Below, piece by piece: positions 1 to 64,000 of a stretch of DNA of 64,000 bases; position 1 is the first letter of the stretch, and each line of letters opens with the position of its first letter. Below the pieces are notes generated by a model that was not told where the DNA came from, ran no database searches, and was given only the letters and a program-made list of their open reading frames with translations. This DNA comes from Prescottella subtropica (GTDB taxonomy: Bacteria; Actinomycetota; Actinomycetes; Mycobacteriales; Mycobacteriaceae): assembly GCF_005434945.1 (NCBI RefSeq), contig NZ_SKCH01000004.1, positions 62,001 through 126,000 on the forward strand. The letters run 5' to 3'. Made by a program: the position numbers and the translations under genes.

Positions 1-1
1 G

Positions 2-1612
2 GAGATCGGCGGCGAATCCGTCGCGGACGCCGAGCAGACGCTGCGCACCGCGCTCGGCCCGCGGGTCGAGCAGGCCGTCCCCGTGCAGGCCGGTGACACG
101 GACACCACGATCGTCCCGGCACAGGCCGGTATCGGCATCGACTGGGCCGCGACCGTCGAACGGGCGGGGGAGCAGCCGATCAACCCGTTCACCCGGCTGT
201 CGTCGCTGTTCACCGCGCAGGAGATCGGGGTGGTGTCCACGGTCGACGACGCCGCGCTGACGGCGGCGATCACCGGCGTCGGACAGCAGGCGGATCGGGC
301 GCCACGCGAGGGCAACGTCGTGTTCGACGGCACCGAGGTGGTGCCGGTCGATCCGCTGCCCGGACAGGCCCTCGACGTCGAGGCCGCGAAGGACACGTTC
401 GTCGGGGACTGGGCGCGCGGCACCACCGTCGTGCTGCCGGTGGACACGGTCGAGGTCGCCGTCACCCAGGCGGGCGTCGACACCGCGGTCCGGGACGTCG
501 CGGCGCCGGCGGTCGCGTCGGATCTCGTGGTGACAGGTAAGGACGGGGCGGTGGCGACGCTGCCGCGCGCCCAGGTCGGCGCGATCCTGAGTTTCGTGCC
601 GGACGGGGACGGCGGGCTGACCCCGCAGTACAACACGGAGGCGGCCACCGCGCTCCTGGCGCCGCAACTCGCGGACACCGAGACGAAACCGAAGGACGCG
701 TCGTTCTCGTTCGGGGGCGGTGCACCGCAGGTGGTGCCGTCGGTAACGGGCGAGATGGTGCAGTGGGCCAAGACGCTCGAACCGCTGCCGGCGCTGCTCG
801 CGGCACCGGACGCGCGGACCACGCCCGCGGTCTACGAGCCGGCGGAACCGGCGCTGACCACGGACGGCGCGAAGGCCCTCGGTATCCGTGAGGTGATCTC
901 CGAGTACACCACCGGCGGCTTCGAGTACGCGTCCGGTGTGAACATCCGGCTCGCGGCAAGTGAGATCAACGGGGCGATCGTGAAGCCGGGGGCGACGTTC
1001 TCCCTCAACGGCTACACCGGCCCGCGCGGGACCGCGGAGGGCTACGTGTCGTCCGGCATCATCAACAACGGCCGCCCGGACACCGCCGTCGGCGGCGGCA
1101 TCAGCCAGCTCGCGACCACCCTCTACAACGCCGCCTACTTCGCGGGCATGGACGACGTCGACCACACCGAGCACAGCTACTACATCTCGCGGTATCCGGC
1201 GGCGCGGGAGGCGACGGTGTTCGAGGGCGCGATCGACCTGCAGTTCCGCAACCCCGCGCAGACCGGTGTGGTGATCCAGACGATCGGTACCGGTTCGGAC
1301 ATCACGGTGCGGCTGTGGGGCACCAAGACGGTGAACGTCGAATCGGTGACCGGGGAGCGCAGCAACTACACGTCCCCGACGACGATCACACTGCCCGCCG
1401 GTCCGCACTGTGTGCCGTCCGGTGGCGCGCAGGGCTTCACCACCAGCAACACCCGCATCATCACCGACGCGAAGACCGGCGCGGAGATCTCCCGCCACAC
1501 CCGCACCGTCCGCTACGACCCGGTGCCGGTCGTCAAGTGCGTGTCGAACGAGCCGAAGCCGTCGGAGCCGGCCGCACCGGCGGAGCCCGGAGCGACCGAG
1601 CCCGGACGGTAG
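2..1612 (+). CDS. VanW-family protein with peptidoglycan-binding-like region, 5' end missing
   Basis: The reading frame is open from the first bases of the window, so the true start and any signal or membrane segment lie upstream. The visible part is about 536 residues. The C-terminal half carries the VanW-type core: a GATFSLNGYTG stretch, then GGGISQLATTLYNAAYF, then a HTEHSYYISRYP segment. The N-terminal half resembles the putative peptidoglycan-binding repeats (YoaR type) that precede VanW in actinobacterial homologues. The last 25 residues are Pro/Ala/Glu-rich. Such proteins are usually anchored outside the membrane; the exact role of VanW is not established. It converges on the fadE gene, with a dyad repeat element and a strong hairpin between them. 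Confidence 0.85.
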   Translation, partial: EIGGESVADAEQTLRTALGPRVEQAVPVQAGDTDTTIVPAQAGIGIDWAATVERAGEQPINPFTRLSSLFTAQEIGVVSTVDDAALTAAITGVGQQADRAPREGNVVFDGTEVVPVDPLPGQALDVEAAKDTFVGDWARGTTVVLPVDTVEVAVTQAGVDTAVRDVAAPAVASDLVVTGKDGAVATLPRAQVGAILSFVPDGDGGLTPQYNTEAATALLAPQLADTETKPKDASFSFGGGAPQVVPSVTGEMVQWAKTLEPLPALLAAPDARTTPAVYEPAEPALTTDGAKALGIREVISEYTTGGFEYASGVNIRLAASEINGAIVKPGATFSLNGYTGPRGTAEGYVSSGIINNGRPDTAVGGGISQLATTLYNAAYFAGMDDVDHTEHSYYISRYPAAREATVFEGAIDLQFRNPAQTGVVIQTIGTGSDITVRLWGTKTVNVESVTGERSNYTSPTTITLPAGPHCVPSGGAQGFTTSNTRIITDAKTGAEISRHTRTVRYDPVPVVKCVSNEPKPSEPAAPAEPGATEPGR

Positions 1613-1687
1613 TCGCAGGGGTTGTCCGACGGTCGCAGGGGTTTTCCGTATGCAGAAGCCCTGCGACAGTGCCGGAAGCCCTGCGAC
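1612..1687. repeat. 76-bp dyad element, word GTCGCAGGG (element A)
   Basis: Four perfect copies of GTCGCAGGG: forward at 1612-1620 and 1632-1640, inverted at 1659-1667 and 1679-1687. The first base is the last base of the VanW stop codon. Most words are followed by a T-rich core (TTGTC, TTTTC, TTCTG, TTCCG) beginning ten bases in. The words are identical while the linkers between them have diverged, so this is not simply a perfect hairpin. The geometry is identical to the elements at 54333 and 55496. Confidence 0.85.
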
Positions 1688-1710
1688 ACCGGTGAACAAC
1701 CCCCGGACAC

Positions 1711-1746
1711 ACGAGAGCCCCCGCACAACCGTGCGGGGGCTCTCGT
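1711..1746. terminator. Bidirectional intrinsic-type hairpin
   Basis: A perfect 16-bp stem (ACGAGAGCCCCCGCAC and its complement) with an AACC loop lies between the convergent VanW and fadE genes. There is no long U-tract, which is common in high-GC actinobacteria. It can serve both genes. Confidence 0.8.
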
Positions 1747-1761
1747 CGTCGAACGGGTCGA

Positions 1762-3597
1762 TCAGAACGCGGCCTCGTCGAGTTCCATGATGTCGTTGTC
1801 GAGGTGCGACAGGACGGTGCGGGTCGCGGTCAGTTCGGGCAGGACGTTCTTCGCGAAGAACGACGCGGTCGCGACCTTGCCCTCGTAGAACGCCTTGTCC
1901 TTGTCGGCGGCGCCCGCGTCGAGTGCCGCCAGGGCGATCTCGGAGTGCCGCAGCAGCTGCCAGCCGACGAGCAGGTCGCCGACGGACATCAGGAAGCGGA
2001 CCGAGCCGAGACCCACCTTGTACAGCTCGGTGGGCTGTTCCTGCGCGCCCATGAGGTGTCCGGTGAGGGTCGCGGCCATGGCCTGGACGTCCTCGAGGGC
2101 GGTGGACAGCAGGGCGCGTTCGGTCTTGAGTCGTCCGTTGCCGGCCTCGCTGTCGATGAACTTCTTGATCTCGCCGGCCACATGGGCCAGGGCGACGCCG
2201 CGGTCGCGGGCGATCTTGCGGAAGAAGAAGTCCTGCGCCTGGATGGCGGTGGTGCCCTCGTACAGCGAGTCGATCTTCGAGTCGCGGATGTACTGCTCGA
2301 TCGGGTAGTCCTGCAGGAACCCGGAGCCGCCGAGGGTCTGCAGGCTCTCGGTGAGGTACTGGTAGGCGCGCTCGGAACCGACACCCTTGACGATCGGCAG
2401 CAGCAGGTCGTTGACGCGGTGCGCGAGCTGCGGGTCGGCGCCCGAGACGTGCTGCGCCATCGCCGGTTCCTGGTGTGCGGCGGTGTACAGGTACACCGAG
2501 CGCAGGCCCTCCGCGTACGCCTTCTGCAGTGCGAGGCTGCGTCGGACGTCGGGGTGGTGGGTGATGGTGACGCGCGGCGCGGTCTTGTCGGTCATCTGCG
2601 TCAGGTCGGAGCCCTGGACGCGCTGCTTGGCGTAGTCGAGGGCGTTGAGGTAGCCGGTCGACAGCGTCGAGATGGCCTTGGTGCCGACCATCATGCGGGC
2701 GTGCTCGATGACGTCGAACATCTGCGCGATGCCGTTGTGGACGTCGCCGACGAGCCAGCCGACGGCGGGGGTGCCGTGGCCGCCGAACGTGAGCTCGCAC
2801 GTGGTGGACGCCTTGAGGCCCATCTTGTGCTCGACGTTGGTGACGAAGACGCCGTTACGCTCGCCGAGCTCGTTCTTCTCGAAATCGAAGTGGAACTTCG
2901 GGACGAAGAACAGGGACAGGCCCTTGGTGCCCGGGCCGGCGCCCTCGGGGCGGGCCAGGACGAGGTGGAAGATGTTCTCGAACAGGTCGTCGGAGGTGGC
3001 CGACGTGATGAAGCGCTTGACGCCCTCGATGTGCCAGGTGCCGTCGGTCTGCTGGACGGCCTTGGTGCGTCCGGCGCCGACGTCCGAGCCGGCATCGGGC
3101 TCGGTGAGGACCATGGTGGCGCCCCAGCCGCGCTCGACACACGTTGCGGCCCACTGCTTCTGCTCGTCGGTGCCGTTCTTGAAGAACACGTCCGCGAACG
3201 ACGGCCCGGCCTGGTACATGAACGCGGCGGGCTGCGCGCCGAGCAGCATCTCGGAGATGGCCCACACGAGCGCGCGGGGGACCGGCATGCCGCCGATCTC
3301 CTCGGACAGGCCCATGCGGTACCACTCGGCGTCCCACATCGCCTTGAACGACGCCTTGAAGGACTCCGGCAGCATCGCCTCGTGCTTCTCCGGGTCGAAC
3401 ACCGGCGGGTTGCGGTCGGCGTCGGCGAAGGCCTCGCCGAGCGGCCCCTCGGCCAGACGCGCGACCTCGGACAGCATGTCGCGGACGGTGTCGGCGTCGA
3501 GATCGCCCCACACGCCCTCACTCAGTGGCGTGTCCAGACCCAGCACCTCGAAGAGGTTGAACTCGAGGTCGCGGACGTTGCTCTTGTAGTGGCCCAT
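1762..3597 (-). CDS. fadE5: Acyl-CoA dehydrogenase, FadE5-like
   Basis: A 611-residue flavin acyl-CoA dehydrogenase that would catalyse the first step of fatty acid beta-oxidation. The length equals that of mycobacterial FadE5 as I recall it and exceeds the usual 380-400 residues because of an extra N-terminal helical part and a C-terminal extension. Visible motifs are the FAD/substrate segment [12 protein letters not shown] (about residue 160), [21 protein letters not shown], and [16 protein letters not shown], whose Glu near residue 447 is the expected catalytic base. The ATG at 3597 has a good AGGGAGAG ribosome site. Two operator-like palindromes lie upstream at 3632-3670 and are matched upstream of etfD. 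It is transcribed alone and ends at the hairpin 1711-1746. Confidence 0.93.
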
Positions 3598-3631
3598 GTT
3601 CTCTCCCTGAAGTGGCGCTGCATCGAAATAG

Positions 3632-3670
3632 CTACTCGCCGGTAACTTAGCCGATGTTACTCGCGATTAA
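3632..3670 (-). promoter_or_regulatory. Tandem TetR-type operator pair upstream of fadE5
   Basis: Two 14-bp imperfect palindromes, CTACTCGCCGGTAA (3632-3645) and TTACTCGCGATTAA (3657-3670), are 25 bp apart and lie 35-73 bp upstream of the fadE start. Both fit TTACT-N4-AGTAA. The same arrangement, with a perfect copy, precedes etfD at 58873-58910. Use as a repressor site for fatty acid catabolism is inferred from the two target genes. The second site also abuts the end of the neighbouring methyltransferase gene. Confidence 0.6.
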
Positions 3671-3671
3671 G

Positions 3672-4289
3672 TTAGCTGCCAAGGGCGGGCTTGCGGGCGA
3701 CGAGAAGCGCGTCGATCGCGGTGCCGTCCGGCGTCTCCCGGAAGCGTCTCTCGGCGACCGTCACGTCGAGCCGTCCGTTCAGATCGCTTATCAAATCGTC
3801 TGGGGTGTACAGGATTTCGTGATCGGGTGGACCGCCGACGCCATCGGTGGCATTGATCGCGTCGTGGCCGAGGATCATGAGGATTCCCTCGGGTTTCAGG
3901 GCGTCGATGACACGCCTCACAAGTGCCGTCCGCTCGGCCGGCGCGGGGTGCACGAAGATCAGCAGAATCAGGTCGAAACCGGACGGCTCGTCCAGGACGG
4001 CGGTCGTGGTGATGTCGTCGACGACGTAGTCGAGGCGCTCCCGCACCGCCCGCGGCGACGGCGCCGCGATCTTCCGGGCCTTGTCGATCGCGACGGCCGA
4101 GAAGTCGACGCCGGTGGTGCGCCAGCCGCGCGTCGCGAGCCACAGGGCATGCCGGCCCTCCCCGCACGCCAGATCCAGGGCCCGGCCCGCGGGCAGCGAC
4201 GTCACGAACTCCACCACCACCGGATTCGGCGGCGTCCCCCACACCATGTCCGCCTGTGAATACCGCTCGTCCCAGTCCGCTGCCTTCAT
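3672..4289 (-). CDS. Class I SAM-dependent methyltransferase
   Basis: A 205-residue Rossmann-fold methyltransferase. Motif I is seen as ALDLACGEGRHALWLA, followed by an acidic residue after the second strand (TTGVDFSAVAIDKA) and a FDLILLIFVH motif-IV region. The N-terminus MKAADWDERYSQADMVWG is typical of the YrrT/tellurite-resistance-like small methyltransferases, which is why I start at 4289 rather than at an ATG 117 bases upstream inside the repeat-bearing gap. The substrate cannot be told from the sequence. Its last bases adjoin the fadE operator region. Confidence 0.85.
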   Translation of the reverse strand: MKAADWDERYSQADMVWGTPPNPVVVEFVTSLPAGRALDLACGEGRHALWLATRGWRTTGVDFSAVAIDKARKIAAPSPRAVRERLDYVVDDITTTAVLDEPSGFDLILLIFVHPAPAERTALVRRVIDALKPEGILMILGHDAINATDGVGGPPDHEILYTPDDLISDLNGRLDVTVAERRFRETPDGTAIDALLVARKPALGS

Positions 4290-4350
4290 GGACACGACGG
4301 TATCGAGGACGCGCCGCGGCCGCGCGCCGAGCGGCTCGCCTCGCCCCTGC

Positions 4351-4457
4351 CCGCGTTTTGCGCACTTGTCGCGAGATTCGCGAGGCGCCGGCCGCGTTTT
4401 CCGCACTTATCGCGACCGGACGGCGGTCGAACTCCGCGATAAGTGCGCGAAACGCGG
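4351..4457. repeat. Three-copy inverted/direct 23-24-bp repeat (element B)
   Basis: Copies at 4351-4374 and 4392-4415 are forward and one at 4435-4457 is inverted. Each reads CCGCGTTTT/C, one variable base, CGCACTT, A/G, TCGCG. Forward copies are 41 bp apart. It sits in the gap between two - strand genes. It shares the TTTTC core and the both-orientation design of the 76-bp elements but not their exact spacing. Confidence 0.75.
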
Positions 4458-4488
4458 GAAGAGCAGCCGACGGGGCTGGACTGTCGGA

Positions 4489-4929
4489 TCAGCCGACGGT
4501 GATACGGCGGTGGGCGAGTTTCCAGCACCCGCCCTCGAGGCGGTGGGTGTCGTCGTAGCGGCCGACGCCCGCGAGACGCGGTTCGGTGGCGCCGTCGCGG
4601 AAGAACAGCCAGTACGCGGTGGACGACGCCTGGGTGTCGGAGTCGACGGTGACCGCGACGGTGGTGATGACGTGGCGGGTGAAGGTGCCCGGGCCCTGGA
4701 TGCCGTCGGTGCGACGCTGCCGCACACCCTCGGCGATGGCGTCGACGCCGGTGCGGGTCTGGGCGGCCATGCCGGTGACGGGGTTGGCCTGCGATTCCCA
4801 GACGGCGTCCGTGGTGAGCTGGTCGAGATAGTCCTCGACGGTGCCGTCGTCGGCGAGGTGCGCGATGCGCGCGAGCAGGTTCGCGATGTCGTCTCGGACG
4901 CTGCTGTGGATGTCACTGCCCTGGGTCAC
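4489..4929 (-). CDS. SnoaL-like nuclear transport factor 2 fold protein
   Basis: A 146-residue protein starting at GTG 4929, preceded by GAGGAGA at a proper distance. The pattern of an N-terminal helix pair (IANLLARIAHLADDGTVEDYLDQLTTDAVWE), a TRTGVDAIAEGVRQRR segment and a final strand-rich part (STAYWLFFRDG, GVGRYDDTHRLEGGCWKLAHRRI) is that of SnoaL-like/NTF2-fold proteins. These include small-molecule isomerases, dehydratases and ring-hydroxylating dioxygenase beta-like subunits. No partner oxygenase is adjacent, so the function is open. Confidence 0.75.
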   Translation of the reverse strand: MTQGSDIHSSVRDDIANLLARIAHLADDGTVEDYLDQLTTDAVWESQANPVTGMAAQTRTGVDAIAEGVRQRRTDGIQGPGTFTRHVITTVAVTVDSDTQASSTAYWLFFRDGATEPRLAGVGRYDDTHRLEGGCWKLAHRRITVG

Positions 4930-4984
4930 GCCGTCTCCTCGCTCCGTACCGATCGTTTGTTCGGACGGTAGCAGTGGGACGGGT

Positions 4985-6109
4985 TCACTGCTGCAGTGTC
5001 GTGTGCATGAGCAGGACGTTGTAGTTGGAGTGCACCGTCGTGAGGAAGTAGAGGTCCGGGCCGGTCGACCACGGGTGGATGTAGGCGCCGTACATCGATG
5101 CCAGTTCGGAGCCGTCGACGAGGGTTTCCGGGGCACTCCACGGTCCGGCGGGGGTGGGGGCGCGACGCATGACGACGGAGTTGCGGTCGTCGGTGGTGAG
5201 CAGGAGGTACTGCTTCAGGTAGTCGTTGTACTGCACGGAGATCTCGCCGACGCCGCCGAACACGATCGGCACCGCGACGTCGGGGTTCTTCGGCTCCCAC
5301 TTGCCGCCGTCCCAGTATTCGTAGGCGCCGAGGTCGAGGATCTGTTTCTCGGGGACGCGGGCGAGGTGGACGGTTCCGCCGCGGCCGGCGGGGGTGCCGT
5401 ACTGGTAGACGTAGCCGCCGTCCTTCATGAAGGCGCTCATCTGGAAGTTGCGGTTGCCGGCCTCGTCGGGGCGCCGGGTGTCGACGGCTTCCGTCCAGTT
5501 CTCGCCGTTGTCGGACGAGGACACCAGTCCGGAGAAGTTGGTCTCCCATTTGCCGGGCTGTCCCCAGTCCTTGACCGACATCATGCTCATGTACTGGACG
5601 CCGTCGACCGCGATGCCGGCGGTGGGGATGCGACTGATCTCGACGAACGGCAGTTTGGGGCTGGGCACCACTTCCTTCGACTGCCCGACGATGTCGCGGG
5701 GGGAACTGTCGAACGTCATGCCGTCGCCGAGGTTGCGGTCGGTGCTGCGGAACAGGACGTTGCTGCGCCACGACCACAGGCTGCCGGCGAGCAGGTTGGG
5801 CAGGCCGAGGCCGGCGGTGTCACCGAACGCGGTGAGGACCTCGCCGTTGCCGTTGTCCCAGGCGATGCCGAGGTCGGTGCCGAGGACGTTGGTGTCCTGC
5901 GTCCGGTTCGCGCTGAGCATCCCGGTGACCTGCGACACGGCCTGGCTGCGCCCGTGGAGGACGGGAACCCCGGTGGTGCCGTTGATGACGGGGATCGGAT
6001 TGACCATGATCGGGTCCGCGGAGGCGGGTGTCGCGAATGCTGCGACGGCTACCGTGGCGGCCACGACGATTGCTGAGCGCGTTCGGTTTCGGTGCACGGA
6101 TGTTCCCAT
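4985..6109 (-). CDS. Secreted DUF4185 protein, candidate GH183 endo-D-arabinanase
   Basis: A 374-residue protein with a clear Sec signal: basic MGTSVHRNRTRS, hydrophobic AIVVAATVAVAAFATP, then ASA-DP as a likely cleavage site. The mature part is a DUF4185-type beta-propeller (LGIAWDNGNGEVLTAFGDT, repeated blade-like segments such as VSSSDNGENWTEA, and PWSAPETLVDGSELASMYGAYIHPW). DUF4185 proteins of mycobacteria have been assigned to GH183, cleaving D-arabinan of arabinogalactan and lipoarabinomannan. Activity here is inferred from family. A GTG at 6097 is an alternative start. Confidence 0.75.
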   Translation of the reverse strand: MGTSVHRNRTRSAIVVAATVAVAAFATPASADPIMVNPIPVINGTTGVPVLHGRSQAVSQVTGMLSANRTQDTNVLGTDLGIAWDNGNGEVLTAFGDTAGLGLPNLLAGSLWSWRSNVLFRSTDRNLGDGMTFDSSPRDIVGQSKEVVPSPKLPFVEISRIPTAGIAVDGVQYMSMMSVKDWGQPGKWETNFSGLVSSSDNGENWTEAVDTRRPDEAGNRNFQMSAFMKDGGYVYQYGTPAGRGGTVHLARVPEKQILDLGAYEYWDGGKWEPKNPDVAVPIVFGGVGEISVQYNDYLKQYLLLTTDDRNSVVMRRAPTPAGPWSAPETLVDGSELASMYGAYIHPWSTGPDLYFLTTVHSNYNVLLMHTTLQQ

Positions 6110-6418
6110 CGGTGTCGAAAAGCGATGTCTGCCTGGTTGTATGTCCGCTTTGTAACGGCTCCTACGGCCGTAGCGGGCGGATAACACGGTAACAGCGGAA
6201 ACGGTTTCTCCGGGGGCGAACTCACGCATTCTTCCGGGCGGTCGGGTCCACCCGTGCGGGTGAGCGGTGCGTCCGGGCCGGTCGCGCTGTGACGAATCAG
6301 GAGACCCGAGTAACAGTGCGGACACGGTTCGCGAAGTACCGTGTCGTGGGACGGGGTCACGACGGCCCTGTCGCGCGGCGTGTCACGCCGTGAGATCAGG
6401 CTGTAGAGGAGACCAGAC
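6110..6418. promoter_or_regulatory. Divergent intergenic region DUF4185 / fabH
   Basis: About 310 bases that must hold both promoters. A perfect 12-bp palindrome CTACGGCCGTAG lies at 6162-6173. A ribosome site (GAGGAGA) precedes fabH at about 6406-6412. I saw no further gene. Confidence 0.5.
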
Positions 6419-7429
6419 ATGGGTGCGCAGATCTCGAACTCCACCGAGGTCAGGCAGTCCGCCATCCTCGGGCTGGGGGTTTACCGCCCGGCGCGGGTCG
6501 TGAGCAACGACGAGATCTGCCAGACCATCGACTCCACCGACGAGTGGATCCAGTCGCGTTCGGGCATCAAGAACCGTCGCTTCGCGAACGACGAGGAGAC
6601 CGTGCTCGCGATGGCGATCGACTCGGGCCGCAAGGCGCTCGAGGCGGCCGGGCTGACCGGTGAGCAGATCGGTGCCGTGGTCATCGCCACGTCCACCTAC
6701 CCGGTGCAGACGCCGCAGTGCGCGGCCGTCGTCGCCGACGCGCTCGGCACCGCCGGTTCCGCAGCGTTCGACGTCACGGCCGGTTGCGCGGGCTTCTGCT
6801 ACGCGCTGTCCGTCGCATCCGACATGGTGCGTCTCGGCACCGAGGACTATGTCCTCGTCATCGGTGTGGAGCGGATGAGCGACAGCACCGAGCCGACGGA
6901 CCGCAGCGTGCGGTTCATCTTCGGTGACGGTGCGGGTGCCGTCGTCGTCGGCCCGAGCGACACCCCCGGCATCGGCCCCACCGTGTGGGGTTCGGACGGT
7001 TCGCAGTCGCAGGCCATCCGGCAGGAGCCGGACTGGCTGTCGTTCGCGGCCGATCCGACGAACCGCCCGTGGATCAAGATGGAGGGCACCGCGGTCTTCC
7101 GCTGGGCCGCCTTCGAGATGGGCAAGATCGCCGTGCAGGCCGTCGAACGTGCCGGTGTGACCATGGAGGATCTGGGCGCGTTCATCCCGCACCAGGCGAA
7201 CGGCCGCATCAACGAGGTCATCGCCCGCCAGATCAAGCTGCCCGAGTCGGTGCCGGTGTCCGACGACATCGCCGACACCGGCAACACGTCGGCGGCGTCG
7301 ATTCCGCTCGCGATGGAGGAAGTGCTCCGCACCGGCAAGGCGAAGCCGGGCGACCTGGCCCTGCTGGTCGGCTTCGGTGCCGGCCTGTCGTACGCGGGCC
7401 AGGTCGTGACCCTGCCGCCACTGGCGTAG
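6419..7429 (+). CDS. fabH: Beta-ketoacyl-ACP synthase III
   Basis: A 336-residue KAS III. The catalytic triad is visible: Cys123 in VTAGCAGF, His258 in FIPHQANGRINE and Asn289 in TGNTSAAS. The N-terminus (GVYRPARVVSNDEICQTIDS) and the GIGPTVWGSDG and QAIRQEPDW segments match the mycobacterial FabH type, which links FAS-I long-chain acyl-CoA to malonyl-AcpM for FAS-II and so feeds mycolic acid chain extension. Start ATG 6419 has a strong GAGGAGA. It stands alone and converges on an aldo/keto reductase, with a 46-bp perfect palindrome at the junction. Confidence 0.92.
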   Translation: MGAQISNSTEVRQSAILGLGVYRPARVVSNDEICQTIDSTDEWIQSRSGIKNRRFANDEETVLAMAIDSGRKALEAAGLTGEQIGAVVIATSTYPVQTPQCAAVVADALGTAGSAAFDVTAGCAGFCYALSVASDMVRLGTEDYVLVIGVERMSDSTEPTDRSVRFIFGDGAGAVVVGPSDTPGIGPTVWGSDGSQSQAIRQEPDWLSFAADPTNRPWIKMEGTAVFRWAAFEMGKIAVQAVERAGVTMEDLGAFIPHQANGRINEVIARQIKLPESVPVSDDIADTGNTSAASIPLAMEEVLRTGKAKPGDLALLVGFGAGLSYAGQVVTLPPLA

Positions 7430-7432
7430 GCC

Positions 7433-7478
7433 CCTGTGCGCCTTTTCGGTAGTAGCTACTACCGAAAAGGCGCACAGG
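7433..7478. repeat. 46-bp perfect palindrome at a convergent gene junction (element C)
   Basis: A perfect inverted repeat of 23-bp arms without spacer, centred between 7455 and 7456; the left arm begins CCTGTGCGCCTTTTCGG. It starts four bases after the fabH stop and its right half codes the last residues (CAPFR) and the TAG stop of the aldo/keto reductase. It can act as a hairpin terminator for both genes. It also shares the word-plus-TTTTC layout of the dyad elements at 1612, 54333 and 55496. Confidence 0.9.
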
Positions 7479-8391
7479 TGCGCAGCGCCTCCTCCTCGTC
7501 CGTGGTGAGGGGGTGCTGCAGGTGCGCGACGTTGCGGGCTACCTGTTCGGGGGTGGCGGAGCCGACGAGCACCGACGCGATCTGTGGTTGGGCGTCGAGC
7601 CATGCGATCGCGAGTTCGGACAGTGGGCGTCCCAGTTTCCCGGCCACGACGAGTAGTTCTTCGACGCGGTCGAGGGCGGTGTCGGTGGCGGTGGCTGCGA
7701 AGTAGTCGGAGCGGTCGAATCGGGATCCGGTCGGGAACGGCGTGTTCTTGCGGTATTTGCCGGTGAGCAGGCCCGCGGCGAGCGGGTAGAACGGGATCAC
7801 TGCGAGATCGTTCTCCTCGCAGGCGGGGACGATGGTGTCCTCGACGCCGCGTTCGAGCAGGTTCCATTCGATCTGGGCGGCGACGAATCGCGGCAGGGCG
7901 CGTGCGGTGGCGGTGTGCACGCTGTCGGTGATCTGGTCGGCGGTGACGTTGGAGCATGCGACGTACCGGACCTTGCCGGCGTGGACCAGTTCGTCGAGGG
8001 CGCCGAGGGTGTCCTCGATGGGGACCTGCGGGTCGGGCATGTGCTGGTAGTAGAGGTCGATGTGGTCGACGCCGAGGCGGCGCAGGCTGGCGTCGCACGC
8101 GCGGTGCACGTAGTCCGGCGCCGAGCCGCGGTCGGTGTCGCTCATGGGTCCGCCGAATTTCGTTGCGACGACGGCCTGTTCGCGTCGGCCGGCGAGTGCG
8201 GCGCCGAGGTGTCGTTCGGATTCGCCGGCCGAGTAGATGTCGGCGGTGTCGAAGAACGTGATCCCGTGTTCGAGGGCGGCGTCGACGACGGTGCGGGACT
8301 GTTCCGGGTCGGTGCGTGATCCGAAGTTGTTGCAGCCCAATGATACTGCCGAGACGGAGAGGTCGGTTCCGGGGATGGTGGTGTACTTCAT
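7459..8391 (-). CDS. Aldo/keto reductase
   Basis: A 310-residue NADPH-dependent oxidoreductase of the Kv-beta/YghZ-like AKR class. Seen are the N-terminal VSAVSLGCNNFG, the catalytic Asp-Tyr region (FDTADIYSAGESERHLGAAL), Lys in VVATKFGG, His in HIDLYYQHMPDPQ, and the C-terminal cofactor loop LVGSATPEQVARNVAHL. The start at 8391 (MKYTTIPGTDLSVS) begins at the first strand; longer readings add an unrelated leader. The substrate is unknown. The stop codon lies inside the palindrome 7433-7478. Confidence 0.9.
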   Translation of the reverse strand: MKYTTIPGTDLSVSAVSLGCNNFGSRTDPEQSRTVVDAALEHGITFFDTADIYSAGESERHLGAALAGRREQAVVATKFGGPMSDTDRGSAPDYVHRACDASLRRLGVDHIDLYYQHMPDPQVPIEDTLGALDELVHAGKVRYVACSNVTADQITDSVHTATARALPRFVAAQIEWNLLERGVEDTIVPACEENDLAVIPFYPLAAGLLTGKYRKNTPFPTGSRFDRSDYFAATATDTALDRVEELLVVAGKLGRPLSELAIAWLDAQPQIASVLVGSATPEQVARNVAHLQHPLTTDEEEALRTCAPFR

Positions 8392-8496
8392 GGGCGGACT
8401 GTACGCCGGTGGCGTGACGGCGGGCGACGGTGAATTCCGGTGTGTGGGCACTCTCGGGGAACCGGCGTGTGCGTACCGGCTAGTATTCGGTCCGTA

Positions 8497-8510
8497 CGAA
8501 CGTATGTGCG
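8497..8510 (+). promoter_or_regulatory. LexA (SOS) box-like site
   Basis: CGAACGTATGTGCG differs in one base from the actinobacterial LexA core CGAAC-N4-GTTCG. It lies 16 bases upstream of the HNH nuclease start and just downstream of a possible -10 hexamer TAGTAT (8481-8486), a position suited to repression. Confidence 0.4.
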
Positions 8511-8525
8511 AGAGATGAGGTTCGG

Positions 8526-9302
8526 TTGAGATCGTCGATGTCCGGTTCGATGCGTCGTGTGCTCACGTTGGCGGGCACGGTCGTGCTCGCGGTGGTGTTG
8601 GCGATCGGGTACGTCGCCGTCGACACGTGGTTCGGGTCGAAGGACGAGCCGTCCGGTCCGGTTCCGCCGTCGGTCGCGTCCGGTGAGATCGAGGAGTTGC
8701 TCGCGCGGTTGACGGTTGCGCCGGAAGCGCCGATGACCGGGTACAGCCGGGAGAAGTTTCCGCACTGGGACCGGAATCTGCCCGAACACGGGTTCGGTGA
8801 CGGGTTCGCGGAGTATTCCCGGTGCACCACTCGGGACGTGATGATGCTGCGTGACGCGGTCGGTTCGGTGCGGCTGGACCCGAAGACGTGCGAGTTGATC
8901 GTCGGCAAGGGTGGCGGCTGGCAGGACGAGTACGGGTTCGTCGACCGTAAGACCGGGGAGTTGCGTCCGTACAAGAAGATGGAGAAGCCGTCCGACGTGG
9001 ACGCCGAGCACATCGTCGCGTTGGCGGAGGCGTGGCGGTCGGGGGCGGCCGGTCTCGACGAGGACACCCGTCGCAGGATCGCGAACGACGCCGTCAATCT
9101 GGTGGCCGCGGACCCGTCGGCGAACCGGTCCAAGGGCGACCAGGATGCCGCGAACTACCTGCCGCCCGGAAAGTTTCGCTGCACATACGTCGATCGGTAT
9201 CTGCACGTCAAGGTAAAGTACGGCCTCACCGTCGACCCGGCGGAGCAGGCGGCCCTGCGCACCGCCGTCGACGACTGTGTCCGTCAGGGCGCGTTCCGGT
9301 AG
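8526..9302 (+). CDS. Membrane-anchored or secreted HNH (DUF1524-like) endonuclease
   Basis: A 258-residue protein. I use TTG 8526 as start because AGATGAGG sits five bases before it. An N-terminal hydrophobic segment (VLTLAGTVVLAVVLAIGYVAV) should export or anchor it. The C-terminal half has the DUF1524/GmrSD-C type HNH core: DAEHIVALAEAWRSGA with the catalytic His, then ANDAVNLVAADPSANRSKGD with the Asn and metal-side His-equivalent pattern, then YLPP and a Cys-containing CTYVDRY. Many actinobacterial homologues are exported nucleases. The upstream LexA-like box suggests induction by DNA damage. No restriction partner is present. Confidence 0.82.
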   Translation: MRSSMSGSMRRVLTLAGTVVLAVVLAIGYVAVDTWFGSKDEPSGPVPPSVASGEIEELLARLTVAPEAPMTGYSREKFPHWDRNLPEHGFGDGFAEYSRCTTRDVMMLRDAVGSVRLDPKTCELIVGKGGGWQDEYGFVDRKTGELRPYKKMEKPSDVDAEHIVALAEAWRSGAAGLDEDTRRRIANDAVNLVAADPSANRSKGDQDAANYLPPGKFRCTYVDRYLHVKVKYGLTVDPAEQAALRTAVDDCVRQGAFR

Positions 9303-9337
9303 AGGAGGCTCGGATCATCGACATCGCCGCAATCCGC

Positions 9338-9577
9338 ATGCCGGTCGCCGTCATGACCGAGGAGGAGGGGACGGTGTCCGGGCTACTGGACGTCGCCGTC
9401 GACGCCGCGGGACGGGGACTGGTCCGCTACCGGGCCACCGACGACTGGTTGACGATCGGGAACCTCGATGCCGACCCGCCGATCACGTGGGCGGCGCTCG
9501 ACGATCTGGTGGATGCGATCGAGTCCGGTGTCGGGGTGCGGGACACTGCGGGGAATCTGATCCCGTTCGAGGCCTGA
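9338..9577 (+). CDS. Small hypothetical protein
   Basis: A reading frame of 79 residues from ATG 9338 ending 30 bases before the next gene. Codon use is that of a real gene. The sequence (GLLDVAVDAAGRGLVRYRATDDWLTIGN) looks like a small beta-rich domain; no family recognised. A good AGGAGG (9303-9308) lies too far from ATG 9338 but 5-8 bases before two ATC codons (9314, 9317) in the same frame, whose product would begin IIDIAAIRMPVAV. Initiation at ATC would be unusual. It lies between the HNH nuclease and the exporter on the same strand. Confidence 0.55.
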   Translation: MPVAVMTEEEGTVSGLLDVAVDAAGRGLVRYRATDDWLTIGNLDADPPITWAALDDLVDAIESGVGVRDTAGNLIPFEA

Positions 9578-9607
9578 GCTTCGGCGGTACACGGGAGGGG
9601 ACAACGG

Positions 9608-10897
9608 ATGCGATCACTGCACACGTGGAGGCTCTGGCTGGCTCCGACCGCGGTGGTCGCGGTCGTGATGTCCCTGTTGGCCGCGCTGTACATGGGCGGC
9701 ATCCTCGATCCGGCGAAGCATCTGCGGGGCTTCCCGATCGCACTGGTGAACCAGGACGTCGGCGATGTGATCGACGGTCCGGACGGTCCGGTGCGGGAGA
9801 ATTTCGGCGACGAGATCGCGGCCGGTCTCGTCGCGAACGTGCCCGCCGACAAGGTCGATCTGCAGCAGCTTCCGTGGGTGGAGGCGGCATCGCGGCTCGG
9901 TAAGGGCGAGTTGTTCGGGGCCATCGTCATTCCGAGTGACTTCACCAAGCGCACAGCGATTCTCGCGCAGGCGTCGGTGATTCCGGGTGACGTGGAGAAG
10001 CCGATCGTCACGGCCTACACCAATCCGCGGGCGGGAAGTTTCGGGATCGGGATCACCGAGGCGATCACGAGTACCGCGCTCGCACAGGTGAACACGATGA
10101 TGGGCGACAAGCTCACGGCGACGGTGAACGACCGGCTGGCGTCGGTCGCTCCCGGTACGACGGTGTCCGGTGCCGCGGCCCTCACGCTGGCGCAACCGGT
10201 CGACGTCCTGACCGTGCAACACAATCCGCTGCCGCCGGGGACCGGAAATGGGTTGTCCGCCTTCTATTTCGCATTGCTGCTGGTGTTGGCCGGCTTCACC
10301 GGGGCCACGATCGTCAGTTCGATCGTCGACAGCACACTCGGATTCGCCCCCACCGAGTACGGGCCGTGGTACGTGCACCGGGAGTCGGCGGGAATCAGTC
10401 GATTCCGGACATTGCTCGTGAAATGGGGAGTGATGGCGGTACTCGGCGCACTGGTGTCGGCGCTGTACATCGCGATCACCGGTGCGCTCGGCATGCCGAT
10501 ACCGAATGCGCTGGCACTGTGGGAGTTCGGTGCATTCGCGATCACCGCGATCGGGGTGACGGCGCTGTCGGTGATGGCGGCGTTCGGTACCGTCGGGATG
10601 CTGATCAATCTGGTGGTGTTCGTGATCATGGGGCTGCCGTCGTCCGGCGGCGCGATCCCGATCGAGGCGACCCCGCGGATCTACGAACTCCTCGCCCAGT
10701 TCGAGCCCATGCATCAGGTGTTCGTCGGGGTCCGCGCGATCCTCTACTTCGACGGCAGCGCCGGCGCCGGACTGCTGCACGCGGTGTGGATGACCGGGGT
10801 CGGGCTGGTCATCGGACTCGTACTCGGGGCCGCGGTCACCCACTTCTACGATTCCCGCGGACTGCACCGGACCCGGAAGGGCACGTCAGCCGTGTGA
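9608..10897 (+). CDS. YhgE/Pip-like (DUF3533) membrane protein
   Basis: A 429-residue protein with one N-terminal membrane segment (LAPTAVVAVVMSLLAALYM), a large outer domain of about 180 residues (FPIALVNQDVGD opening motif), and five or six membrane segments from about residue 215 on. This layout, and the opening motif, match the YhgE/Pip and SNG1/DUF3533 group, distant relatives of ABC-2 permeases often linked to export or phage-infection phenotypes. No ATPase gene is adjacent. The ribosome site GAGGGGACAACGG fits ATG 9608. The substrate is unknown. Confidence 0.8.
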   Translation: MRSLHTWRLWLAPTAVVAVVMSLLAALYMGGILDPAKHLRGFPIALVNQDVGDVIDGPDGPVRENFGDEIAAGLVANVPADKVDLQQLPWVEAASRLGKGELFGAIVIPSDFTKRTAILAQASVIPGDVEKPIVTAYTNPRAGSFGIGITEAITSTALAQVNTMMGDKLTATVNDRLASVAPGTTVSGAAALTLAQPVDVLTVQHNPLPPGTGNGLSAFYFALLLVLAGFTGATIVSSIVDSTLGFAPTEYGPWYVHRESAGISRFRTLLVKWGVMAVLGALVSALYIAITGALGMPIPNALALWEFGAFAITAIGVTALSVMAAFGTVGMLINLVVFVIMGLPSSGGAIPIEATPRIYELLAQFEPMHQVFVGVRAILYFDGSAGAGLLHAVWMTGVGLVIGLVLGAAVTHFYDSRGLHRTRKGTSAV

Positions 10898-11059
10898 ATC
10901 GCGGGACCGGCGGTTCTCCTCGTCGAGGCTCGCGGGATCCCAGTCGAGATCGGAGCCGAGTTCCTCGACATCGCCGCGCCGGACGACACGACCGATCAGC
11001 ACGGCCGCCACGCAGGCGAGGACGAGCCACCCGCCCAGAGCGATCCACAACCACGACAT
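10886..11059 (-). CDS. Small single-span membrane protein
   Basis: A 57-residue frame read on the - strand: MSWLWIALGGWLVLACVAAV as a membrane helix, then VLIGRVVRRGD and an acidic tail (DVEELGSDLDWDPASLDEEN). It has the basic-after-helix pattern of an N-out or tail-exposed small membrane protein. Its end overlaps the stop of the YhgE-like gene by 12 bases in convergent orientation. No family recognised. Confidence 0.65.
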   Translation of the reverse strand: MSWLWIALGGWLVLACVAAVLIGRVVRRGDVEELGSDLDWDPASLDEENRRSRDSHG

Positions 11060-11107
11060 GACATCGTTTCTAGCAGCGCACCCTGTGAAAAAGCGAAGCG
11101 CGCGATG

Positions 11108-11410
11108 TCACGCGAGGGTGAGGGCGTCCACCGGGGCGCGGAACAGGGTGCGGGCCTGCTGCACCGTCAGCACCGGCACCTCGAGGGCGCGGACCTGCGC
11201 GAGCAGGGCGGCCTCGGCGGGCGTGCAGATGCCGTCGAGGGCGTCGTCGTCGACCACCGCGTACGCGACGCCGTCGGCGACCGCCTCGACGGAACGGAAT
11301 CCGCGCCCGGACGCCAGGGAATGCGCTTCCTGCAGTGCCGTCGAACTGCCGACGAACACCACCTCACCTGCGAACGCGGGAACACTTCCATCGACGACGG
11401 CGAATTCCAT
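11108..11410 (-). CDS. Small BRCT-like hypothetical protein
   Basis: A 100-residue protein from ATG 11410 with AGGAGTCCCG directly before it. The alternating pattern (GEVVFVGSS..., a Gly-containing GRGFRSVEAVADGVAYAVVDDDAL, then a helix and VRALEVPVLTVQQARTLF) resembles a single BRCT fold, where a strand-VVxD segment follows a conserved Gly. The match is weak and made by eye. Function unknown. Confidence 0.6.
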   Translation of the reverse strand: MEFAVVDGSVPAFAGEVVFVGSSTALQEAHSLASGRGFRSVEAVADGVAYAVVDDDALDGICTPAEAALLAQVRALEVPVLTVQQARTLFRAPVDALTLA

Positions 11411-11519
11411 CGGGACTCCTTGTTGCGACTCGTGGCAGCGCGACGGCCGACGGTGAGCATCGGATGCGTGCTCGGATGCGGCGACCCCACGGATCGCGGG
11501 GTTCTCGCATCGTAAGTCG

Positions 11520-11539
11520 CCGCGCGCGAATCCGCGCGG
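11520..11539 (-). terminator. Hairpin downstream of the small membrane protein gene
   Basis: A 7-bp GC stem CCGCGCG/CGCGCGG with a 6-base loop lies 20 bases beyond the stop of the - strand gene at 11560. Confidence 0.4.
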
Positions 11540-11559
11540 TTCTTCGGGGACTGCACCGG

Positions 11560-11829
11560 TCAAGTGCGGACGTGCCAGGTCCGTGCCGCGACGACGATTG
11601 CGATGACCGACAACAGATCCGACACCGTGACGCCGTGTTCCGGGGTGAGCGTCCACAGGATGTGCCCCTCGATCGGACCGTTGACGAGCACCCACACCAC
11701 CGCGAGCACGACGAGACACACGGCGGCGGGCCGACTCGGCCGCGCCAGACACCACGCACCCACGACGAGAAGCAGATTCATAGTCAGAACGGGATAGAAG
11801 ACGTCGACCATCGGATCATCCTGACTCAT
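11560..11829 (-). CDS. Small three-span membrane protein
   Basis: An 89-residue protein with three predicted membrane helices: FYPVLTMNLLLVVGAWCLA, AAVCLVVLAVVWVLVNGPI and VSDLLSVIAIVVAARTW. The motif NGPIEGHILWTLTPEHGVTVSDLL between helices 2 and 3 looks conserved in type, with His and Glu residues facing one side. It starts 11 bases after the hydrolase stop and is likely cotranscribed with it. ATG 11811 is an alternative start. Function unknown. Confidence 0.7.
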   Translation of the reverse strand: MSQDDPMVDVFYPVLTMNLLLVVGAWCLARPSRPAAVCLVVLAVVWVLVNGPIEGHILWTLTPEHGVTVSDLLSVIAIVVAARTWHVRT

Positions 11830-11839
11830 CGGCCGGCTT

Positions 11840-12580
11840 TCAGTCGCGTTCCCGGACCTGCGCGACGGCGTCGGCGATCGGAGCCGACAGTGTCGGGCCG
11901 TGGCCGGGGACGATCGTGTCGGCGTCGAGCCCGGTGAGCGCATCCAACGCGGCGAGAGTGTCCCCGGTGCCGTGATCGAACACCGGTGGAAGCAGTTGCG
12001 GGCCAAGAACCTTCGACAGCGGGTGGGCGGTGACGAGGGCATCGCCGGTGATGACGACCCCGTGCCGCGGCAGATGGAAGGCGGTGTGCCCGGACGTGTG
12101 CCCGTGCGTGGCGACCGGTACCGGGGCGCCGGGGATGTCGATGCTGCCGTCGGCGGGAAACGCCCGCACGTTCGGGATCGCAACCTTCCTCGTGGCGCCG
12201 GCGCGGGCGACCCGCAGCAGCCACGGCAGCACGCCGTGCTTGTGGATCATCGGCAGGAAATCGGGGGCGGCGGCCTGCTCCAGATAGTCGCGGCGGGCGT
12301 GCGCCACCTCGACGGCATCGGTGTACACGGGCGTCCCGTACCGCTCGTGGAATGCCGCGACCGCCCCCATGTGGTCGATGTGCGCGTGCGTCAACAACAG
12401 CGCCTGCACATCCTCCGGGTGCCGACCCAACGACCGGATCGCCCGCTCCGCCACCGCGACATCCCGCGGATAACCGCCGTCGACCAGCGTCAACGCGTCA
12501 CCGTCCCGCAGAATCACCATGTTCACATCGGTCCCGGACACCTGGAAGACGCCGGACGCCACCTCGCTCATCACCGTCAC
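11840..12580 (-). CDS. Metallo-beta-lactamase-fold hydrolase
   Basis: A 246-residue MBL-fold enzyme. The metal ligands are complete: THAHIDHMG (HxHxDH), GHTSGHTAFHL, TGDALV and PGHGPT. The DGGYPRD loop and overall length suit the glyoxalase II/quorum-lactonase-like group. The substrate is unknown. It is followed at once by the small membrane protein gene, and both read away from the tRNA. Confidence 0.88.
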   Translation of the reverse strand: MTVMSEVASGVFQVSGTDVNMVILRDGDALTLVDGGYPRDVAVAERAIRSLGRHPEDVQALLLTHAHIDHMGAVAAFHERYGTPVYTDAVEVAHARRDYLEQAAAPDFLPMIHKHGVLPWLLRVARAGATRKVAIPNVRAFPADGSIDIPGAPVPVATHGHTSGHTAFHLPRHGVVITGDALVTAHPLSKVLGPQLLPPVFDHGTGDTLAALDALTGLDADTIVPGHGPTLSAPIADAVAQVRERD

Positions 12581-12672
12581 AGTTGATCATGATGCGGTAG
12601 CGGCGTGGATGTGTGATCGATCAGGCGATGGCCCGGGGTACGATCGGTCAGGAAGTGGGAAATACCCGAGAG

Positions 12673-12743
12673 AGCCGATGACGGGAATCGAACCCGCGTA
12701 TTCAGCTTGGGAAGCTGATGTTCTACCATTGAACTACATCGGC
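12673..12743 (-). tRNA. tRNA-Gly, anticodon CCC
   Basis: Read on the - strand from 12743: acceptor stem GCCGATG pairs with CATCGGC. The D arm carries TTCAATGGTAGAA, the anticodon loop is TTCCCAA (anticodon CCC, codon GGG), and the T arm contains GGTTCGATTCC. The discriminator is U and CCA is not encoded. Length is 71 bases. Confidence 0.95.
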
Positions 12744-12867
12744 ATACAGGCCGTACGCTGCGGTTTTCCGATTTCTCAACTGCAACCGGCCTGCAAGCGG
12801 CAACTCTAGCAGAAGCCTCGTCGTGGGCGCCCGAGGTGGTCCGTCGGCGTGTCGGTAGCCTTGCGGT

Positions 12868-13455
12868 GTGCTGCTCTCAGATCGTGACATCCGTGCCGAG
12901 ATCGCTTCCGGACGCCTGGGTATCGACCCGTTCGATACGGAGATGGTGCAGCCGTCCAGCGTGGACGTCCGACTCGACGGCCTGTTCCGGGTCTTCGACA
13001 ACACCAAGTACACGCACATCGATCCGGCGCTGCGGCAGGACGAGTTGACGTCGCTCGTCGAGCCGGCGGCGGGCGAGCCGTTCGTGCTGCACCCCGGTGA
13101 GTTCGTTCTCGGTTCCACCCGCGAGGTGTGCACGCTGCCCGACGATCTCGCCGGACGACTCGAGGGCAAGTCCAGCCTCGGCCGACTCGGACTGCTCACA
13201 CATTCCACCGCAGGCTTCATCGACCCCGGATTCAGCGGGCACATCACGCTCGAACTCTCCAACGTCGCGAACCTGCCCATCACGTTGTGGCCGGGCATGA
13301 AGATCGGGCAGCTGTGCCTGCTCCGGCTCAGCAGTGCCGCCGAGAGTCCGTACGGCAGTTCGTCCGTCGGCTCGAAGTACCAGGGGCAGCGGGGACCGAC
13401 GCCGTCGCGGGCGTACCTCAACTTCCCGACGCACCCGAGCAGCGCAGCGCGCTGA
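12868..13455 (+). CDS. dcd: dCTP deaminase
   Basis: A 195-residue dCTP deaminase from GTG 12868 ([15 protein letters not shown]). The core motifs are [21 protein letters not shown] with the Ser and Arg of the active site, [19 protein letters not shown] with the general-base Glu, and a C-terminal lid [16 protein letters not shown]. In mycobacteria the enzyme is bifunctional (dCTP to dUMP), and this sequence is of that length and type. The next gene cluster includes UDP-glucose dehydrogenase, echoing the dcd-udgA pair of M. tuberculosis, but here an EPS priming gene lies between them. Confidence 0.95.
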
Positions 13456-14005
13456 CCCTGTCGCGCAGCGGGTTCGGCAACCTCCGGGCTGATTGAACGT
13501 TCATGCAGTAGCCACTCGATGAAGTGTGTTTTGGATCACATCAGGATGGGTGTGTTCTTGCCGGCGGTCACACTTCCTGTCGTCCGGTCGGCGATGAACG
13601 TGTGTCAGTATCCGCCGGGTCGCTACGGTCGAGTCGATGCCGCAGTCCCGATATCGGCCCCAGATGCTGCACTCGGTGCGCATGGTCCGCGCAGGTGGAT
13701 TCGGTTACCGGACGGTAGTGCCGCCGCCTGCGGGGCGTAAAAAGGTCGTTCTCCCTGTTGAATTCGGAACAAAGTGATGTTCGTTCCGTGTGGACGTGAC
13801 GGACATTCGTCCAGGTCCGTGCAGGTGGAACAGGTCGACCGTTCGGGTCTGCCGGTCGTTCGTTTCACGCTGTGACGGGCGTAACCGCGTGCTACAACCA
13901 TTTCGTACAGCGGAGGGTGCCGGATTCAACGGAGGCACCGGACTCCACAGCAAGATCGGCCCGTCGGGGGTCATGTCATGTGTGATGGTCGATGGAGGTG
14001 ACGGC
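13456..14005 (+). promoter_or_regulatory. Long leader/promoter region of the exopolysaccharide operon
   Basis: About 550 bases without a convincing gene; the frame of the priming transferase stays open here, but the start with a ribosome site is at 14006. It contains a perfect 10-bp palindrome TGAACGTTCA (13494-13503), a CRP-like site (13525-13540) and AT-richer stretches around 13740-13790 that could hold a promoter. Confidence 0.55.
13525..13540. promoter_or_regulatory. CRP/GlxR-like site
   Basis: TGTGTTTTGGATCACA has the TGTG-N8-CACA arms of the actinobacterial CRP consensus TGTGA-N6-TCACA, with one inner position off. It would place the EPS operon under cAMP/carbon control. Confidence 0.4.
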
Positions 14006-15541
14006 GTGACGGCTTCGCGCTACCTGGAAACAGGGACCGAAGCCGGGATGGTGGGGGAGAACTCGCCACTCCGGTTAGTGAACGAATCTTCTCTGCAACA
14101 CAATTCGCGCAGCCGCTGGCAACACTGCTACGTGAGCCGACTCCGGGTCGTCGACACCGTCGTCGTGGCCGCCGCGGTCGCTGCGGCACAGGTCGCGCGC
14201 TTCGGAACGACACCGGAAGCGGTCACGGCCGGAACGATTTCCGGGCTCAGCTACACGATGATGTCGATCGCGCTCGGCGCGTTGTGGCTCGCGATGCTGG
14301 CGATCCACCGCACCCGTTCCACCCGCGTCATCGGTGCCGGGGCCGAGGAGTACCGGCGCATCACGGTCGCCACGTTCCAGTTGTTCGGCATCATCGGAAT
14401 CCTCAGCCTGCTGTTCCAGGCGGACCTCGCACGTGGTTACCTCGCCATCGCGTTCCCGCTGGGCCTGGTCGGTCTGCTCGCCGGACGGTGGGTCGTGCGG
14501 AAGATAGTGGCCCGCAAGCGGGCCAACGGTGACTGCTACACCTCGGTGCTGGTCGTCGGCGGCCGGCGATCCGTGCTGACGATGACCCGGAACTTCGAGC
14601 GTGAGGCGGCGTCCGGCTACCGCGTCGTGGGTGTGTGCGTACCGGGTTCCGGCTACCGAGACGACGAGCACATCGTGGTCGACGGCCGGGAGATCCCGGT
14701 CCTCGGTAACGAGTACGCGGTGGTCGACGCGCTGCAGCAGTGCGGCGCCGACACCGTCGTCGTCACAGCCACCGAGCAACTCGGGCACGACGGAATCCGC
14801 AGTCTCGTATGGGATCTCGAACCGTCCAACGTCGATCTTGTCGTCGCGCCCGGCGTCGTCGACGTCGCCGGACCGCGTCTGGTGATGCGTCCGGTCGCCG
14901 GATTCCCGCTCATCCACGTCGAGAAGCCGCAGTATCACGGAGCCAAGAGCTTCGGGAAGACCGCATTCGACATGTGCTTCGCGCTCGCGGCCCTGCTCCT
15001 GATCTCACCGGTGATGCTGGTCGCCGCAATCGCCGTCAAGACCACCAGTCGCGGCCCCGTCCTCTACAAGTCCGAGCGCATCGGACTCGACGGCGCACCG
15101 TTCCCGATGCTCAAGTTCCGCACCATGGTCGACGGAGCCGACAGGCAGGTCACCGCACTGCTCGACCAGAACGACGGCGCCGGCGTCCTGTTCAAGATGA
15201 AGGACGACCCACGCATCACCCCGGTCGGAAAGTTCCTGCGCAAGTACAGCCTCGACGAACTCCCACAGTTCGTGAATGTCCTTCGCGGCGAGATGAGCGT
15301 CGTCGGACCGAGACCACCACTCCGCCGCGAAGTCGACGCCTACGACGGAACCGTCCGACGACGCATGCTCGTCAAACCTGGCCTCACCGGCCTGTGGCAG
15401 GTCAGTGGACGCAGCGATCTTTCCTGGGACGAGACTGTGCGCCTTGACCTTTCGTACGTCGAGAACTGGTCGATGATGCAGGACATCCTCATCGTCGGCA
15501 AGACCGTGCGGGCCGTGACCGCCGGTAGCGGCGCGTACTGA
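14006..15541 (+). CDS. Undecaprenyl-phosphate sugar phosphotransferase (WbaP/WcaJ type)
   Basis: A 511-residue polyprenyl glycosylphosphotransferase that would prime repeat-unit assembly by moving a sugar-1-phosphate onto undecaprenyl phosphate. Four N-terminal membrane segments (about residues 45-180) are followed by a CoA-binding-like Rossmann region (SVLVVGGRRSVLTMTRNF, about 190-330) and the C-terminal catalytic domain. That domain has one membrane hairpin (FDMCFALAALLLISPVMLVAA) and the motifs GPVLYKSERIG, MLKFRTM, LRKYSLDELPQFVNVLRGEMS, VGPRPPL and KPGLTGLWQVSGRS. The GTG at 14006 follows GGAGGTGACGGC, which decides the start over longer readings. First gene of the EPS operon; the sugar is not determined. 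Confidence 0.93.
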   Translation: MTASRYLETGTEAGMVGENSPLRLVNESSLQHNSRSRWQHCYVSRLRVVDTVVVAAAVAAAQVARFGTTPEAVTAGTISGLSYTMMSIALGALWLAMLAIHRTRSTRVIGAGAEEYRRITVATFQLFGIIGILSLLFQADLARGYLAIAFPLGLVGLLAGRWVVRKIVARKRANGDCYTSVLVVGGRRSVLTMTRNFEREAASGYRVVGVCVPGSGYRDDEHIVVDGREIPVLGNEYAVVDALQQCGADTVVVTATEQLGHDGIRSLVWDLEPSNVDLVVAPGVVDVAGPRLVMRPVAGFPLIHVEKPQYHGAKSFGKTAFDMCFALAALLLISPVMLVAAIAVKTTSRGPVLYKSERIGLDGAPFPMLKFRTMVDGADRQVTALLDQNDGAGVLFKMKDDPRITPVGKFLRKYSLDELPQFVNVLRGEMSVVGPRPPLRREVDAYDGTVRRRMLVKPGLTGLWQVSGRSDLSWDETVRLDLSYVENWSMMQDILIVGKTVRAVTAGSGAY

Positions 15542-15638
15542 CACCGCGACCACCCACATCCCCCCCATTCGTACGACGAACCTCACCACAGCGGTGCGGG
15601 AGTTCGTCGACCCCGAACTTCGAAGGTAAGGCAGAACT

Positions 15639-16964
15639 ATGGGCACATCCGTTGCGGTGTTCGGTACCGGATATCTGGGTGCGACACACGCCGCCTGCAT
15701 GGCCGAACTCGGTCACCAGGTCCTCGGTGTCGACATCGACGAGTCGAAGCTGGCCAAACTCGAGGCCGGCGAGGTCCCGTTCTACGAACCGGGTCTCGAC
15801 GAGGTCCTGCAGCGCAACATCGCGGCCGGCCGACTTCGTTTCACGTCGTCCTACGAGGAAGCGGCAGAGTTCGCCGACATCCACTTCATCGGTGTCGGAA
15901 CCCCGCAGAAGAAAGGTGAATTCGCCGCGGACCTGACCTACGTCGACGCGGTGATCGACGGTCTCGCACCCCTGCTGACCCGCCCGAGCGTCATCTTCGG
16001 GAAGTCGACGGTACCGGTGGGAACCGCCGAGCGACTCGGCGCGCGGGCACGTGCACTCGCCCCGGCCGGCGACGATGTCGAGGTCGCATGGAACCCCGAG
16101 TTCCTGCGCGAAGGCTTCGCGGTGCAGGACACCCTGCACCCGGATCGGCTCGTCCTCGGTGTGGATCGAGAGCGACCGGGACGCGCCGAGGACGTGGCAC
16201 GCGAGGTCTACGCGCAACTGCTCGCCGAGAAGATCCCGTTCCTCGTCACCGACCTCGCGACCGCCGAACTCGTCAAGACCTCCGCCAACGCCTTCCTGGC
16301 CACGAAGATCTCGTTCATCAACGCGATGTCCGAGGTGTGCGAGGCGGCCGGCGCCGACGTCACCGTCCTCGCCGACGCGATCGGACACGACGCCCGTATC
16401 GGCCGCCGATTCCTCAACGCCGGAGTCGGATTCGGTGGTGGATGCCTCCCCAAGGACATTCGGGCCTTCATGGCCCGCGCCGGTGAACTCGGCGCCGACC
16501 AGGCCCTGACCTTCCTCCGCGAGGTCGACGCGATCAACATGCGTCGCCGCACCCGCATGGTCGAGATGGCACGCGACGCCTGCGGCGGCACACTGCTCGG
16601 CACCCGCGTCGCGGTGCTCGGCGCCGCATTCAAACCCGAATCCGACGACGTCCGGGACTCCCCGGCCCTCAACGTCGCCGGCCAGATCCAGTTGCAGGGC
16701 GCCACCGTCACCGTGTACGACCCCAAAGCCATGGACAACTCGCGCCGACTGTTCCCCACACTCGGCTACGCCACCAGCGTGACCGACGCCGTCGAAGGCG
16801 CCGACGTCGTCCTCGTCCTCACCGAATGGAAAGAATTCCGGGACCTCCGCCCCTCCCGCATCAGCCCACTCGTCCGGGGCCGCAACATCATCGACGGACG
16901 CAACTGCCTGCGGCCGAGCGAATGGCAGGACGAGGGATGGGTGTACCGGGGGATGGGGCGATGA
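15639..16964 (+). CDS. udgA: UDP-glucose 6-dehydrogenase
   Basis: A 441-residue UDP-glucose/GDP-mannose dehydrogenase family enzyme. The N-terminal NAD site is VAVFGTGYLGATHAA, the catalytic Cys269 sits in GVGFGGGCLPKD, and GKSTVPVGTAERLG and EFLREGFAVQD are typical. It oxidises UDP-glucose to UDP-glucuronate twice over, supplying the uronic acid for the polymer. The gene symbol follows the M. tuberculosis dcd-udgA neighbourhood. It starts 97 bases after the priming transferase and overlaps the next gene by ATGA. Confidence 0.93.
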   Translation: MGTSVAVFGTGYLGATHAACMAELGHQVLGVDIDESKLAKLEAGEVPFYEPGLDEVLQRNIAAGRLRFTSSYEEAAEFADIHFIGVGTPQKKGEFAADLTYVDAVIDGLAPLLTRPSVIFGKSTVPVGTAERLGARARALAPAGDDVEVAWNPEFLREGFAVQDTLHPDRLVLGVDRERPGRAEDVAREVYAQLLAEKIPFLVTDLATAELVKTSANAFLATKISFINAMSEVCEAAGADVTVLADAIGHDARIGRRFLNAGVGFGGGCLPKDIRAFMARAGELGADQALTFLREVDAINMRRRTRMVEMARDACGGTLLGTRVAVLGAAFKPESDDVRDSPALNVAGQIQLQGATVTVYDPKAMDNSRRLFPTLGYATSVTDAVEGADVVLVLTEWKEFRDLRPSRISPLVRGRNIIDGRNCLRPSEWQDEGWVYRGMGR

Positions 16965-18022
16965 CGACGACGGGCGGTGCACGTCTCGACGTTCTGCACG
17001 TGTCCGAGGCTTACGGGGGTGGGGTCCAGACCGCGATCAATCGGTACATCGAGAACTCCCCGTTCTGCAGTCATGCGATGTTCGTGCGAGTGCGTGACGC
17101 GCATGATGTCGGACAGTTGCCGGATGTCGAGGTCGTTCGAATGCAGGGTTCGATGCCGCGGTTCGTCCGCACTGCCCGTCGGGTGATCCGTGAGCGTCGG
17201 CCCCGAGTGGTCCACCTGCATTCGAGCTTCGCCGGAACGCTCCGAGCCTTCGACTTCCCCGACGTGAAGGTCGTGTACACGCCGCACTCGTACGCCTTCC
17301 TGCGTGAGGACGTCCACCCCGCCGTGCGCGCCGGTTATCTGGGTGCCGAGTACCTGCTGAGTCGCCGCAGCGGTCACGTGATCGCCGCGATCAGTCCGCA
17401 CGAGGCCGCAGCGGCATCACGATTGACCACCGGACGATCGAGCGTGAGTTATCTGCCGAATGTCGCCGGGGACGTCGGAGATGGCTGTCGGTCGGTATCG
17501 GTGCCCGCACCGGGGCGCACACAGGTGGTCACTGTCGGCCGGATCTCGGCGCAGAAGGACCCGGGCTTCCTCGCGAACGTGGTGCGACTCGTCGACGATC
17601 CGTCGATCGAGTGGACGTGGATCGGAGACGGCGACGAACCGATGAAACGTGAACTCGTCTCGGCGGGTGTGTCGGTGACCGGCTGGATTCCGAACGCCGA
17701 AGTACTGGAACGGATGTCTCGCGCAGATCTGTATCTGCACCCCGCACGATGGGAGGGAGCCCCGATGACGTTGCTCGAGGCGACGGCGTTGGGGACACCG
17801 GTCCTCGTGCGTGAGGTCGACACCCTTCGCGGACTCGGCTTCGCTTCGGCCGGTGTCGAGGCTGCCGACGTGGCTGCCGCGGTGACGCGGTTCGCCCACG
17901 ACCCCGACTCCCGCGAATCCGTTCGCCGACGCGCGGCGGAATCTGTGACGGTGCACTCGGCCGCCGCACAGCGTCGCGCCCTGGCGCACCTGTACTCCGA
18001 CCGAACCGAGGTGGCCGCATGA
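16961..18022 (+). CDS. GT4-family glycosyltransferase
   Basis: A 353-residue GT-B fold enzyme. The N-terminal domain opens with LDVLHVSEAYGGGVQTAINRY and the C-terminal domain has VVTVGRISAQKDPGFL and the donor-site motif HPARWEGAPMTLLEATALG. It transfers a nucleotide sugar onto the growing lipid-linked repeat unit. ATG 16961 overlaps the dehydrogenase stop (ATGA), so translation is coupled. Donor and linkage unknown. Confidence 0.9.
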   Translation: MTTTGGARLDVLHVSEAYGGGVQTAINRYIENSPFCSHAMFVRVRDAHDVGQLPDVEVVRMQGSMPRFVRTARRVIRERRPRVVHLHSSFAGTLRAFDFPDVKVVYTPHSYAFLREDVHPAVRAGYLGAEYLLSRRSGHVIAAISPHEAAAASRLTTGRSSVSYLPNVAGDVGDGCRSVSVPAPGRTQVVTVGRISAQKDPGFLANVVRLVDDPSIEWTWIGDGDEPMKRELVSAGVSVTGWIPNAEVLERMSRADLYLHPARWEGAPMTLLEATALGTPVLVREVDTLRGLGFASAGVEAADVAAAVTRFAHDPDSRESVRRRAAESVTVHSAAAQRRALAHLYSDRTEVAA

Positions 18023-19050
18023 AGATCCTGATGCCGGGGAGAATCCTCGAACGTCACGTCGGGGGCAACACGACCTACGCGCGTACCCTCGCCGCCGGAC
18101 TCCGGGAACGCGGACTCGACGTCGACACGATGAGGTTCACCGGGAACCCGGTCGGAACCCTCGCGCTCGAGACCGTGCAGGCGCTGCGGCCGCGGAAGCC
18201 GAACCTGGTGCTCCACTACGTCGCCGACACCGGACCGCTGGTCGCCACCAGATCGCCGTCCGTGGTGACGGTGCACGGTGTCGCCAGCAAATGGGTCGAC
18301 GGCGTGCGGACGCCGCGTGCCGAGCGAGTATGGCGAGGACGAGTGGGTGCCGCGATCCGATGCACGGACCGGATCGTCACCGTGTCCGAATCGAGTGCCG
18401 ACGACATCGCCGAGGTGTTCGACGTCGATAGGGACGCGATCACGGTGATCCCCCACGGGATCGACTGCGCGACGTTCAGTGCGCGACGGGGTGTCTCCGA
18501 CGAGATCAGCGCAGACGTCCCCGAGGAGTTCCTCCTCTACGTCGGGAACATCGAACCGCGCAAGAACCTCGTGGAGTTGGTGAACGCGATGAGGGACGCC
18601 GCACTCACGGATCTCGGGTTGCCGTTGCTGATCGTCGGTAAGCCGGCGTGGGATGCCGACGAGTCGATGGAAGCGATCCGATCGGCGCCGAACGTCCGCT
18701 ACCTCGGATTCGTGTCGGAGAACGACAAGATCGCGTTGATGCAGCGCTGCACGGCATTCGTCTTCCCGAGCAAATACGAGGGTTTCGGGTTCCCGGTCTT
18801 GGAAGCGATGGCCGCGGGCGCACCCGTCATCGCCTCGACACGCGGGTCCCTGCGGGAGGTGGCAGGTCCCGCCCGGATCACCGACGACATCGATCGGCAC
18901 TCGATCGCGAGGGTGATCCGGGATGCGATCGGCGACCGACGCTGGCTCGAGAACGCCCCTGCGCGTGGGCGGGCCTGGGCCGAGACGTTCTCGTGGGACA
19001 AGAGCTTCGACGACCACGTTTCCGTCTACAGATCGGTGATGGACCAGTGA
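18019..19050 (+). CDS. GT4-family glycosyltransferase
   Basis: A 343-residue retaining GT-B glycosyltransferase. Seen are ILERHVGGNTTYARTLAAGL at the acceptor side, the TVSESSADDIAEVF and IPHGIDC linker, then FLLYVGNIEPRKNLVELV and the donor motif FPSKYEGFGFPVLEAMAAG. This pattern is close to mannosyl/fucosyl/rhamnosyl transferases of EPS loci. It overlaps its neighbours by ATGA and GTGA, so it is part of the same translationally coupled operon. Confidence 0.92.
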   Translation: MKILMPGRILERHVGGNTTYARTLAAGLRERGLDVDTMRFTGNPVGTLALETVQALRPRKPNLVLHYVADTGPLVATRSPSVVTVHGVASKWVDGVRTPRAERVWRGRVGAAIRCTDRIVTVSESSADDIAEVFDVDRDAITVIPHGIDCATFSARRGVSDEISADVPEEFLLYVGNIEPRKNLVELVNAMRDAALTDLGLPLLIVGKPAWDADESMEAIRSAPNVRYLGFVSENDKIALMQRCTAFVFPSKYEGFGFPVLEAMAAGAPVIASTRGSLREVAGPARITDDIDRHSIARVIRDAIGDRRWLENAPARGRAWAETFSWDKSFDDHVSVYRSVMDQ

Positions 19051-20123
19051 AAGTTGTTCTGCTTCACGGATACAGTGCGGTCAACGCGGGAGACGGACTT
19101 CTCGTGGAGGAGTCGATCACCATCGTGCGAGAGGCATTCGGGGACGAGATCGAGTTCACTCTCGCCGCCTCACACCCGGAGACGTTCGGGCACCTCGGTG
19201 TCCGCGTCGTCGATTCCGCGCCGAGCGCCCGCGGATACTCCCGCGACTACCTGCGACTGCTGCGTACACTCGACCGATTCGACCTGGTTGTGGGGGTCGG
19301 CGGTGGCTACCTGCGGGCAGGGTACGGACTGGAAGCACTCAAGATGGGACTCGTCCACGGTCCACAGCTCGCGGCGGCGGCACGGACCTCGACCCCGACC
19401 GTCTATCTCCCCCAGAGTGTGGGTCCGGCCGGATCGCCGGTACGTCGCGTGATCGGTCGGGGTATGCGTGCGATCGACAGGTTCTACGTCCGCGACGACA
19501 GGACCGTGGCCGAGTTCGGCCGATGCGGTGTCGAGCGGGTACCCGATCTCGCGATCCTGTCGGCGACCGCGAACGTCGGGAACCTGCCGGTGGCCGACGT
19601 TCCGGTGGTGAGCGTGCGATCCGTGCGTGGCACCGTTTCTCCCCTGGTCACCGATCTGTGTCGGCAACTCGGAACGTTCGACGGATACATCCAGAGCGAA
19701 ACCGCGGGCAACGATGATCGGGCGGTAATGGCGTCGATCGGTGCCGATCGGATCCTCACGCGTGACGAACTGATGCGTCCGGTCGATCACGTTCGCGTGG
19801 TCGTCGCGGTCCGTCTCCACGCCGCCCTCATGGCGCTGCGAGCCGGCCACTACGTCGTCCACCTCGCCTACGAGCGCAAGGGATTCGGGGCGTTCGAGGA
19901 TCTGGGCCTCGACGAGTACGTCCACAACGTCAACATGTTCGAGCCGGAACGTATTCTCGAGCAGATTCGACGGCTGACCGGTGACAGCGCGACCCGGGAC
20001 GACTATCGGCGTCGCGCCGCGGCCGCGGTCGAGTCCGCGGAGGCCGTACGGTCCGCACTGGTCGCCGACCTCCGGGGTCGGGTCGACGGTGCCCGGCGCA
20101 GTCGGGAGACGTCGGCGTGCTGA
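19047..20123 (+). CDS. Polysaccharide pyruvyl transferase family protein
   Basis: A 358-residue member of the pyruvyl transferase (CsaB/GumL/WcaK-like) family. GTG 19047 overlaps the previous stop as GTGA. Family signs: opening KVVLLHGYSAVNAGDGLLVEESI, the glycine-rich FDLVVGVGGGYLRAGYG, PTVYLPQSVGPAGSP, FYVRDDRTVAEF, and late VVAVRLHAALMALRAGHYVV with the conserved Arg-His. It would add a pyruvate ketal from phosphoenolpyruvate to a sugar of the repeat unit, giving acidity. Confidence 0.88.
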   Translation: MKVVLLHGYSAVNAGDGLLVEESITIVREAFGDEIEFTLAASHPETFGHLGVRVVDSAPSARGYSRDYLRLLRTLDRFDLVVGVGGGYLRAGYGLEALKMGLVHGPQLAAAARTSTPTVYLPQSVGPAGSPVRRVIGRGMRAIDRFYVRDDRTVAEFGRCGVERVPDLAILSATANVGNLPVADVPVVSVRSVRGTVSPLVTDLCRQLGTFDGYIQSETAGNDDRAVMASIGADRILTRDELMRPVDHVRVVVAVRLHAALMALRAGHYVVHLAYERKGFGAFEDLGLDEYVHNVNMFEPERILEQIRRLTGDSATRDDYRRRAAAAVESAEAVRSALVADLRGRVDGARRSRETSAC

Positions 20124-21214
20124 TACGTCGACGTGCCGTGCGGGGAGCGGATTCCACCCGTGTCTTCGTCTGGGCGACGGGACAGGACGAGAACATCGGG
20201 GACTCCCTGCTGCGCCGGGCGTATCTCGAACACCTACGGGTGCACGGTGGTATCAGCGTATGGACGGCGCAGGCGAGTAATGACTTCGTCGCGGGTCTCG
20301 GATTGGATCCGTCGGACCGGGTGTTCACGAGCTACCGGAAGTGGTACCTGGCTGCCCTCCGATCCGCCTTCGACGCTCGAACCATGGTGGCCGTCAACGC
20401 CGGTGAGGTTCCCCTCTCGCGGCGAGGTGCCACACGGATGGCGACCCTCGCGGTCTTGACGATCTGGTGCCGACTGTTCGGCGGCGCCGCAGTCTGGGCC
20501 GGTGCCGGTGTACCGCGCCCGGGTGCGTGGACCGTGCTCGCGCTGCCGTACCGAGTGGTGGCCCGGCTCTGCGACGTCGTCCACTTCCGCGACCGGGAAT
20601 CGAACACCTCGCTCGCGGTCACGCGTGAGGTGGCACCGGACTGGGCGTTCGCGCTGGGCAGCGCGACACACGAGTGGCCCTCCTCGGAGGAACGGTCGTT
20701 GTTGGCGGTGGTGCTCCGCGGCGACCGCGAACGACCGTCGCCGGCATGGATCGCCTGGGTGCGGTCGACGGCCGAGGCACTGGGGCTCGAGCCGATCGTG
20801 GTCGTCCAGGTCCGGCGCGACTCGGGTACGGCGGCATGGCTGGCCACCGAACTCGATGGTGTCGTCTCGCATTGGGGGAGTGCCGATCATGCGGCCCGGG
20901 AGCGTGAGGTCCGACGCATCTACGCGCGGAGTGCCGTCGTGGTGGGAGACCGACTGCACGGGCTCATCGTCGGCGCAACGGAAGGAGCGGTGCCACTCGG
21001 ATGGGTCGAGTCGTCGAACGGCAAGATTCGGCGACACTTCGACGCCATCGGACTCGACTGGCCGGGCTCCGGTGAAGGGTGTGCCGCCGACGGTCTCTCG
21101 GACGTGAGCACCGCGGACATCACGCGGATGGGACGAGAAATGGCTGGTGCCGTCGACGACGCGCGCGCCCGCTTGACGACGGTGGGGCGGACACTCGCCG
21201 GTAGCGGGCGATGA
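20117..21214 (+). CDS. Second polysaccharide pyruvyl transferase family protein
   Basis: A 365-residue paralogue from GTG 20117, overlapping the gene before by seven bases. It has the same fold marks: FVWATGQDENIGDSLLRRAYLE, a middle GGAAVWAGAGVPRPG, VHFRDRESNTSLAV, and late VVVGDRLHGLIVGATEGAVPLGWV with the Arg-Leu-His motif. Two members suggest either two ketal positions or a different acceptor or non-pyruvyl role for one of them. The very divergent glycine loop compared with the first copy argues for different substrates. Confidence 0.82.
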   Translation: MLIRRRAVRGADSTRVFVWATGQDENIGDSLLRRAYLEHLRVHGGISVWTAQASNDFVAGLGLDPSDRVFTSYRKWYLAALRSAFDARTMVAVNAGEVPLSRRGATRMATLAVLTIWCRLFGGAAVWAGAGVPRPGAWTVLALPYRVVARLCDVVHFRDRESNTSLAVTREVAPDWAFALGSATHEWPSSEERSLLAVVLRGDRERPSPAWIAWVRSTAEALGLEPIVVVQVRRDSGTAAWLATELDGVVSHWGSADHAAREREVRRIYARSAVVVGDRLHGLIVGATEGAVPLGWVESSNGKIRRHFDAIGLDWPGSGEGCAADGLSDVSTADITRMGREMAGAVDDARARLTTVGRTLAGSGR

Positions 21215-22722
21215 CGACAGATCGGAGTGTAGCGACCGGCCCCACAGATCCGAGCGGATCGTTGGCAGCTGTCGCGGCACGTGGAGCGTCGTACACCGTT
21301 GCAGGGCAGTTGGTTCGGATCGTCGTACTGTTCGCCGGCACCATCGTCCTGGCACGGGTCCTCAGTCCCACCGACTTCGGCTTGGTCGCGATCGTCACCT
21401 CGTTGATGGCATTCGGTGAACTGGTCCGGGACTTCGGCCTGTCCACGGCCGCTGCGCGTGAAACCCGACTGTCCAGGGAACAACAGTCGAACCTGTTCTG
21501 GATCAATACCGCACTCGGATGCGGCCTGGGTGCTGCCACGTACTTTCTGGCGCCGGTCGTGGCATCGGTGTTCTCCGACGATGCCCTCGCCGACATCGTT
21601 CGATGGTCTGCGGTGGTGTTCGTGGCGAACGGGGCTGCCACACAGTTCCGCGCCGAACTGAATCGGCGACTCGATTTCAAGAAGCTCGCCCTGGTAGACA
21701 CTGTTCCGGTCGTGCTCGGTCTCGCTGCGGCGGTCGGATTCGTTCTTCTAGCCGAGCCGACCTACTGGGCATTGGTGTGCCAGCAGTTGGTGACGGCCGT
21801 TGCCGGACTGGCATTCGCGGTGCTCGCGAGCCGGTGGCTACCGGGGCTGCCCACCCGCCGTGGACCGGTCGGCCATCTGATGTCGTTCGGGTTCGGTCTG
21901 TTCGGTACTCAAGGCGTGGCCTACTTCACCAGGAACGTCGACAATCTATCGCTGGGTTATGTGTGGGGGCCTGCCGAACTCGGCATGTACAACCGCGCGT
22001 ATCAACTGCTGATGGTGCCGATCAACCAGATCGCGGCGCCGCTCACACGGGTCGCGGTCCCGATTCTGACCCGGGTCGCCGATCAGCGCGAAAGATTCCA
22101 GTCCTATCTGCGGACCGGCCAGCTCATGGGCGGTGTCGTCCTCGGAGTCACGTACGGAATCCTGTTCGGACTCGCCGACCCGATCGTGACACTGGTGTTC
22201 GGCACGCAGTGGGCGCCGATGATCCCCATCTTCCAGGCGTTGACGGTCGGCGGCGCTTTTCGCGCGCTCAACCAGGTGACGTTCTGGGCATTCTTGGCCA
22301 AAGGCGCGACGGCCGCGCAGTTCCGCTTCTACCTCGTCTCCCAGCCGCTGATCGTGGTGTGCATGCTGGCGGGACTCCCGTGGGGCGCTCTCGGAGTCGC
22401 TGTCGGGCATTCGGTCGGATACGGCGTCAACTGGGCCCTCTCGTACTGGTGGTGCGGCCGGGTGACGGAGACCGACATGCATGAGCTGTTCGTCGCGGGG
22501 ACCAAATGTCTCGGCATGTTCGCGGTTCCGCCCGGTCTGTTCGGGGTGATCTCCACGATGTTCGTGCCCGACGACCTCGCGTCGATCGGTGTCGGACTAG
22601 CCGTCACAGCCGGATACTTCACGGCGCTGTGGTTCACGTCCCGATTCGCGCGCGAGACGTTCCGCACGGGCCGTCACGCCGTTGGGAAAGTCCTTGATCG
22701 CAAGGTGCGCGCGACGAGCTGA
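21211..22722 (+). CDS. wzx: Wzx-type polysaccharide flippase (MOP superfamily)
   Basis: A 503-residue protein with 12-14 predicted membrane helices. It begins ARGASYTVAGQLVRIVVLFAGTIVLARVLSPTDFG, a start typical of oligosaccharide flippases of the WzxC/TuaB kind, and carries QQSNLFWINTALG and NLSLGYVWGPAELGMYNRAYQL. It would move the lipid-linked repeat unit across the membrane. ATGA overlap with the pyruvyl transferase; last gene of the + strand operon. Its stop is 10 bases from the end of the convergent GT2 gene. Confidence 0.9.
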   Translation: MTTDRSVATGPTDPSGSLAAVAARGASYTVAGQLVRIVVLFAGTIVLARVLSPTDFGLVAIVTSLMAFGELVRDFGLSTAAARETRLSREQQSNLFWINTALGCGLGAATYFLAPVVASVFSDDALADIVRWSAVVFVANGAATQFRAELNRRLDFKKLALVDTVPVVLGLAAAVGFVLLAEPTYWALVCQQLVTAVAGLAFAVLASRWLPGLPTRRGPVGHLMSFGFGLFGTQGVAYFTRNVDNLSLGYVWGPAELGMYNRAYQLLMVPINQIAAPLTRVAVPILTRVADQRERFQSYLRTGQLMGGVVLGVTYGILFGLADPIVTLVFGTQWAPMIPIFQALTVGGAFRALNQVTFWAFLAKGATAAQFRFYLVSQPLIVVCMLAGLPWGALGVAVGHSVGYGVNWALSYWWCGRVTETDMHELFVAGTKCLGMFAVPPGLFGVISTMFVPDDLASIGVGLAVTAGYFTALWFTSRFARETFRTGRHAVGKVLDRKVRATS

Positions 22723-22732
22723 ACCGACTCTC

Positions 22733-23611
22733 TCAGTTTCGATTCCACGGTTTCGTGAGGAGCTTGCGGCCGGCGTGAACGGGATCGGCTAGTACCCACT
22801 CGCCCAGCCGGAGGGCGGCCGACAGGAGGTTGCCCGACGCCCATTCGGCGCGTGCGCGCCGTGCTGACGCGGCCATCCGAACCCGACGATCGGACATGTA
22901 CTCGATGTCGAGTCCGAAGTGGTCCGCGTAGTGCCGGCGGATGTCTTCCTTCGCTTCGATCGCAGATGACGCCGACCGCACCGACTTTCCGCCGGCGAGG
23001 CTGTACCGGCAACTGGGCTCGTCGCGCACGGCGATGTCCCCGACCATCGACAGGCGGATGAGAAGTTCGTAGTCTTCCGCGTAGCGAGGAGCGAGGGCGG
23101 CAGGTTCGATCGACTTCGAGGCCGCGTACGCCGCGCGTCGGACGACGGCAGCGCACGGGGGCCAGGGGCCGAATCCGTTCGTCAACAGAGAGTTCGTGGT
23201 CACCGGGCTGTATCGGACGGGGAACGGGCGCTCTACGCCGCCCTCGGCGACACCGATAACGGTCCCTGCCGATACCGCGAGCGACGGATTCTCCTCGAGG
23301 ATCCGAACGGAGTTCCGGACGGCGCTCGGAATGAGTTCGTCGTCCGCATCGAGGAAGATCAGATACGTGCCGGTCGCGTGTTCGGCGCCGGTTGCACGAG
23401 CTTTGGCTGCGCCGGCATTCTCCTGCCGGATACACGTGGCACCCACGTCGGTGGCGTGTTCGCCCGTGGCGTCGTCGGATCCGTCGTCGACCACGATCAC
23501 CGTGGCCGCACCGGCCGCGAAGGCAGATTTGACTGCCCGGCGGATCGTTTGTTCGGCACGGAAGGCCGGGATCACGACCGTGAGGTCGGAGGGGTGCGTA
23601 TCGGAATTCAT
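22733..23611 (-). CDS. GT2-family glycosyltransferase
   Basis: A 292-residue GT-A inverting glycosyltransferase. Seen are LTVVIPAFRAEQTIRRAV, VIVVDDGSDDAT, the DXD motif in YLIFLDADDELI, and the acceptor-side RYAEDYELLIRLS with the catalytic-base Asp. It overlaps the polymerase gene by ATGA and is therefore translated with it. It likely adds one sugar of the repeat unit on the cytoplasmic side. Confidence 0.9.
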   Translation of the reverse strand: MNSDTHPSDLTVVIPAFRAEQTIRRAVKSAFAAGAATVIVVDDGSDDATGEHATDVGATCIRQENAGAAKARATGAEHATGTYLIFLDADDELIPSAVRNSVRILEENPSLAVSAGTVIGVAEGGVERPFPVRYSPVTTNSLLTNGFGPWPPCAAVVRRAAYAASKSIEPAALAPRYAEDYELLIRLSMVGDIAVRDEPSCRYSLAGGKSVRSASSAIEAKEDIRRHYADHFGLDIEYMSDRRVRMAASARRARAEWASGNLLSAALRLGEWVLADPVHAGRKLLTKPWNRN

Positions 23612-24900
23612 CGATGGCCTTCTTTCGGAATCATTGATTGTTCGGAAGCCGACTCGTCCGGACCTGCCCGGCGTGATCTCCTCACGCCGGTGAGATGCAG
23701 ATCGACAGCGGCGACGGCGAGTAGGACAGGGAGCCAGTACTGTTGCTGGTCGTAGAAGGCGGAGGTCATGCCGAATGCGATGACCGTCGCGATCACGGCG
23801 GACTGCACTTCGTTCCGGGCCGACATCATCGACTTGGCGATGATCACGATCAGCAACACGGAAATCGCCGCGACAGTGAGGAACAGCAGAAGACCACCCT
23901 GGTACCACGCCCGGAGGAGATAGTTGTGTACCACTGTGACGCCGTTGAATGTGCCTTGATGCATCGAGTCCATTCCGACTCCCGTCACGGGATCAGATCG
24001 AATGCTCGCTTCCGCGAACTCGTACGTGGATTGACGAATGGACAGTGATGCGACGCCATCGTCGGTGATCCCGAGTACGGTATCGACGCGTCCCTGGACT
24101 GGTTCGAGTGTGTTACTGGGGTCGTATCCCACTGTGAGCGCGATACCGCTGCACACCGCTACCCCGATTGCCACGCGGGCAAGACTCTTGAACGCCACTC
24201 GCATCGCGAGAAGCAGAACGAAACATCCGACGCCCAACGAGATCATTGAACTCAGGCTTCCCGATCCGACCAGGGCGATCGTATTGATCATGATCACCAC
24301 CCAACCGGCCCACCGAACAGCTCCCGACGCTCGGTAGGCGAGGAAGATTCCTACGAGAATGGCGATCGTGGCCATCAGACCGAGAACATTCGGGTGTGCC
24401 GCCAGACCGTTCGCACGGCCTGCGTTCGCGTGAAGTCCGAGGACGGATGTACCCGACAACTGCATGATCCCGACAAGCGCGGAAACGGACTGAACACCCA
24501 GGAATCCGGCCAGGGCATAGCGGGTGAACGAATCACGCTCGGTCGCGTAGTAGCGAAGGATAAACGGCGTCAGGCCCACGAATGCGGCCAGCTTGATGCC
24601 TACGTACATGCTCGGCACGACAGCCGACGACGTTCCGGACACCACCGCTGCCAGCGGTATCGTGCACAGTGCGAACAACCACACCTGGGCGCCGGGAGGC
24701 CGCCGAAGCTTGCCGAGGAGAGTGCAGACCGTGATGACACCCAGAACGAAATAGGGCAAGAGGACGCTGCCGTAGGTCATGACGAGTCGATGGATCGGGG
24801 TGATCGCGATGATCCCGATCCAGATTGCGCCGCCCAGCGTCGTTCCCGATGCGTAGTGACTCTCGCGAGCAGCAGCGCTGACCACGGTTGTTGTTCCCAT
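23608..24900 (-). CDS. wzy: Wzy/O-antigen ligase-like polymerase
   Basis: A 430-residue membrane protein with about 11-12 predicted helices. The segment SIRSDPVTGVGMDS followed by TVVHNYLLRAWYQGGLLLFL is the periplasmic-loop and helix signature of the Wzy_C/O-antigen ligase family. A further mark is GRANGLAAHPNVLGLMATIAILVG. It would join repeat units outside the membrane in a Wzy-dependent pathway. It starts 95 bases downstream of the DUF4012 gene and overlaps the GT2 gene. Confidence 0.85.
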   Translation of the reverse strand: MGTTTVVSAAARESHYASGTTLGGAIWIGIIAITPIHRLVMTYGSVLLPYFVLGVITVCTLLGKLRRPPGAQVWLFALCTIPLAAVVSGTSSAVVPSMYVGIKLAAFVGLTPFILRYYATERDSFTRYALAGFLGVQSVSALVGIMQLSGTSVLGLHANAGRANGLAAHPNVLGLMATIAILVGIFLAYRASGAVRWAGWVVIMINTIALVGSGSLSSMISLGVGCFVLLLAMRVAFKSLARVAIGVAVCSGIALTVGYDPSNTLEPVQGRVDTVLGITDDGVASLSIRQSTYEFAEASIRSDPVTGVGMDSMHQGTFNGVTVVHNYLLRAWYQGGLLLFLTVAAISVLLIVIIAKSMMSARNEVQSAVIATVIAFGMTSAFYDQQQYWLPVLLAVAAVDLHLTGVRRSRRAGPDESASEQSMIPKEGHR

Positions 24901-24995
24901 TGATCCCCCGACGGGTTCGTGCCGCGCGGACGTGGCTGCGGCATCTGGACGGCATATCGATGTCGATGTGTTTCACGTGTCCCGAACCGCGACTG

Positions 24996-26792
24996 TCACG
25001 GTCGGTTGCACGGGGAGAGTGAGGAGCGTACGACCGGCTCGTCCACCAACCCCTGCACTGCCACGACCGCTTCCCCGTCGACGGCCGGTTCGGTGAGCCG
25101 GTAGACGATTTCGACGGTTTTGCCTTGTGGGATGGGGAACTGTAGGTCGTAGACGGGGTGGCCGAGTTCGTTTCCGGTGAAGGCGAATCCGGGTTTTCCG
25201 TCGATGGTGGCTTTCTCGAGTTTCGCGCCGCGGGTGGCGACGAGGGACAGGTTGGTGAGGTTGGTGCCGGCGGGTGCGCCTCGCGGGTTGTCGTACATGC
25301 CGGCGACGTAGTTCGTGTAGTCGCCGTCCGGCAGCGTGTTGGTGAGGCGCACGGTGACGGTGGTGCTGCGGGTGTCTCCGGTACAGGTGTCGCCGCGGTA
25401 CTCGATCTCGCGTTGCAGGTAGTAGTCGAGTTTGTTGCCGCCGAGATTGTTCACGACGACCCCGGCGTACGGCGCGTCGGTGTCCGGGATCGTGTGGCCC
25501 AGAGTTGTTTCGGCGAGTACCGACTGCTCGCTGGGCTGGGAGCTCCACACCGCGATCCGTCCTTCGCCGGCGGCCTTGCCGAGGGCCTCGAGGAGCGCCT
25601 GCGGATCGGAGATCCGTCCGGTCATCTTTTCGACGACCTTCGCGGCAACGGTCTGCAGATAGCGTTTGCGGGCGGTGTTGTTGTCGGCGAACCGCGAGTA
25701 CGCCGTCGATTCGGTGAGTTCGACGACGTTGTCGGCGGTGATCTTCTCTCCGTCGGGCATCGTGACCGGTCCGACGACGCCGAGCACGTAGCCGAGAGCG
25801 ACCGGGTCTGTCGCGATGACACCGTCGACGCGTTCCCCGGATTCCTGCTCCCACAGCGACTGCCAGATCTGTGCCGCGTACGGGAAGTGGGAACTGACGT
25901 TGCTGTTCCGGAAGTCCGTGGTGGGGCGGCTCTGCCCGTACATGCGCTCGAAGTCCGGCCCCAGATCGAGTGGTTGTTTGCCGTCGACCGACAGCTCCCG
26001 GTTGCTGGCCAACTCGTCGACCCGGATACCGCCGTCGACGGCACGCAGTTCGCCGAAACCGCCGAGCAGTCCGCCGGTGCCGCGGGCCTCGGCGTTCGTC
26101 TGGAATCCGAGGAAGTAGGACCGCGGCCCGTCCGCACCCAGCATCGCGGGGGCGATCTCGGCGGCCGTCGACACCGCACCGAGCATCGACGACAGTTCCT
26201 CCGTCCGCGTCACCAGTTCGGCGCGGGCGTCGTCGACCGGTCCGACGAACGAGCCCGGCACGGATGCCGCACGCGCCTCCCATTCCTGTGCCGCGGTAGC
26301 GGCTTCCGTGACGTCCGGTGCGGCATCCCGTAATGCCTGCACGTTGATCCGGGCGCCGTCGAGGAGGAGCTGATCCGGGGAGAGTGCGGCCCCTGCACGC
26401 ACCGCCGGCGGAAGCACCTCGGAGGTGAGGCCGTCGACGACGTCCGCCATCTCCCGTGTCGTCCGGAACGGGTCGCCGATCCCCGGGATCGTGGCGGCCA
26501 CCCGCCAGGCGACCGACTCGGTTCCCTGCCTTGCCTGTCCCGCATACCGATCGGCCTCCCCGGCCGCATCGGCGGCACCGGCCGTGTCCCCGGCCAGCAG
26601 GGCATCCTTCGATGCCAGTGAAAACTCTGCTGCTCGTTCGAGATTCAACTTGACCTGGGATGCCTCGTACGCGGTGTATCCGGCCCAGGCGGCGACTGCG
26701 GTGAGCCCGACTCCTGCCCCGACCGCGATGCGGCGCCGACGCTTCCGCGCCCCACGCGCCGGCGGTGCCGAAGCCGATTCGATCTGATCCAC
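24996..26792 (-). CDS. DUF4012 exported protein
   Basis: A 598-residue protein from GTG 26792 with AAGGGAA nine bases upstream. It has a basic N-terminus (ARGARKRRRR), one membrane helix (IAVGAGVGLTAVAAWAGYTAY), a helical region, and then the DUF4012 core: GPRSYFLGFQTNAEARGTGGLLGGFGEL, VDGVIATDPVALGYVLGVVGPV, and YNNLGG-like VVNNLGGNKLDYYL. The RGTGG part resembles the LytR-CpsA-Psr neighbour proteins of actinobacterial EPS loci. Its role is unknown. It heads the - strand operon with wzy and GT2 and is divergent from the peptide synthetase. Confidence 0.85.
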   Translation of the reverse strand: MDQIESASAPPARGARKRRRRIAVGAGVGLTAVAAWAGYTAYEASQVKLNLERAAEFSLASKDALLAGDTAGAADAAGEADRYAGQARQGTESVAWRVAATIPGIGDPFRTTREMADVVDGLTSEVLPPAVRAGAALSPDQLLLDGARINVQALRDAAPDVTEAATAAQEWEARAASVPGSFVGPVDDARAELVTRTEELSSMLGAVSTAAEIAPAMLGADGPRSYFLGFQTNAEARGTGGLLGGFGELRAVDGGIRVDELASNRELSVDGKQPLDLGPDFERMYGQSRPTTDFRNSNVSSHFPYAAQIWQSLWEQESGERVDGVIATDPVALGYVLGVVGPVTMPDGEKITADNVVELTESTAYSRFADNNTARKRYLQTVAAKVVEKMTGRISDPQALLEALGKAAGEGRIAVWSSQPSEQSVLAETTLGHTIPDTDAPYAGVVVNNLGGNKLDYYLQREIEYRGDTCTGDTRSTTVTVRLTNTLPDGDYTNYVAGMYDNPRGAPAGTNLTNLSLVATRGAKLEKATIDGKPGFAFTGNELGHPVYDLQFPIPQGKTVEIVYRLTEPAVDGEAVVAVQGLVDEPVVRSSLSPCNRP

Positions 26793-26906
26793 GCCGGAGT
26801 TCCCTTTCGATCGTCGTACCCGGGGCAGGCTAACCCGAAACTCGATTGGTCGGGCGTTCAAGTGGTGAATGGTGCACTCGCACAGTAAGTTAATTCCGTC
26901 CGTGCC
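26793..26906. promoter_or_regulatory. Divergent promoter region between DUF4012 operon and NRPS
   Basis: Only 114 bases separate the two start sites, so the glycan polymerase operon and the NRPS must share control DNA. The stretch around 26885-26905 (AGTAAGTTAATTCC) is the most AT-rich part. No operator recognised. Confidence 0.6.
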
Positions 26907-29900
26907 ATGCAGGTGGGTGCGGGTGGGCTCCGTGGACCCGTCGGGTCGTTTCCCTCGGAGTTGTCGGGACCTGCTGCACGCGAGGGGGTCGGATTGCGTC
27001 CGTTCCCGCTTTCGCCTGCCCAGAAGTCGCTCGTGGCGGCGCAGCAACTGCACCCGGACACCCCTCTGACCGTCGCCCAATACCTGGATCTACGTGGGCC
27101 GTTGCGTCGTGACGTGCTGCTCGCGGTCAGTGATCGGGCGGCGCGCGAGAGTCAATCCGGTGTGGTGGTTCTCCACGAGCACGACGGCGACATCCGGCAG
27201 AGCGCGGTGCTCGACATCGACGACGCACCACGCTTCCTCGATCTCGCTGCCGCGGATGATCCGGAATCTGCTGCGCTGGAATGGATGACGCAGCGAACAT
27301 CCCGACCGATCGACTTGTTCTCGGACCGGCTCGCCGCCTTCACTCTCATCCGACTGTCCGACGAACGGCACTTCCTGCACTGTTTCGCCCACCACGTCGT
27401 GCTGGACGGCTACGCGGCGCAGATCCTGATGGCACGCATCGCGGAGCTCTACCGGGTCCGTATCGCGGGTGCCGAGGCGCCGGCGGACCGCAGTTCCTCG
27501 GTCGCGGACATCGGGCGGGCGGCCGACGACTACGAGGCCGGTACTCGCGTCGCCGTCGACCGGGAGTACTGGCGGGACAAGACGGCACGGCTTCCGCTGC
27601 CGGTGTCGCTCGCGGACCGAACCGGTCCCGTCGTCGTTCCCGCCCGACGATCGTCCGCCGCACTCACCGGCGCAGCGTCCCGGCCCGAGGTGCCCGCGAT
27701 CGTGGCGGCCTTCGCCGTCTACCTCGCTCGGACGACGGGCACCGACGACATTGCACTGAGCCTGCCCGTCGCCGCCCGCACCACCGCTGCGCTGCGCCGC
27801 TCCGCCGGTTCGGTGTCCAACGTCGTCCCGTTGCGCATCCGGATCGATCACGAGGAGCCGTTCGGTGCGCTCGCCGACCGGGTGCGGGTGGAACTCGCGG
27901 GTGCGCTGCGCCACCAACGTTTTCGGTACGACGCGATGGTCCGTGAGTTCGATCTCGGATCGGCCGGTGCCGGTATCGGCGGGACGTTCGGTCCGGTCGT
28001 CAACATCATGCAGTTTCCGCTGCGCTACTCGTTCGGCGATGTCGACGGAGAACTGCACATCCTGTCGACCGGTCCGGTGGACGACCTGTCCGTCACGGTC
28101 TACACCGGCGGCGGAAGCGGACCTACCCGCGTGGATTTCGAGGCGAATCCCACGCGGTACACGGCGGGTTCGTTGCGCCGACACCAGCGGCGTTTCCTTA
28201 ATCTCCTCCGCGACGTCACCGCGAACCCCGACCGTCGGATCGCCGACGTGCCCCTCGGTCCTGCCGGCACGGTCGACCACGCCCCGGCCCCGGACACCGA
28301 CACGCTCCTCCTCCCGGACGCACTGACCCGGCACGCCGGACGTGCCGGGGTCGCGGTCCGCGCCGGCGCCCGCGACATCGCGTACGCCGACCTGGACGCG
28401 CATTCGTCGGCCCTGGCCCGGAAGCTGATCGCCCGCGGTGCCGGACCCGAGACGTGCGTCGCGGTCGTCGCCTCACGATCCGTGAAATCCGTTGTCGCAC
28501 TGTGGGCTGTGGCGAAGTCCGGTGCGGCCTACGTACCGGTCGACCCGAACCTTCCGATGCGGCGACTCGCGCATCACCTCGCCGGTGTGCCGCTCGCCGT
28601 CGTTGCCACCGACGGCACTGCTCTCCCGTCCGGAACCGAATCCGTCGACCTCGACGTCGACGGCTGGGCGACCACCCCGGTCACCGATGCCGACCGGCGC
28701 AGCCCGCTCCGGTCCGACCACCCGGCCTGGGTGATCCACACGTCCGGCACCAGCGGCCGCCCGAAGCCGGTCGTCGTCACACACCGCGGGGTCGCGGGTC
28801 TGGTGTCGACGCTGCGCAGTCGGTACGCGTCGGCGTCGGCGGAACGGGTGCTGCAGTTGTCGGGTCCGTGGTTCGACGCATCGATCCAGGAGGTCCTGCT
28901 CGCTGCCGACGCCGGCGCGACCCTGGTGCTCGCACCCGAGGATGCAGTCTCCGGCACCGCACTCGCGGATCTACTCCGGACGCAACGGATCACACATGTC
29001 GTGTCGGCACCGGCGCTCCTCGCCGCCACACCGGAGTCGGATCTTCCGCACCTGCGGGTCGTCGACGCCGGCGGGGAGGCACTGCCGGTCGCGGTGGCGC
29101 GTCGCTGGTCGGCCGGCCGCACCATGCTCGACGCGTACGGTCCGACGGAAGCGACCGTCGTTGCCGCGGTGAGCGATCCGATCACGGCGGAGCAACTCGA
29201 CGGCGCCACGACGGTTCCGATCGGCCGAGCCGTGGACGGTACCCGGTGCGGCGTTCTCGACCGGCGTCTGCGGATCGTGCCCGACGGTGTGGTCGGTGAG
29301 CTGTACCTGGCCGGCCCGGCGCTCGCCCGCGGCTACGGAAGGAACCCCGGTGGCACGGCCGAACGGTTCGTCGCCTCGGTTCTCGGGCCGGGCCGGATGT
29401 ACCGCACCGGGGACCTGGTCCGGCGGCGTTCCGACGGACAACTCGATTTCGTCGGGCGCACCGACCGGCAGGTCCAGGTGCGGGGAACACGGATCGAACC
29501 GGGGGAGATCGAATCGGTGCTCGCCGAGCATCCCTCGGTCGTCACCGCCGCCGTGCACGTGGACGACACCCGGCTCGTCGCCTGGGTCGCGGCCGTGGAT
29601 GTCGACCGGAAAGCATTGCACCGGTGGATGTCCGATCGTCTCCCGCGGCACCTGGTGCCGGAGCGCATCGGAGTGCTCGCCGCGCTCCCGGTGACCGCGG
29701 GCGGCAAGATCGACCGCGCGGCACTGGCCGCGGCGGAACCGCCGCGAGAGACCGGCGAGCCGGGACGTCGGCCGCGGGGACAACTCGAAGCAGCGATCGC
29801 CGACGCGGTACATCACCTGCTGGACGTCACCGATGTGCCGGCCACCGCGGACTTCTTCGACCTCGGCGGCGACTCGCTCACCGCAACGCACCTGGCCGGG

Positions 29901-32900
29901 AAGATCACGGCCACCACCGGGCATCGGGTCACGATCCGGGACGTCTTCGAGCAACGCACCGTGGCCGGGCTCGCCGCGATCGCGTCCGACCGGGACGCGG
30001 GCCCCGCTCTCGTCGCGACCCCGGACGGTCCCGTGCCGCTCGCCCCCGCGCAACGACGCCTGTGGCTCGATGCGCGGGCCCGGCCGGGGACGACCGCCTA
30101 TCACGTCCCGTTCGCGCTCGACCTCGACGGAGACCTGGCCGTCGACGCATTGCGGGCGGCACTCGGCGACGTGGTCGAACGACACGAACCGCTGCGCAGT
30201 GTCGTCCGGGTCGACGGCGACGACGTCCGGTGGCACGTACTGGATTCCGCTGCCGTGACGGAGACGTTCCGGGTCGTCGACTGTCGGGACGACCGCGAGT
30301 CGGAACGGCTGGCCGGCGAGTTCGTGGCGACGCCGTTCGATCTGGAATCCGAACCGCCCATCCGTTTCCGGCTGCACCGGGTGACTCCGCGCCGGCATGT
30401 GCTGATCACGGTCGGGCACCACATCGCTCTCGACGGCCTGTCGTTCACGCCGCTCGCCCGCGATCTCGCCGCCGCCTACACGTCCCGCTCGGCAGCGTCG
30501 GAGCCGGACTGGGCGCCGTTGACGATCCGATACGCCGACTACACCCGATGGCAGACGGCGCTCCTCGCCTCGGGCACTCGGGAGAGGGACCTGAACTACT
30601 GGCGGCCGGCTCTCGCCGACACCGCCGTCCGTCCGCTGCCACTGGATCGTGCGGCCACCGCTGCCGGACCGGTCGGCCGGGTCGGTCGTTCGTTCGATGC
30701 GCGACACCTCGAGCACCTGCGCGGCCTCGCCCGCACCCACGACGTCACCGTCTTCATGGTGCTGCACGCGGCGATCGCCGCCGTCCTCGCGGCGGTGACC
30801 GGCAGCCGCGACACCGTCGTCGGCACGGTCGACGCCGGTCGCCGGCACCCGCACCTGGATCCGCTCGTCGGCATGTTCGTCGGCACTCTCGCCCTGCGCA
30901 CCCGCGTCGAGACGGACCTGTCGTTCGCGGATCTGCTCGCCGCTGTCCGCGACACCGATATCGCCGCGTTCGCGCACGCGGAGACACCGTTCGACGAGGT
31001 GGCCGAGTTGCACGGCGGGCGGGTGCCGCTGCAGGCGATGTTCTCGTACGAGAACTTCATCGACCCGCAGGCCGATCTGCCCGGGCTGACCGTCCGCCCC
31101 CGGGAACTGTCGAGTCCGCAGGCCCGCTTCCCGCTCGAGATCGTCGCGCGGGACGGCGACGACCGGCGTCTGGATCTCGAGTTCCGTTTCGACCGGTCCG
31201 TGCTGTCCGCGAGCACCGTGCGCGTGTGGGCCGACCTCGTGTGCGCCGTCGTGGAGTCCGCGACGACCGACCCGACCGCGTGCGTGGCGGACCTCCTCGG
31301 CCGCGGCACCGTCGATCGTGGTCGCCCGGCCGCGGCCACCGCGTCGTTCCCGGAACTCGTGGCCGGGCCGATGCGCGTCGAAGCTGTGCCGGGAATCGTC
31401 ACCGACATCGCCCCGGCGGCAACCGCACTCGCGTGCCGGCTCGTCGCGCTCGGTGTCGGGCCGGGTGACATCGTCGGTGTCCTGCTGCCGCGGTCGGTGG
31501 ACGGACTCGTCGCGTACGCGGCCGTCGCGAAGGCCGGTGCCGCGTTCCTGCCACTAGACCCGGCCCATCCACCGCAGCGGGTCGCCACTGTTCTCGGCGA
31601 CGCCGCCGCCCGGCACGTGATCGCCGCTGCCGGAACCGAACTCCCCGACGGTGTCGTCCGGGTCGACCCGGATGCGGCCGGTTCCGACGACGGACCGGTG
31701 ACACCGCCGCCGCCACCGCACCCGGACTCTCCCGCGTACGTCCTCTACACATCGGGATCCAGTGGCACCCCGAAGGGGGTCGTCGTCACCCACCGGGGGT
31801 TGGCGTCCCTGGCGGTGTCGCTGCGGCGTGCCTTCGCGGTCGGTTCCGACAGCCGGGTGCTGATCGCCGCGGCCCCGGTGTTCGACGCGTCCGTCCTCGA
31901 GTACCTGCTGGTGTTCGGGACCGGGGCGGCAGGTGTCCTGCTGCCGCCGCAGATCTACGGTGGCGCAGACCTTCTCGACGTGGTCCGGGCGCGGCGCATC
32001 ACGCACTGGTTCTCGACCCCGGCGGTGGTCGCGGACCTGGACTCCGCCGACCTACCGGATCTGCGGGTGCTCGGACTCGGCGGGGAGGCGTGGTCGGACG
32101 GGATCGCGGCCCGGTGGGCCGTCGGGCGCACCCTGCTGAACCTGTACGGCCCCACCGAGTTCTCGGTGGTCGCGGCCGTCAGCTCCCCGGTCGGTCCCGA
32201 TGCGCGGGTGCCGATCGGGGCGCTCGTCGACGGTGCGGCGGCGGCAGTGCTGGACGAGCGCCTGCACCCCGTCCCCATCGGCGTGGTCGGTGAGCTGTAC
32301 CTGGCCGGTCCGGGTCTGGCTCGCGGCTACCTGGGGCGACCGGGTGCGACCGCGGCGAGGTTCGTCGCATCGACCCTCGGGCCGGGCCGCATGTACCGGA
32401 CCGGTGACCTCGTACGGAGACACCCGGACGGCCAGTACGAGTTCGTCGGGCGCACCGACACCCAACTCCAGATCCGTGGCATGCGGGTGGAACCGGGGGA
32501 GATCGAGGCCGTGCTCGCGTCGGATCCCGCGGTGCGTTCCGCGGCGGTCACGGTGCACGGCGACCTGCTGGTCGGGTACGTGACCGGTCCCGACGTCGAC
32601 CCGCTGCAGGTACGTGCCCGTGCGGCGCACCGGCTTCCGCGGCACATGGTCCCGAACGTCGTCGAACTGCTCGGCCGCCTCCCGCGTACCGTGCGCGGCA
32701 AGGTCGACCGCCGCGCACTCCCGCCGCCGCGGACCCGTCCGGGACCGGCGTCGCCGCCGCGCACACCGACCGAGGACATCGTCGGCCGGCTCGTCGCCGA
32801 GGTGCTCGCGGTCGACACGGTCGGCCGCGACGCGGATTTCTTCGCGCTCGGCGGGAACTCGCTGCTCGCGGTCCGGCTCGCGGCGCGACTCCGCCGGGCG

Positions 32901-35900
32901 CTCGGGGTGGATCTCGACGTCCGGGACATCTTCGCGCGCCCGACCGTCGAGACCCTCGCCCGTGTCGTCGCCGGCCGTGATTCCCACGGTCTGCCGGCAC
33001 TGACGGCGACGACATCCGGCGGGCACGCCCCCCTGTCACCGGCGCAGACACGACTGTGGCTGTCGAATCGCATCGACCGTTCGGCGGTCGACAACATCGC
33101 CTTCGCCGTGGAGTTCGACGGTGTCGTGGACGTCGGCGCGTGCACGGCGGCGCTGGCCGACGTCGCCGACCGGCATGCGGTGCTGCGCACGGTGTTCGCC
33201 GACACCGGCGAGGGACCGCGGCAGGTGGTGCACCCCACCGCGCCGGACGTGCGCATCGTCGAGACCGGCGACGCGGACCGCGACCTCACCGAACTGGCCG
33301 GAGCCGGCTTCGATCTGGCCGCGGAACCACCGGTGCGGGTGACGTTGCTGCACTGTGGCCCCGAACGATCCGTCCTCGCCGTCGTCGCCCACCACATCGT
33401 GCTGGACGGGCTGTCCATGACACCCCTCGTGCGGGATTTCGCGCAGGCCTACTCGGCTCGGCGGCGCGGGCGCGCACCGGAGTGGGCGCCGCTGCCCGTC
33501 ACCTTCACCGACTACGCCCACTGGCATCGGACCGTACTCGGCGACCCGACGGTCGACGGCAGCCTCGCCCACCGGGAGCTCGGGTTCTGGCGGGACGTGC
33601 TGACGCCGCCCCCCGCGCCGTCGGCGCTGCCGGCCGACCGGTCCGGCACCGACGGCGACGGTCCCGCGGGCACAGTTCCTTTCACGATCCCCGTCGACCT
33701 GCACACCGCGCTCACCAAGGTGGCCCGCGAGTACGACGCCACCGTGTTCATGGTTCTGCACGCCGCCCTGGTGGTGCTGCTGTATCGCCTCGGCGGTGCG
33801 GACGACATCACCATCGGCACCCCCGTCTCGGGACGCAGCGAACCGGTACTCGACGACGTCGTAGGCATGTTCGTCGGTACGGTGCCGCTGCGGTGCACCG
33901 TCGACGGCGGCAGCACGTTCGGCGATCTGCTCGACCGGATCCGGGCCCGTGACGTCGAGGCCTTCGCGCACACCGAACTACCGTTCGACGACGTCGTCGC
34001 GCACCTCGGTCTCGGTGGCCCGGGGCACCGGCATCCCGTGTTCCAGGTGCTGCTGGCCTACGAGACCGCCGTGCCCACCACCCTCACGCTGCCCGGTCTG
34101 GACGTGACGGTGCGTGAACTGCACAGCGGCCGGGCACGTCTCGACCTCGAGGTGACGATCCGGGAACGGGAACCCGAACTGGGGGAGCCCGCCGGACTGG
34201 ACGGGACGGTGACGTTCGCCCGGCAACTGTTCGACCGGTCGACCGTGTCGCGGTGGACCGAATGGCTGGTCCGGATCCTCGCGACCGTCGCCGACGACCC
34301 GGGCACGGTCGTCGGCGGCATCGGACTCGAACCGTCGAGCGTCCTGGACGCCGGTGCGGACGCGGTGACGACAGCGGCGACCTCCCTCGGTGATCTGTTC
34401 GCACAGCAGGTGCGCGAGCGGCCCGATGCGACGGCCGTCGGCACCGGTACGGGGGCGGTCAGCTATCGCGACCTCGACACCCGCGCGCGGGCGATCGGGG
34501 CGGCACTGGTGGATTCCGGTGTGCGACAGGGTGATCTGGTGGCCCTCGCGCTGCCCCGATCGGTGGACCTGATCGCGGCGATGATCGCGGTCATCGGCGT
34601 CGGCGGCGCATATCTTCCGCTGGACGTCACACACCCCGTGCCGCGTCTGACCGCCGTCCTCGACGCGGCACGCCCTCGACTCGTACTCACCGACGGGACC
34701 GTCGAGATCCCCGGCCGGGCACTGCACCTCGACACCGTCACCGCTCCGGGAACGGCCGAGTTCGCCGGCCCGGTCGCACCCGGACAGGCCGCGTACGTGA
34801 TCTTCACGAGCGGATCGACGGGTACCCCGAAGGGGGTGACGGTGCCGCACTCCGCGGTGCTGGCGCTGCTCGCGAACACCCGGGCCGGTTTCGGTTTCGG
34901 CGCCGACGACGTGTGGACGATGTTCCACTCCCCGGCATTCGACTTCTCGGTGTGGGAGATCTGGGGTGCACTCGCGACGGGCGGCCGCCTGGTGCTCGTC
35001 GATCCCGACGTCGCCCGCAGTCCGCGCGAGTTCCGAGAGTTGTTGGTCGGGGAGCGGGTGACCGTGCTCAACCAGACCCCGACCGCGTTCGGCCAACTCG
35101 CCGCGGTCGACGGGAACCCGGACGATCTGGCGGTCCGACTGCTGGTGTTCGGTGGTGAAGCCCTCGACGTGCGGTCGATCCGGCCGTGGCTGGACCGACA
35201 TCCGAACGTGCATGCGGTCAACATGTTCGGTATCACCGAGACGACGGTGCACGCCACCTGGTCCGACATCGGTCCGGGCGGCTCCGGGCACAGCACGATC
35301 GGATCGCCGATCCCCGGATTCCGGATCGAACTACTCGACGCCGCGCTGCGCCCGGTGCCGCGGGGGGTGATCGGCGAGCTGTACCTCGCCGGGCCGCAGA
35401 TCGCGCACGGCTACCGGAACCGCCCGGGACCGACCGCCGCCCGGTTCGTCGCGGGACCGGGTGGCGTGATCCGCTACCGCACCGGGGATCTGGCGCGGGT
35501 GTGCGGCGACGGCGGCCTCGAATACCGTGGCCGCTCCGACCGGCAGGTGCAGATCCGGGGACATCGGGTCGAACCCGGGGAGGTGCGGGCAGCGCTCCAC
35601 CGGATCACGTCCGGGTCCGACGCCGCCGTGGTCGTCGACGACGGCCGGCTGATCGCCTACGTCGTCACCACGGACCCGCTCGACGACCGGCGGATCGTGC
35701 GGGCACTGCGCAGCGAACTGCCCGGCTACCTGGTGCCGTCGGCCGTCGTCGCGGTACCGGAACTTCCGGTGACGTCGAACGGGAAGCTCGACACGGCCGC
35801 GCTGCCGGCACCGTCTCGGACACCGGGCTTCTCGGGGTCGGCCGCACGGACCCCGGTCGAGGATCTCGTGATCGACGCGTACCGCGACCTGCTCGGCACC

Positions 35901-38900
35901 GACCGGATCGACTCCGACACCGACTTCTTCGATGCCGGCGGCAACTCGCTGCTCGCGACCCGACTGGCCGGTCGACTGCACGCCGTCACCGATGCACGGG
36001 TCGACGTCCGGGACGTGTTCGAGCAGCCGACCGTGCACGACCTCGCCCGTCTCCTCGACCGCCGGGCCGGTGCGCCCACGGAACTGGCGGCGCCGGTACC
36101 GTCGGCGCCGCTCGCCACGCGTGGCCCGCTCGCGCCGCCGCAGCGCCGCCTGTGGTTCCTGCAGCAACTCGACCCGCAGTCTGCGGCAGCGAATCTCCCG
36201 CTGGTTCTCACGTTCGGCGGACGTGTCGACGTCGACGCGCTGTTCGCGGCACTGCGGGACGTCGTCGATCGGCACCGGAGCCTGCGCACCGGGTACTCCG
36301 TCGACGGCACGGAGCAGGTGGTGCTCCCGGTCCCGGACCTCGCGCCGGCCGTGACGGACATCCCCGGTGACGCCGTCGACGACGCCGTACGGAACCTGAC
36401 GCGTACACCGTTCGATCTGGCGACCGGCGTGCCGATCCGGGTCCGGTTGTACCGCACCGCACCCGAGCGGTACCGACTCGTCCTCGTCGTCCACCACATC
36501 GCCGTCGACGAGTGGTCGATGTCGGTGCTGCTGCGAGATCTGCTGCACGCCTACGGCCGCCGCGCCGAGGGCGGACCGGTCGCCCTGCCCGCACCGGGCA
36601 TCGAGTACCTCGACTACGCACGGTGGCGGGCCGGTACCGCCGACGACGGCCTGCCCCACTGGCGCACGACTCTCGCCGGTGGCGCCGCCCGGTCCACGCT
36701 GCCCTACGACCGGCCGCGGACGGTACCCGGCGGGGGACCCGCGTCGACCGTCCGACTCGTCGTCGACGCCGACCGCGCCGTCGCACTGGCCGACACCGCA
36801 CGGCGGCACCGGATCACGACGTTCATGCTGGTGCACGCGGCGCTCGCGGCCACACTGGCCCGGCACGCCGACCAGGACGACATCGTGATCGGCACGGCGA
36901 CGTCCGGACGCGGACACCCCGACCTCGACGGCACCGTCGGCATGTTCGCGTCGACGGTACCGCTGCGCACCCCCGTCGACCCGGACGCGACCGTCGCACA
37001 GTTCCTCGACGACGTCCGCCGCCGCGACGTCGAGGCGTTCACCCACGCCGACACCCCGTTCGAGACGATCGTCGATGCCCTGGCACCCGATCGAACGTTC
37101 GACCATCACCCGCTGTTCCAGGTCGCGCTGTCGGTGCGGCAGCCGACCACCGGGCGGACCGAGTTGCCCGGGCTGACGGTGTCGGTGGCACCCGGACCGG
37201 CCGAGACGGTGCAGTTCGATCTGCACCTGACCGTCACCGAACACGGCGACACGTTCGACTTCGAATTCGCCTACGACAGTGCCGTGTACGACGACGCGGC
37301 CGTCACCGCATTCGCGCGCCGCACCGTGTCGTTCCTCGACGCGGCCGTCGCCGATCCCGACGGCCGCATCGGGGACGTCGACCTGCTGACGAGTGCCGAA
37401 CGCGTGCACCTGACGCCGGCATCCGGCACCGACAGCGCTCCGGACACCCTGTGGCAGGCACTGTCCCGGGGGATGCGCATCGCACCCGACGGGGTCGCGG
37501 TCACCGGGGCGCGAACCCTGACCTACCGGGAACTCGTCGTCCGGGCCGAGGCACTCGCCTCCGCGCTGCACGCGCACGGGGCCCGGCCCGGCGTCGTCGT
37601 CGCCTGCCTGCTGGAGCGGTCGGTCGAAGCGGTGGTGACGATCTGGGCGATCGCCCGCACCGGCGCGGCCCCGGCCGTGATCGACGCCGCCAACCCACCG
37701 CAGCGGATCGCCCGCATGCTCACCGGTTCCGGGATTCGCGTCGGGGTCGGCACCGTCGACCGCATCCCGAGCCTGCCCGGCGCGATCACGTGGTTCGACC
37801 CGTCCGCAACCGGAACGGTGCCGGTCCCGGAACCGACCGCGGCACCGGATCACCCGGCGGCCGTGGTGTTCACGTCGGGCACCACCGGACGACCCAAGGG
37901 CGTCGTCCTCACCGGACGCGGGATCGGCGCCCTGACCGCCGACCTGCGGGAGACGTTCGAGGCCGGGCCGGACTCGCGGATGCTGCATGCTGCCGCACCG
38001 GGATTCGACATGGCCCTCGTCGAGATCCTGGTTGCGGGCACCTCGGGGGCGAGGCTGGTCGTCGCCGACACCGACACGTACGCCGGTGCGGCACTGACGG
38101 ATCTGCTCGAGCGGGAGCGGATCACGCACGCCTGCCTCACCCCGTCGGTTCTCGCATCCGTTGCCCACCGGCAACTCCCGCACCTGCGGACTCTCATGCT
38201 CGGCGGCGAACCGCTACCCGCGGAACTGGTACGCGAATGGGTGGACGGGCGACGCCTGTTCAACGCGTACGGACCGGCCGAGGCGACCGCGTTCGCGACG
38301 TACGCCGGCCCGCTCGATCCCGGATCCCCGGTTGTGATCGGCACGCCCGCAGCGGGTGTCGACGCCGTCGTCCTCGACCGCCGGCTGCAACCGGTGCCGA
38401 CGGGGGTCGTCGGCGAGCTGTACCTCGGCGGTGACCGGATCGCCGCCGGCTATCTCGGCGCGCCGGGGCGTACCGCCGAACGGTTCGTCGCCCGCGCCGA
38501 CGGCCGGCGCTGGTACCGGACCGGTGACCTGGTGCGGTGGCGCGGTGCCGGCGACGGCCGATTCGTGCTCGCGTTCCACGGCCGCGCCGACACCCAGGTG
38601 AAGGTCCGCGGGGTGCGGGTCGAGCCGGCCGAGATCGACGCACACCTGCAGGCGCTGCCCGGCATCACGGCGTCGGCCACGATCGTCCGCGACACCCGCC
38701 TGGTGTCGTACGTGGCACCGGAGGGTGCCGACATCGCCGCGCTCCGCCGCGCACTGGCCGAGCGGCTGCCGCGCTACCTGACTCCGTCCGCCGTGGTCGC
38801 CGTCCGGGAGATTCCCCTGACCACGCACGGCAAGGTCGACACCGCGGCGCTCCCGGCCCCGGCTGCGCCGTCGGCGCTCGCCGCGGTCGATCCGAGGGAA

Positions 38901-41900
38901 CGACTCGTCGCACGGGTGTTCGCCGACGTGCTCGGGCATCCGGTGGGACGCGACGACGACTTCTTCGCCCACGGCGGCGACTCGTTGCTCGCGACGACCG
39001 TCGTCGCGCGACTGCGGGAGACGACCGGCCGCGACGTTCCGCTGCGTGCACTGTTCACCGATCCGACCGTGTCGGGGCTGGCACGGGCCCTCGACGGTAC
39101 CGCCGACACGGACCCCGGCCCGGTCTCCCGCCCGCGGTCGTCGCGAATACCGTTGAGTCGCAGTCAACGAAGACTGTGGGCGGTGCTCAGCAGTGCGGGA
39201 ACCGATACCTACCGGCCGTCGGTGCGACTCGACTTCCGCGGACCGCTCGACGTCGCCGCCCTGCACGCGGCGTGCCGCGACGTCGTGGACCGGCACGAGG
39301 CGCTGCGCACCCGCATCGTGGACGGACCCGACGGGCCGTTCGCCGTGATCGACGAAGCCGACGAGATCACCGCCGATTCCGCGGCCCGCATGTCGTTGCA
39401 CCGCACGGACACCGGACACGCTCTCGACGTGACCTTCGACCACCTGGTGGTGGACGGCGGTTCGGTCGGTGTCCTGTTCGGTGACCTGCTCACGGCGTAC
39501 CGGGCCCGGCTGGGCGGCACCGGCCCGGACTGGGCGCCGCTGCCGGTGCAGTACACGGATCATGTGCTGTGGCAGCGGGGCCGCGACCTCGACCCGCAGC
39601 GGGACGAGTGGCGCCGGGTGCTGGCCGGTGCCGACCCGGCGATCCTGCCGACCGGGCACGGGCACGGGCCGGCGTCCGAGGCCTCGACGATCCGGTTCGC
39701 GGTGCCGCCGCGGGTCGTCCGTCGACTCGACGCGCTGGCACGACGTTTCGGCGCCACCGATTTCATGGTGCTGCACGCGGTCCTCGCCGCGGTCCTCGCG
39801 CGCCTGACCGACCAGCGCGACGTCGTCGTTGCCGCGGTCGTGTCGACGCGGCGGCACGCCCAGGTCGCGGCGGTCGTCGGACTGTTCGTCGAAACACTCG
39901 TCCTGCGTGCACAGGTCACGCCGTCGACGACGTTCGGTGGGCTGCTCGCGCAGGTGCGGGATACGGACGCCGCCGCGTGGGACCGGGTGGACGTGCCGTT
40001 CGACGACATCCTCGACACGGCCGGGATCGCCGCACCCCAGGTGGCGCTCGCACTGCAGGACTTCACCCCGCCGGCGGTCCGGATCGGGGATCTCGAGGTG
40101 ACCGCGTTCGAGACGGGTTCCGCAGTCGCGGATTTCGAACTCGGGTTCACCTTCGCGCGTACCGGGTCCGGTGGCTACGACGCGGTCCTCACGGCCGACA
40201 CGGCGCGGGTCGACCCCGCCGTCGCCGGGGCGCTCGCCGACCGGTTCGCGGCGGCACTGACCGGTGTCGATGCCGACCTGACGGTCGGCGAACTGCCACT
40301 CGAGCCGACCGCACCGATGAAGGGTGGGGTGGCGCCGCCGGCGGCGATGCTCGCCGATCTGCTGCGCGCGACCGCCGCCACCCATCCGGACCGGGTCGCG
40401 GTGGTCGACGGTGACCGTCGGCTCACGTACCGCGAGCTCGACGCACGCTCCGATGCCGCGTCCGGCCGACTCGGGACCGCCGCCGGCATCGTCGACATCG
40501 GTGCGTCCCGCAGCCTCGACCGCATCGAGATGCTGTGGGCGGTCGCCAAATCCGGCCGCGCATTCGGCTGTGCACCGGACCGGGGCCCGGTGGGCCCGGT
40601 GGACCCGTCGACACCGGACGCCCTCGCCTACGTCGTCACGACCTCCGGCTCGACCGGTGTGCCGAAGACGGTCGGGGTACCGCATTGCGGGCTCGCGGCG
40701 CTCGCGACGGCGGCCCGGGACCGCTACCGGGTGGCGCCGGGAGACCGGGTGCTGCACGGCTACGACCCGGTGTTCGACGCGGCGATGCTCGAGATCCTGC
40801 TGGCCCACACGTCGGGGGCGACCCTGGTGATCGCCCCCGACGACGTGGTCGCGGGCGAACCGCTGCGGGCACTGCTGCGGGAGCAGCGGATCACGCATTT
40901 CCTGTCGACACCCGCGGTGCTGGCATCGACGGATCCGGGCGGGCTCGACGACCTGCGGGTCGTCGCGAGCGGCGGCGAGGCACTGCCCGCCGAACTCGCC
41001 GACCGCTGGCGATCCGGCCGGATCATGCTGGACGCGTACGGGCCCACCGAGACGACGGTGGCAGTCACGGTCGCGGACGTGGACGGCCGCGGCGGTATCG
41101 GCTCCCCGATCCCGGGCACCACCGTGCTCGTCCTCGACAGCCGGTTGCGGCCGGTCCCGGTCGGCGGTGTCGGCGAACTGTACGTCGCCGGAGACGGACT
41201 CGCGCGCGGCTACCTCGGTGCCCCCGGTGTCACTGCCGCCCACTTCGTCGCCGGACCGCACGGCCTCGGCCGGATGTACCGCACCGGTGACCGGGTCCAG
41301 GTCCTGCCCGACGGTCGCACGATCCACCTGGGCCGCACCGACCGGCAGGTGAAACTGCGTGGTATCCGCGTCGAACCGGGGTACGTGGAGTCGGCGCTGC
41401 TGGGGTGCGCGCGGGTCCGTCAGGCCGCGGTACTGGTCCGGGACGCCGTGATGATCGCGTTCGTGGTGGGGGAGGACCTGTCGGGTCCGGCGGTGCGGCA
41501 GCAGGTTCGGGACACCCTCCCGGCGGCGCTCGTTCCGTCCCGGATACACGTCGTGGACGCGGTGCCGACGACCCGCAGCGGCAAGGTGGACCTCGCGCGC
41601 CTGACCGTGCTCGCCGACGCACACGCCGGGGCGGTGTCGCGTCGACCGCTCACCGCGACCGAGGACGCCGTGGTGCGAGCGGTCACCGACGTGCTCGGAC
41701 ACACCGTCGACATCGACGCCGACTTCTTCAGCGGCGGCGGGCACTCGTTGGCTGCGGTCACCGTCGCCGGCCGACTTGCAGCCCTGCTGCACCGGGACGT
41801 GACCGCCCGCGCGGTCCTGCAGGCGCCGACCCTCGCGGTGCTGGCGCGGGACCTGGACGCGCCGTCCGCGGAACACCCGGCGGCGGACCCGTCGGCACCG

Positions 41901-44900
41901 GAACCGATCGCACGCGCCCAACGGCGGCTGTGGCTGCACCAGGCCACCGAACCCGAATCATCGCTGTACAACGTGCCGTTCGTGTTCGACGTGGACGGCG
42001 AACTGGACGTCGACGCGTTCACCGCCGCGGTCACCGACGTCGCGGCGCGGCACCGCCCGCTGCGGACCGTCCACCCGGACGGCGCACACCCGATCGTGCT
42101 GGAATCGGTCGACGTCACGGTCGTGGCGGACGCCACCGGCACGGATACCGTCACCGCGTTCGTCCGGCAGCCGTTCGACCTGACGACGCGTCCGCCGCTG
42201 CGGGTCGGGATCTTCCGCACCGGACCGGTGTCCTGGACGCTCGCGGCGGTCGTCCACCACATCGCCTTCGACGGCGGTTCGGCGGCACCGCTGCTGCGGG
42301 ACCTCGTGTCCGCCTACACCGCCCGTGCCGGCGGCGCGGAACCCGCATGGTCGCCGCTGCCCGTGCAGTACGGCGACTACGCGGCCCGGCAGGCCGCGCT
42401 GCTCGGCGATCCGTCCGACCCGTCGAGCACGGCAGCCCGGCAACTCGACTACTGGACGGGGGTGCTCGCCGACGCCCCGGCCGGTCCGCTCGACCTTCCG
42501 GCCGACCGGCGTCGGCCCGCCCGCCCGACCCACCGCGGGGATGCCGTCCACGGACGACTCGACCCGGACCGTCACGCCGCGCTGCTCGAACTGGCACGGG
42601 CGCACGGTGTGTCGACGTTCATGGTGGAACACGCGGTGCTCGCGGTCCTGCTGGCACGGTGCGCCGGCACCGGTGACGTCACCGTCGGCACCGTCGTCGA
42701 CGGCCGCACCGACACCCGGTTGCGCGACCTGGTGGGCATGTTCGTCGGAACCGTCGCGCTCCGCACCCGGATCGATCCGGCCCAGCCGTTCGACGCGTTC
42801 CTCCGCACTGTCCGCGACGTCGACCTCGGCGCCTTCGCACACGCCGACGTCCCGTTCGAGGACGTCGTCGCACGGATCGCCCCGGCCCGGAACCCGGCCC
42901 ACCACCCCGTCTTCCAGGTGCTGCTCGCCCACGGACATGCGACGCCGGAGCCGCCGATCCTGCCGGGCATCACGGTCCGCGATGCGAGTACCGGGGCACC
43001 CCCGGCCCAGTTCGACCTCACGTGGGACATCACCGAGCACCCCGACGCCGCCGGCATCGACGTCCGGGTGGTCTTCGCGACGGACCTGTTCGACACCGAC
43101 ACCGTCGGGCGCCTGCTGGACATGTGGATCGGGCTGCTCGCGCAGGTGTGCGACGACGCGGCCACCCCGGTCGGCGACCTGCACCTGGCGGCAGCGGAGT
43201 GCACCGTGCGGCCCGCGGCACCGCCACGGCGCCTGCCGGACCTGCTCGCCGACACCGTGCGCCGGTTCCCGGACCGATTCGCGCTGCGCGACGGGGAGCG
43301 TCGGTGGACGTACCGCGACCTGGACACCGAAACACGTGCTCGGGCAGCGGAGTTCCACAGACTCGGAGTGGGCGCCGGTGATGTCGCCGCCGTCGTCGCG
43401 TCCCGGGGCGCGGACTGGGTGCTGGACGTGTGGGCCCTGACCCGGCTCGGGGCGGCATGGGTGCCGATCGATCCGCGGCACCCCGTCGGACGACGCAGTC
43501 GCATCCTCGCCGACGCCCGCGCCGGACACCGGGACCGTGACCTCGCATACCTACTGTTCACCTCGGGGACGACGGGCCGCCCCCGCGGTGTCGCGGTCAC
43601 CCACAGCGGTCTCGCGGCACTCGTCGATCTCCAGTCCCGCACCCTGGGGGTCACCTGCGACGCCGTCATCCTGCAGGCCGCGACACCGACGTTCGACGCG
43701 GCCGTCTTCGAACTGCTCGCCGCCCACGCACACGGCGGCGAACTGGTGTGCGCCGGCGACGCCCGGTACGCGGGACCGGATCTGCAGGCGCACATCGAGA
43801 CCACCGGGATCACGCACGCCAACCTGACCCCGAGCGTGCTGCGCACCCTGGACCCCGACGCGCTGCCGCGGCCGTTGACGATCGTGGCCGCCGGGGAACC
43901 CCTGACACCGGACGTGGCCCGCGACTGGGCACACCACCGCCTGCACAACGGGTACGGTCCCACCGAATGCACGGTCGGCGTCACCTGCAGCGATGCACTC
44001 GGAAACGGGCCGGTGACGATCGGCCGGCCACTCGCGGGCGCGATCGTCCGGGTGCTCGACGGACGCCTCCGCCCGGCCCCGGTCGGGGTCGTCGGCGAAC
44101 TGTACGTGGGTGGTCCGGGTGTGGCCCGCGGCTACCACGGCCTGCCGGGCCCGTCGGCGGTGCGTTTCGTCGCCGACCCGCACGGCGCCCCCGGGACGCG
44201 GCTGTACCGGACCGGCGACCTGGTGCGGGCCCGCACGGACGGCACCCTCGAATTCGTGGGCCGCGCCGACGGTCAGGTGCAGCTCAACGGGATTCGGGTC
44301 GAGCCGGGTGAGGTGGATGCCGTGCTGACCGGACACCCCGACGTGGCAGCTGCGGTGACACGGGCGCGCTCCGGGCCGTCCGGTGACCCGGTACTCGTGT
44401 CGTACGTCCTGCCGCGACTCGGGCGTTCGGTCGACACGGCGGCGCTGCGCCGCCACGCCGCCTCCGCACTGCCCCGGCATCAGGTACCCGCCGCGATCGT
44501 CCTCCTGGATCGAATGCCGTTGACATCCAGTGGGAAACTCGACCACGACGCACTTCCGATCCCGGACCTCCGTGTGGAACCGGTCGCCGGTGAACCACCG
44601 CGCGGCCCCGTCGAATGCTCGGTGGCGGCCGCGATGGCGGGCACCCTGGGATGTACGGCAGTGTCGCGGGACGTCGGCTTCTTCGACCTCGGGGGCACGT
44701 CGATGGGGGCGGTGCGGTTCGCGAGCACCCTGCGCGACGAGTACGGCCTCACGATCTCGCTGACCTGGCTCACCGACGACGACACGGTCGCCGGCCTCGC
44801 AGCCCGCATCGGCGACGACGCCGCGGACCCGCTGGCGACACTGGTGCCGTTGCGCGCCACCGGCACCGGCACCCCGCTGTTCTGCGTGCATCCGGTCGGC

Positions 44901-45494
44901 GGTCTCGCCTGGTGCTACCGCGACCTCGCCCCGCATCTCGGGGTGCGTCCGCTCTACGGACTGCAGGCCACTGCACTGCCGGCGATCCCGGACACCCTGA
45001 CCGATCTGGCACGGCACTACGTCGACCACGTCGTGTCCGTGCAACCGGCGGGCCCGTACCACCTGCTCGGCTGGTCGCTCGGCGGCACCATCGCGCACGA
45101 GATGGCCGTGCAGCTGCGCCTGCGCGGGCACGAGGTCGCGTCGCTGACGCTGCTCGACTCGCTGCCACCGGACGTCGTACCGTCCGACCGACCGGTTCCG
45201 GAATCGCCGGTGCCGCCGGATGATCGGACGATCGGCGCGGATGCGGCGACGGTGCAGCACATCCACGAGATCGGTGCGGCCCTCGAGGTGGTTGCGCGGA
45301 AACACCTGCCGCGCAGCTACGACGGCGACGTGCTGCTGTTCGTCGCGGGCGAGGAGGACGGTCGGCACCGGCTGGCCGACCTCTGGCGGCGGCACGTCAA
45401 CGGTGTCGTCGCGGAGACGACGCTGCCGGTGACACACGGCGCCATGCTGTCCGAGGTGGTGCTGCGCGAGGTGGGGCGAAGTCTCGAGGAATGA
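26907..45494 (+). CDS. Six-module nonribosomal peptide synthetase with terminal thioesterase
   Basis: About 6195 residues in one frame. Domain order by motif: (C-A-T) six times, then TE. Six adenylation cores (TSGTSG, TSGSSG, TSGSTG, TSGTTG, TSGSTG, TSGTTG), six carrier Ser sites (GGDSL, GGNSL, GGNSL, GGDSL, GGHSL, GGTSM) and six condensation motifs can be seen, with no epimerisation, methylation or reductase domain. It starts with a condensation domain that has no upstream carrier, as in lipopeptide starter modules. The TE has GWSLGG, LLDSLPP and a late THGAML His. ATG 26907 has no clear ribosome site; TTG 26994, after GAGGGGG, is the better-supported start and begins just before the first domain ([10 protein letters not shown]). 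Product unknown: a hexapeptide, probably N-acylated. No MbtH-like, PPTase or fatty acyl-AMP ligase gene is in the window. It is divergent from the wzy operon and followed by the Wzz/BY-kinase. Confidence 0.95.
26994..29990 (+). other. NRPS module 1: starter C - A1 - T1
   Basis: C1 core HHVVLDG is intact and precedes everything, so its donor is free acyl-CoA/ACP or it is idle. By-eye specificity code of A1 (positions 235, 236, 239, 278, 299, 301, 322, 330, 331, 517): D A Q V D G A V V K. I know no residue for this code; the second Asp, in VVDAGGEAL, is notable. Carrier Ser in LGGDSLTA. Confidence 0.75.
30030..32985 (+). other. NRPS module 2: C - A2 - T2
   Basis: C2 core GHHIALDG is intact. 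A2 code by eye is D A L F G G L V V K, a hydrophobic pocket without a known match. Its ANL start is shortened: the usual DRxAL segment is replaced by [18 protein letters not shown]. Carrier Ser in LGGNSLLA. Confidence 0.72.
33020..36065 (+). other. NRPS module 3: C - A3 (Thr predicted) - T3
   Basis: C3 core AHHIVLDG is intact. A3 is the most canonical adenylation domain ([46 protein letters not shown]), giving code D F W N V G M V H K, which matches the known threonine codes. Carrier Ser in AGGNSLLA. Confidence 0.85.
36120..39105 (+). other. NRPS module 4: C - A4 - T4
   Basis: C4 core is HHIAVDEWS, with Glu where Gly is usual after the Asp; both His residues are kept. A4 code by eye is D M V C M G A A F K, not known to me. 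The YGPTE motif is YGPAEAT. Carrier Ser in HGGDSLLA. Confidence 0.72.
39140..41870 (+). other. NRPS module 5: variant C - short A5 - T5
   Basis: C5 core reads [10 protein letters not shown]: the first His of HHxxxDG is Asp while the catalytic second His is kept, and the surrounding domain is about 100 residues shorter than its siblings. A5 lacks some 40 residues between the second and third core motifs ([10 protein letters not shown] runs directly into the TSGSTG region). Code by eye is D A L L A G A V A K. Carrier is GGGHSLAA. Confidence 0.72.
41900..45494 (+). other. NRPS module 6: C - short A6 - T6 - TE
   Basis: C6 core HHIAFDGGS is intact. A6 is also shortened before its TSGTTG motif, has PRG instead of PKG, and AAGEPL instead of GGEAL; code by eye is D A F N V A G V G K. 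T6 reads LGGTSMGAV. The type I thioesterase (about residues 5985-6195) carries GWSLGG, LLDSLPP and THGAML and would hydrolyse or cyclise the chain. Confidence 0.78.
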
Positions 45495-45569
45495 GCGGTA
45501 GCGAGCGGTGAGAACGACTCGCACATAAGGTGTTTGCAACTGTTTCTAACGAAAGTCGGGGTTCGTGGA

Positions 45570-46997
45570 ATGGAAGTACAGGACTACCTGCGCATCGTGC
45601 AGTCGCGCTGGAAGATCATTGCGGCGGTGACGTTGCTCGGTGTGCTCGCGGCGCTGGTGGTCTCGCTGCTGTCCACCCGCATGTACCAGGCCTCGGCGAG
45701 GCTGTTCGTCTCCACGTCCTCCGGGGCGTCGGTCAACGAAGCGTTCCAGAGCAACAGGCTCTCGCAGGAACGGGTGGCGTCGTACACCAGCCTGCTCAGC
45801 GGAACGACGCTGGCGCAGCGCACCCTCGACGCGCTCGGCGACGACACGATGACGGCGAAGGCGCTGGCGGGCGAGGTCAAGGCGTCGTCGACACCCGACA
45901 CGGTCCTCATCAAGCTCTCCGTCACCGACCCCTCGGCCGAACGTGCCCGTGACCTGGCGAACGGGCTCGCAAACGAGTTCGTCTCCATGGCAGCGGAATA
46001 CGAGACGGTGGAACCGGGCACGCCGCCGATGGCGCGGGTGATCGTCGAACAGTCGGCGGTCACACCGGATGCGCCGGTCAGCCCGCGGACCGAGCGCAAC
46101 CTCGCGCTCGGACTCGTCGTGGGTTTGCTCGGCAGTATCGCGCTGGCCGTGCTCCGCGACCGCCTCGACAACACCGTCAAGTCCCGGGAGGTTCTCGACG
46201 AACTCGCCGGCGTCGGACTGGTCGGCACGGTGCCGTTCGACAAGGACCGGGAACAGAAGGCGGCCATCGCATTCCAGGACGGCTACTCGGCCGGCGCCGA
46301 GGCGTTCCGCGAGCTCCGGACCAACCTGCAGTTCCTCGAGGTCGACAATCCGCCGCGGGTCATCGAGGTCACCAGTTCCCTTCCCGGCGAGGGCAAGACG
46401 ACGACCGCGATCAACCTGACGCTGGCGCTCGCGGAGTCCGGATACACGGTGTGTCTGGTGGACGCGGATCTGCGTCGCCCACGTGTCGCGAAGTACCTCG
46501 ATCTGATCGGGTCGGTCGGTATGAGCACGGTCCTCTCGGCGCAGGCCGACCTCGACGACGCACTGCAGTCGTCGCCGTTCCCGAACGTGTCGGTACTGGC
46601 CTCCGGCGCGTTGCCGCCCAATCCCAGTGAGCTGCTGGGGTCGTCCCACGCCGAGACGTTGCTGAGCGATCTGCGTTCGCGGTTCGACTTCGTCGTCATC
46701 GACGCGTCGCCGCTGCTACCGGTCACCGATGCGGCGGTACTGGCAGCGAAGGTGGACGGTGCGCTCGTCGTCGTCCGGCACGGAAAGACCAAGCGGGACG
46801 AGGTGTCCCGGGCGATCGGCAACCTGCGCGGTGTCGGTGCGACCGTGCTGGGCACGATCCTGACGATGACCCCGTCGAAGGGGCAGGGCGGGTACGAGTA
46901 CCGGTACTACTACGACGCGGACGCTCCGGTCGAGAAGACGGTCGGGACTGTGCCGCAGGTCGATCCGGCCCCGATGGCCGCGCACAGCCGAATCTAG
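45570..46997 (+). CDS. Fused Wzz chain-length regulator / BY-type tyrosine kinase
   Basis: A 475-residue protein from ATG 45570. The Wzz part has a membrane helix at each end (IIAAVTLLGVLAALVVSLL and LALGLVVGLLGSIALAVL) around an extracytoplasmic coiled region. The kinase part has Walker A SLPGEGKTTTAINL (about residue 272), Walker A' CLVDADLRRPR (about 298), Walker B FVVIDASPLLP (about 376), and a C-terminal tyrosine cluster EYRYYYDAD as autophosphorylation site. It controls polymer length and export. It lies 75 bases after the NRPS stop on the same strand, so they may share a transcript, and ends at a strong hairpin. Confidence 0.93.
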   Translation: MEVQDYLRIVQSRWKIIAAVTLLGVLAALVVSLLSTRMYQASARLFVSTSSGASVNEAFQSNRLSQERVASYTSLLSGTTLAQRTLDALGDDTMTAKALAGEVKASSTPDTVLIKLSVTDPSAERARDLANGLANEFVSMAAEYETVEPGTPPMARVIVEQSAVTPDAPVSPRTERNLALGLVVGLLGSIALAVLRDRLDNTVKSREVLDELAGVGLVGTVPFDKDREQKAAIAFQDGYSAGAEAFRELRTNLQFLEVDNPPRVIEVTSSLPGEGKTTTAINLTLALAESGYTVCLVDADLRRPRVAKYLDLIGSVGMSTVLSAQADLDDALQSSPFPNVSVLASGALPPNPSELLGSSHAETLLSDLRSRFDFVVIDASPLLPVTDAAVLAAKVDGALVVVRHGKTKRDEVSRAIGNLRGVGATVLGTILTMTPSKGQGGYEYRYYYDADAPVEKTVGTVPQVDPAPMAAHSRI

Positions 46998-47009
46998 GGC
47001 AGGGCACGA

Positions 47010-47039
47010 GGAAGCCCCCGACCGCGGTCGGGGGCTTCC
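47010..47039. terminator. Strong hairpin terminator
   Basis: A perfect 14-bp stem GGAAGCCCCCGACC with its complement and a 2-base centre, 13 bases after the Wzz/BY-kinase stop and 16 bases after the stop of the small - strand gene; it can serve both. Confidence 0.85.
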
Positions 47040-47054
47040 GGTGCGTGCGCGTGC

Positions 47055-47174
47055 TCAGTTACCGCCGAGGCTCAGCGCACCGAGCCGGCTGATGAACGTG
47101 CCCAGCTCGCCGACGAATCCGCCGATGCTGCCGACGACGGTGTCGATGAGAACGAAATCCTCGAAAGAACCCAT
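47055..47174 (-). CDS. 39-residue acidic, hydrophobic peptide (porin-like candidate)
   Basis: ATG 47174 follows GAGGAGTAATC, an excellent ribosome site, giving a 39-residue product. It has no signal peptide, is acidic (two Asp, two Glu, one Arg) and is almost entirely one amphipathic helix with a Gly-Ser-Ile-Gly-Gly stretch (IDTVVGSIGGFVGELGTF). Size, charge and lack of a leader recall the PorA/PorH class of helical outer-membrane channel peptides of Corynebacterium, some of which carry mycolate on Ser. This is an analogy by eye, not a shown homology. It stands alone between the BY-kinase and the phosphatase. Confidence 0.65.
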   Translation of the reverse strand: MGSFEDFVLIDTVVGSIGGFVGELGTFISRLGALSLGGN

Positions 47175-47285
47175 GATTACTCCTCTGTCCAAAGTGAATT
47201 CGGCCGGTGCGCGTGCCGTAGTCACGCCCCGGTGCAGTTGCACACGAGAACGCTGAGGAAGATCTTGCCCCGACTGGCCCCGACT

Positions 47286-47310
47286 TCATCGCATCGTCGG
47301 GATGCGATGA
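47286..47310. terminator. Perfect 10-bp inverted repeat
   Basis: TCATCGCATC, loop GTCGG, GATGCGATGA. It lies 30 bases downstream of the phosphatase stop (- strand) and 112 bases upstream of the small peptide start, so it may be a terminator or an operator. Confidence 0.5.
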
Positions 47311-47340
47311 GCTACACCGTAATCGACGGATCCGTCCGTG

Positions 47341-47889
47341 TCATCCGATCCCGGACATCGGGCCGTGTGAGGTGCCGGTCCGCAGGCCGGTGAGTACCTC
47401 CGAAACTGCCCTGTCGACGATCGTGCCGACATCGGTGAAGACGTCGGCGGATGCACCGATCGGGTCGGGAACATCCATGCGGGCCGGCCGGGGGACGGTG
47501 CCGCGTGCGGTCGCGAGTGCGGGGACGGTGGTAGGGCCGGCCACCGTCACCAGCTGCGCCGCCTCGAGTAGCGTGAACGTTCGTTTGAGCTGACGCGGAG
47601 CATGGCGCAGCACGGCGTCACGGTGCGCCTCGGTCATGGTGAGGATCAGATCGGCACCGTTCGCGAGCACCGGGGTGAGCTGACGGGCGGAGAACGCGTG
47701 TGGGTCGCCGCCGAGTGACGAAAGAACACGTGCTGCAGTGGGTTCCATTCCGGATCCGACGACGGCGCGAGTTCCGGCGCTCGACACCGTCAGATCGGCA
47801 TCTCCGTTGCGGGCCGCCCACGCTGCAGCGAGACGTTCCGCGGTGGGGGAGCGGCAGATGTTGCCGGTGCAGACGAACAGCAGCTTCAT
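47341..47889 (-). CDS. Low-molecular-weight protein tyrosine phosphatase
   Basis: A 182-residue LMW-PTP. The P-loop FVCTGNICRSPTAERL gives Cys7 and Arg13 (CX5R), and the general-acid Asp is in MDVPDPIGAS. Beside a BY-kinase such an enzyme normally dephosphorylates the kinase tyrosine cluster (Wzb/Wzc pair) and thereby controls capsule or EPS output. It is divergent from the Hsp70-like gene. Confidence 0.92.
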   Translation of the reverse strand: MKLLFVCTGNICRSPTAERLAAAWAARNGDADLTVSSAGTRAVVGSGMEPTAARVLSSLGGDPHAFSARQLTPVLANGADLILTMTEAHRDAVLRHAPRQLKRTFTLLEAAQLVTVAGPTTVPALATARGTVPRPARMDVPDPIGASADVFTDVGTIVDRAVSEVLTGLRTGTSHGPMSGIG

Positions 47890-47970
47890 GCCCGAGAGTG
47901 TAGGTGCCGACGTATAGACTCGACGGGTTCAACGGCCCCGGGTGGGCGCGTAGTCGAGTGAAGGCAGTTC

Positions 47971-48759
47971 ATGGGTGGGGTCGTAGGTATTTCGGTGGGG
48001 GCCGAATCCGTGCGGGCGGTGTGCTTCGGCTCCGCCGCGGGATCGGGACGGGTCGATCGGCAGTCGGTGCCGGTGGACGGACTGTCGCCGGAAACGGTTG
48101 CGGTGGAAACGATCGGGATTCTGTTGGCCGCACACGCGGGTGCGGACGTCGCGGTCGCCTACCGCGGGGAAGCGCAGGCGGCGGCGTTGGACGCGGCGAT
48201 GCGCCGGCACGGCATCGCGAACGTTCGGTTGGTTCCGGAGGCGTCGGCGGTCCCGGCGTGGCTGGATCTCGACGAGCGGTTGGACGGCCTGCGCACGGTG
48301 GTCCTGTACGACCTCGACGAGACGGGGCTCACGGTGACGGTCGTCGACCGGGAGTCCGGCGAGGTCGTGGCGTCCGAACAGTCCGTGGGACGCGGGGTGG
48401 CGGCGGGGTCGGTCGAGAACTCGGTCGATCTGGTCGGCGATCTCGTGGAGCAGGCCGGGGTGGCCGCGGAGGCCGTCGTCGTCCTCGGCGCCGGCGCACG
48501 AGCGCAGGACGCTGCCGGGATTCTCCGTGGTCGTTCGGCGATTCCGGTCGTGGTCGCAGCGACACCCGAGTACGTTGCGGCGTCGGGTGCGGCTCTGCTC
48601 GCGGAGTCCACCGGCTCCGCTCCGCCCGCTGCGTCCCCGATTCAGGCACGCCCGCCCGCGCGGGTGTCGCGGGTCCAACTCGTCGGGGCGGGTATCGCCT
48701 GCGCGGCGCTGCTGCTTCTCGCCGTGACCGGGTTCGGGCTGGGCTACGGCCGGGCGTGA
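47971..48759 (+). CDS. Hsp70/actin-fold-like membrane protein
   Basis: A 262-residue protein. The N-terminus (GGVVGISVGAESVRAVCFG) and the middle VLYDLDETGLTVTVVDRESGEV plus VVLGAGARAQD resemble the phosphate-binding strands of the Hsp70/actin ATPase fold, though the fold seems shortened. A Pro-rich linker leads to one C-terminal membrane helix (LVGAGIACAALLLLAVTGFGLG). Related short Hsp70-like proteins are common in mycobacteria; the function is unknown. It overlaps the convergent YibE/F gene by 16 bases. Confidence 0.65.
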   Translation: MGGVVGISVGAESVRAVCFGSAAGSGRVDRQSVPVDGLSPETVAVETIGILLAAHAGADVAVAYRGEAQAAALDAAMRRHGIANVRLVPEASAVPAWLDLDERLDGLRTVVLYDLDETGLTVTVVDRESGEVVASEQSVGRGVAAGSVENSVDLVGDLVEQAGVAAEAVVVLGAGARAQDAAGILRGRSAIPVVVAATPEYVAASGAALLAESTGSAPPAASPIQARPPARVSRVQLVGAGIACAALLLLAVTGFGLGYGRA

Positions 48760-50030
48760 CGCCCGCGTCGACGCGCGGCCGGAGCCGGACGCGGGCGCGC
48801 GAGCAGGACCGCGATGGCGGTGGTCAGCGGAACCGACAGGGCCAGGGCGATACCGCCGACCGAGGAGCGGACGATCTCGACGGCGACGGCGTCACCGGTC
48901 AGGACGTCGCCGAGGGGGCTGTCGGTGACACTGAACAGCAGTAGGAGCGGCAGCGCCCCACCGGCGTAGGCGAGGACGAGCGTGTACACGGTGCTCGCGA
49001 TGTGGTCGCGTCCCACACGCATCGCGGCGGTGAAGATGTTTCGGCGGGTGGCGGATTCGTCCATCGCCGCGATCTCGAACGCCGCCGACGCCTGCGTGAT
49101 GGTGACGTCGTTGAGGACGCCGAGCGAACCGATGATGAAGCCGGCGAGGAGGAGTCCGGTGATACTGACGTGCTGGATGTAGGCCTGGACCTCGGTGTTC
49201 TGTTCCTCGGACAGGCCGGTCAGGTGGGTCAGCCGGATCGCGGCCGTCGACGCCACCGCGGCCACAACCGTCGACGCGAGGGTGCCCAGCAGTGCGGCAC
49301 TGGTGCGCAGGTTCACCCCGTGCGCGAGATACAGCACCGCGTAGAGGATCACCGCCCCGGACACGAGGGCGACCGGCATCGCGGCCCGACCGTCGAGCAG
49401 GGCCGGCAGGGTGAAGACGATCAGGACGCCGAACGCGATCCCGAGTCCCAGCAGTGCGCGCAACCCCCGCCATCGGGCGACCGCGACGATCGCCACGGCG
49501 AACGCGGCGACGACGAGCAGCAGTGAACCCCCACGCGCGTAGTCGTTGAACGAGTAGATCGGTGAGCCGCTCGCATCCGTCTGCCGGACGAGCCGAACAT
49601 GTTCGCCGACACGCAGGTCCGGTTGTCCCGGACCGGGCACGATCTCGAGGAGCGTGCGGGTGCCGTCGTGGGGGCCCGATTCGATCGTGACGACGCTGCG
49701 CCGGCAGTCGACTCCGGCCGCCGCCGACGGTGACGGCGCCGGGTCGCCCGTGAACACCCTTCCCGCGGAAGGGCTTCCGCACGGTGCGATGTCCTGCGCG
49801 ACGACGGTCCCGGCCTCGGTGACGACGGCACCACCACCGGCATTCCGGAACGGCAGCGGAATGTCGACGTGCTGGTGGGACGGCCACAGGATCGCCGCGC
49901 CGGCGACGACGGCCACACCGATCGCGACCAGCAGGCCCACGACGACGCGGGCAGCGGTCGGTCCCAGGGGAACCGGGCCCGCAGAGTGCCCGTGCCCGTG
50001 TCCGTGGCTGTGGGGTGAGCCGGATGTCAT
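48744..50030 (-). CDS. YibE/F family membrane protein
   Basis: A 428-residue protein with a His-rich N-terminus (PHSHGHGHGHSAG), one membrane helix (VVVGLLVAIGVAVVAGAAILW), an outer domain of about 120 residues and some seven further helices. GSLGVLNDVTITQASAAFEI and DYARGGSLLLVVAAFAVAIVAVARWRG are the YibE/F marks. The family's transport role is not settled. The His run could bind metal. A structured 200-base leader precedes it. Confidence 0.87.
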   Translation of the reverse strand: MTSGSPHSHGHGHGHSAGPVPLGPTAARVVVGLLVAIGVAVVAGAAILWPSHQHVDIPLPFRNAGGGAVVTEAGTVVAQDIAPCGSPSAGRVFTGDPAPSPSAAAGVDCRRSVVTIESGPHDGTRTLLEIVPGPGQPDLRVGEHVRLVRQTDASGSPIYSFNDYARGGSLLLVVAAFAVAIVAVARWRGLRALLGLGIAFGVLIVFTLPALLDGRAAMPVALVSGAVILYAVLYLAHGVNLRTSAALLGTLASTVVAAVASTAAIRLTHLTGLSEEQNTEVQAYIQHVSITGLLLAGFIIGSLGVLNDVTITQASAAFEIAAMDESATRRNIFTAAMRVGRDHIASTVYTLVLAYAGGALPLLLLFSVTDSPLGDVLTGDAVAVEIVRSSVGGIALALSVPLTTAIAVLLARPRPAPAARRRGRHARP

Positions 50031-50080
50031 CGGTGTGGTCTCCGCACCCGGTCAGGCTATCCGGCGGGCGCGGTAAGCGA

Positions 50081-50179
50081 CGGTGGCGGGGAGCAGGGGG
50101 GGTCGTCCCCGCCACCGATGTCCTCGTCGCCCAGGGGGGTGGGGTCAGGACGAGGCGCTTACGGGCACCCGATGGTGCC
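50081..50179. ncRNA. Three-hairpin structured intergenic segment
   Basis: Three stems in a row: 50081-50092 with 50106-50117 (12 bp, CGGTGGCGGGGA), 50122-50128 with 50149-50155 (7 bp, CCTCGTC) and 50164-50169 with 50174-50179 (6 bp, CGAT loop). It lies downstream of the aminotransferase and within the presumed leader of the YibE/F gene, both on the - strand. It may be a compound terminator or a cis-acting RNA. The loops of the first two stems hold runs of six to seven G on the + strand. Confidence 0.4.
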
Positions 50180-50235
50180 GAACGGTCAATTTACCCAAAG
50201 CGCGGCAATCGTGCAGGCCTGGAGTGAAATTTCTT

Positions 50236-51498
50236 CTACTGCTTGTAGCTCGACAGGAAATTACCGAACCGTTCGATCGCCACTGCCAGGTCACGGGCCC
50301 ACGGCAGCGTCACGATCCGCAGGTGGTCGTGGTCGGGCCAGTTGAAGCCGGTGCCCTGCACCATGAGGATCTTCTCCTGCAGCAACAGGTCCTGCACGAG
50401 CTTCTCGTCGTCGTGGATCTCGTGGACGTTCGGATCCAGCCGGGGGAACGCGTACAGGGCACCGCGCGGCTTGACGCACGACACGCCGGGGATCATGTTG
50501 AGCCGCTCCCACGCCACGTCGCGCTGCTCGAGCAGTCGCCCGCCGGGCAGAACGAGATCCTCGATGCTCTGATGCCCGCCGAGAGCCACCTGGATGGCGT
50601 GCTGACCGGGCACGTTGGGGCACAGGCGGGTGGATGCCAGCAGGTCGAGGCCCTCGAGGAACCCGGCGGCGTGGTCCTTCGGTCCGGTGAGCGCGACCCA
50701 GCCGGCCCGGTAACCGGCCACCCGGTACGACTTCGACAGGCCGTTGAACGTCAGACACAGCAGATCCGGCGCCAGGCTCGCGAGCGAGATGTGCTTGGCG
50801 TCGTCGTACAGGATCTTGTCGTAGATCTCGTCGGCCAGCAGCAGCAACTGGTGCTTGCGGGCCAGGTCGACGAGCTGCGTGAGCACCTCGGCCGAATACA
50901 CGGCGCCCGTCGGATTGTTCGGGTTGATGACGAGCAGCGCCTTGGTCTTGTCCGTGATCTTGGACTCGATGTCCGCTATGTCGGGGTTCCAGTCGTTCTG
51001 CTCGTCGCACAGGTAGTGCACCGGGGTGCCGCCGGACAGGCTCGTCATGGCTGTCCACAACGGGTAGTCCGGCGCCGGGATGAGCACCTCGTCACCGTCG
51101 TTCAGCAGCGCCTGCATCGTCATCGTGATGAGTTCGGAGACGCCGTTGCCCAGGTAGATGTCGTCGACGTCCAACTCCGGGAAACCGGGCACCAGCTCGT
51201 AGCGGGTGACGATCGCCCGGCGCGCCGACAGGACACCCTTCGACTCCGAATAGCCCTGCGCGTAGGGGAGCGCCGCGATCATGTCCCGCATGATCACGTC
51301 CGGCGCCTCGAACCCGAACGGGGCCGGATTGCCGATGTTGAGCTTGAGGATCCGATGCCCCTCGGCCTCCAGGCGTGCCGCGTGCGCATGCACCGGCCCC
51401 CGGATCTCATACAGCACGTTCTGCAGTTTGGCGGACTGCTCGAGCATGCGCTGCGATTGCCGTGGACGCGGGGCTTCTGGTGTGCTCACGCATCCCAT
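50236..51498 (-). CDS. aspC: PLP-dependent aminotransferase (AspC/AlaA type)
   Basis: A 420-residue class I aminotransferase. The PLP lysine is in FNGLSKSYRVAGYRAGW, with VINPNNPTGAVYS and ADEIYDKILYDD upstream and the Arg of FNWPDHDHLRIVTLPW at the end. The AlaA/AspC-like N-terminus (LEQSAKLQNVLYEIRGPVHAHA) suggests alanine or aspartate transamination. By family and by its place near etfD it matches Rv0337c (aspC) of M. tuberculosis. ATG 51498 is chosen; GTG 51489 is possible. Confidence 0.9.
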   Translation of the reverse strand: MGCVSTPEAPRPRQSQRMLEQSAKLQNVLYEIRGPVHAHAARLEAEGHRILKLNIGNPAPFGFEAPDVIMRDMIAALPYAQGYSESKGVLSARRAIVTRYELVPGFPELDVDDIYLGNGVSELITMTMQALLNDGDEVLIPAPDYPLWTAMTSLSGGTPVHYLCDEQNDWNPDIADIESKITDKTKALLVINPNNPTGAVYSAEVLTQLVDLARKHQLLLLADEIYDKILYDDAKHISLASLAPDLLCLTFNGLSKSYRVAGYRAGWVALTGPKDHAAGFLEGLDLLASTRLCPNVPGQHAIQVALGGHQSIEDLVLPGGRLLEQRDVAWERLNMIPGVSCVKPRGALYAFPRLDPNVHEIHDDEKLVQDLLLQEKILMVQGTGFNWPDHDHLRIVTLPWARDLAVAIERFGNFLSSYKQ

Positions 51499-51577
51499 GA
51501 TCCCACCCGGCCGCAAGTGCATATCGGACGGTGCGTCCGCTGTCGGGGTGGCGACCTGACGGACGGGCGTGCGTGCG

Positions 51578-51763
51578 TCAGATGCACAGCGGCAGCACGA
51601 GCGAGCCCACCGGGATGACGAGGCACAGGCCCACCGATCCCGGGCCTTCGGTACTACCCATACCGGGCGGCACCGTCTGGGCCGACGCGGCCGGGGCCGT
51701 GACGAGCCCCAGCGACACCGTGACCGCGGCCGCGGCGAGCACTCCTGCGATTCGGCGTGTCAT
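51578..51763 (-). CDS. Small secreted peptide with a two-Cys hydrophobic end
   Basis: A 61-residue precursor from ATG 51763. The signal peptide is clear (MTRRIAGVLAAAAVTVSLGL, then APAASA-QT). The mature part is only about 33 residues: a Gly/Pro-rich stretch and a final LCLVIPVGSLVLPLCI in which two Cys residues 13 positions apart bracket a hydrophobic loop. No family recognised. An in-frame ATG 12 bases upstream is less likely. Confidence 0.7.
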   Translation of the reverse strand: MTRRIAGVLAAAAVTVSLGLVTAPAASAQTVPPGMGSTEGPGSVGLCLVIPVGSLVLPLCI

Positions 51764-51896
51764 GGCGGAAACCATCCCTTTCGACGGCGATCGCTGACCG
51801 GTGCGGATCCGCACCACCTCCATCGTCGCCACAGTCGCCGGTTCGTCTCAAGGTTCCGGACTGCACAGTTCGGTCACGCCCGGGACGATCCGCTGA

Positions 51897-52316
51897 TTAC
51901 GGGTGTTCGTGCGTCGCCGCCCACTCCCGGCAGGCCACGGGATGCACCGCGATCACCGGCCCGTCCGGTCGCAGCGCGCGGTACTGCGGATACTTCGCGA
52001 CCAGGGTGTCGAGTGCCGCCGTCTCCTCGGCCCCGGCTGCCAGGACATGTGCGACGCCGTCGACCCGCACCCACCACAGCCGCGACCAGTCGTCGTCGTA
52101 CCGGTCGACCAGCAGGCTCACCCGCCCGGTCGCGGCAATGTTCGCCAGCCGCTTCAGACGCGTGGTCGTCTTCGGTTTCGCATCGACCGCCGTGTAGACG
52201 ACGCCGCCGTGCACCGCGAACACCACCGGCACCAGATGCGGCCGACCGTCGGCCGACACCGTCGCCATCCGAGCCACGGGGGCGTCGACGAAACGCGGTG
52301 GAAGCGACACACGCAT
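51897..52316 (-). CDS. PPOX-class F420-dependent oxidoreductase-like protein
   Basis: A 139-residue split-barrel flavin/deazaflavin binding protein. The opening RMATVSADGRPHLVPVVFAVHGG and the middle KTTTRLKRLANIAATGRVSLLVDRYDDDWSRLWWVRVDG are those of the TIGR03668-type PPOX F420 family. It likely reduces a small substrate with F420H2, as found widely in Corynebacteriales; the substrate is unknown. It is divergent from the S9 peptidase with only 31 bases between starts. Confidence 0.85.
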   Translation of the reverse strand: MRVSLPPRFVDAPVARMATVSADGRPHLVPVVFAVHGGVVYTAVDAKPKTTTRLKRLANIAATGRVSLLVDRYDDDWSRLWWVRVDGVAHVLAAGAEETAALDTLVAKYPQYRALRPDGPVIAVHPVACREWAATHEHP

Positions 52317-52347
52317 GAACCGGATGCTAGATCGCTAGGGTCTCGAT

Positions 52348-54291
52348 ATGACGACCGCTGCCCCGACAGTTGCCCCGTACGGATCGTGGACGTCCCCGAT
52401 CACCGCCACCGACCTCGCCGCGAGCGGTCACCCCGTCGAGGGCGGCTGCTTCGTCGACGGCGGCCCGTGGTGGTCGGAGACCCGGCCCACCGAATCCGGG
52501 CGCACCACGATCCGCAGGCTCGGCGACGACGGTGTGCCGGTCGACGTACTGCCGCCACCGTGGAACGCCCGCACCCGCGTCCACGAGTACGGCGGCGGCG
52601 CATGGGCGGTCGCAGCCGGCGGCGTGCTGGTGTTCGCCGAATTCAGCGACCAACGGCTGTACCGGTTCGACCCGGCCGCCGACATCGCCCCGGCACCGAT
52701 CACGTGGCCGTCGCGCGGCGCCGCCGACCGCTACGGCGACCTGACGATCGTCGGCGACGACGTGTGGTGCGTGCGGGAACGACACACCGAAACCGGTGTG
52801 GCACGGGACATCTGCGTCGTTCCGCTCTCCGGCAGGGCGCTGGACGACCCGTCGGCGATCCGGTCGATCGTCGCCGGCTCCGACTTCCTCGCCTACCCGC
52901 GACTGTCCCCGGACGGCACCCGGCTCGCATGGATCGCGTGGGATCACCCACAGATGCCGTGGGACGGAACGGAACTGAAAGCTATGGATCTGGCATCGGG
53001 TGAGATTCGGGTGCTGCTCGGCGGTGTCGACGAGTCGGTGCTGCAACCCGAATGGACCGACGCCGGGAACCTGCGCGTGATCAGCGACCGCAGCGGCTGG
53101 TGGAACCTGTACCGGGTAGCTCTGGACGGAGGTCTTTCGCCCCTGGTGGCTGTGGACGCCGACTTCGGCGGACCGCTGTGGCAGCTCGGCGCCCGCTGGC
53201 ACGTCCCCCTCGGCGACGGCCGCCTGCTCACCGTCCGCACCGTCGGCACCGACACCCTCGCGATCCTCGACCCGGCGACCGGTGCACTGGACGACGTCGA
53301 ACTGGACGGTGTGTCGTCGGTGCAGGTGTGCGACGTCGACGGATCGCGAATCCTGCTGCGCTGCGGTGGAGCCCGGGTCGTCTCCGGTCTGCGGATCCTC
53401 GACCTCGCCACCGGTGTGCTCACCGACGTCCGGCTGTCCGTCGATGATCTGCCCGACATCGCCTACCTGCCGGAGGCACAGCTCCGCACGTTCCACGGCC
53501 CGCAGCGGGAGGTCCACGCGATCGTGTATCCGCCCCGCAACCCCGACCACACCGCACCGGACGGGGAACTGCCCCCGTACGTCGCATTCGTCCACGGTGG
53601 CCCCACCGCGCACGTCGCACCCGCCGTGAACCTCGTGTACGCGTACTTCACCAGCCGCGGCATCGGCGTCGTCGACATCAACTACGGCGGCTCCACCGGC
53701 TACGGACGCGACTACCGGGGCCGGCTGCGCGGACAGTGGGGCGTCGTCGACGTCGAGGACACCGTCGCCGCCGTCCGCGGCCTCGCCGACGCCGGACTCG
53801 CCGACCCGAACCGGCTCGCCGTCGAGGGCGGCTCCGCCGGCGGCTGGACGGTGCTGGCCGCGCTCACCACCTCGGACGTGTTCGCGTGCGGCGCATCATA
53901 CTTCGGTGTCGCCGAGCTGACGGAGTTCGTGAAGGAAACCCACGACTTCGAATCCCGGTACATCGACGGACTCGTCGGACCACTCCCCGAGGCGCGGGAC
54001 CTGTACGAGCGCCGCGCACCCCTGAACAACGTCGACGGACTGTCCTGCCCCGTCCTGCTGCTGCAGGGCCTGGCCGACCCGATCGTCCCGCCCGCACAGG
54101 CCGAACGATTCCGGAACGCACTGGTGCGCAAGGGCATTCCCCACGCCTACCGTGCCTACGAAGGCGAATCCCACGGATTCCGCCGCGTCGAGACCATCGT
54201 CGACGCCCGCGAATCCGAACTGTCCTTCTACGGCCAGGTCATGGGTTTCGAGACACCCGGCGTACCGGCCCTGGAGCTGTGGCGGGGGTAG
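52348..54291 (+). CDS. S9 family prolyl oligopeptidase-like peptidase
   Basis: A 647-residue enzyme with an N-terminal beta-propeller (blade segments such as HEYGGGAWAVAAGGVLVFAEF and RLSPDGTRLAWIAWDHP) and a C-terminal alpha/beta-hydrolase. The nucleophile Ser496 is in EGGSAGGWTVL, the Asp in LLLQGLADPIVPP and the His in EGESHGFRR. This is the acylaminoacyl/dipeptidyl peptidase type, cytoplasmic since no signal is present. It is followed by a 76-bp dyad element. Confidence 0.92.
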   Translation: MTTAAPTVAPYGSWTSPITATDLAASGHPVEGGCFVDGGPWWSETRPTESGRTTIRRLGDDGVPVDVLPPPWNARTRVHEYGGGAWAVAAGGVLVFAEFSDQRLYRFDPAADIAPAPITWPSRGAADRYGDLTIVGDDVWCVRERHTETGVARDICVVPLSGRALDDPSAIRSIVAGSDFLAYPRLSPDGTRLAWIAWDHPQMPWDGTELKAMDLASGEIRVLLGGVDESVLQPEWTDAGNLRVISDRSGWWNLYRVALDGGLSPLVAVDADFGGPLWQLGARWHVPLGDGRLLTVRTVGTDTLAILDPATGALDDVELDGVSSVQVCDVDGSRILLRCGGARVVSGLRILDLATGVLTDVRLSVDDLPDIAYLPEAQLRTFHGPQREVHAIVYPPRNPDHTAPDGELPPYVAFVHGGPTAHVAPAVNLVYAYFTSRGIGVVDINYGGSTGYGRDYRGRLRGQWGVVDVEDTVAAVRGLADAGLADPNRLAVEGGSAGGWTVLAALTTSDVFACGASYFGVAELTEFVKETHDFESRYIDGLVGPLPEARDLYERRAPLNNVDGLSCPVLLLQGLADPIVPPAQAERFRNALVRKGIPHAYRAYEGESHGFRRVETIVDARESELSFYGQVMGFETPGVPALELWRG

Positions 54292-54332
54292 GGGCGCTGT
54301 CGGTGCGGGTGCCGCGGGGTCGTCGCGGCGAG

Positions 54333-54408
54333 GTCACACACCTTCTGTCGGCATCACACACGGGTTCGTTGACGAAAACGTGTGTGAGCCCGGCAGAACG
54401 TGTGTGAT
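54333..54408. repeat. 76-bp dyad element, word GTCACACAC-like (element D)
   Basis: 9-bp words at 54333-54341 (GTCACACAC), 54353-54361 (ATCACACAC), and inverted at 54380-54388 and 54400-54408 (CTCACACAC, ATCACACAC when read backwards). Offsets 0/20/47/67 are exactly those of the element at 1612, though the word is different. It lies between the S9 peptidase and the end of the DUF559 gene. Confidence 0.85.
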
Positions 54409-54440
54409 CCCGTGGGATACGGGACGGTGGCAGTCCGGCG

Positions 54441-55400
54441 TCACGGACGTTCCGAGTGCACGACGCGTCCGAGTGGCGGTGGGCAGCGTTGTGCCCGGGT
54501 GGCGGCATCCAGGATCCGACGGGCGACCAGATCGGGGGTATCCAGTTCGTCCCAGATCCAGCGCACCACTTGCCAGCCGGTGTCACGGATCGCGTCCTCA
54601 CGCAACTTCTCCGCCCACAGCACGTCGGCCGGCACCGCTCCCTCTGAGACGAGTCGGCCGTATTTGATCCTGCCGTCGAACTCGCCCACCACGCCGAGCG
54701 ACTCGAACAGGAAGTCCACCCTGCCGAGGCGTTTTCCACCAGCGTCGTACAGCACGGACTGGCAGTCGGGTAGGGGCAGTTGCTCACGGATCATCAGCAC
54801 GCGACTGCGCGATTCACCGACAGACTCGGAGCGGCCGTCCAACTGAGTGAGGACGCGGTGGGCGCGGCGGCGCCCGGCATGTGCGGGGAGCAGATCTGCG
54901 GCGGCAGCCAAGTCGACGGATGTGAGCGGAAGAGAGTGCAGTGCGTGATCGCCGACGACGACAGCCTGTTCGAACGGCAAGGTCCGGGCGAGGTCGACCA
55001 CCGTTCGTGCGGAGGTTGTCACCCGCAGACCATCCACCTCGGTGATTTCGTTCGGGGTCAGGGTTGCGGAATGCACATGACGGTGCCGGGTGCGCCGGCC
55101 GCCGGTGGGCCGGTCACGAGTCAGGTGTGTCAGGCGCAGCGGGGTGCGCCACAGATCCAGACCGTGCACGACGGCGGCGGACTGGTGACTGAGCACAGCA
55201 TCCCGTGACGCGGACAGCAGCGTTTCCTCCGCGAGCAACCGGTGTTGTGAGTAGACGCCGAGTTCGTCGAACAGAGCACGGTCTGCATAGCGTCCGGGGC
55301 GAATCCGCTGCCAGGTGCCGTTACGGCACATCCGCTGCAGTTGATGGTCGGCGGCACCGCGCTGCAACGCCTCGTCACGCCGGATGATGTGTTCCCCCAT
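54441..55400 (-). CDS. DUF559 protein with AbiEi-like N-terminal domain
   Basis: A 319-residue protein from ATG 55400. The N-terminus (IIRRDEALQRGAADHQLQRMCRNGTWQRIRPGRYAD) is the winged-helix of AbiEi-type antitoxins, followed by the LSHQSAAVVHGLDLW region. The C-terminus has the DUF559 (Vsr-like nuclease fold) core: VDFLFESLGVVGEFDGRIKYG, an ExK-like LWAEKLREDAIRDTGWQVVRW and a final helix. The Asp/Glu and Lys needed for a Vsr-type site seem present. These proteins are common in actinobacteria, and neither toxin partner nor activity is established. The gene is bracketed by dyad elements of the same word (54333 and 55496). Confidence 0.8.
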   Translation of the reverse strand: MGEHIIRRDEALQRGAADHQLQRMCRNGTWQRIRPGRYADRALFDELGVYSQHRLLAEETLLSASRDAVLSHQSAAVVHGLDLWRTPLRLTHLTRDRPTGGRRTRHRHVHSATLTPNEITEVDGLRVTTSARTVVDLARTLPFEQAVVVGDHALHSLPLTSVDLAAAADLLPAHAGRRRAHRVLTQLDGRSESVGESRSRVLMIREQLPLPDCQSVLYDAGGKRLGRVDFLFESLGVVGEFDGRIKYGRLVSEGAVPADVLWAEKLREDAIRDTGWQVVRWIWDELDTPDLVARRILDAATRAQRCPPPLGRVVHSERP

Positions 55401-55495
55401 GGGCACATCGTGCCGTGAGCCGGTCGTGGGGCTTGACGCCGGCGCAGGTGAAAAATCCGGCCTGTGGATGAATGCGGAGCTGTGGATAGGCCCGC

Positions 55496-55571
55496 ACCAC
55501 ACACGTTTTCTCGGAGTCACACACCGTCTGGACAGTGAACGCGTGTGTGTTGTCAACAAAAGGGGTGTGAC
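55496..55571. repeat. 76-bp dyad element, word GTCACACAC-like (element E)
   Basis: 9-bp words at 55496-55504 (ACCACACAC), 55516-55524 (GTCACACAC), inverted at 55543-55551 (AACACACAC) and 55563-55571 (GTCACACCC). Spacing is identical to elements A and D. It lies upstream of the DUF559 start, 95 bases away. Confidence 0.8.
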
Positions 55572-55650
55572 GCCGGGGAACGTGTAGGTGCCGCAGCTCG
55601 GAGGCGCGATGGTGGGGGAGGGGCAGTAACCCCGGGCACCCCGGACACGA

Positions 55651-55682
55651 CAGCGCCCCCACCGTTCGCGGTGGGGGCGCTG
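55651..55682. terminator. Hairpin terminator of etfD
   Basis: A perfect 14-bp stem CAGCGCCCCCACCG with its complement and a four-base loop, 11 bases beyond the etfD stop on the - strand. Confidence 0.85.
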
Positions 55683-55692
55683 ACCGGTACTG

Positions 55693-56560
55693 CTACTTCT
55701 TGCGGCCCGGGGCCTTGGCGCCGGACTTGAAGCCCAGCGCGCCGGGCTTGGCCTGCGGCGGCGCCGGGGTGGACGCCTCCGACTTCGGGGCCTCGACCGG
55801 TGCAGTCTCGACCGGTGCAGTCTCGCCGGGAGCGGCCTCAGCCGGTGCAGCCTCGGCCGGGGACGCCGGTGCTGCAGCCTTGCGGGCGCCGGGGGCCTTG
55901 GCGCCGGACTTGAAGCCCAGCCCGCCCAGCCCGCCCGGCTTGGCCTGCGGGGCCGGAGCGGCCTCGGCGACCGGAGCCTCGACGGGTGCAGCAGGCGCGG
56001 GAGTCTCGGCGACAGGTGCAGCAGGCGCTGCCTTCGCACCCGGTGCCTTCGCGGCGCCCTTCATCTGGAGGCCCTTGCCACCGGGGGCCTTGGCGCCGCC
56101 CTTCATGGCGAGCCCACCCGGCTTGGCAGCCGGAGCCGACGGAGCAGCCGGAGCAGTCTCGGGGGCGGCAGCGGCCGGAGCGGCTTTCGCGCCCGGCGCC
56201 TTGGCCGCGCCCTTCATCTGGAGGCCCTTGCTGCCGGGGGCCTTGGCGGCACCCTTCATGGCGAGCCCACCGGGCTTGGCGGCCGGTGCAGCAGCAGGAG
56301 CGGAAGCCTCGGCAGCCGGAGCAGCCTCGGCCTTGGCGCCGGGGGCCTTCGCGGCGCCCTTCATCTGGAGGCCCTTGCCGCCCGGGGCCTTCGCACCCGG
56401 GGCCTTGGCGAGGCCCTTCATAGCCAGACCCTTACCCGCGGCCGGAGCAGCCTCGGCGGCAACCGGAGCCTCGGCAACAGGAGCAGCCTCGGCAGCCGGA
56501 GCGGCAGCGACAGGCGCGGCCGGAGCCGCAGCCGGGGCCTTGGCCCGCTGCTCCACCTTC
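55693..56560 (-). repeat. Tandem KAPG/MKG repeats coding the EtfD tail
   Basis: About eight units of a GLxMKGxAKAPGxK or GFKSGAKAPGxK motif are separated by Ala/Pro/Glu linkers. The DNA repeats as well, so the tract can expand or contract. The tail is basic at the repeats and should lie in the cytoplasm. Confidence 0.85.
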
Positions 56561-58800
56561 AGGTTCGCGGTGAGCTGTGCGGGGTCGAGGCGGGTGACCG
56601 TCTCGAGCATCATCTGTGCGACGTCGACGACCTCGACGCCCTCGCCCTGGCCCTGCTCCTGGCGGGCGGTGACGCCGTCGGTGAGCATGACGCGGCAGAA
56701 CGGGCAGCCCGTCGCGATCTTCTTAGGACTCGTCGACAGTGCTTCGTCGACGCGATCGATGTTGATGCGCTTGCCGAGCTGCTCTTCCATCCACATGCGG
56801 GCGCCACCGGCACCACAGCACATGGATCGTTCGCCGTGTCGCGGCATCTCGGTGAGCTTGGCACCGGACGCCTCCATCAGCTCACGGGGTGCGTCGTACA
56901 CCTTGTTGTGGCGGCCGAGGAAGCACGGGTCGTGGTAGGTGACGTCTTCGGCCACCTTGGCGACGGGGACGAGCTTCTTGGCGCGGACCAGCCGGTTGAG
57001 CAGCTGCGTGTGGTGGACCACCTCGTAGGTGCCGCCGACTTGCGGGTACTCGTTGCCGAGTGCGTTGAAGCAGTGCGCACAGGTGACGACGATCTTGCGA
57101 CGCTCCTGCGGGACGCCGTCGAACAGCTCGTTGAAGGTTTCGATGTTCTGCATCGCGAGCTGCTGGAACAGGAACTCGTTGCCCGCACGGCGAGCGGAGT
57201 CACCGGTGCAGGTTTCACCGGCACCGAGGACCATGAACTTCACGCCCGCGGTGGCGAGCAGTTCGGCGACGGCCTTGGTGGTCTTCTTGGCGCGGTCCTC
57301 GTAGGCGCCGGCGCAGCCGACCCAGAACAGGTACTCGTAGTCCTCGAAGGAGTCGGCATCCTGGCCGTAGACCGGGATCTCGAAATCCATTTCGGAGATC
57401 CAGTTCAGGCGGTCCTTGGAGTTCTGACCCCACGGGTTGCCCTTGTTCTCGAGGTTCTTGAACAGACCCGCGAGCTCGGTCGGGAACTCCGATTCGATGA
57501 GCACCTGGTAGCGGCGCATGTCGATGATGTGGTCGACGTGCTCGATGTCGACGGGGCACTGCTCGACGCAGGCACCGCAGGACGTGCACGACCACAGGGT
57601 CTCGGTGTCGATGACCGGGGCGAGTTCACCGGCGGCGACCAGTTCGGCGGTCTCGCCGACCAGCTTGCGTCCGGCCTCGGCGCGGGCGTCGGCCGGGATC
57701 TTGGCGAGGGCGGCCTCGTCGGGCTTGCCGTCGGCATCGACCAGACCGATCTCGTCGCCGCCCATGTCGGTGCGGCCACCGGCCAGCAGGTACGGGGCCT
57801 TGGCGTAGCCGTGGTCGCGCAGCGACATGATGAGCAGCTTCGGGCTCAGCGGCTTGCCGGTGTTCCAGGCGGGGCACTGGGACTGGCAGCGACCGCACTC
57901 GGTGCAGGTCGTGAAGTCCAGCCAACCCTTCCACGAGAAGTCCTCGATCCGTCCGGCGCCGATCGTGTCGGTGTCGGGGTCGACGGTCTCCGCGTCGAGC
58001 AGGGCGCGGCCCTGAGACATCATCGGCTTGGCGGCGCCGAGGGCGACGTCGCCGTCGTCCTCACGCTTGAAGTAGATGTTCGGGAACGCGGAGAAGCGGT
58101 GCCAGGCGACACCCCAGGTGATCTTGCGGCCCACGACGAACAGCCAGATCATGCCGGACATCAGCTTGACGAACGCGAACACCGACACCATGACGGCGCT
58201 CGACGGCAGCAGCTTGGCGATCTGCATCGTGAAGAAGTCGGTGGCCGGGTTGGCGTGCCCGGTCATCGCGAGGCGACCGGCCTTCACCATGATCATGCCG
58301 ATGCCCTCGATGAGGACGACGATCTCGACGAAGTACGCGGCCGAGAACACGGAGCCGCCGAAACGGGACAGCCGGGCCGGGAGGCGCGGGTGGTTGAGCT
58401 GACGGATGACGATCAGCACCAGGATACCGACGACGGTGCCGATACCGAGGATCTCGTCCCACAGGTGCCAGGCCCAGGTGTTGCCGAAGATCGGCCAGTG
58501 GAACTCGGGGTTGAACGTCTGCCCGTACGCCTCGAACCACAGCAGGAAGCCGCCGAGGAAGCCGATCATCACCAGCCAGTGCGCCCAGCCGACGGTGCGG
58601 AACTTCTGCATCCGGGTGTGCGCGATGAACTCGACGATCATCTGCTTGAAGCGCGGGAGGAAGGGTCGCCAGCGATCGGGCGCCGGCTGACCGATCTGCA
58701 CGGTCTTGGCCATCCGCCAGGCCCCGCTCAGGAACGAGGCCCAACAGACGAGGCTCAGCAGGACGCCGACGGTGCCCAACGTAATCGTCAGGGCATTCAT
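55693..58800 (-). CDS. etfD: EtfD-type membrane iron-sulfur oxidoreductase with long repetitive tail
   Basis: A 1035-residue protein. About residues 1-240 hold six membrane helices of the NarI/HdrE-like kind with paired His. Two 4Fe-4S sites follow (CTECGRCQSQCP and CTSCGACVEQCP), then two CCG domains of heterodisulfide-reductase type (WVGCAGAYEDRAKK..., GAGETCTGDSARRAGNE, VTCAHCFNALGNEY, and DPCFLGRHNKVYD, MCCGAGGARMWMEE, CPFCRVML). The order matches EtfD (Rv0338c), which takes electrons from EtfBA during beta-oxidation and passes them to menaquinone. Mycobacterial EtfD is nearer 880 residues; the excess is an Ala/Pro/Lys tail of about 285 residues. The operator upstream matches that of fadE5. 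Confidence 0.9.
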   Translation of the reverse strand: MNALTITLGTVGVLLSLVCWASFLSGAWRMAKTVQIGQPAPDRWRPFLPRFKQMIVEFIAHTRMQKFRTVGWAHWLVMIGFLGGFLLWFEAYGQTFNPEFHWPIFGNTWAWHLWDEILGIGTVVGILVLIVIRQLNHPRLPARLSRFGGSVFSAAYFVEIVVLIEGIGMIMVKAGRLAMTGHANPATDFFTMQIAKLLPSSAVMVSVFAFVKLMSGMIWLFVVGRKITWGVAWHRFSAFPNIYFKREDDGDVALGAAKPMMSQGRALLDAETVDPDTDTIGAGRIEDFSWKGWLDFTTCTECGRCQSQCPAWNTGKPLSPKLLIMSLRDHGYAKAPYLLAGGRTDMGGDEIGLVDADGKPDEAALAKIPADARAEAGRKLVGETAELVAAGELAPVIDTETLWSCTSCGACVEQCPVDIEHVDHIIDMRRYQVLIESEFPTELAGLFKNLENKGNPWGQNSKDRLNWISEMDFEIPVYGQDADSFEDYEYLFWVGCAGAYEDRAKKTTKAVAELLATAGVKFMVLGAGETCTGDSARRAGNEFLFQQLAMQNIETFNELFDGVPQERRKIVVTCAHCFNALGNEYPQVGGTYEVVHHTQLLNRLVRAKKLVPVAKVAEDVTYHDPCFLGRHNKVYDAPRELMEASGAKLTEMPRHGERSMCCGAGGARMWMEEQLGKRINIDRVDEALSTSPKKIATGCPFCRVMLTDGVTARQEQGQGEGVEVVDVAQMMLETVTRLDPAQLTANLKVEQRAKAPAAAPAAPVAAAPAAEAAPVAEAPVAAEAAPAAGKGLAMKGLAKAPGAKAPGGKGLQMKGAAKAPGAKAEAAPAAEASAPAAAPAAKPGGLAMKGAAKAPGSKGLQMKGAAKAPGAKAAPAAAAPETAPAAPSAPAAKPGGLAMKGGAKAPGGKGLQMKGAAKAPGAKAAPAAPVAETPAPAAPVEAPVAEAAPAPQAKPGGLGGLGFKSGAKAPGARKAAAPASPAEAAPAEAAPGETAPVETAPVEAPKSEASTPAPPQAKPGALGFKSGAKAPGRKK

Positions 58801-59256
58801 GTCGATGCCTTTCGTTTCGGGGCAGCACGCGTGCCGCCTGGGGTCAGCCCACAGATCCTAGCCGCTCACAAGTTACTCGCCAGTAACTTGAGGCTACTAC
58901 CTGTCGGTAACATAGCGCGTGGCCCGACATCCTGCATCGTTGCGTCCCGACGCGCACCCGAGAGGGCGACGCGAGGCGGTGGTGCGGAGGTCTGCGGAGC
59001 GAGCTGAACCGCGCGGTCCGGTTTCGATTCGGTAAACGGTATGCGGTGACCGGGTGACCCGCGTCGCGCAGGTAGTCCTAACTTGACGCTTCTCCGGTCT
59101 TCGTCAGGTGTGCCGGGTAAGGCTGGGTTATGCTTCGCCGGCATCGGGTTCTCATCGACCTGTTCGCGCGGGTGGGGAATATCGGCGCGTTCGACTGGGA
59201 CATCCACATAGGTCGGGGGGCCATTCGTGGCAATCACAGAACGGAAGCAGCAACCT
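58801..59256. promoter_or_regulatory. Divergent intergenic region etfD / secreted protein
   Basis: About 455 bases. It holds the tandem operator at 58870-58910 and a possible -35 TTGACG near 59081. No convincing gene seen. Confidence 0.5.
58870..58910 (-). promoter_or_regulatory. Tandem TetR-type operator pair upstream of etfD
   Basis: AAGTTACTCGCCAGTAACTT (58870-58889) has perfect 8-bp arms around CGCC; a second site CTACCTGTCGGTAA lies at 58897-58910. The 14-bp cores are 24 bp apart, as upstream of fadE5 (25 bp). Position 70-110 bp before the etfD ATG. Confidence 0.65.
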
Positions 59257-59886
59257 ATGAAGCTCAAGAAGTTCGCCGTATCGTCCGCACTCGCCATCGC
59301 CGCCCTGAGCGTCACCGCCGGTACCGCGTACGCGACCCCGGCCCAGAACCCGGCGCCGGTGCAGAACACGATCGGCCACCACACGGCCGTCGAGGGCCGC
59401 TCGGTCGTCACCGTCCTCGAGTTCGGCGGATTCCACCTCACCTCCGACGGCAAGTTCGTCGAACTCCGCAACGACGCCGGCGCCGTGCTGCAGACGCTGC
59501 CGCTCACGATCCAGTTCGGCGGCAAGGAATACTCGATCGCCCCGCTGATCGAGAACCAGGGCCGCACCCTGACGCTCACCCCGGAGACCGACCCGGCCAA
59601 GGCCACCGCCGTCGACGTGGCCGCGCCCGTCTCCGACGTCGCCGCGCCGTTCGACTTCAGCCCCGAGAACCTCGAGAAGCTCTCCGCCGGCGTCGGCAAT
59701 GCCGTCACGATCGGGTCGCTCATCGGTACGGTCGTCGGTGCTGTCGTCGGGTGCGTGGCAGGTCCCGCAGGTTGCGTCGCCGGCATCACTACCGGTGCCG
59801 GCATCGGTGGCGTTCTCGGCACCATCGCTGGCGGCGGCACCGTCCTCGCCGGCAACGGCTCGGCCATGCTGAACGCCCCGGCGTAA
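59257..59886 (+). CDS. Secreted glycine-zipper protein
   Basis: A 209-residue protein from ATG 59257 (CGGAAG upstream; GTG 59227 is an alternative). Signal peptide MKLKKFAVSSALAIAALSVT with TAYA-TP cleavage. The middle (VEGRSVVTVLEFGGFHLTSDGKFVELRNDAG, then YSIAPLIENQGRTLTLTPE) is a beta-rich domain common in secreted proteins of Nocardiaceae. The end is a glycine zipper (GSLIGTVVGAVVGCVAGPAGCVAG, TGAGIGGVLGTIAGGG) with two Cys, able to insert into or pack against a membrane. Function unknown. Confidence 0.8.
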   Translation: MKLKKFAVSSALAIAALSVTAGTAYATPAQNPAPVQNTIGHHTAVEGRSVVTVLEFGGFHLTSDGKFVELRNDAGAVLQTLPLTIQFGGKEYSIAPLIENQGRTLTLTPETDPAKATAVDVAAPVSDVAAPFDFSPENLEKLSAGVGNAVTIGSLIGTVVGAVVGCVAGPAGCVAGITTGAGIGGVLGTIAGGGTVLAGNGSAMLNAPA

Positions 59887-59897
59887 CCGCAGCATCT

Positions 59898-59944
59898 ACG
59901 AGAAAGGCTCCGCTCCCGGTTTCCGGGGGCGGAGCCTTTCTCGT
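59898..59944. terminator. Long bidirectional hairpin
   Basis: Arms of 22 bp (one G-T type mismatch) around TTT, starting ACGAGAAAGGCTCCGC, between the convergent glycine-zipper and protease genes. Confidence 0.88.
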
Positions 59945-59956
59945 GGAGTGCGTCTC

Positions 59957-61270
59957 TTACGAGGTGCGGATCGTCAGGCCGGGGTTGTCGGCGAGGATCG
60001 CGTTGACGGGGGTGGCGAACAGTTCGGGGGTTTCACCCATGACGGTGGTGGCGACGCCGGCGACGTCGCAGCTGCTGTAGTTGCCGACGTTGGAGGCGCT
60101 GGAGATGCCGAGGGCGAGGGTGCCGGTGACGATGGGGCCGCCGCTGTCGCCCTGGAGGGCGCACAGGTCGGTGGCGAAGCCGTCGTTCAGGGTGCGCTGG
60201 CCGACGGGGATGACCTGGTGGACGGCGGTGACGACGCCGCAGTTGAAGCCGGAGGTGTTGCCGGCCTTGCAGACGGGGGCGCCGATGACGGGGTCGGCGG
60301 TGCCGGTGATGGACAGGGGCGCGGCGTTCGGGACGCGGACCCCGTTGTTGACGAACCGCTGGGCGGCGTCGGCGGTGGGCCGCAGGATCGAGTAGTCGAT
60401 GCCGTCGAGGTCGGTCTTCTCGAAGGTGCCGATCATGGGGCCGGAGCTGTCCCCGATCATGGAGTACGCCTGCGATGCGTGTTCGGTGCCGGCGAAGGTG
60501 CGGCTGGGGTCGCAGTGGCCGGCGCTGATGTTGACCGGCGCCCCGCCGGCGTCGATCGCGTTGAAGCCGAGTGAGCATTTGAGGCCGATGCCGCCGCCGT
60601 ACGACGCGTACGGGTCGCCGGCGAGGAACGCGTCGGACGAGTACTGGGCGGTGGGCTGGGGTTGTTCCACCGGCTGCAGCGGTGCGATGGCCGGGCCGAG
60701 GACGACGCGGGCCGCTTCCTGCAGGAACGGGGGCAGCAGGGTGAACAGGTCGACGGCCGTGTTGTCGACGCGCAGGACGACGTCGTTGCTCGCGATGTCG
60801 ACGGTGACGCCGCGAACCAGCTGAGCGAGTTCCTTGGGCAGCTTGTCGACCCAGTTGCTCAGGGCGGTGCGGGTGGCGTCGAGCTGGTTCTGGCTGTGTG
60901 TGACGTCCTTGCCGGTGAAGCCGGCCTTCTCGACCTCGGTGCGGGCGGTGTCGCGGTCCTTCGCGGCGAGCCCGACGGTGGGGGTGCCGGCCTGGTCGAT
61001 CCACACGCCGGCGAACGAGTCCGGGAACCGGTCGCGGGCGGTCTTCGCGAACTCGGCGAGCCTCTGCGCCAGCTCGGACCGCTCGAGGTACTGGTCGGGG
61101 GACAGGTGCAGGTCGCGTTGCACTGCATCGGCCAATTCGGCGGGCAGGTGCGCCGCCCGATCCGACACACCCGGCTCGTCGGGCTGCGCCTGGGCGACGG
61201 ACACGGCAGGGCCGAGGAACAGGAGCGCGGTCGAACCGATGACCGCGGCACGTGCGAGCGAGCTGCGCAT
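59957..61270 (-). CDS. Secreted S1 (chymotrypsin-like) serine protease with pro-domain
   Basis: A 437-residue preproenzyme. The signal is VIGSTALLFLGPAVSVAQAQ. A pro-region of about 180 residues follows (SPDQYLERSELAQRLAEFAKTARDRFP). The catalytic domain has His in NISAGHCDPS, Asp in DGIDYSILRP and Ser in ALQGDSGGPIVTG, with Cys pairs placed as in alpha-lytic-type proteases (GLKCSLGFNA, VCKAGNTSGFNCG). It acts outside the cell. It is a tandem paralogue of the next gene. Confidence 0.92.
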   Translation of the reverse strand: MRSSLARAAVIGSTALLFLGPAVSVAQAQPDEPGVSDRAAHLPAELADAVQRDLHLSPDQYLERSELAQRLAEFAKTARDRFPDSFAGVWIDQAGTPTVGLAAKDRDTARTEVEKAGFTGKDVTHSQNQLDATRTALSNWVDKLPKELAQLVRGVTVDIASNDVVLRVDNTAVDLFTLLPPFLQEAARVVLGPAIAPLQPVEQPQPTAQYSSDAFLAGDPYASYGGGIGLKCSLGFNAIDAGGAPVNISAGHCDPSRTFAGTEHASQAYSMIGDSSGPMIGTFEKTDLDGIDYSILRPTADAAQRFVNNGVRVPNAAPLSITGTADPVIGAPVCKAGNTSGFNCGVVTAVHQVIPVGQRTLNDGFATDLCALQGDSGGPIVTGTLALGISSASNVGNYSSCDVAGVATTVMGETPELFATPVNAILADNPGLTIRTS

Positions 61271-61327
61271 GTGGGCCTTTCTGTGGTGTGCCCTGCGACC
61301 GTGGTCCCCGAGGAGCGCAGAGAAGGA

Positions 61328-61347
61328 GCACCCCGTCGAAAGGGTGC
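61328..61347 (-). terminator. Hairpin between the two protease genes
   Basis: A 6-bp stem GCACCC/GGGTGC with an 8-base loop, 76 bases beyond the stop of the upstream protease on the - strand. Confidence 0.4.
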
Positions 61348-61422
61348 CCCGCGTCGGAGTCGACTATATGGCGTCGACACCGCCCTGCCCACCGAAACGA
61401 GCAATCGCGCGGGCCGGATCGG

Positions 61423-62802
61423 TCAGTGGTCGGCGGGGGCGGTCCGCAGCGACAGACCGGCGCCGAATCCGCCACCGGACGAGGCGTCGGCCGCGGCGGT
61501 GATGTTCTGGATCGGGATTCCGAGATTGGATGTGCCGCCGTCGATCGCGAGCACCAGGTTGGCCTCGGTGCAGTTGGGGGCGTCGCTCGAGTTGGAGCCG
61601 CTGGTGATGCCGAGCGCCAGGGTGCCGGTGACGATGGCGCCGCCGCTGTCGCCGGCGAGCGTGCACGCGGTGCCGGCGAAGCCGCGGACGGTGCGGGCGG
61701 TGCCGTCGAGCATCATGAGCGACGCCTCGACGCGGTCGGCGGAGACGACACCGCACGTGAACGCCGACGTCTGACCCGACTTGCAGATCGGGGCGCCGAC
61801 GACGGGGACGGCCGTGCCGGTGACGGTGAGGGTGCTGCCGCCCGCCCCGCGGACCGTCGGACGGTCGAGTCCGGCGCGCACGCCGGCGTCGTCGAGTCGG
61901 ATGAGGGAGTAGTCGAGGAACTCGCCGCCGCCGACCTGCGACCTGGCGAACGTGCCCACGCGGGTGCTGGCGCCGACGTCCTCCCGGTTGGGCAGGTACA
62001 CGCCGGCCTTGGTGCCGGGGGCGGGATCGCAGTGCCCGGCACTGATGTTGACGGGGGTGCCGCTGCGGTCGACGGCGTTGAACCCGAACGAGCAGATACC
62101 GATGTCGGCGGGATCAGTGGTGCCGATCGCCCCGGGTGCGGTGACGTACGTGTCGCCGCCCATCGTGGTGCGGTCGACCGGGACCTGACCGAACGACGAC
62201 AACTGCACCTGCACGTCCGCCAGCCACGTCGGCAGGTTGATCGCACGCCCGGCCGGGCTGTTCGCGATGTCGACGACGAGCCGGTTGTTCAGCAGGTCGA
62301 TCGTCGCGGACCCGATCTGCGACGCGATCTGCTGCGGCAGGCTCGTGACCCAGCGGTTGAAGTCGGCGAGCGAATTCTCGAGGCCCGCGAGCGACACCGG
62401 CGTCAGCCGGGTGCGGTAGCCGTCGCGGGCCGCGGTCTGCGCGGCCGCCGTCGTGGTCACCGCGACCACCGGATGCCCGTCCTGACCCATCCAGGCGCCC
62501 GCGAACTCGTCCGGATGGGACGCCCGGAAGTCGGCCGCGTACGCGTCGAGTTCCTGCGCGCGGGCCGCACGGTCCAGGTACTCCTGCGGACTGATCTTCA
62601 GGTCGCGGGTGATCGCCTCCACCAGATCGGCGGGCAGATCCTCGGCCGCCGACTGCCGGACCGAACCTCCGGACGTGTCGGGGGGAGCGGCCTGCGCGGA
62701 CGCCGACAGCGGCACCGCGAGCAGCAGCAGGGACGATCCGACAACGGCGACACGCCGGGCCGACGACTGCACGGAGGCGCGTGGCGCCAGCGAGGTACGC
62801 AC
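61423..62802 (-). CDS. Secreted S1 serine protease, second paralogue
   Basis: A 459-residue preproenzyme of the same design: signal VAVVGSSLLLLAVPLSASAQ, a pro-region with SPQEYLDRAARAQELDAYAADF, His in NISAGHCDPA, Asp in EFLDYSLIRL, Ser in TLAGDSGGAIVTG. It differs from its neighbour in the S1 pocket region (GGA instead of GGP; TEANLVLAIDGG late), which suggests another specificity. About 150 bases separate the two. Confidence 0.92.
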   Translation of the reverse strand: MRTSLAPRASVQSSARRVAVVGSSLLLLAVPLSASAQAAPPDTSGGSVRQSAAEDLPADLVEAITRDLKISPQEYLDRAARAQELDAYAADFRASHPDEFAGAWMGQDGHPVVAVTTTAAAQTAARDGYRTRLTPVSLAGLENSLADFNRWVTSLPQQIASQIGSATIDLLNNRLVVDIANSPAGRAINLPTWLADVQVQLSSFGQVPVDRTTMGGDTYVTAPGAIGTTDPADIGICSFGFNAVDRSGTPVNISAGHCDPAPGTKAGVYLPNREDVGASTRVGTFARSQVGGGEFLDYSLIRLDDAGVRAGLDRPTVRGAGGSTLTVTGTAVPVVGAPICKSGQTSAFTCGVVSADRVEASLMMLDGTARTVRGFAGTACTLAGDSGGAIVTGTLALGITSGSNSSDAPNCTEANLVLAIDGGTSNLGIPIQNITAAADASSGGGFGAGLSLRTAPADH

Positions 62803-62827
62803 TTGTGTTCCTTAAGGGGGTTCGGGA

Positions 62828-64000
62828 TCAGCCACCAACAATAGGGGACGATGCCGGGCCGCGCCGGGAATCGCCCGGGCGGGACTCGCCGTGGCCGAGG
62901 GCCCGCAACATCGACATCAACTCCGAGCGGGACCGGGCGCCGAGCCGACGCCGGATCCGCGCCACATGATGCTCGACGGTCTTCGGTGCGATGTACAACC
63001 GGGCCCCGATCTCGCGGTGGGTGAGCCCCAGCAGCAGCAGTCCCGCCACGTCCGCTTCCCGATCGGTGAGTGTGGAACCGCCGGTGTCGGTGGCGGCCGG
63101 ATCGGTGGTCGGCGACGACGCTGCGGCCGTGTCGCGCAGGGACCGCGCCACCTGCAGCAGTGTCGTCGCCCCCTTCGTGTCCGGCACCCGGAGGGCCGCT
63201 TCACCGGCGAGTCGCGCACCGTCCCACGGCAATCCGATGCGGTCGAGTGTTCGGGCCGCGGCCTCCACCTCGGACGCGTCCGCCTCCTCCCGCAGCAGTC
63301 GCAGCCAGACGCGTCCCGCGGCCGCCAGACCGGCGGAGTAGGAACCGACCTCGGCGGCCGCGGCGAGCGCCCGCGCGTGCGGCAGCAGCCGGGCCGGGTT
63401 CTCGCCGAGGATCGCGGCCTGCACGCCGTACCAGTGCAGCGACGACCCCCACAGCGGCGGCTCGCCGAGCCGGGCCAGCAGGTGCTGCGCCTGCTCGACG
63501 AGGTGCGCGATCCGCTGCTCGTCGTCGAGTCGGACCGCCGCCAGCCATAGTTCCCCCAGCGGCAGCAGGCTGAACAGGTCGGCCGAATACCCGGCGACGA
63601 CGGGCTGCGCTGCCGCCCATGCACTCTGGAGTGCACCGATGTCGCCGCTGCGGCGGGCCAGCCCCACCCGCAGCCCGTGCGCGAACAGGGCGTCACGTCC
63701 GGACAGGGGACGGCCGTCGGGAAGCGACGCCAGCGTCGCTGCTGCGGCGGCCGGATCGCCGCCGACCATCGCGGTCCACGCCGACAGCAGGAGATGCCGG
63801 ATGCGCGGGAAACCGGCGTCCGGGTGGGCGTCGAGTGCCCGGCGCAGCACCGAATTCGCGTGCGCGAGTTCACCGGAATGCAGGCACAGCAGTGCGGTGA
63901 CGGCGGTCGCGGTGTCCGGGAGGATCCGCGTGTGCGCGCCCGACCCCAGGAGCGACATCGCCCGGCTCAGCGAGTTCATCGCGAGCCCGCCGTGCCCTTC
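62828..64000 (-). CDS. LuxR-family regulator, N-terminal part beyond the window (IniR-like)
   Basis: The last 390 residues of a larger protein; the frame is open to the window edge (E-G-H-G-G-L-A before the Met at 63979). Alpha-helical repeats of a TPR-like effector region are followed by a C-terminal LuxR helix-turn-helix (LTDREADVAGLLLLGLTHREIGARLYI, APKTVEHHVARIRRRLG). Together with aspC and etfD this recalls Rv0339c (IniR), a large LuxR/ATPase regulator of the cell-wall-stress iniBAC operon. The identity rests on gene order and domain type only. Confidence 0.82.
   Translation of the reverse strand, partial: EGHGGLAMNSLSRAMSLLGSGAHTRILPDTATAVTALLCLHSGELAHANSVLRRALDAHPDAGFPRIRHLLLSAWTAMVGGDPAAAAATLASLPDGRPLSGRDALFAHGLRVGLARRSGDIGALQSAWAAAQPVVAGYSADLFSLLPLGELWLAAVRLDDEQRIAHLVEQAQHLLARLGEPPLWGSSLHWYGVQAAILGENPARLLPHARALAAAAEVGSYSAGLAAAGRVWLRLLREEADASEVEAAARTLDRIGLPWDGARLAGEAALRVPDTKGATTLLQVARSLRDTAAASSPTTDPAATDTGGSTLTDREADVAGLLLLGLTHREIGARLYIAPKTVEHHVARIRRRLGARSRSELMSMLRALGHGESRPGDSRRGPASSPIVGG

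Follow-up and report, generated by a model that had tools for sequence, protein, structure and literature searches.

A peptide synthetase gene and a divergent DUF4012 gene form a conserved pair in the constant part of a Wzx/Wzy capsule-type locus of Prescottella subtropica

Serotype loci of Gram-positive bacteria are Wzx/Wzy-dependent capsule loci whose flanks are conserved and whose sugar cassettes can be exchanged, and the LytR-CpsA-Psr (LCP) fold is that of glycopolymer transferases. How the capsule is retained on mycolic-acid bacteria is, to our knowledge, not settled. A genetic link between an LCP transferase and its own acceptor is described for A. oris LcpA (excerpt of PMC6381275). Mycobacterial glycopeptidolipids, as summarized in an excerpt of PMC11278827, are envelope peptidolipids glycosylated on allo-Thr, with D-residues, an amino alcohol and single sugars. 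R. equi makes a lipoheptapeptide, an acyl peptide (Frankfater et al., 2020, through its citation in PMC11278827 and PMC8877126). Among open-licence full texts, titles and the opening lines of abstracts linked neither a peptide synthetase (NRPS) to a rhodococcal polysaccharide locus nor DUF4012 to LCP proteins.

The DNA is from Prescottella subtropica (assembly GCF_005434945.1, contig NZ_SKCH01000004.1, positions 62,001–126,000 of the forward strand), Prescottella being the Rhodococcus equi group. This stretch of 64,000 nt, here called the window, contains a Wzx/Wzy locus in which a six-module NRPS gene is flanked by a divergent DUF4012 gene on one side and a Wzz/BY-kinase gene on the other, with the following features:

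12868..13455, + strand: dcd (Pfam DCD), the conserved gene at the left edge of the locus
13790..15541, + strand: priming sugar transferase (Pfam Bac_transf); true start probably about 200 bases downstream of 13790
15639..16964, + strand: UDP-glucose 6-dehydrogenase (UGD; Pfam), not constant
16826..18022, + strand: GT4 glycosyltransferase (Pfam), variable cassette; reading frame overlapping UGD, with a later true start
18019..19050, + strand: GT4 glycosyltransferase (Pfam), variable cassette
18648..20123, + strand: pyruvyl transferase (PF04230, 54.7 bits), variable cassette; probable true start near 19050
20117..21214, + strand: pyruvyl-transferase-like protein (PF04230, 20.0 bits, below the Pfam cut-off of 25.3), variable cassette
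21211..22722, + strand: Wzx flippase (Polysacc_synt_3), variable cassette
22733..23908, − strand: GT2 glycosyltransferase (Pfam), variable cassette; reading frame overlapping wzy, with a later true start
23608..24900, − strand: putative Wzy polymerase, variable cassette (by homology to an EPS-locus gene)
24996..26792, − strand: DUF4012 protein (Pfam); likely start 26792
26994..45494, + strand: NRPS, likely coding range; likely start TTG 26994
45570–46997, + strand: Wzz/BY-kinase (Pfam), beginning 75 bases past the NRPS stop
47341..47889, − strand: low-molecular-weight protein tyrosine phosphatase (Pfam), right boundary

The joint presence of a priming enzyme, glycosyltransferases, Wzx and Wzz/BY-kinase identifies this as a Wzx/Wzy EPS/capsule locus. 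Of the two pyruvyl transferases claimed by the first-pass annotation, one is clear and the other scores under the cut-off. The putative Wzy has no Pfam match; in a different Rhodococcus EPS locus (G092), one gene product is 35% identical to it across 405 aa.

The locus is present in 12 of the 14 genomes of the genus, as is the priming sugar transferase, and all 12 have the NRPS in the same slot; the two genomes that lack the NRPS also lack DUF4012, Wzz and the priming enzyme. The NRPS frame of G003, whose genome is 79% complete, is fragmented. This layout confirms the initial description of an NRPS built into a Wzx/Wzy locus between the DUF4012 operon and Wzz, the latter following it on the same strand, and the gene order within the genus gave no case of the NRPS at an unrelated place. 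The left boundary gene dcd is found in nine of the ten relatives' stretches (the tenth, from G008, begins at the priming enzyme) and the phosphatase in all ten. Sugar genes are traded between species, while the priming enzyme, DUF4012, NRPS and Wzz are constant; the swapped glycan cassette includes the pyruvyl transferases and sometimes UGD, of which no homologue was found in the locus stretches of G010, G005 and G002. As in Wzx/Wzy serotype loci, the priming enzyme, Wzz/BY-kinase and phosphatase are thus constant and the glycosyltransferases, Wzx, Wzy and pyruvyl transferases are exchanged; unlike in those loci, the constant section includes an NRPS.

The NRPS is a single open frame (26907–45494, + strand, 6195 aa) in which six C-A-T modules are followed by a thioesterase at the C terminus. 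The order C-A is repeated six times over, and neither a methyltransferase domain nor an extra C-type (epimerase) domain was found in it. In an alignment of the start region of 11 Prescottella, seven carry, where window position 26994 falls, a TTG or GTG start preceded by a purine-rich site resembling GAGGGGG; the remaining four align differently there. From these sequences, translation probably starts at TTG 26994 and not at 26907, and since the start site is shared by seven of the 11, the divergent gap to DUF4012 is probably about 201 bases instead of the 114 given initially. The NRPS is divided as follows:

27006..28262, + strand: starter condensation domain C1, N-acylating class (structure matches, tree grouping)
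30033..44879, + strand: modules 2–6, with C domains starting at 30033, 33021, 36126, 39144 and 41904
44880..45491, + strand: thioesterase-containing region with a GWSLG motif

The nearest solved structures to C1 are the RzmA starter C domain, followed by ObiF1 and the starter C domain of CDA, and C1 groups with the other N-terminal C domains in a tree given without support values. A C domain of the starter class thus precedes the first A domain, as in starter-C lipopeptide NRPS, and the product is likely an N-acyl peptide, in support of the lipopeptide reading of the first-pass annotation. The nine-letter A-domain codes, read from motif-anchored columns, are DAQVDGAVV, DALFGGLVV and DFWNVGMVH for A1–A3 and DMVCMGAAF, DALLAGAVA and DAFNVAGVG for A4–A6; among these codes an amino acid was assigned to DFWNVGMVH (module 3), which reads as Thr. 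The predicted product would resemble mycobacterial glycopeptidolipids as an envelope peptidolipid, but the NRPS of this slot differs in lacking an E domain, in having a thioesterase and in lying beside a polymer pathway. It would likewise resemble the R. equi lipoheptapeptide as an acyl peptide of the same genus. As the source of that compound the slot NRPS was rejected, as the residue order, so far as given in the citing papers, fits a 9040-aa NRPS on contig C45 instead.

For the DUF4012 protein, the structural model (pLDDT 85.6) predicts a helical stalk, an LCP-fold domain (residues ~214–429) and a C-terminal β-sandwich. The model has the LCP fold, matching LCP structures in VIA-align with an rmsd of ~3.5–5 Å at ~10% identity. 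DUF4012 thereby resembles the LCP transferases TagT/U/V, Cps2A and A. oris LcpA in predicted fold, and its locus likewise has a lipid-linked polymer pathway. It differs from them in the extra stalk and sandwich and in the lack of a sequence-level match: the window protein gives no PF03816 match (DUF4012 is its sole Pfam family), and profile comparisons with LCP were not significant. Three arginines, mapped by motif order and not by superposition, are conserved as candidate catalytic residues (R237 and R375 in 45/45 sequences, R367 in 44/45), whereas by motif reading the site corresponding to the PRD arginine of LCP proteins is R in just 13 of 45. For A. oris LcpA we equate this PRD arginine with R149, which is essential there. 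DUF4012 is probably a membrane-anchored, outward-facing LCP-fold protein, and it is reasonably likely that it handles a lipid-linked glycan.

Pairing was counted over 150 DUF4012 matches, 93 C1 matches and the Wzz matches, with two of the lower C1 matches included. Among the matches listed, a divergent NRPS lies beside DUF4012 in 80 of 150 and in none of the 45 outside four rhodococcal clades, and 20 of the 43 listed for genus g6 are without it; the basic job of DUF4012 thus appears independent of the peptide. Throughout the genus, and in most members of two other rhodococcal clades, the NRPS belongs to the locus as a fixed component; elsewhere in rhodococci it has 3 to 8 modules. Both R. coprophilus and Rhodococcus sp. 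105337 have lost it while retaining DUF4012, Wzz and a priming enzyme, and in genus g29 and Bifidobacterium DUF4012 adjoins Wzz without this NRPS. Two DUF4012–NRPS pairs occur in each of nine genomes among the matches listed. The pair lies more than 1 Mb from Wzz in two g23 genomes; in the drafts G105, G128 and G158 Wzz is on another contig, which need not be distant. In Rhodococcus sp. P-2 (G092), the only split pair whose surroundings were inspected, the pair sits among NAD, biotin and other genes with no Wzx/Wzy-type gene recognised beside it, the sole glycosyltransferase-type gene recognised nearby being PMT_2/YkcB-like and ~3 kb away. DUF4012 and NRPS also co-diverge, which may partly reflect linkage. 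By these comparisons, the steadiest partner of the NRPS is DUF4012, rather than the Wzy/Wzz genes. The original suggestion that peptide and glycan are made together stands in part: the fixed place of the NRPS and its starter C domain favor it, while the constancy of the DUF4012 partnership, the swapped cassette, the Thr-free 3-module forms and the two NRPS losses revise or weaken it.

We tentatively propose that the predicted lipopeptide NRPS and DUF4012 are one conserved functional unit of many rhodococci, normally inside the section that stays constant in a serotype-like Wzx/Wzy capsule locus, and that an envelope N-acyl peptide works with DUF4012. At the level of sequence the unit, its position, its co-inheritance and the starter C domain are established, and it is likely that the two proteins act in one process. 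The NRPS would make an N-acylated peptide three to eight residues long (six here, with Thr third), the thioesterase would release it to the cell envelope, and DUF4012 would act with it on undecaprenyl-linked polysaccharide from the neighboring genes. The most likely single role would be that of an acceptor or anchor holding the capsule in the outer lipid layer, with DUF4012 forming the lipopeptide–capsule link, but taken by itself a glycan acceptor or anchor function is possible at best. A shade more doubtful is the full picture, in which rhodococci anchor capsules through an NRPS lipopeptide and DUF4012, acting as a divergent LCP enzyme, attaches the Wzy polymer to it, the anchor remaining constant while the serotype is exchanged. 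If true, this capsule linkage would be unlike peptidoglycan, phosphatidylglycerol or lipid-A anchoring. The conserved NRPS and LCP-fold unit offers a concrete two-gene hypothesis for capsule retention; DUF4012, little studied in actinobacterial polysaccharide loci, gains a structural identity and the rhodococcal NRPS family a likely role in the cell envelope. The pair, present in many rhodococci and usually inside the capsule gene cluster, hints that lipopeptide synthesis belongs to the capsule machinery of these bacteria.

Alternatively, the NRPS could make a free surface-active lipopeptide (a biosurfactant or adhesion factor), co-expressed as both products shape the cell surface, with DUF4012 a capsule gene and the shared divergent promoter a regulatory convenience. 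We consider this conceivable, if unlikely. The starter C domain agrees with it, many rhodococcal NRPS are predicted to make lipopeptides (excerpt of PMC5550956), the NRPS can be lost while capsule genes stay, and the short distance to wzz (51–77 bases in 11/11 Prescottella read) suggests a single transcript; however, mere co-regulation predicts neither that the NRPS goes with DUF4012 in split or rearranged loci, nor that, in the nine genomes among the matches listed, each second DUF4012 copy comes with an NRPS of its own.

There is a smaller chance that DUF4012 acts on the lipopeptide itself, processing it or displaying it (e.g., as a carrier on the outer face), with an LCP fold that no longer transfers glycan. 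Pairing and co-divergence of the NRPS are indeed with DUF4012, the PRD arginine is not conserved, and one genome has the pair away from Wzx/Wzy-type genes, but the three conserved arginines and the NRPS-free DUF4012 genes beside Wzz in g29 and Bifidobacterium argue otherwise.

That the repeat unit of the polysaccharide carries the peptide as a substituent, e.g., as an amide to glucuronate or an ester via Thr, would suit an NRPS inside an EPS locus and the presence of both UGD and a Thr module in the window. Since the cassette, including UGD in three relatives, is swapped while the NRPS stays, a peptide tied to one pyruvylated, glucuronate-containing polymer, as first suggested, is unlikely; the starter C domain points to an acyl cap, and the 3-module forms read lack the Thr code, which weakens Thr as the general attachment point. 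We regard this reading as improbable. Neutral linkage of an NRPS that once landed in the locus and was carried along without a functional tie is very improbable: NRPS genes are abundant in these genomes and two have naturally lost this one, but the pairing is kept in four clades with 3–8 modules, duplicates are paired and the pair relocates jointly.

Within 45300–45700 neither a terminator-like nor a promoter-like site was found, and, judged from the sequence, Wzz/BY-kinase is probably co-transcribed with the NRPS. The gap between DUF4012 and the NRPS contains a candidate regulatory site:

26857..26892, no strand assigned: conserved block TTCAAGTGGTGAAT ... CGCACAGTAAGTTA

In the alignment of 11 Prescottella this block is absent from G002 and G005, partial in three and clear in six.

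Comparison of gene order and sequence showed that the slot NRPS, the six-module peptide synthetase between the divergent DUF4012 gene and the Wzz/BY-kinase gene, forms with DUF4012 a conserved unit, which normally lies within a capsule locus and includes a starter condensation (C) domain. The genome containing the window is a draft of 4.4 Mb, and the gene and the region preceding it are as follows:

26907-45494: open frame of the NRPS, with six condensation, six adenylation (A) and six carrier domains and one thioesterase; no methyltransferase or extra C-type (epimerase) domains were found in this frame
26994: most likely start of NRPS translation, because a TTG/GTG start after a purine-rich site occurs at this place in 7/11 aligned Prescottella
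26857-26892: block in the divergent DUF4012-NRPS promoter region, conserved clearly in six of 11 Prescottella and partially in three; candidate operator

Pfam confirmed the neighbouring genes of the first-pass annotation, except that the second pyruvyl transferase fell below the cut-off and Wzy had no match. The NRPS stop is separated from the Wzz start by 51-77 bases in all 11 Prescottella read, and no terminator-like site was found between them in the window sequence.

Ten relatives were compared with the window by reading 39.9-kb neighbourhoods. All ten contain the priming enzyme, DUF4012, NRPS, Wzz and phosphatase, and only two (G011 and P. agglutinans, G001) contain the complete sugar cassette of the window (two GT4, two pyruvyl-type genes, Wzx, GT2 and Wzy); no GT2 or Wzy homologues were found in the stretches of the other eight, and a UDP-glucose dehydrogenase (UGD) homologue is absent in three. 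Across the genus, DUF4012, Wzz and the priming enzyme are carried by the same 12 of 14 genomes (all three are missing from G012 and G013), and NRPS sequence lies between DUF4012 and Wzz in each of the 12, in fragmented form in G003. Judged by gene content, the locus is of the serotype type, and the NRPS belongs to its constant part. In G005 and P. defluvii Ca11 (G002; loci L024/L026), a five-module NRPS and DUF4012 are both strongly diverged (DUF4012 52-53%) and the priming enzyme and dcd are ordinary, a pattern that exchange of the two genes in one block would produce.

By gene order, the steadiest partner of the NRPS is DUF4012. A starter C domain divergent beside DUF4012 was scored among 150 DUF4012 matches listed, and was present in 80. 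Within these listed matches the pairing was found in 10/12 for Prescottella (12/12 when G002 and G005 are added from neighbourhood reading), and for three other rhodococcal clades in 15/18 (g27), 30/32 (g23) and 23/43 (g6, ten of them at 1.07-1.22 kb); it was found in 0/17 for the clade g29 (which includes Mycobacterium) and in 0/28 for other genera, although in one of these 28 (G038) a C domain lies 4.5 kb from DUF4012. Among named loci, an NRPS was present at 33 of 80 DUF4012 loci, every one from Rhodococcus or Prescottella, in agreement with the family sample. Nine genomes have two DUF4012 genes, with an NRPS at each. In 11/13 close pairs of g6, DUF4012 stands between the NRPS and Wzz; in this clade the distance from DUF4012 to the NRPS C domain is about 1.1-1.2 kb, versus 0.3 kb, in ten genomes (L040, L041, L047, L048).

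The first-pass annotation had proposed that peptide and glycan are made together. The placement of the NRPS in the EPS slot held in all 12 genus genomes with the locus, but not throughout g23, where DUF4012 and NRPS are neighbours although Wzz lies >1 Mb off in two genomes (Rhodococcus sp. P-2, G092, and G244); they also adjoin in three drafts with Wzz on another contig. In G092 the pair is found among nad, bio and other genes, with no Wzx, Wzy, Wzz or priming genes recognised among the 20 proteins scanned around it, and the EPS locus of this genome, which has Wzz, UGD, a priming enzyme and a homologue of Wzy, lies at another place. A PMT_2/YkcB-like glycosyltransferase gene (L049:16318-18300) lies ~3 kb from the DUF4012 of this relocated pair. 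R. opacus ATCC 51881 (L051-L054) has two DUF4012-NRPS pairs separated by ~60 kb; several priming enzymes lie in this interval and next to the pairs. G200 (L066) contains two starter C domains of one family ~15 kb from each other, and the NRPS of the pair looks duplicated around DUF4012 and Wzz, because the codes of the second NRPS, which is built of three modules, are of the slot type.

Co-divergence was assessed from pairwise distances in ten Prescottella, using partial correlations with permutation tests. The correlation (r) of DUF4012 distances was 0.94 with those of C1, the first C domain of the NRPS, 0.76 with those of Wzz and -0.14 with those of the priming enzyme. The partial correlation was 0.78 for DUF4012-C1 (0/5000 permutations) and 0.26 for Wzz-C1 (p 0.06); in nine genomes, with the two most divergent left out, the values were 0.65 (0/3000) and 0.31 (224/3000). 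Linkage may contribute to this co-divergence, yet even the thioesterase end of the NRPS, which adjoins Wzz, tracks DUF4012 (0.91) more than Wzz (0.80).

The DUF4012-Wzz gap is reduced to 658 bases in R. coprophilus (G118, L031) and 798 in Rhodococcus sp. 105337 (G062, L030). Both gaps contain remnants of the NRPS thioesterase (tblastn, E to 1e-14 in G062 and 1.4e-6 in G118) and weak matches to its N-terminus. The matches contain stops, and the gaps are read as scars of an NRPS deletion in which the capsule genes on either side were kept. These losses, together with DUF4012 genes lacking an NRPS (45/45 listed matches outside the four clades and 20/43 in g6), count against the NRPS being strictly required.

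In a family sample of 401 genomes, the DUF4012-to-Wzz distance was stepwise, and selected gaps were then read. These hold single-gene NRPS with 3 A domains in g6 (including Rhodococcus sp. H36-A4), 4, 5, 7 and 8 in g23 (including R. wratislaviensis, R. rhodnii, R. globerulus and R. opacus) and 6 in g27 (R. ruber). All 23 slot NRPS compared have one module whose code is DALL(A/G)GA and, close to the C-terminus, a motif of thioesterase type; the code DFW(N/D/S)(I/V)GMVH, which we take to specify Thr, is found in 19 and is absent from the four 3-module forms. In a tree without support values, the first C domains of these 23 NRPS group in a single clade, next to the N-terminal C domains from four further NRPS encoded in the genome that contains the window, and all N-terminal C domains are separate from the sampled internal ones.

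Because the first C domain is closest to the starter domain of RzmA, then to ObiF1 and the starter domain of CDA, and the second is not, the product is expected to be an N-acyl peptide. As a check on the method, we read the codes of a 9040-aa NRPS with seven modules and two E-like domains on another contig of the same genome (C45, ~91.5-120 kb; L171, L172), presumably Leu-Ser-Leu-(E-like)-Val/Ile-Thr-(E-like)-Ile-Phe. This matches the residue order of the R. equi/R. opacus lipoheptapeptide as cited in PMC11278827, so that the C45 enzyme is probably its synthetase, and the known lipid is tied to an NRPS other than the slot NRPS. The slot NRPS product is undescribed in the literature searched, which covered open-licence full texts and listed no paper whose title or first abstract lines link an NRPS to a rhodococcal polysaccharide locus, or DUF4012 to LytR-CpsA-Psr (LCP) glycopolymer transferases. 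For R. equi 103S, excerpts of PMC2947987 report 11 NRPS and place EPS genes in a region gained by horizontal transfer, with no connection drawn between them there.

DUF4012 is predicted to have the LCP fold, and we infer that an envelope lipopeptide from the slot NRPS would act with this LCP-like protein on a polymer. The lipopeptide could tentatively be assigned the role of acceptor or anchor as its most likely specific one; that it is a free surface lipopeptide is a possibility of about the same weight. LCP enzymes attach lipid-linked glycans to acceptors, which favours the acceptor or anchor role, as does the match of a constant anchor and a variable glycan to a locus of which one half is constant and the other variable. 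The same role is favoured by A. oris, in which, according to excerpts of PMC6381275, an LCP enzyme modifies a surface protein genetically linked to it.
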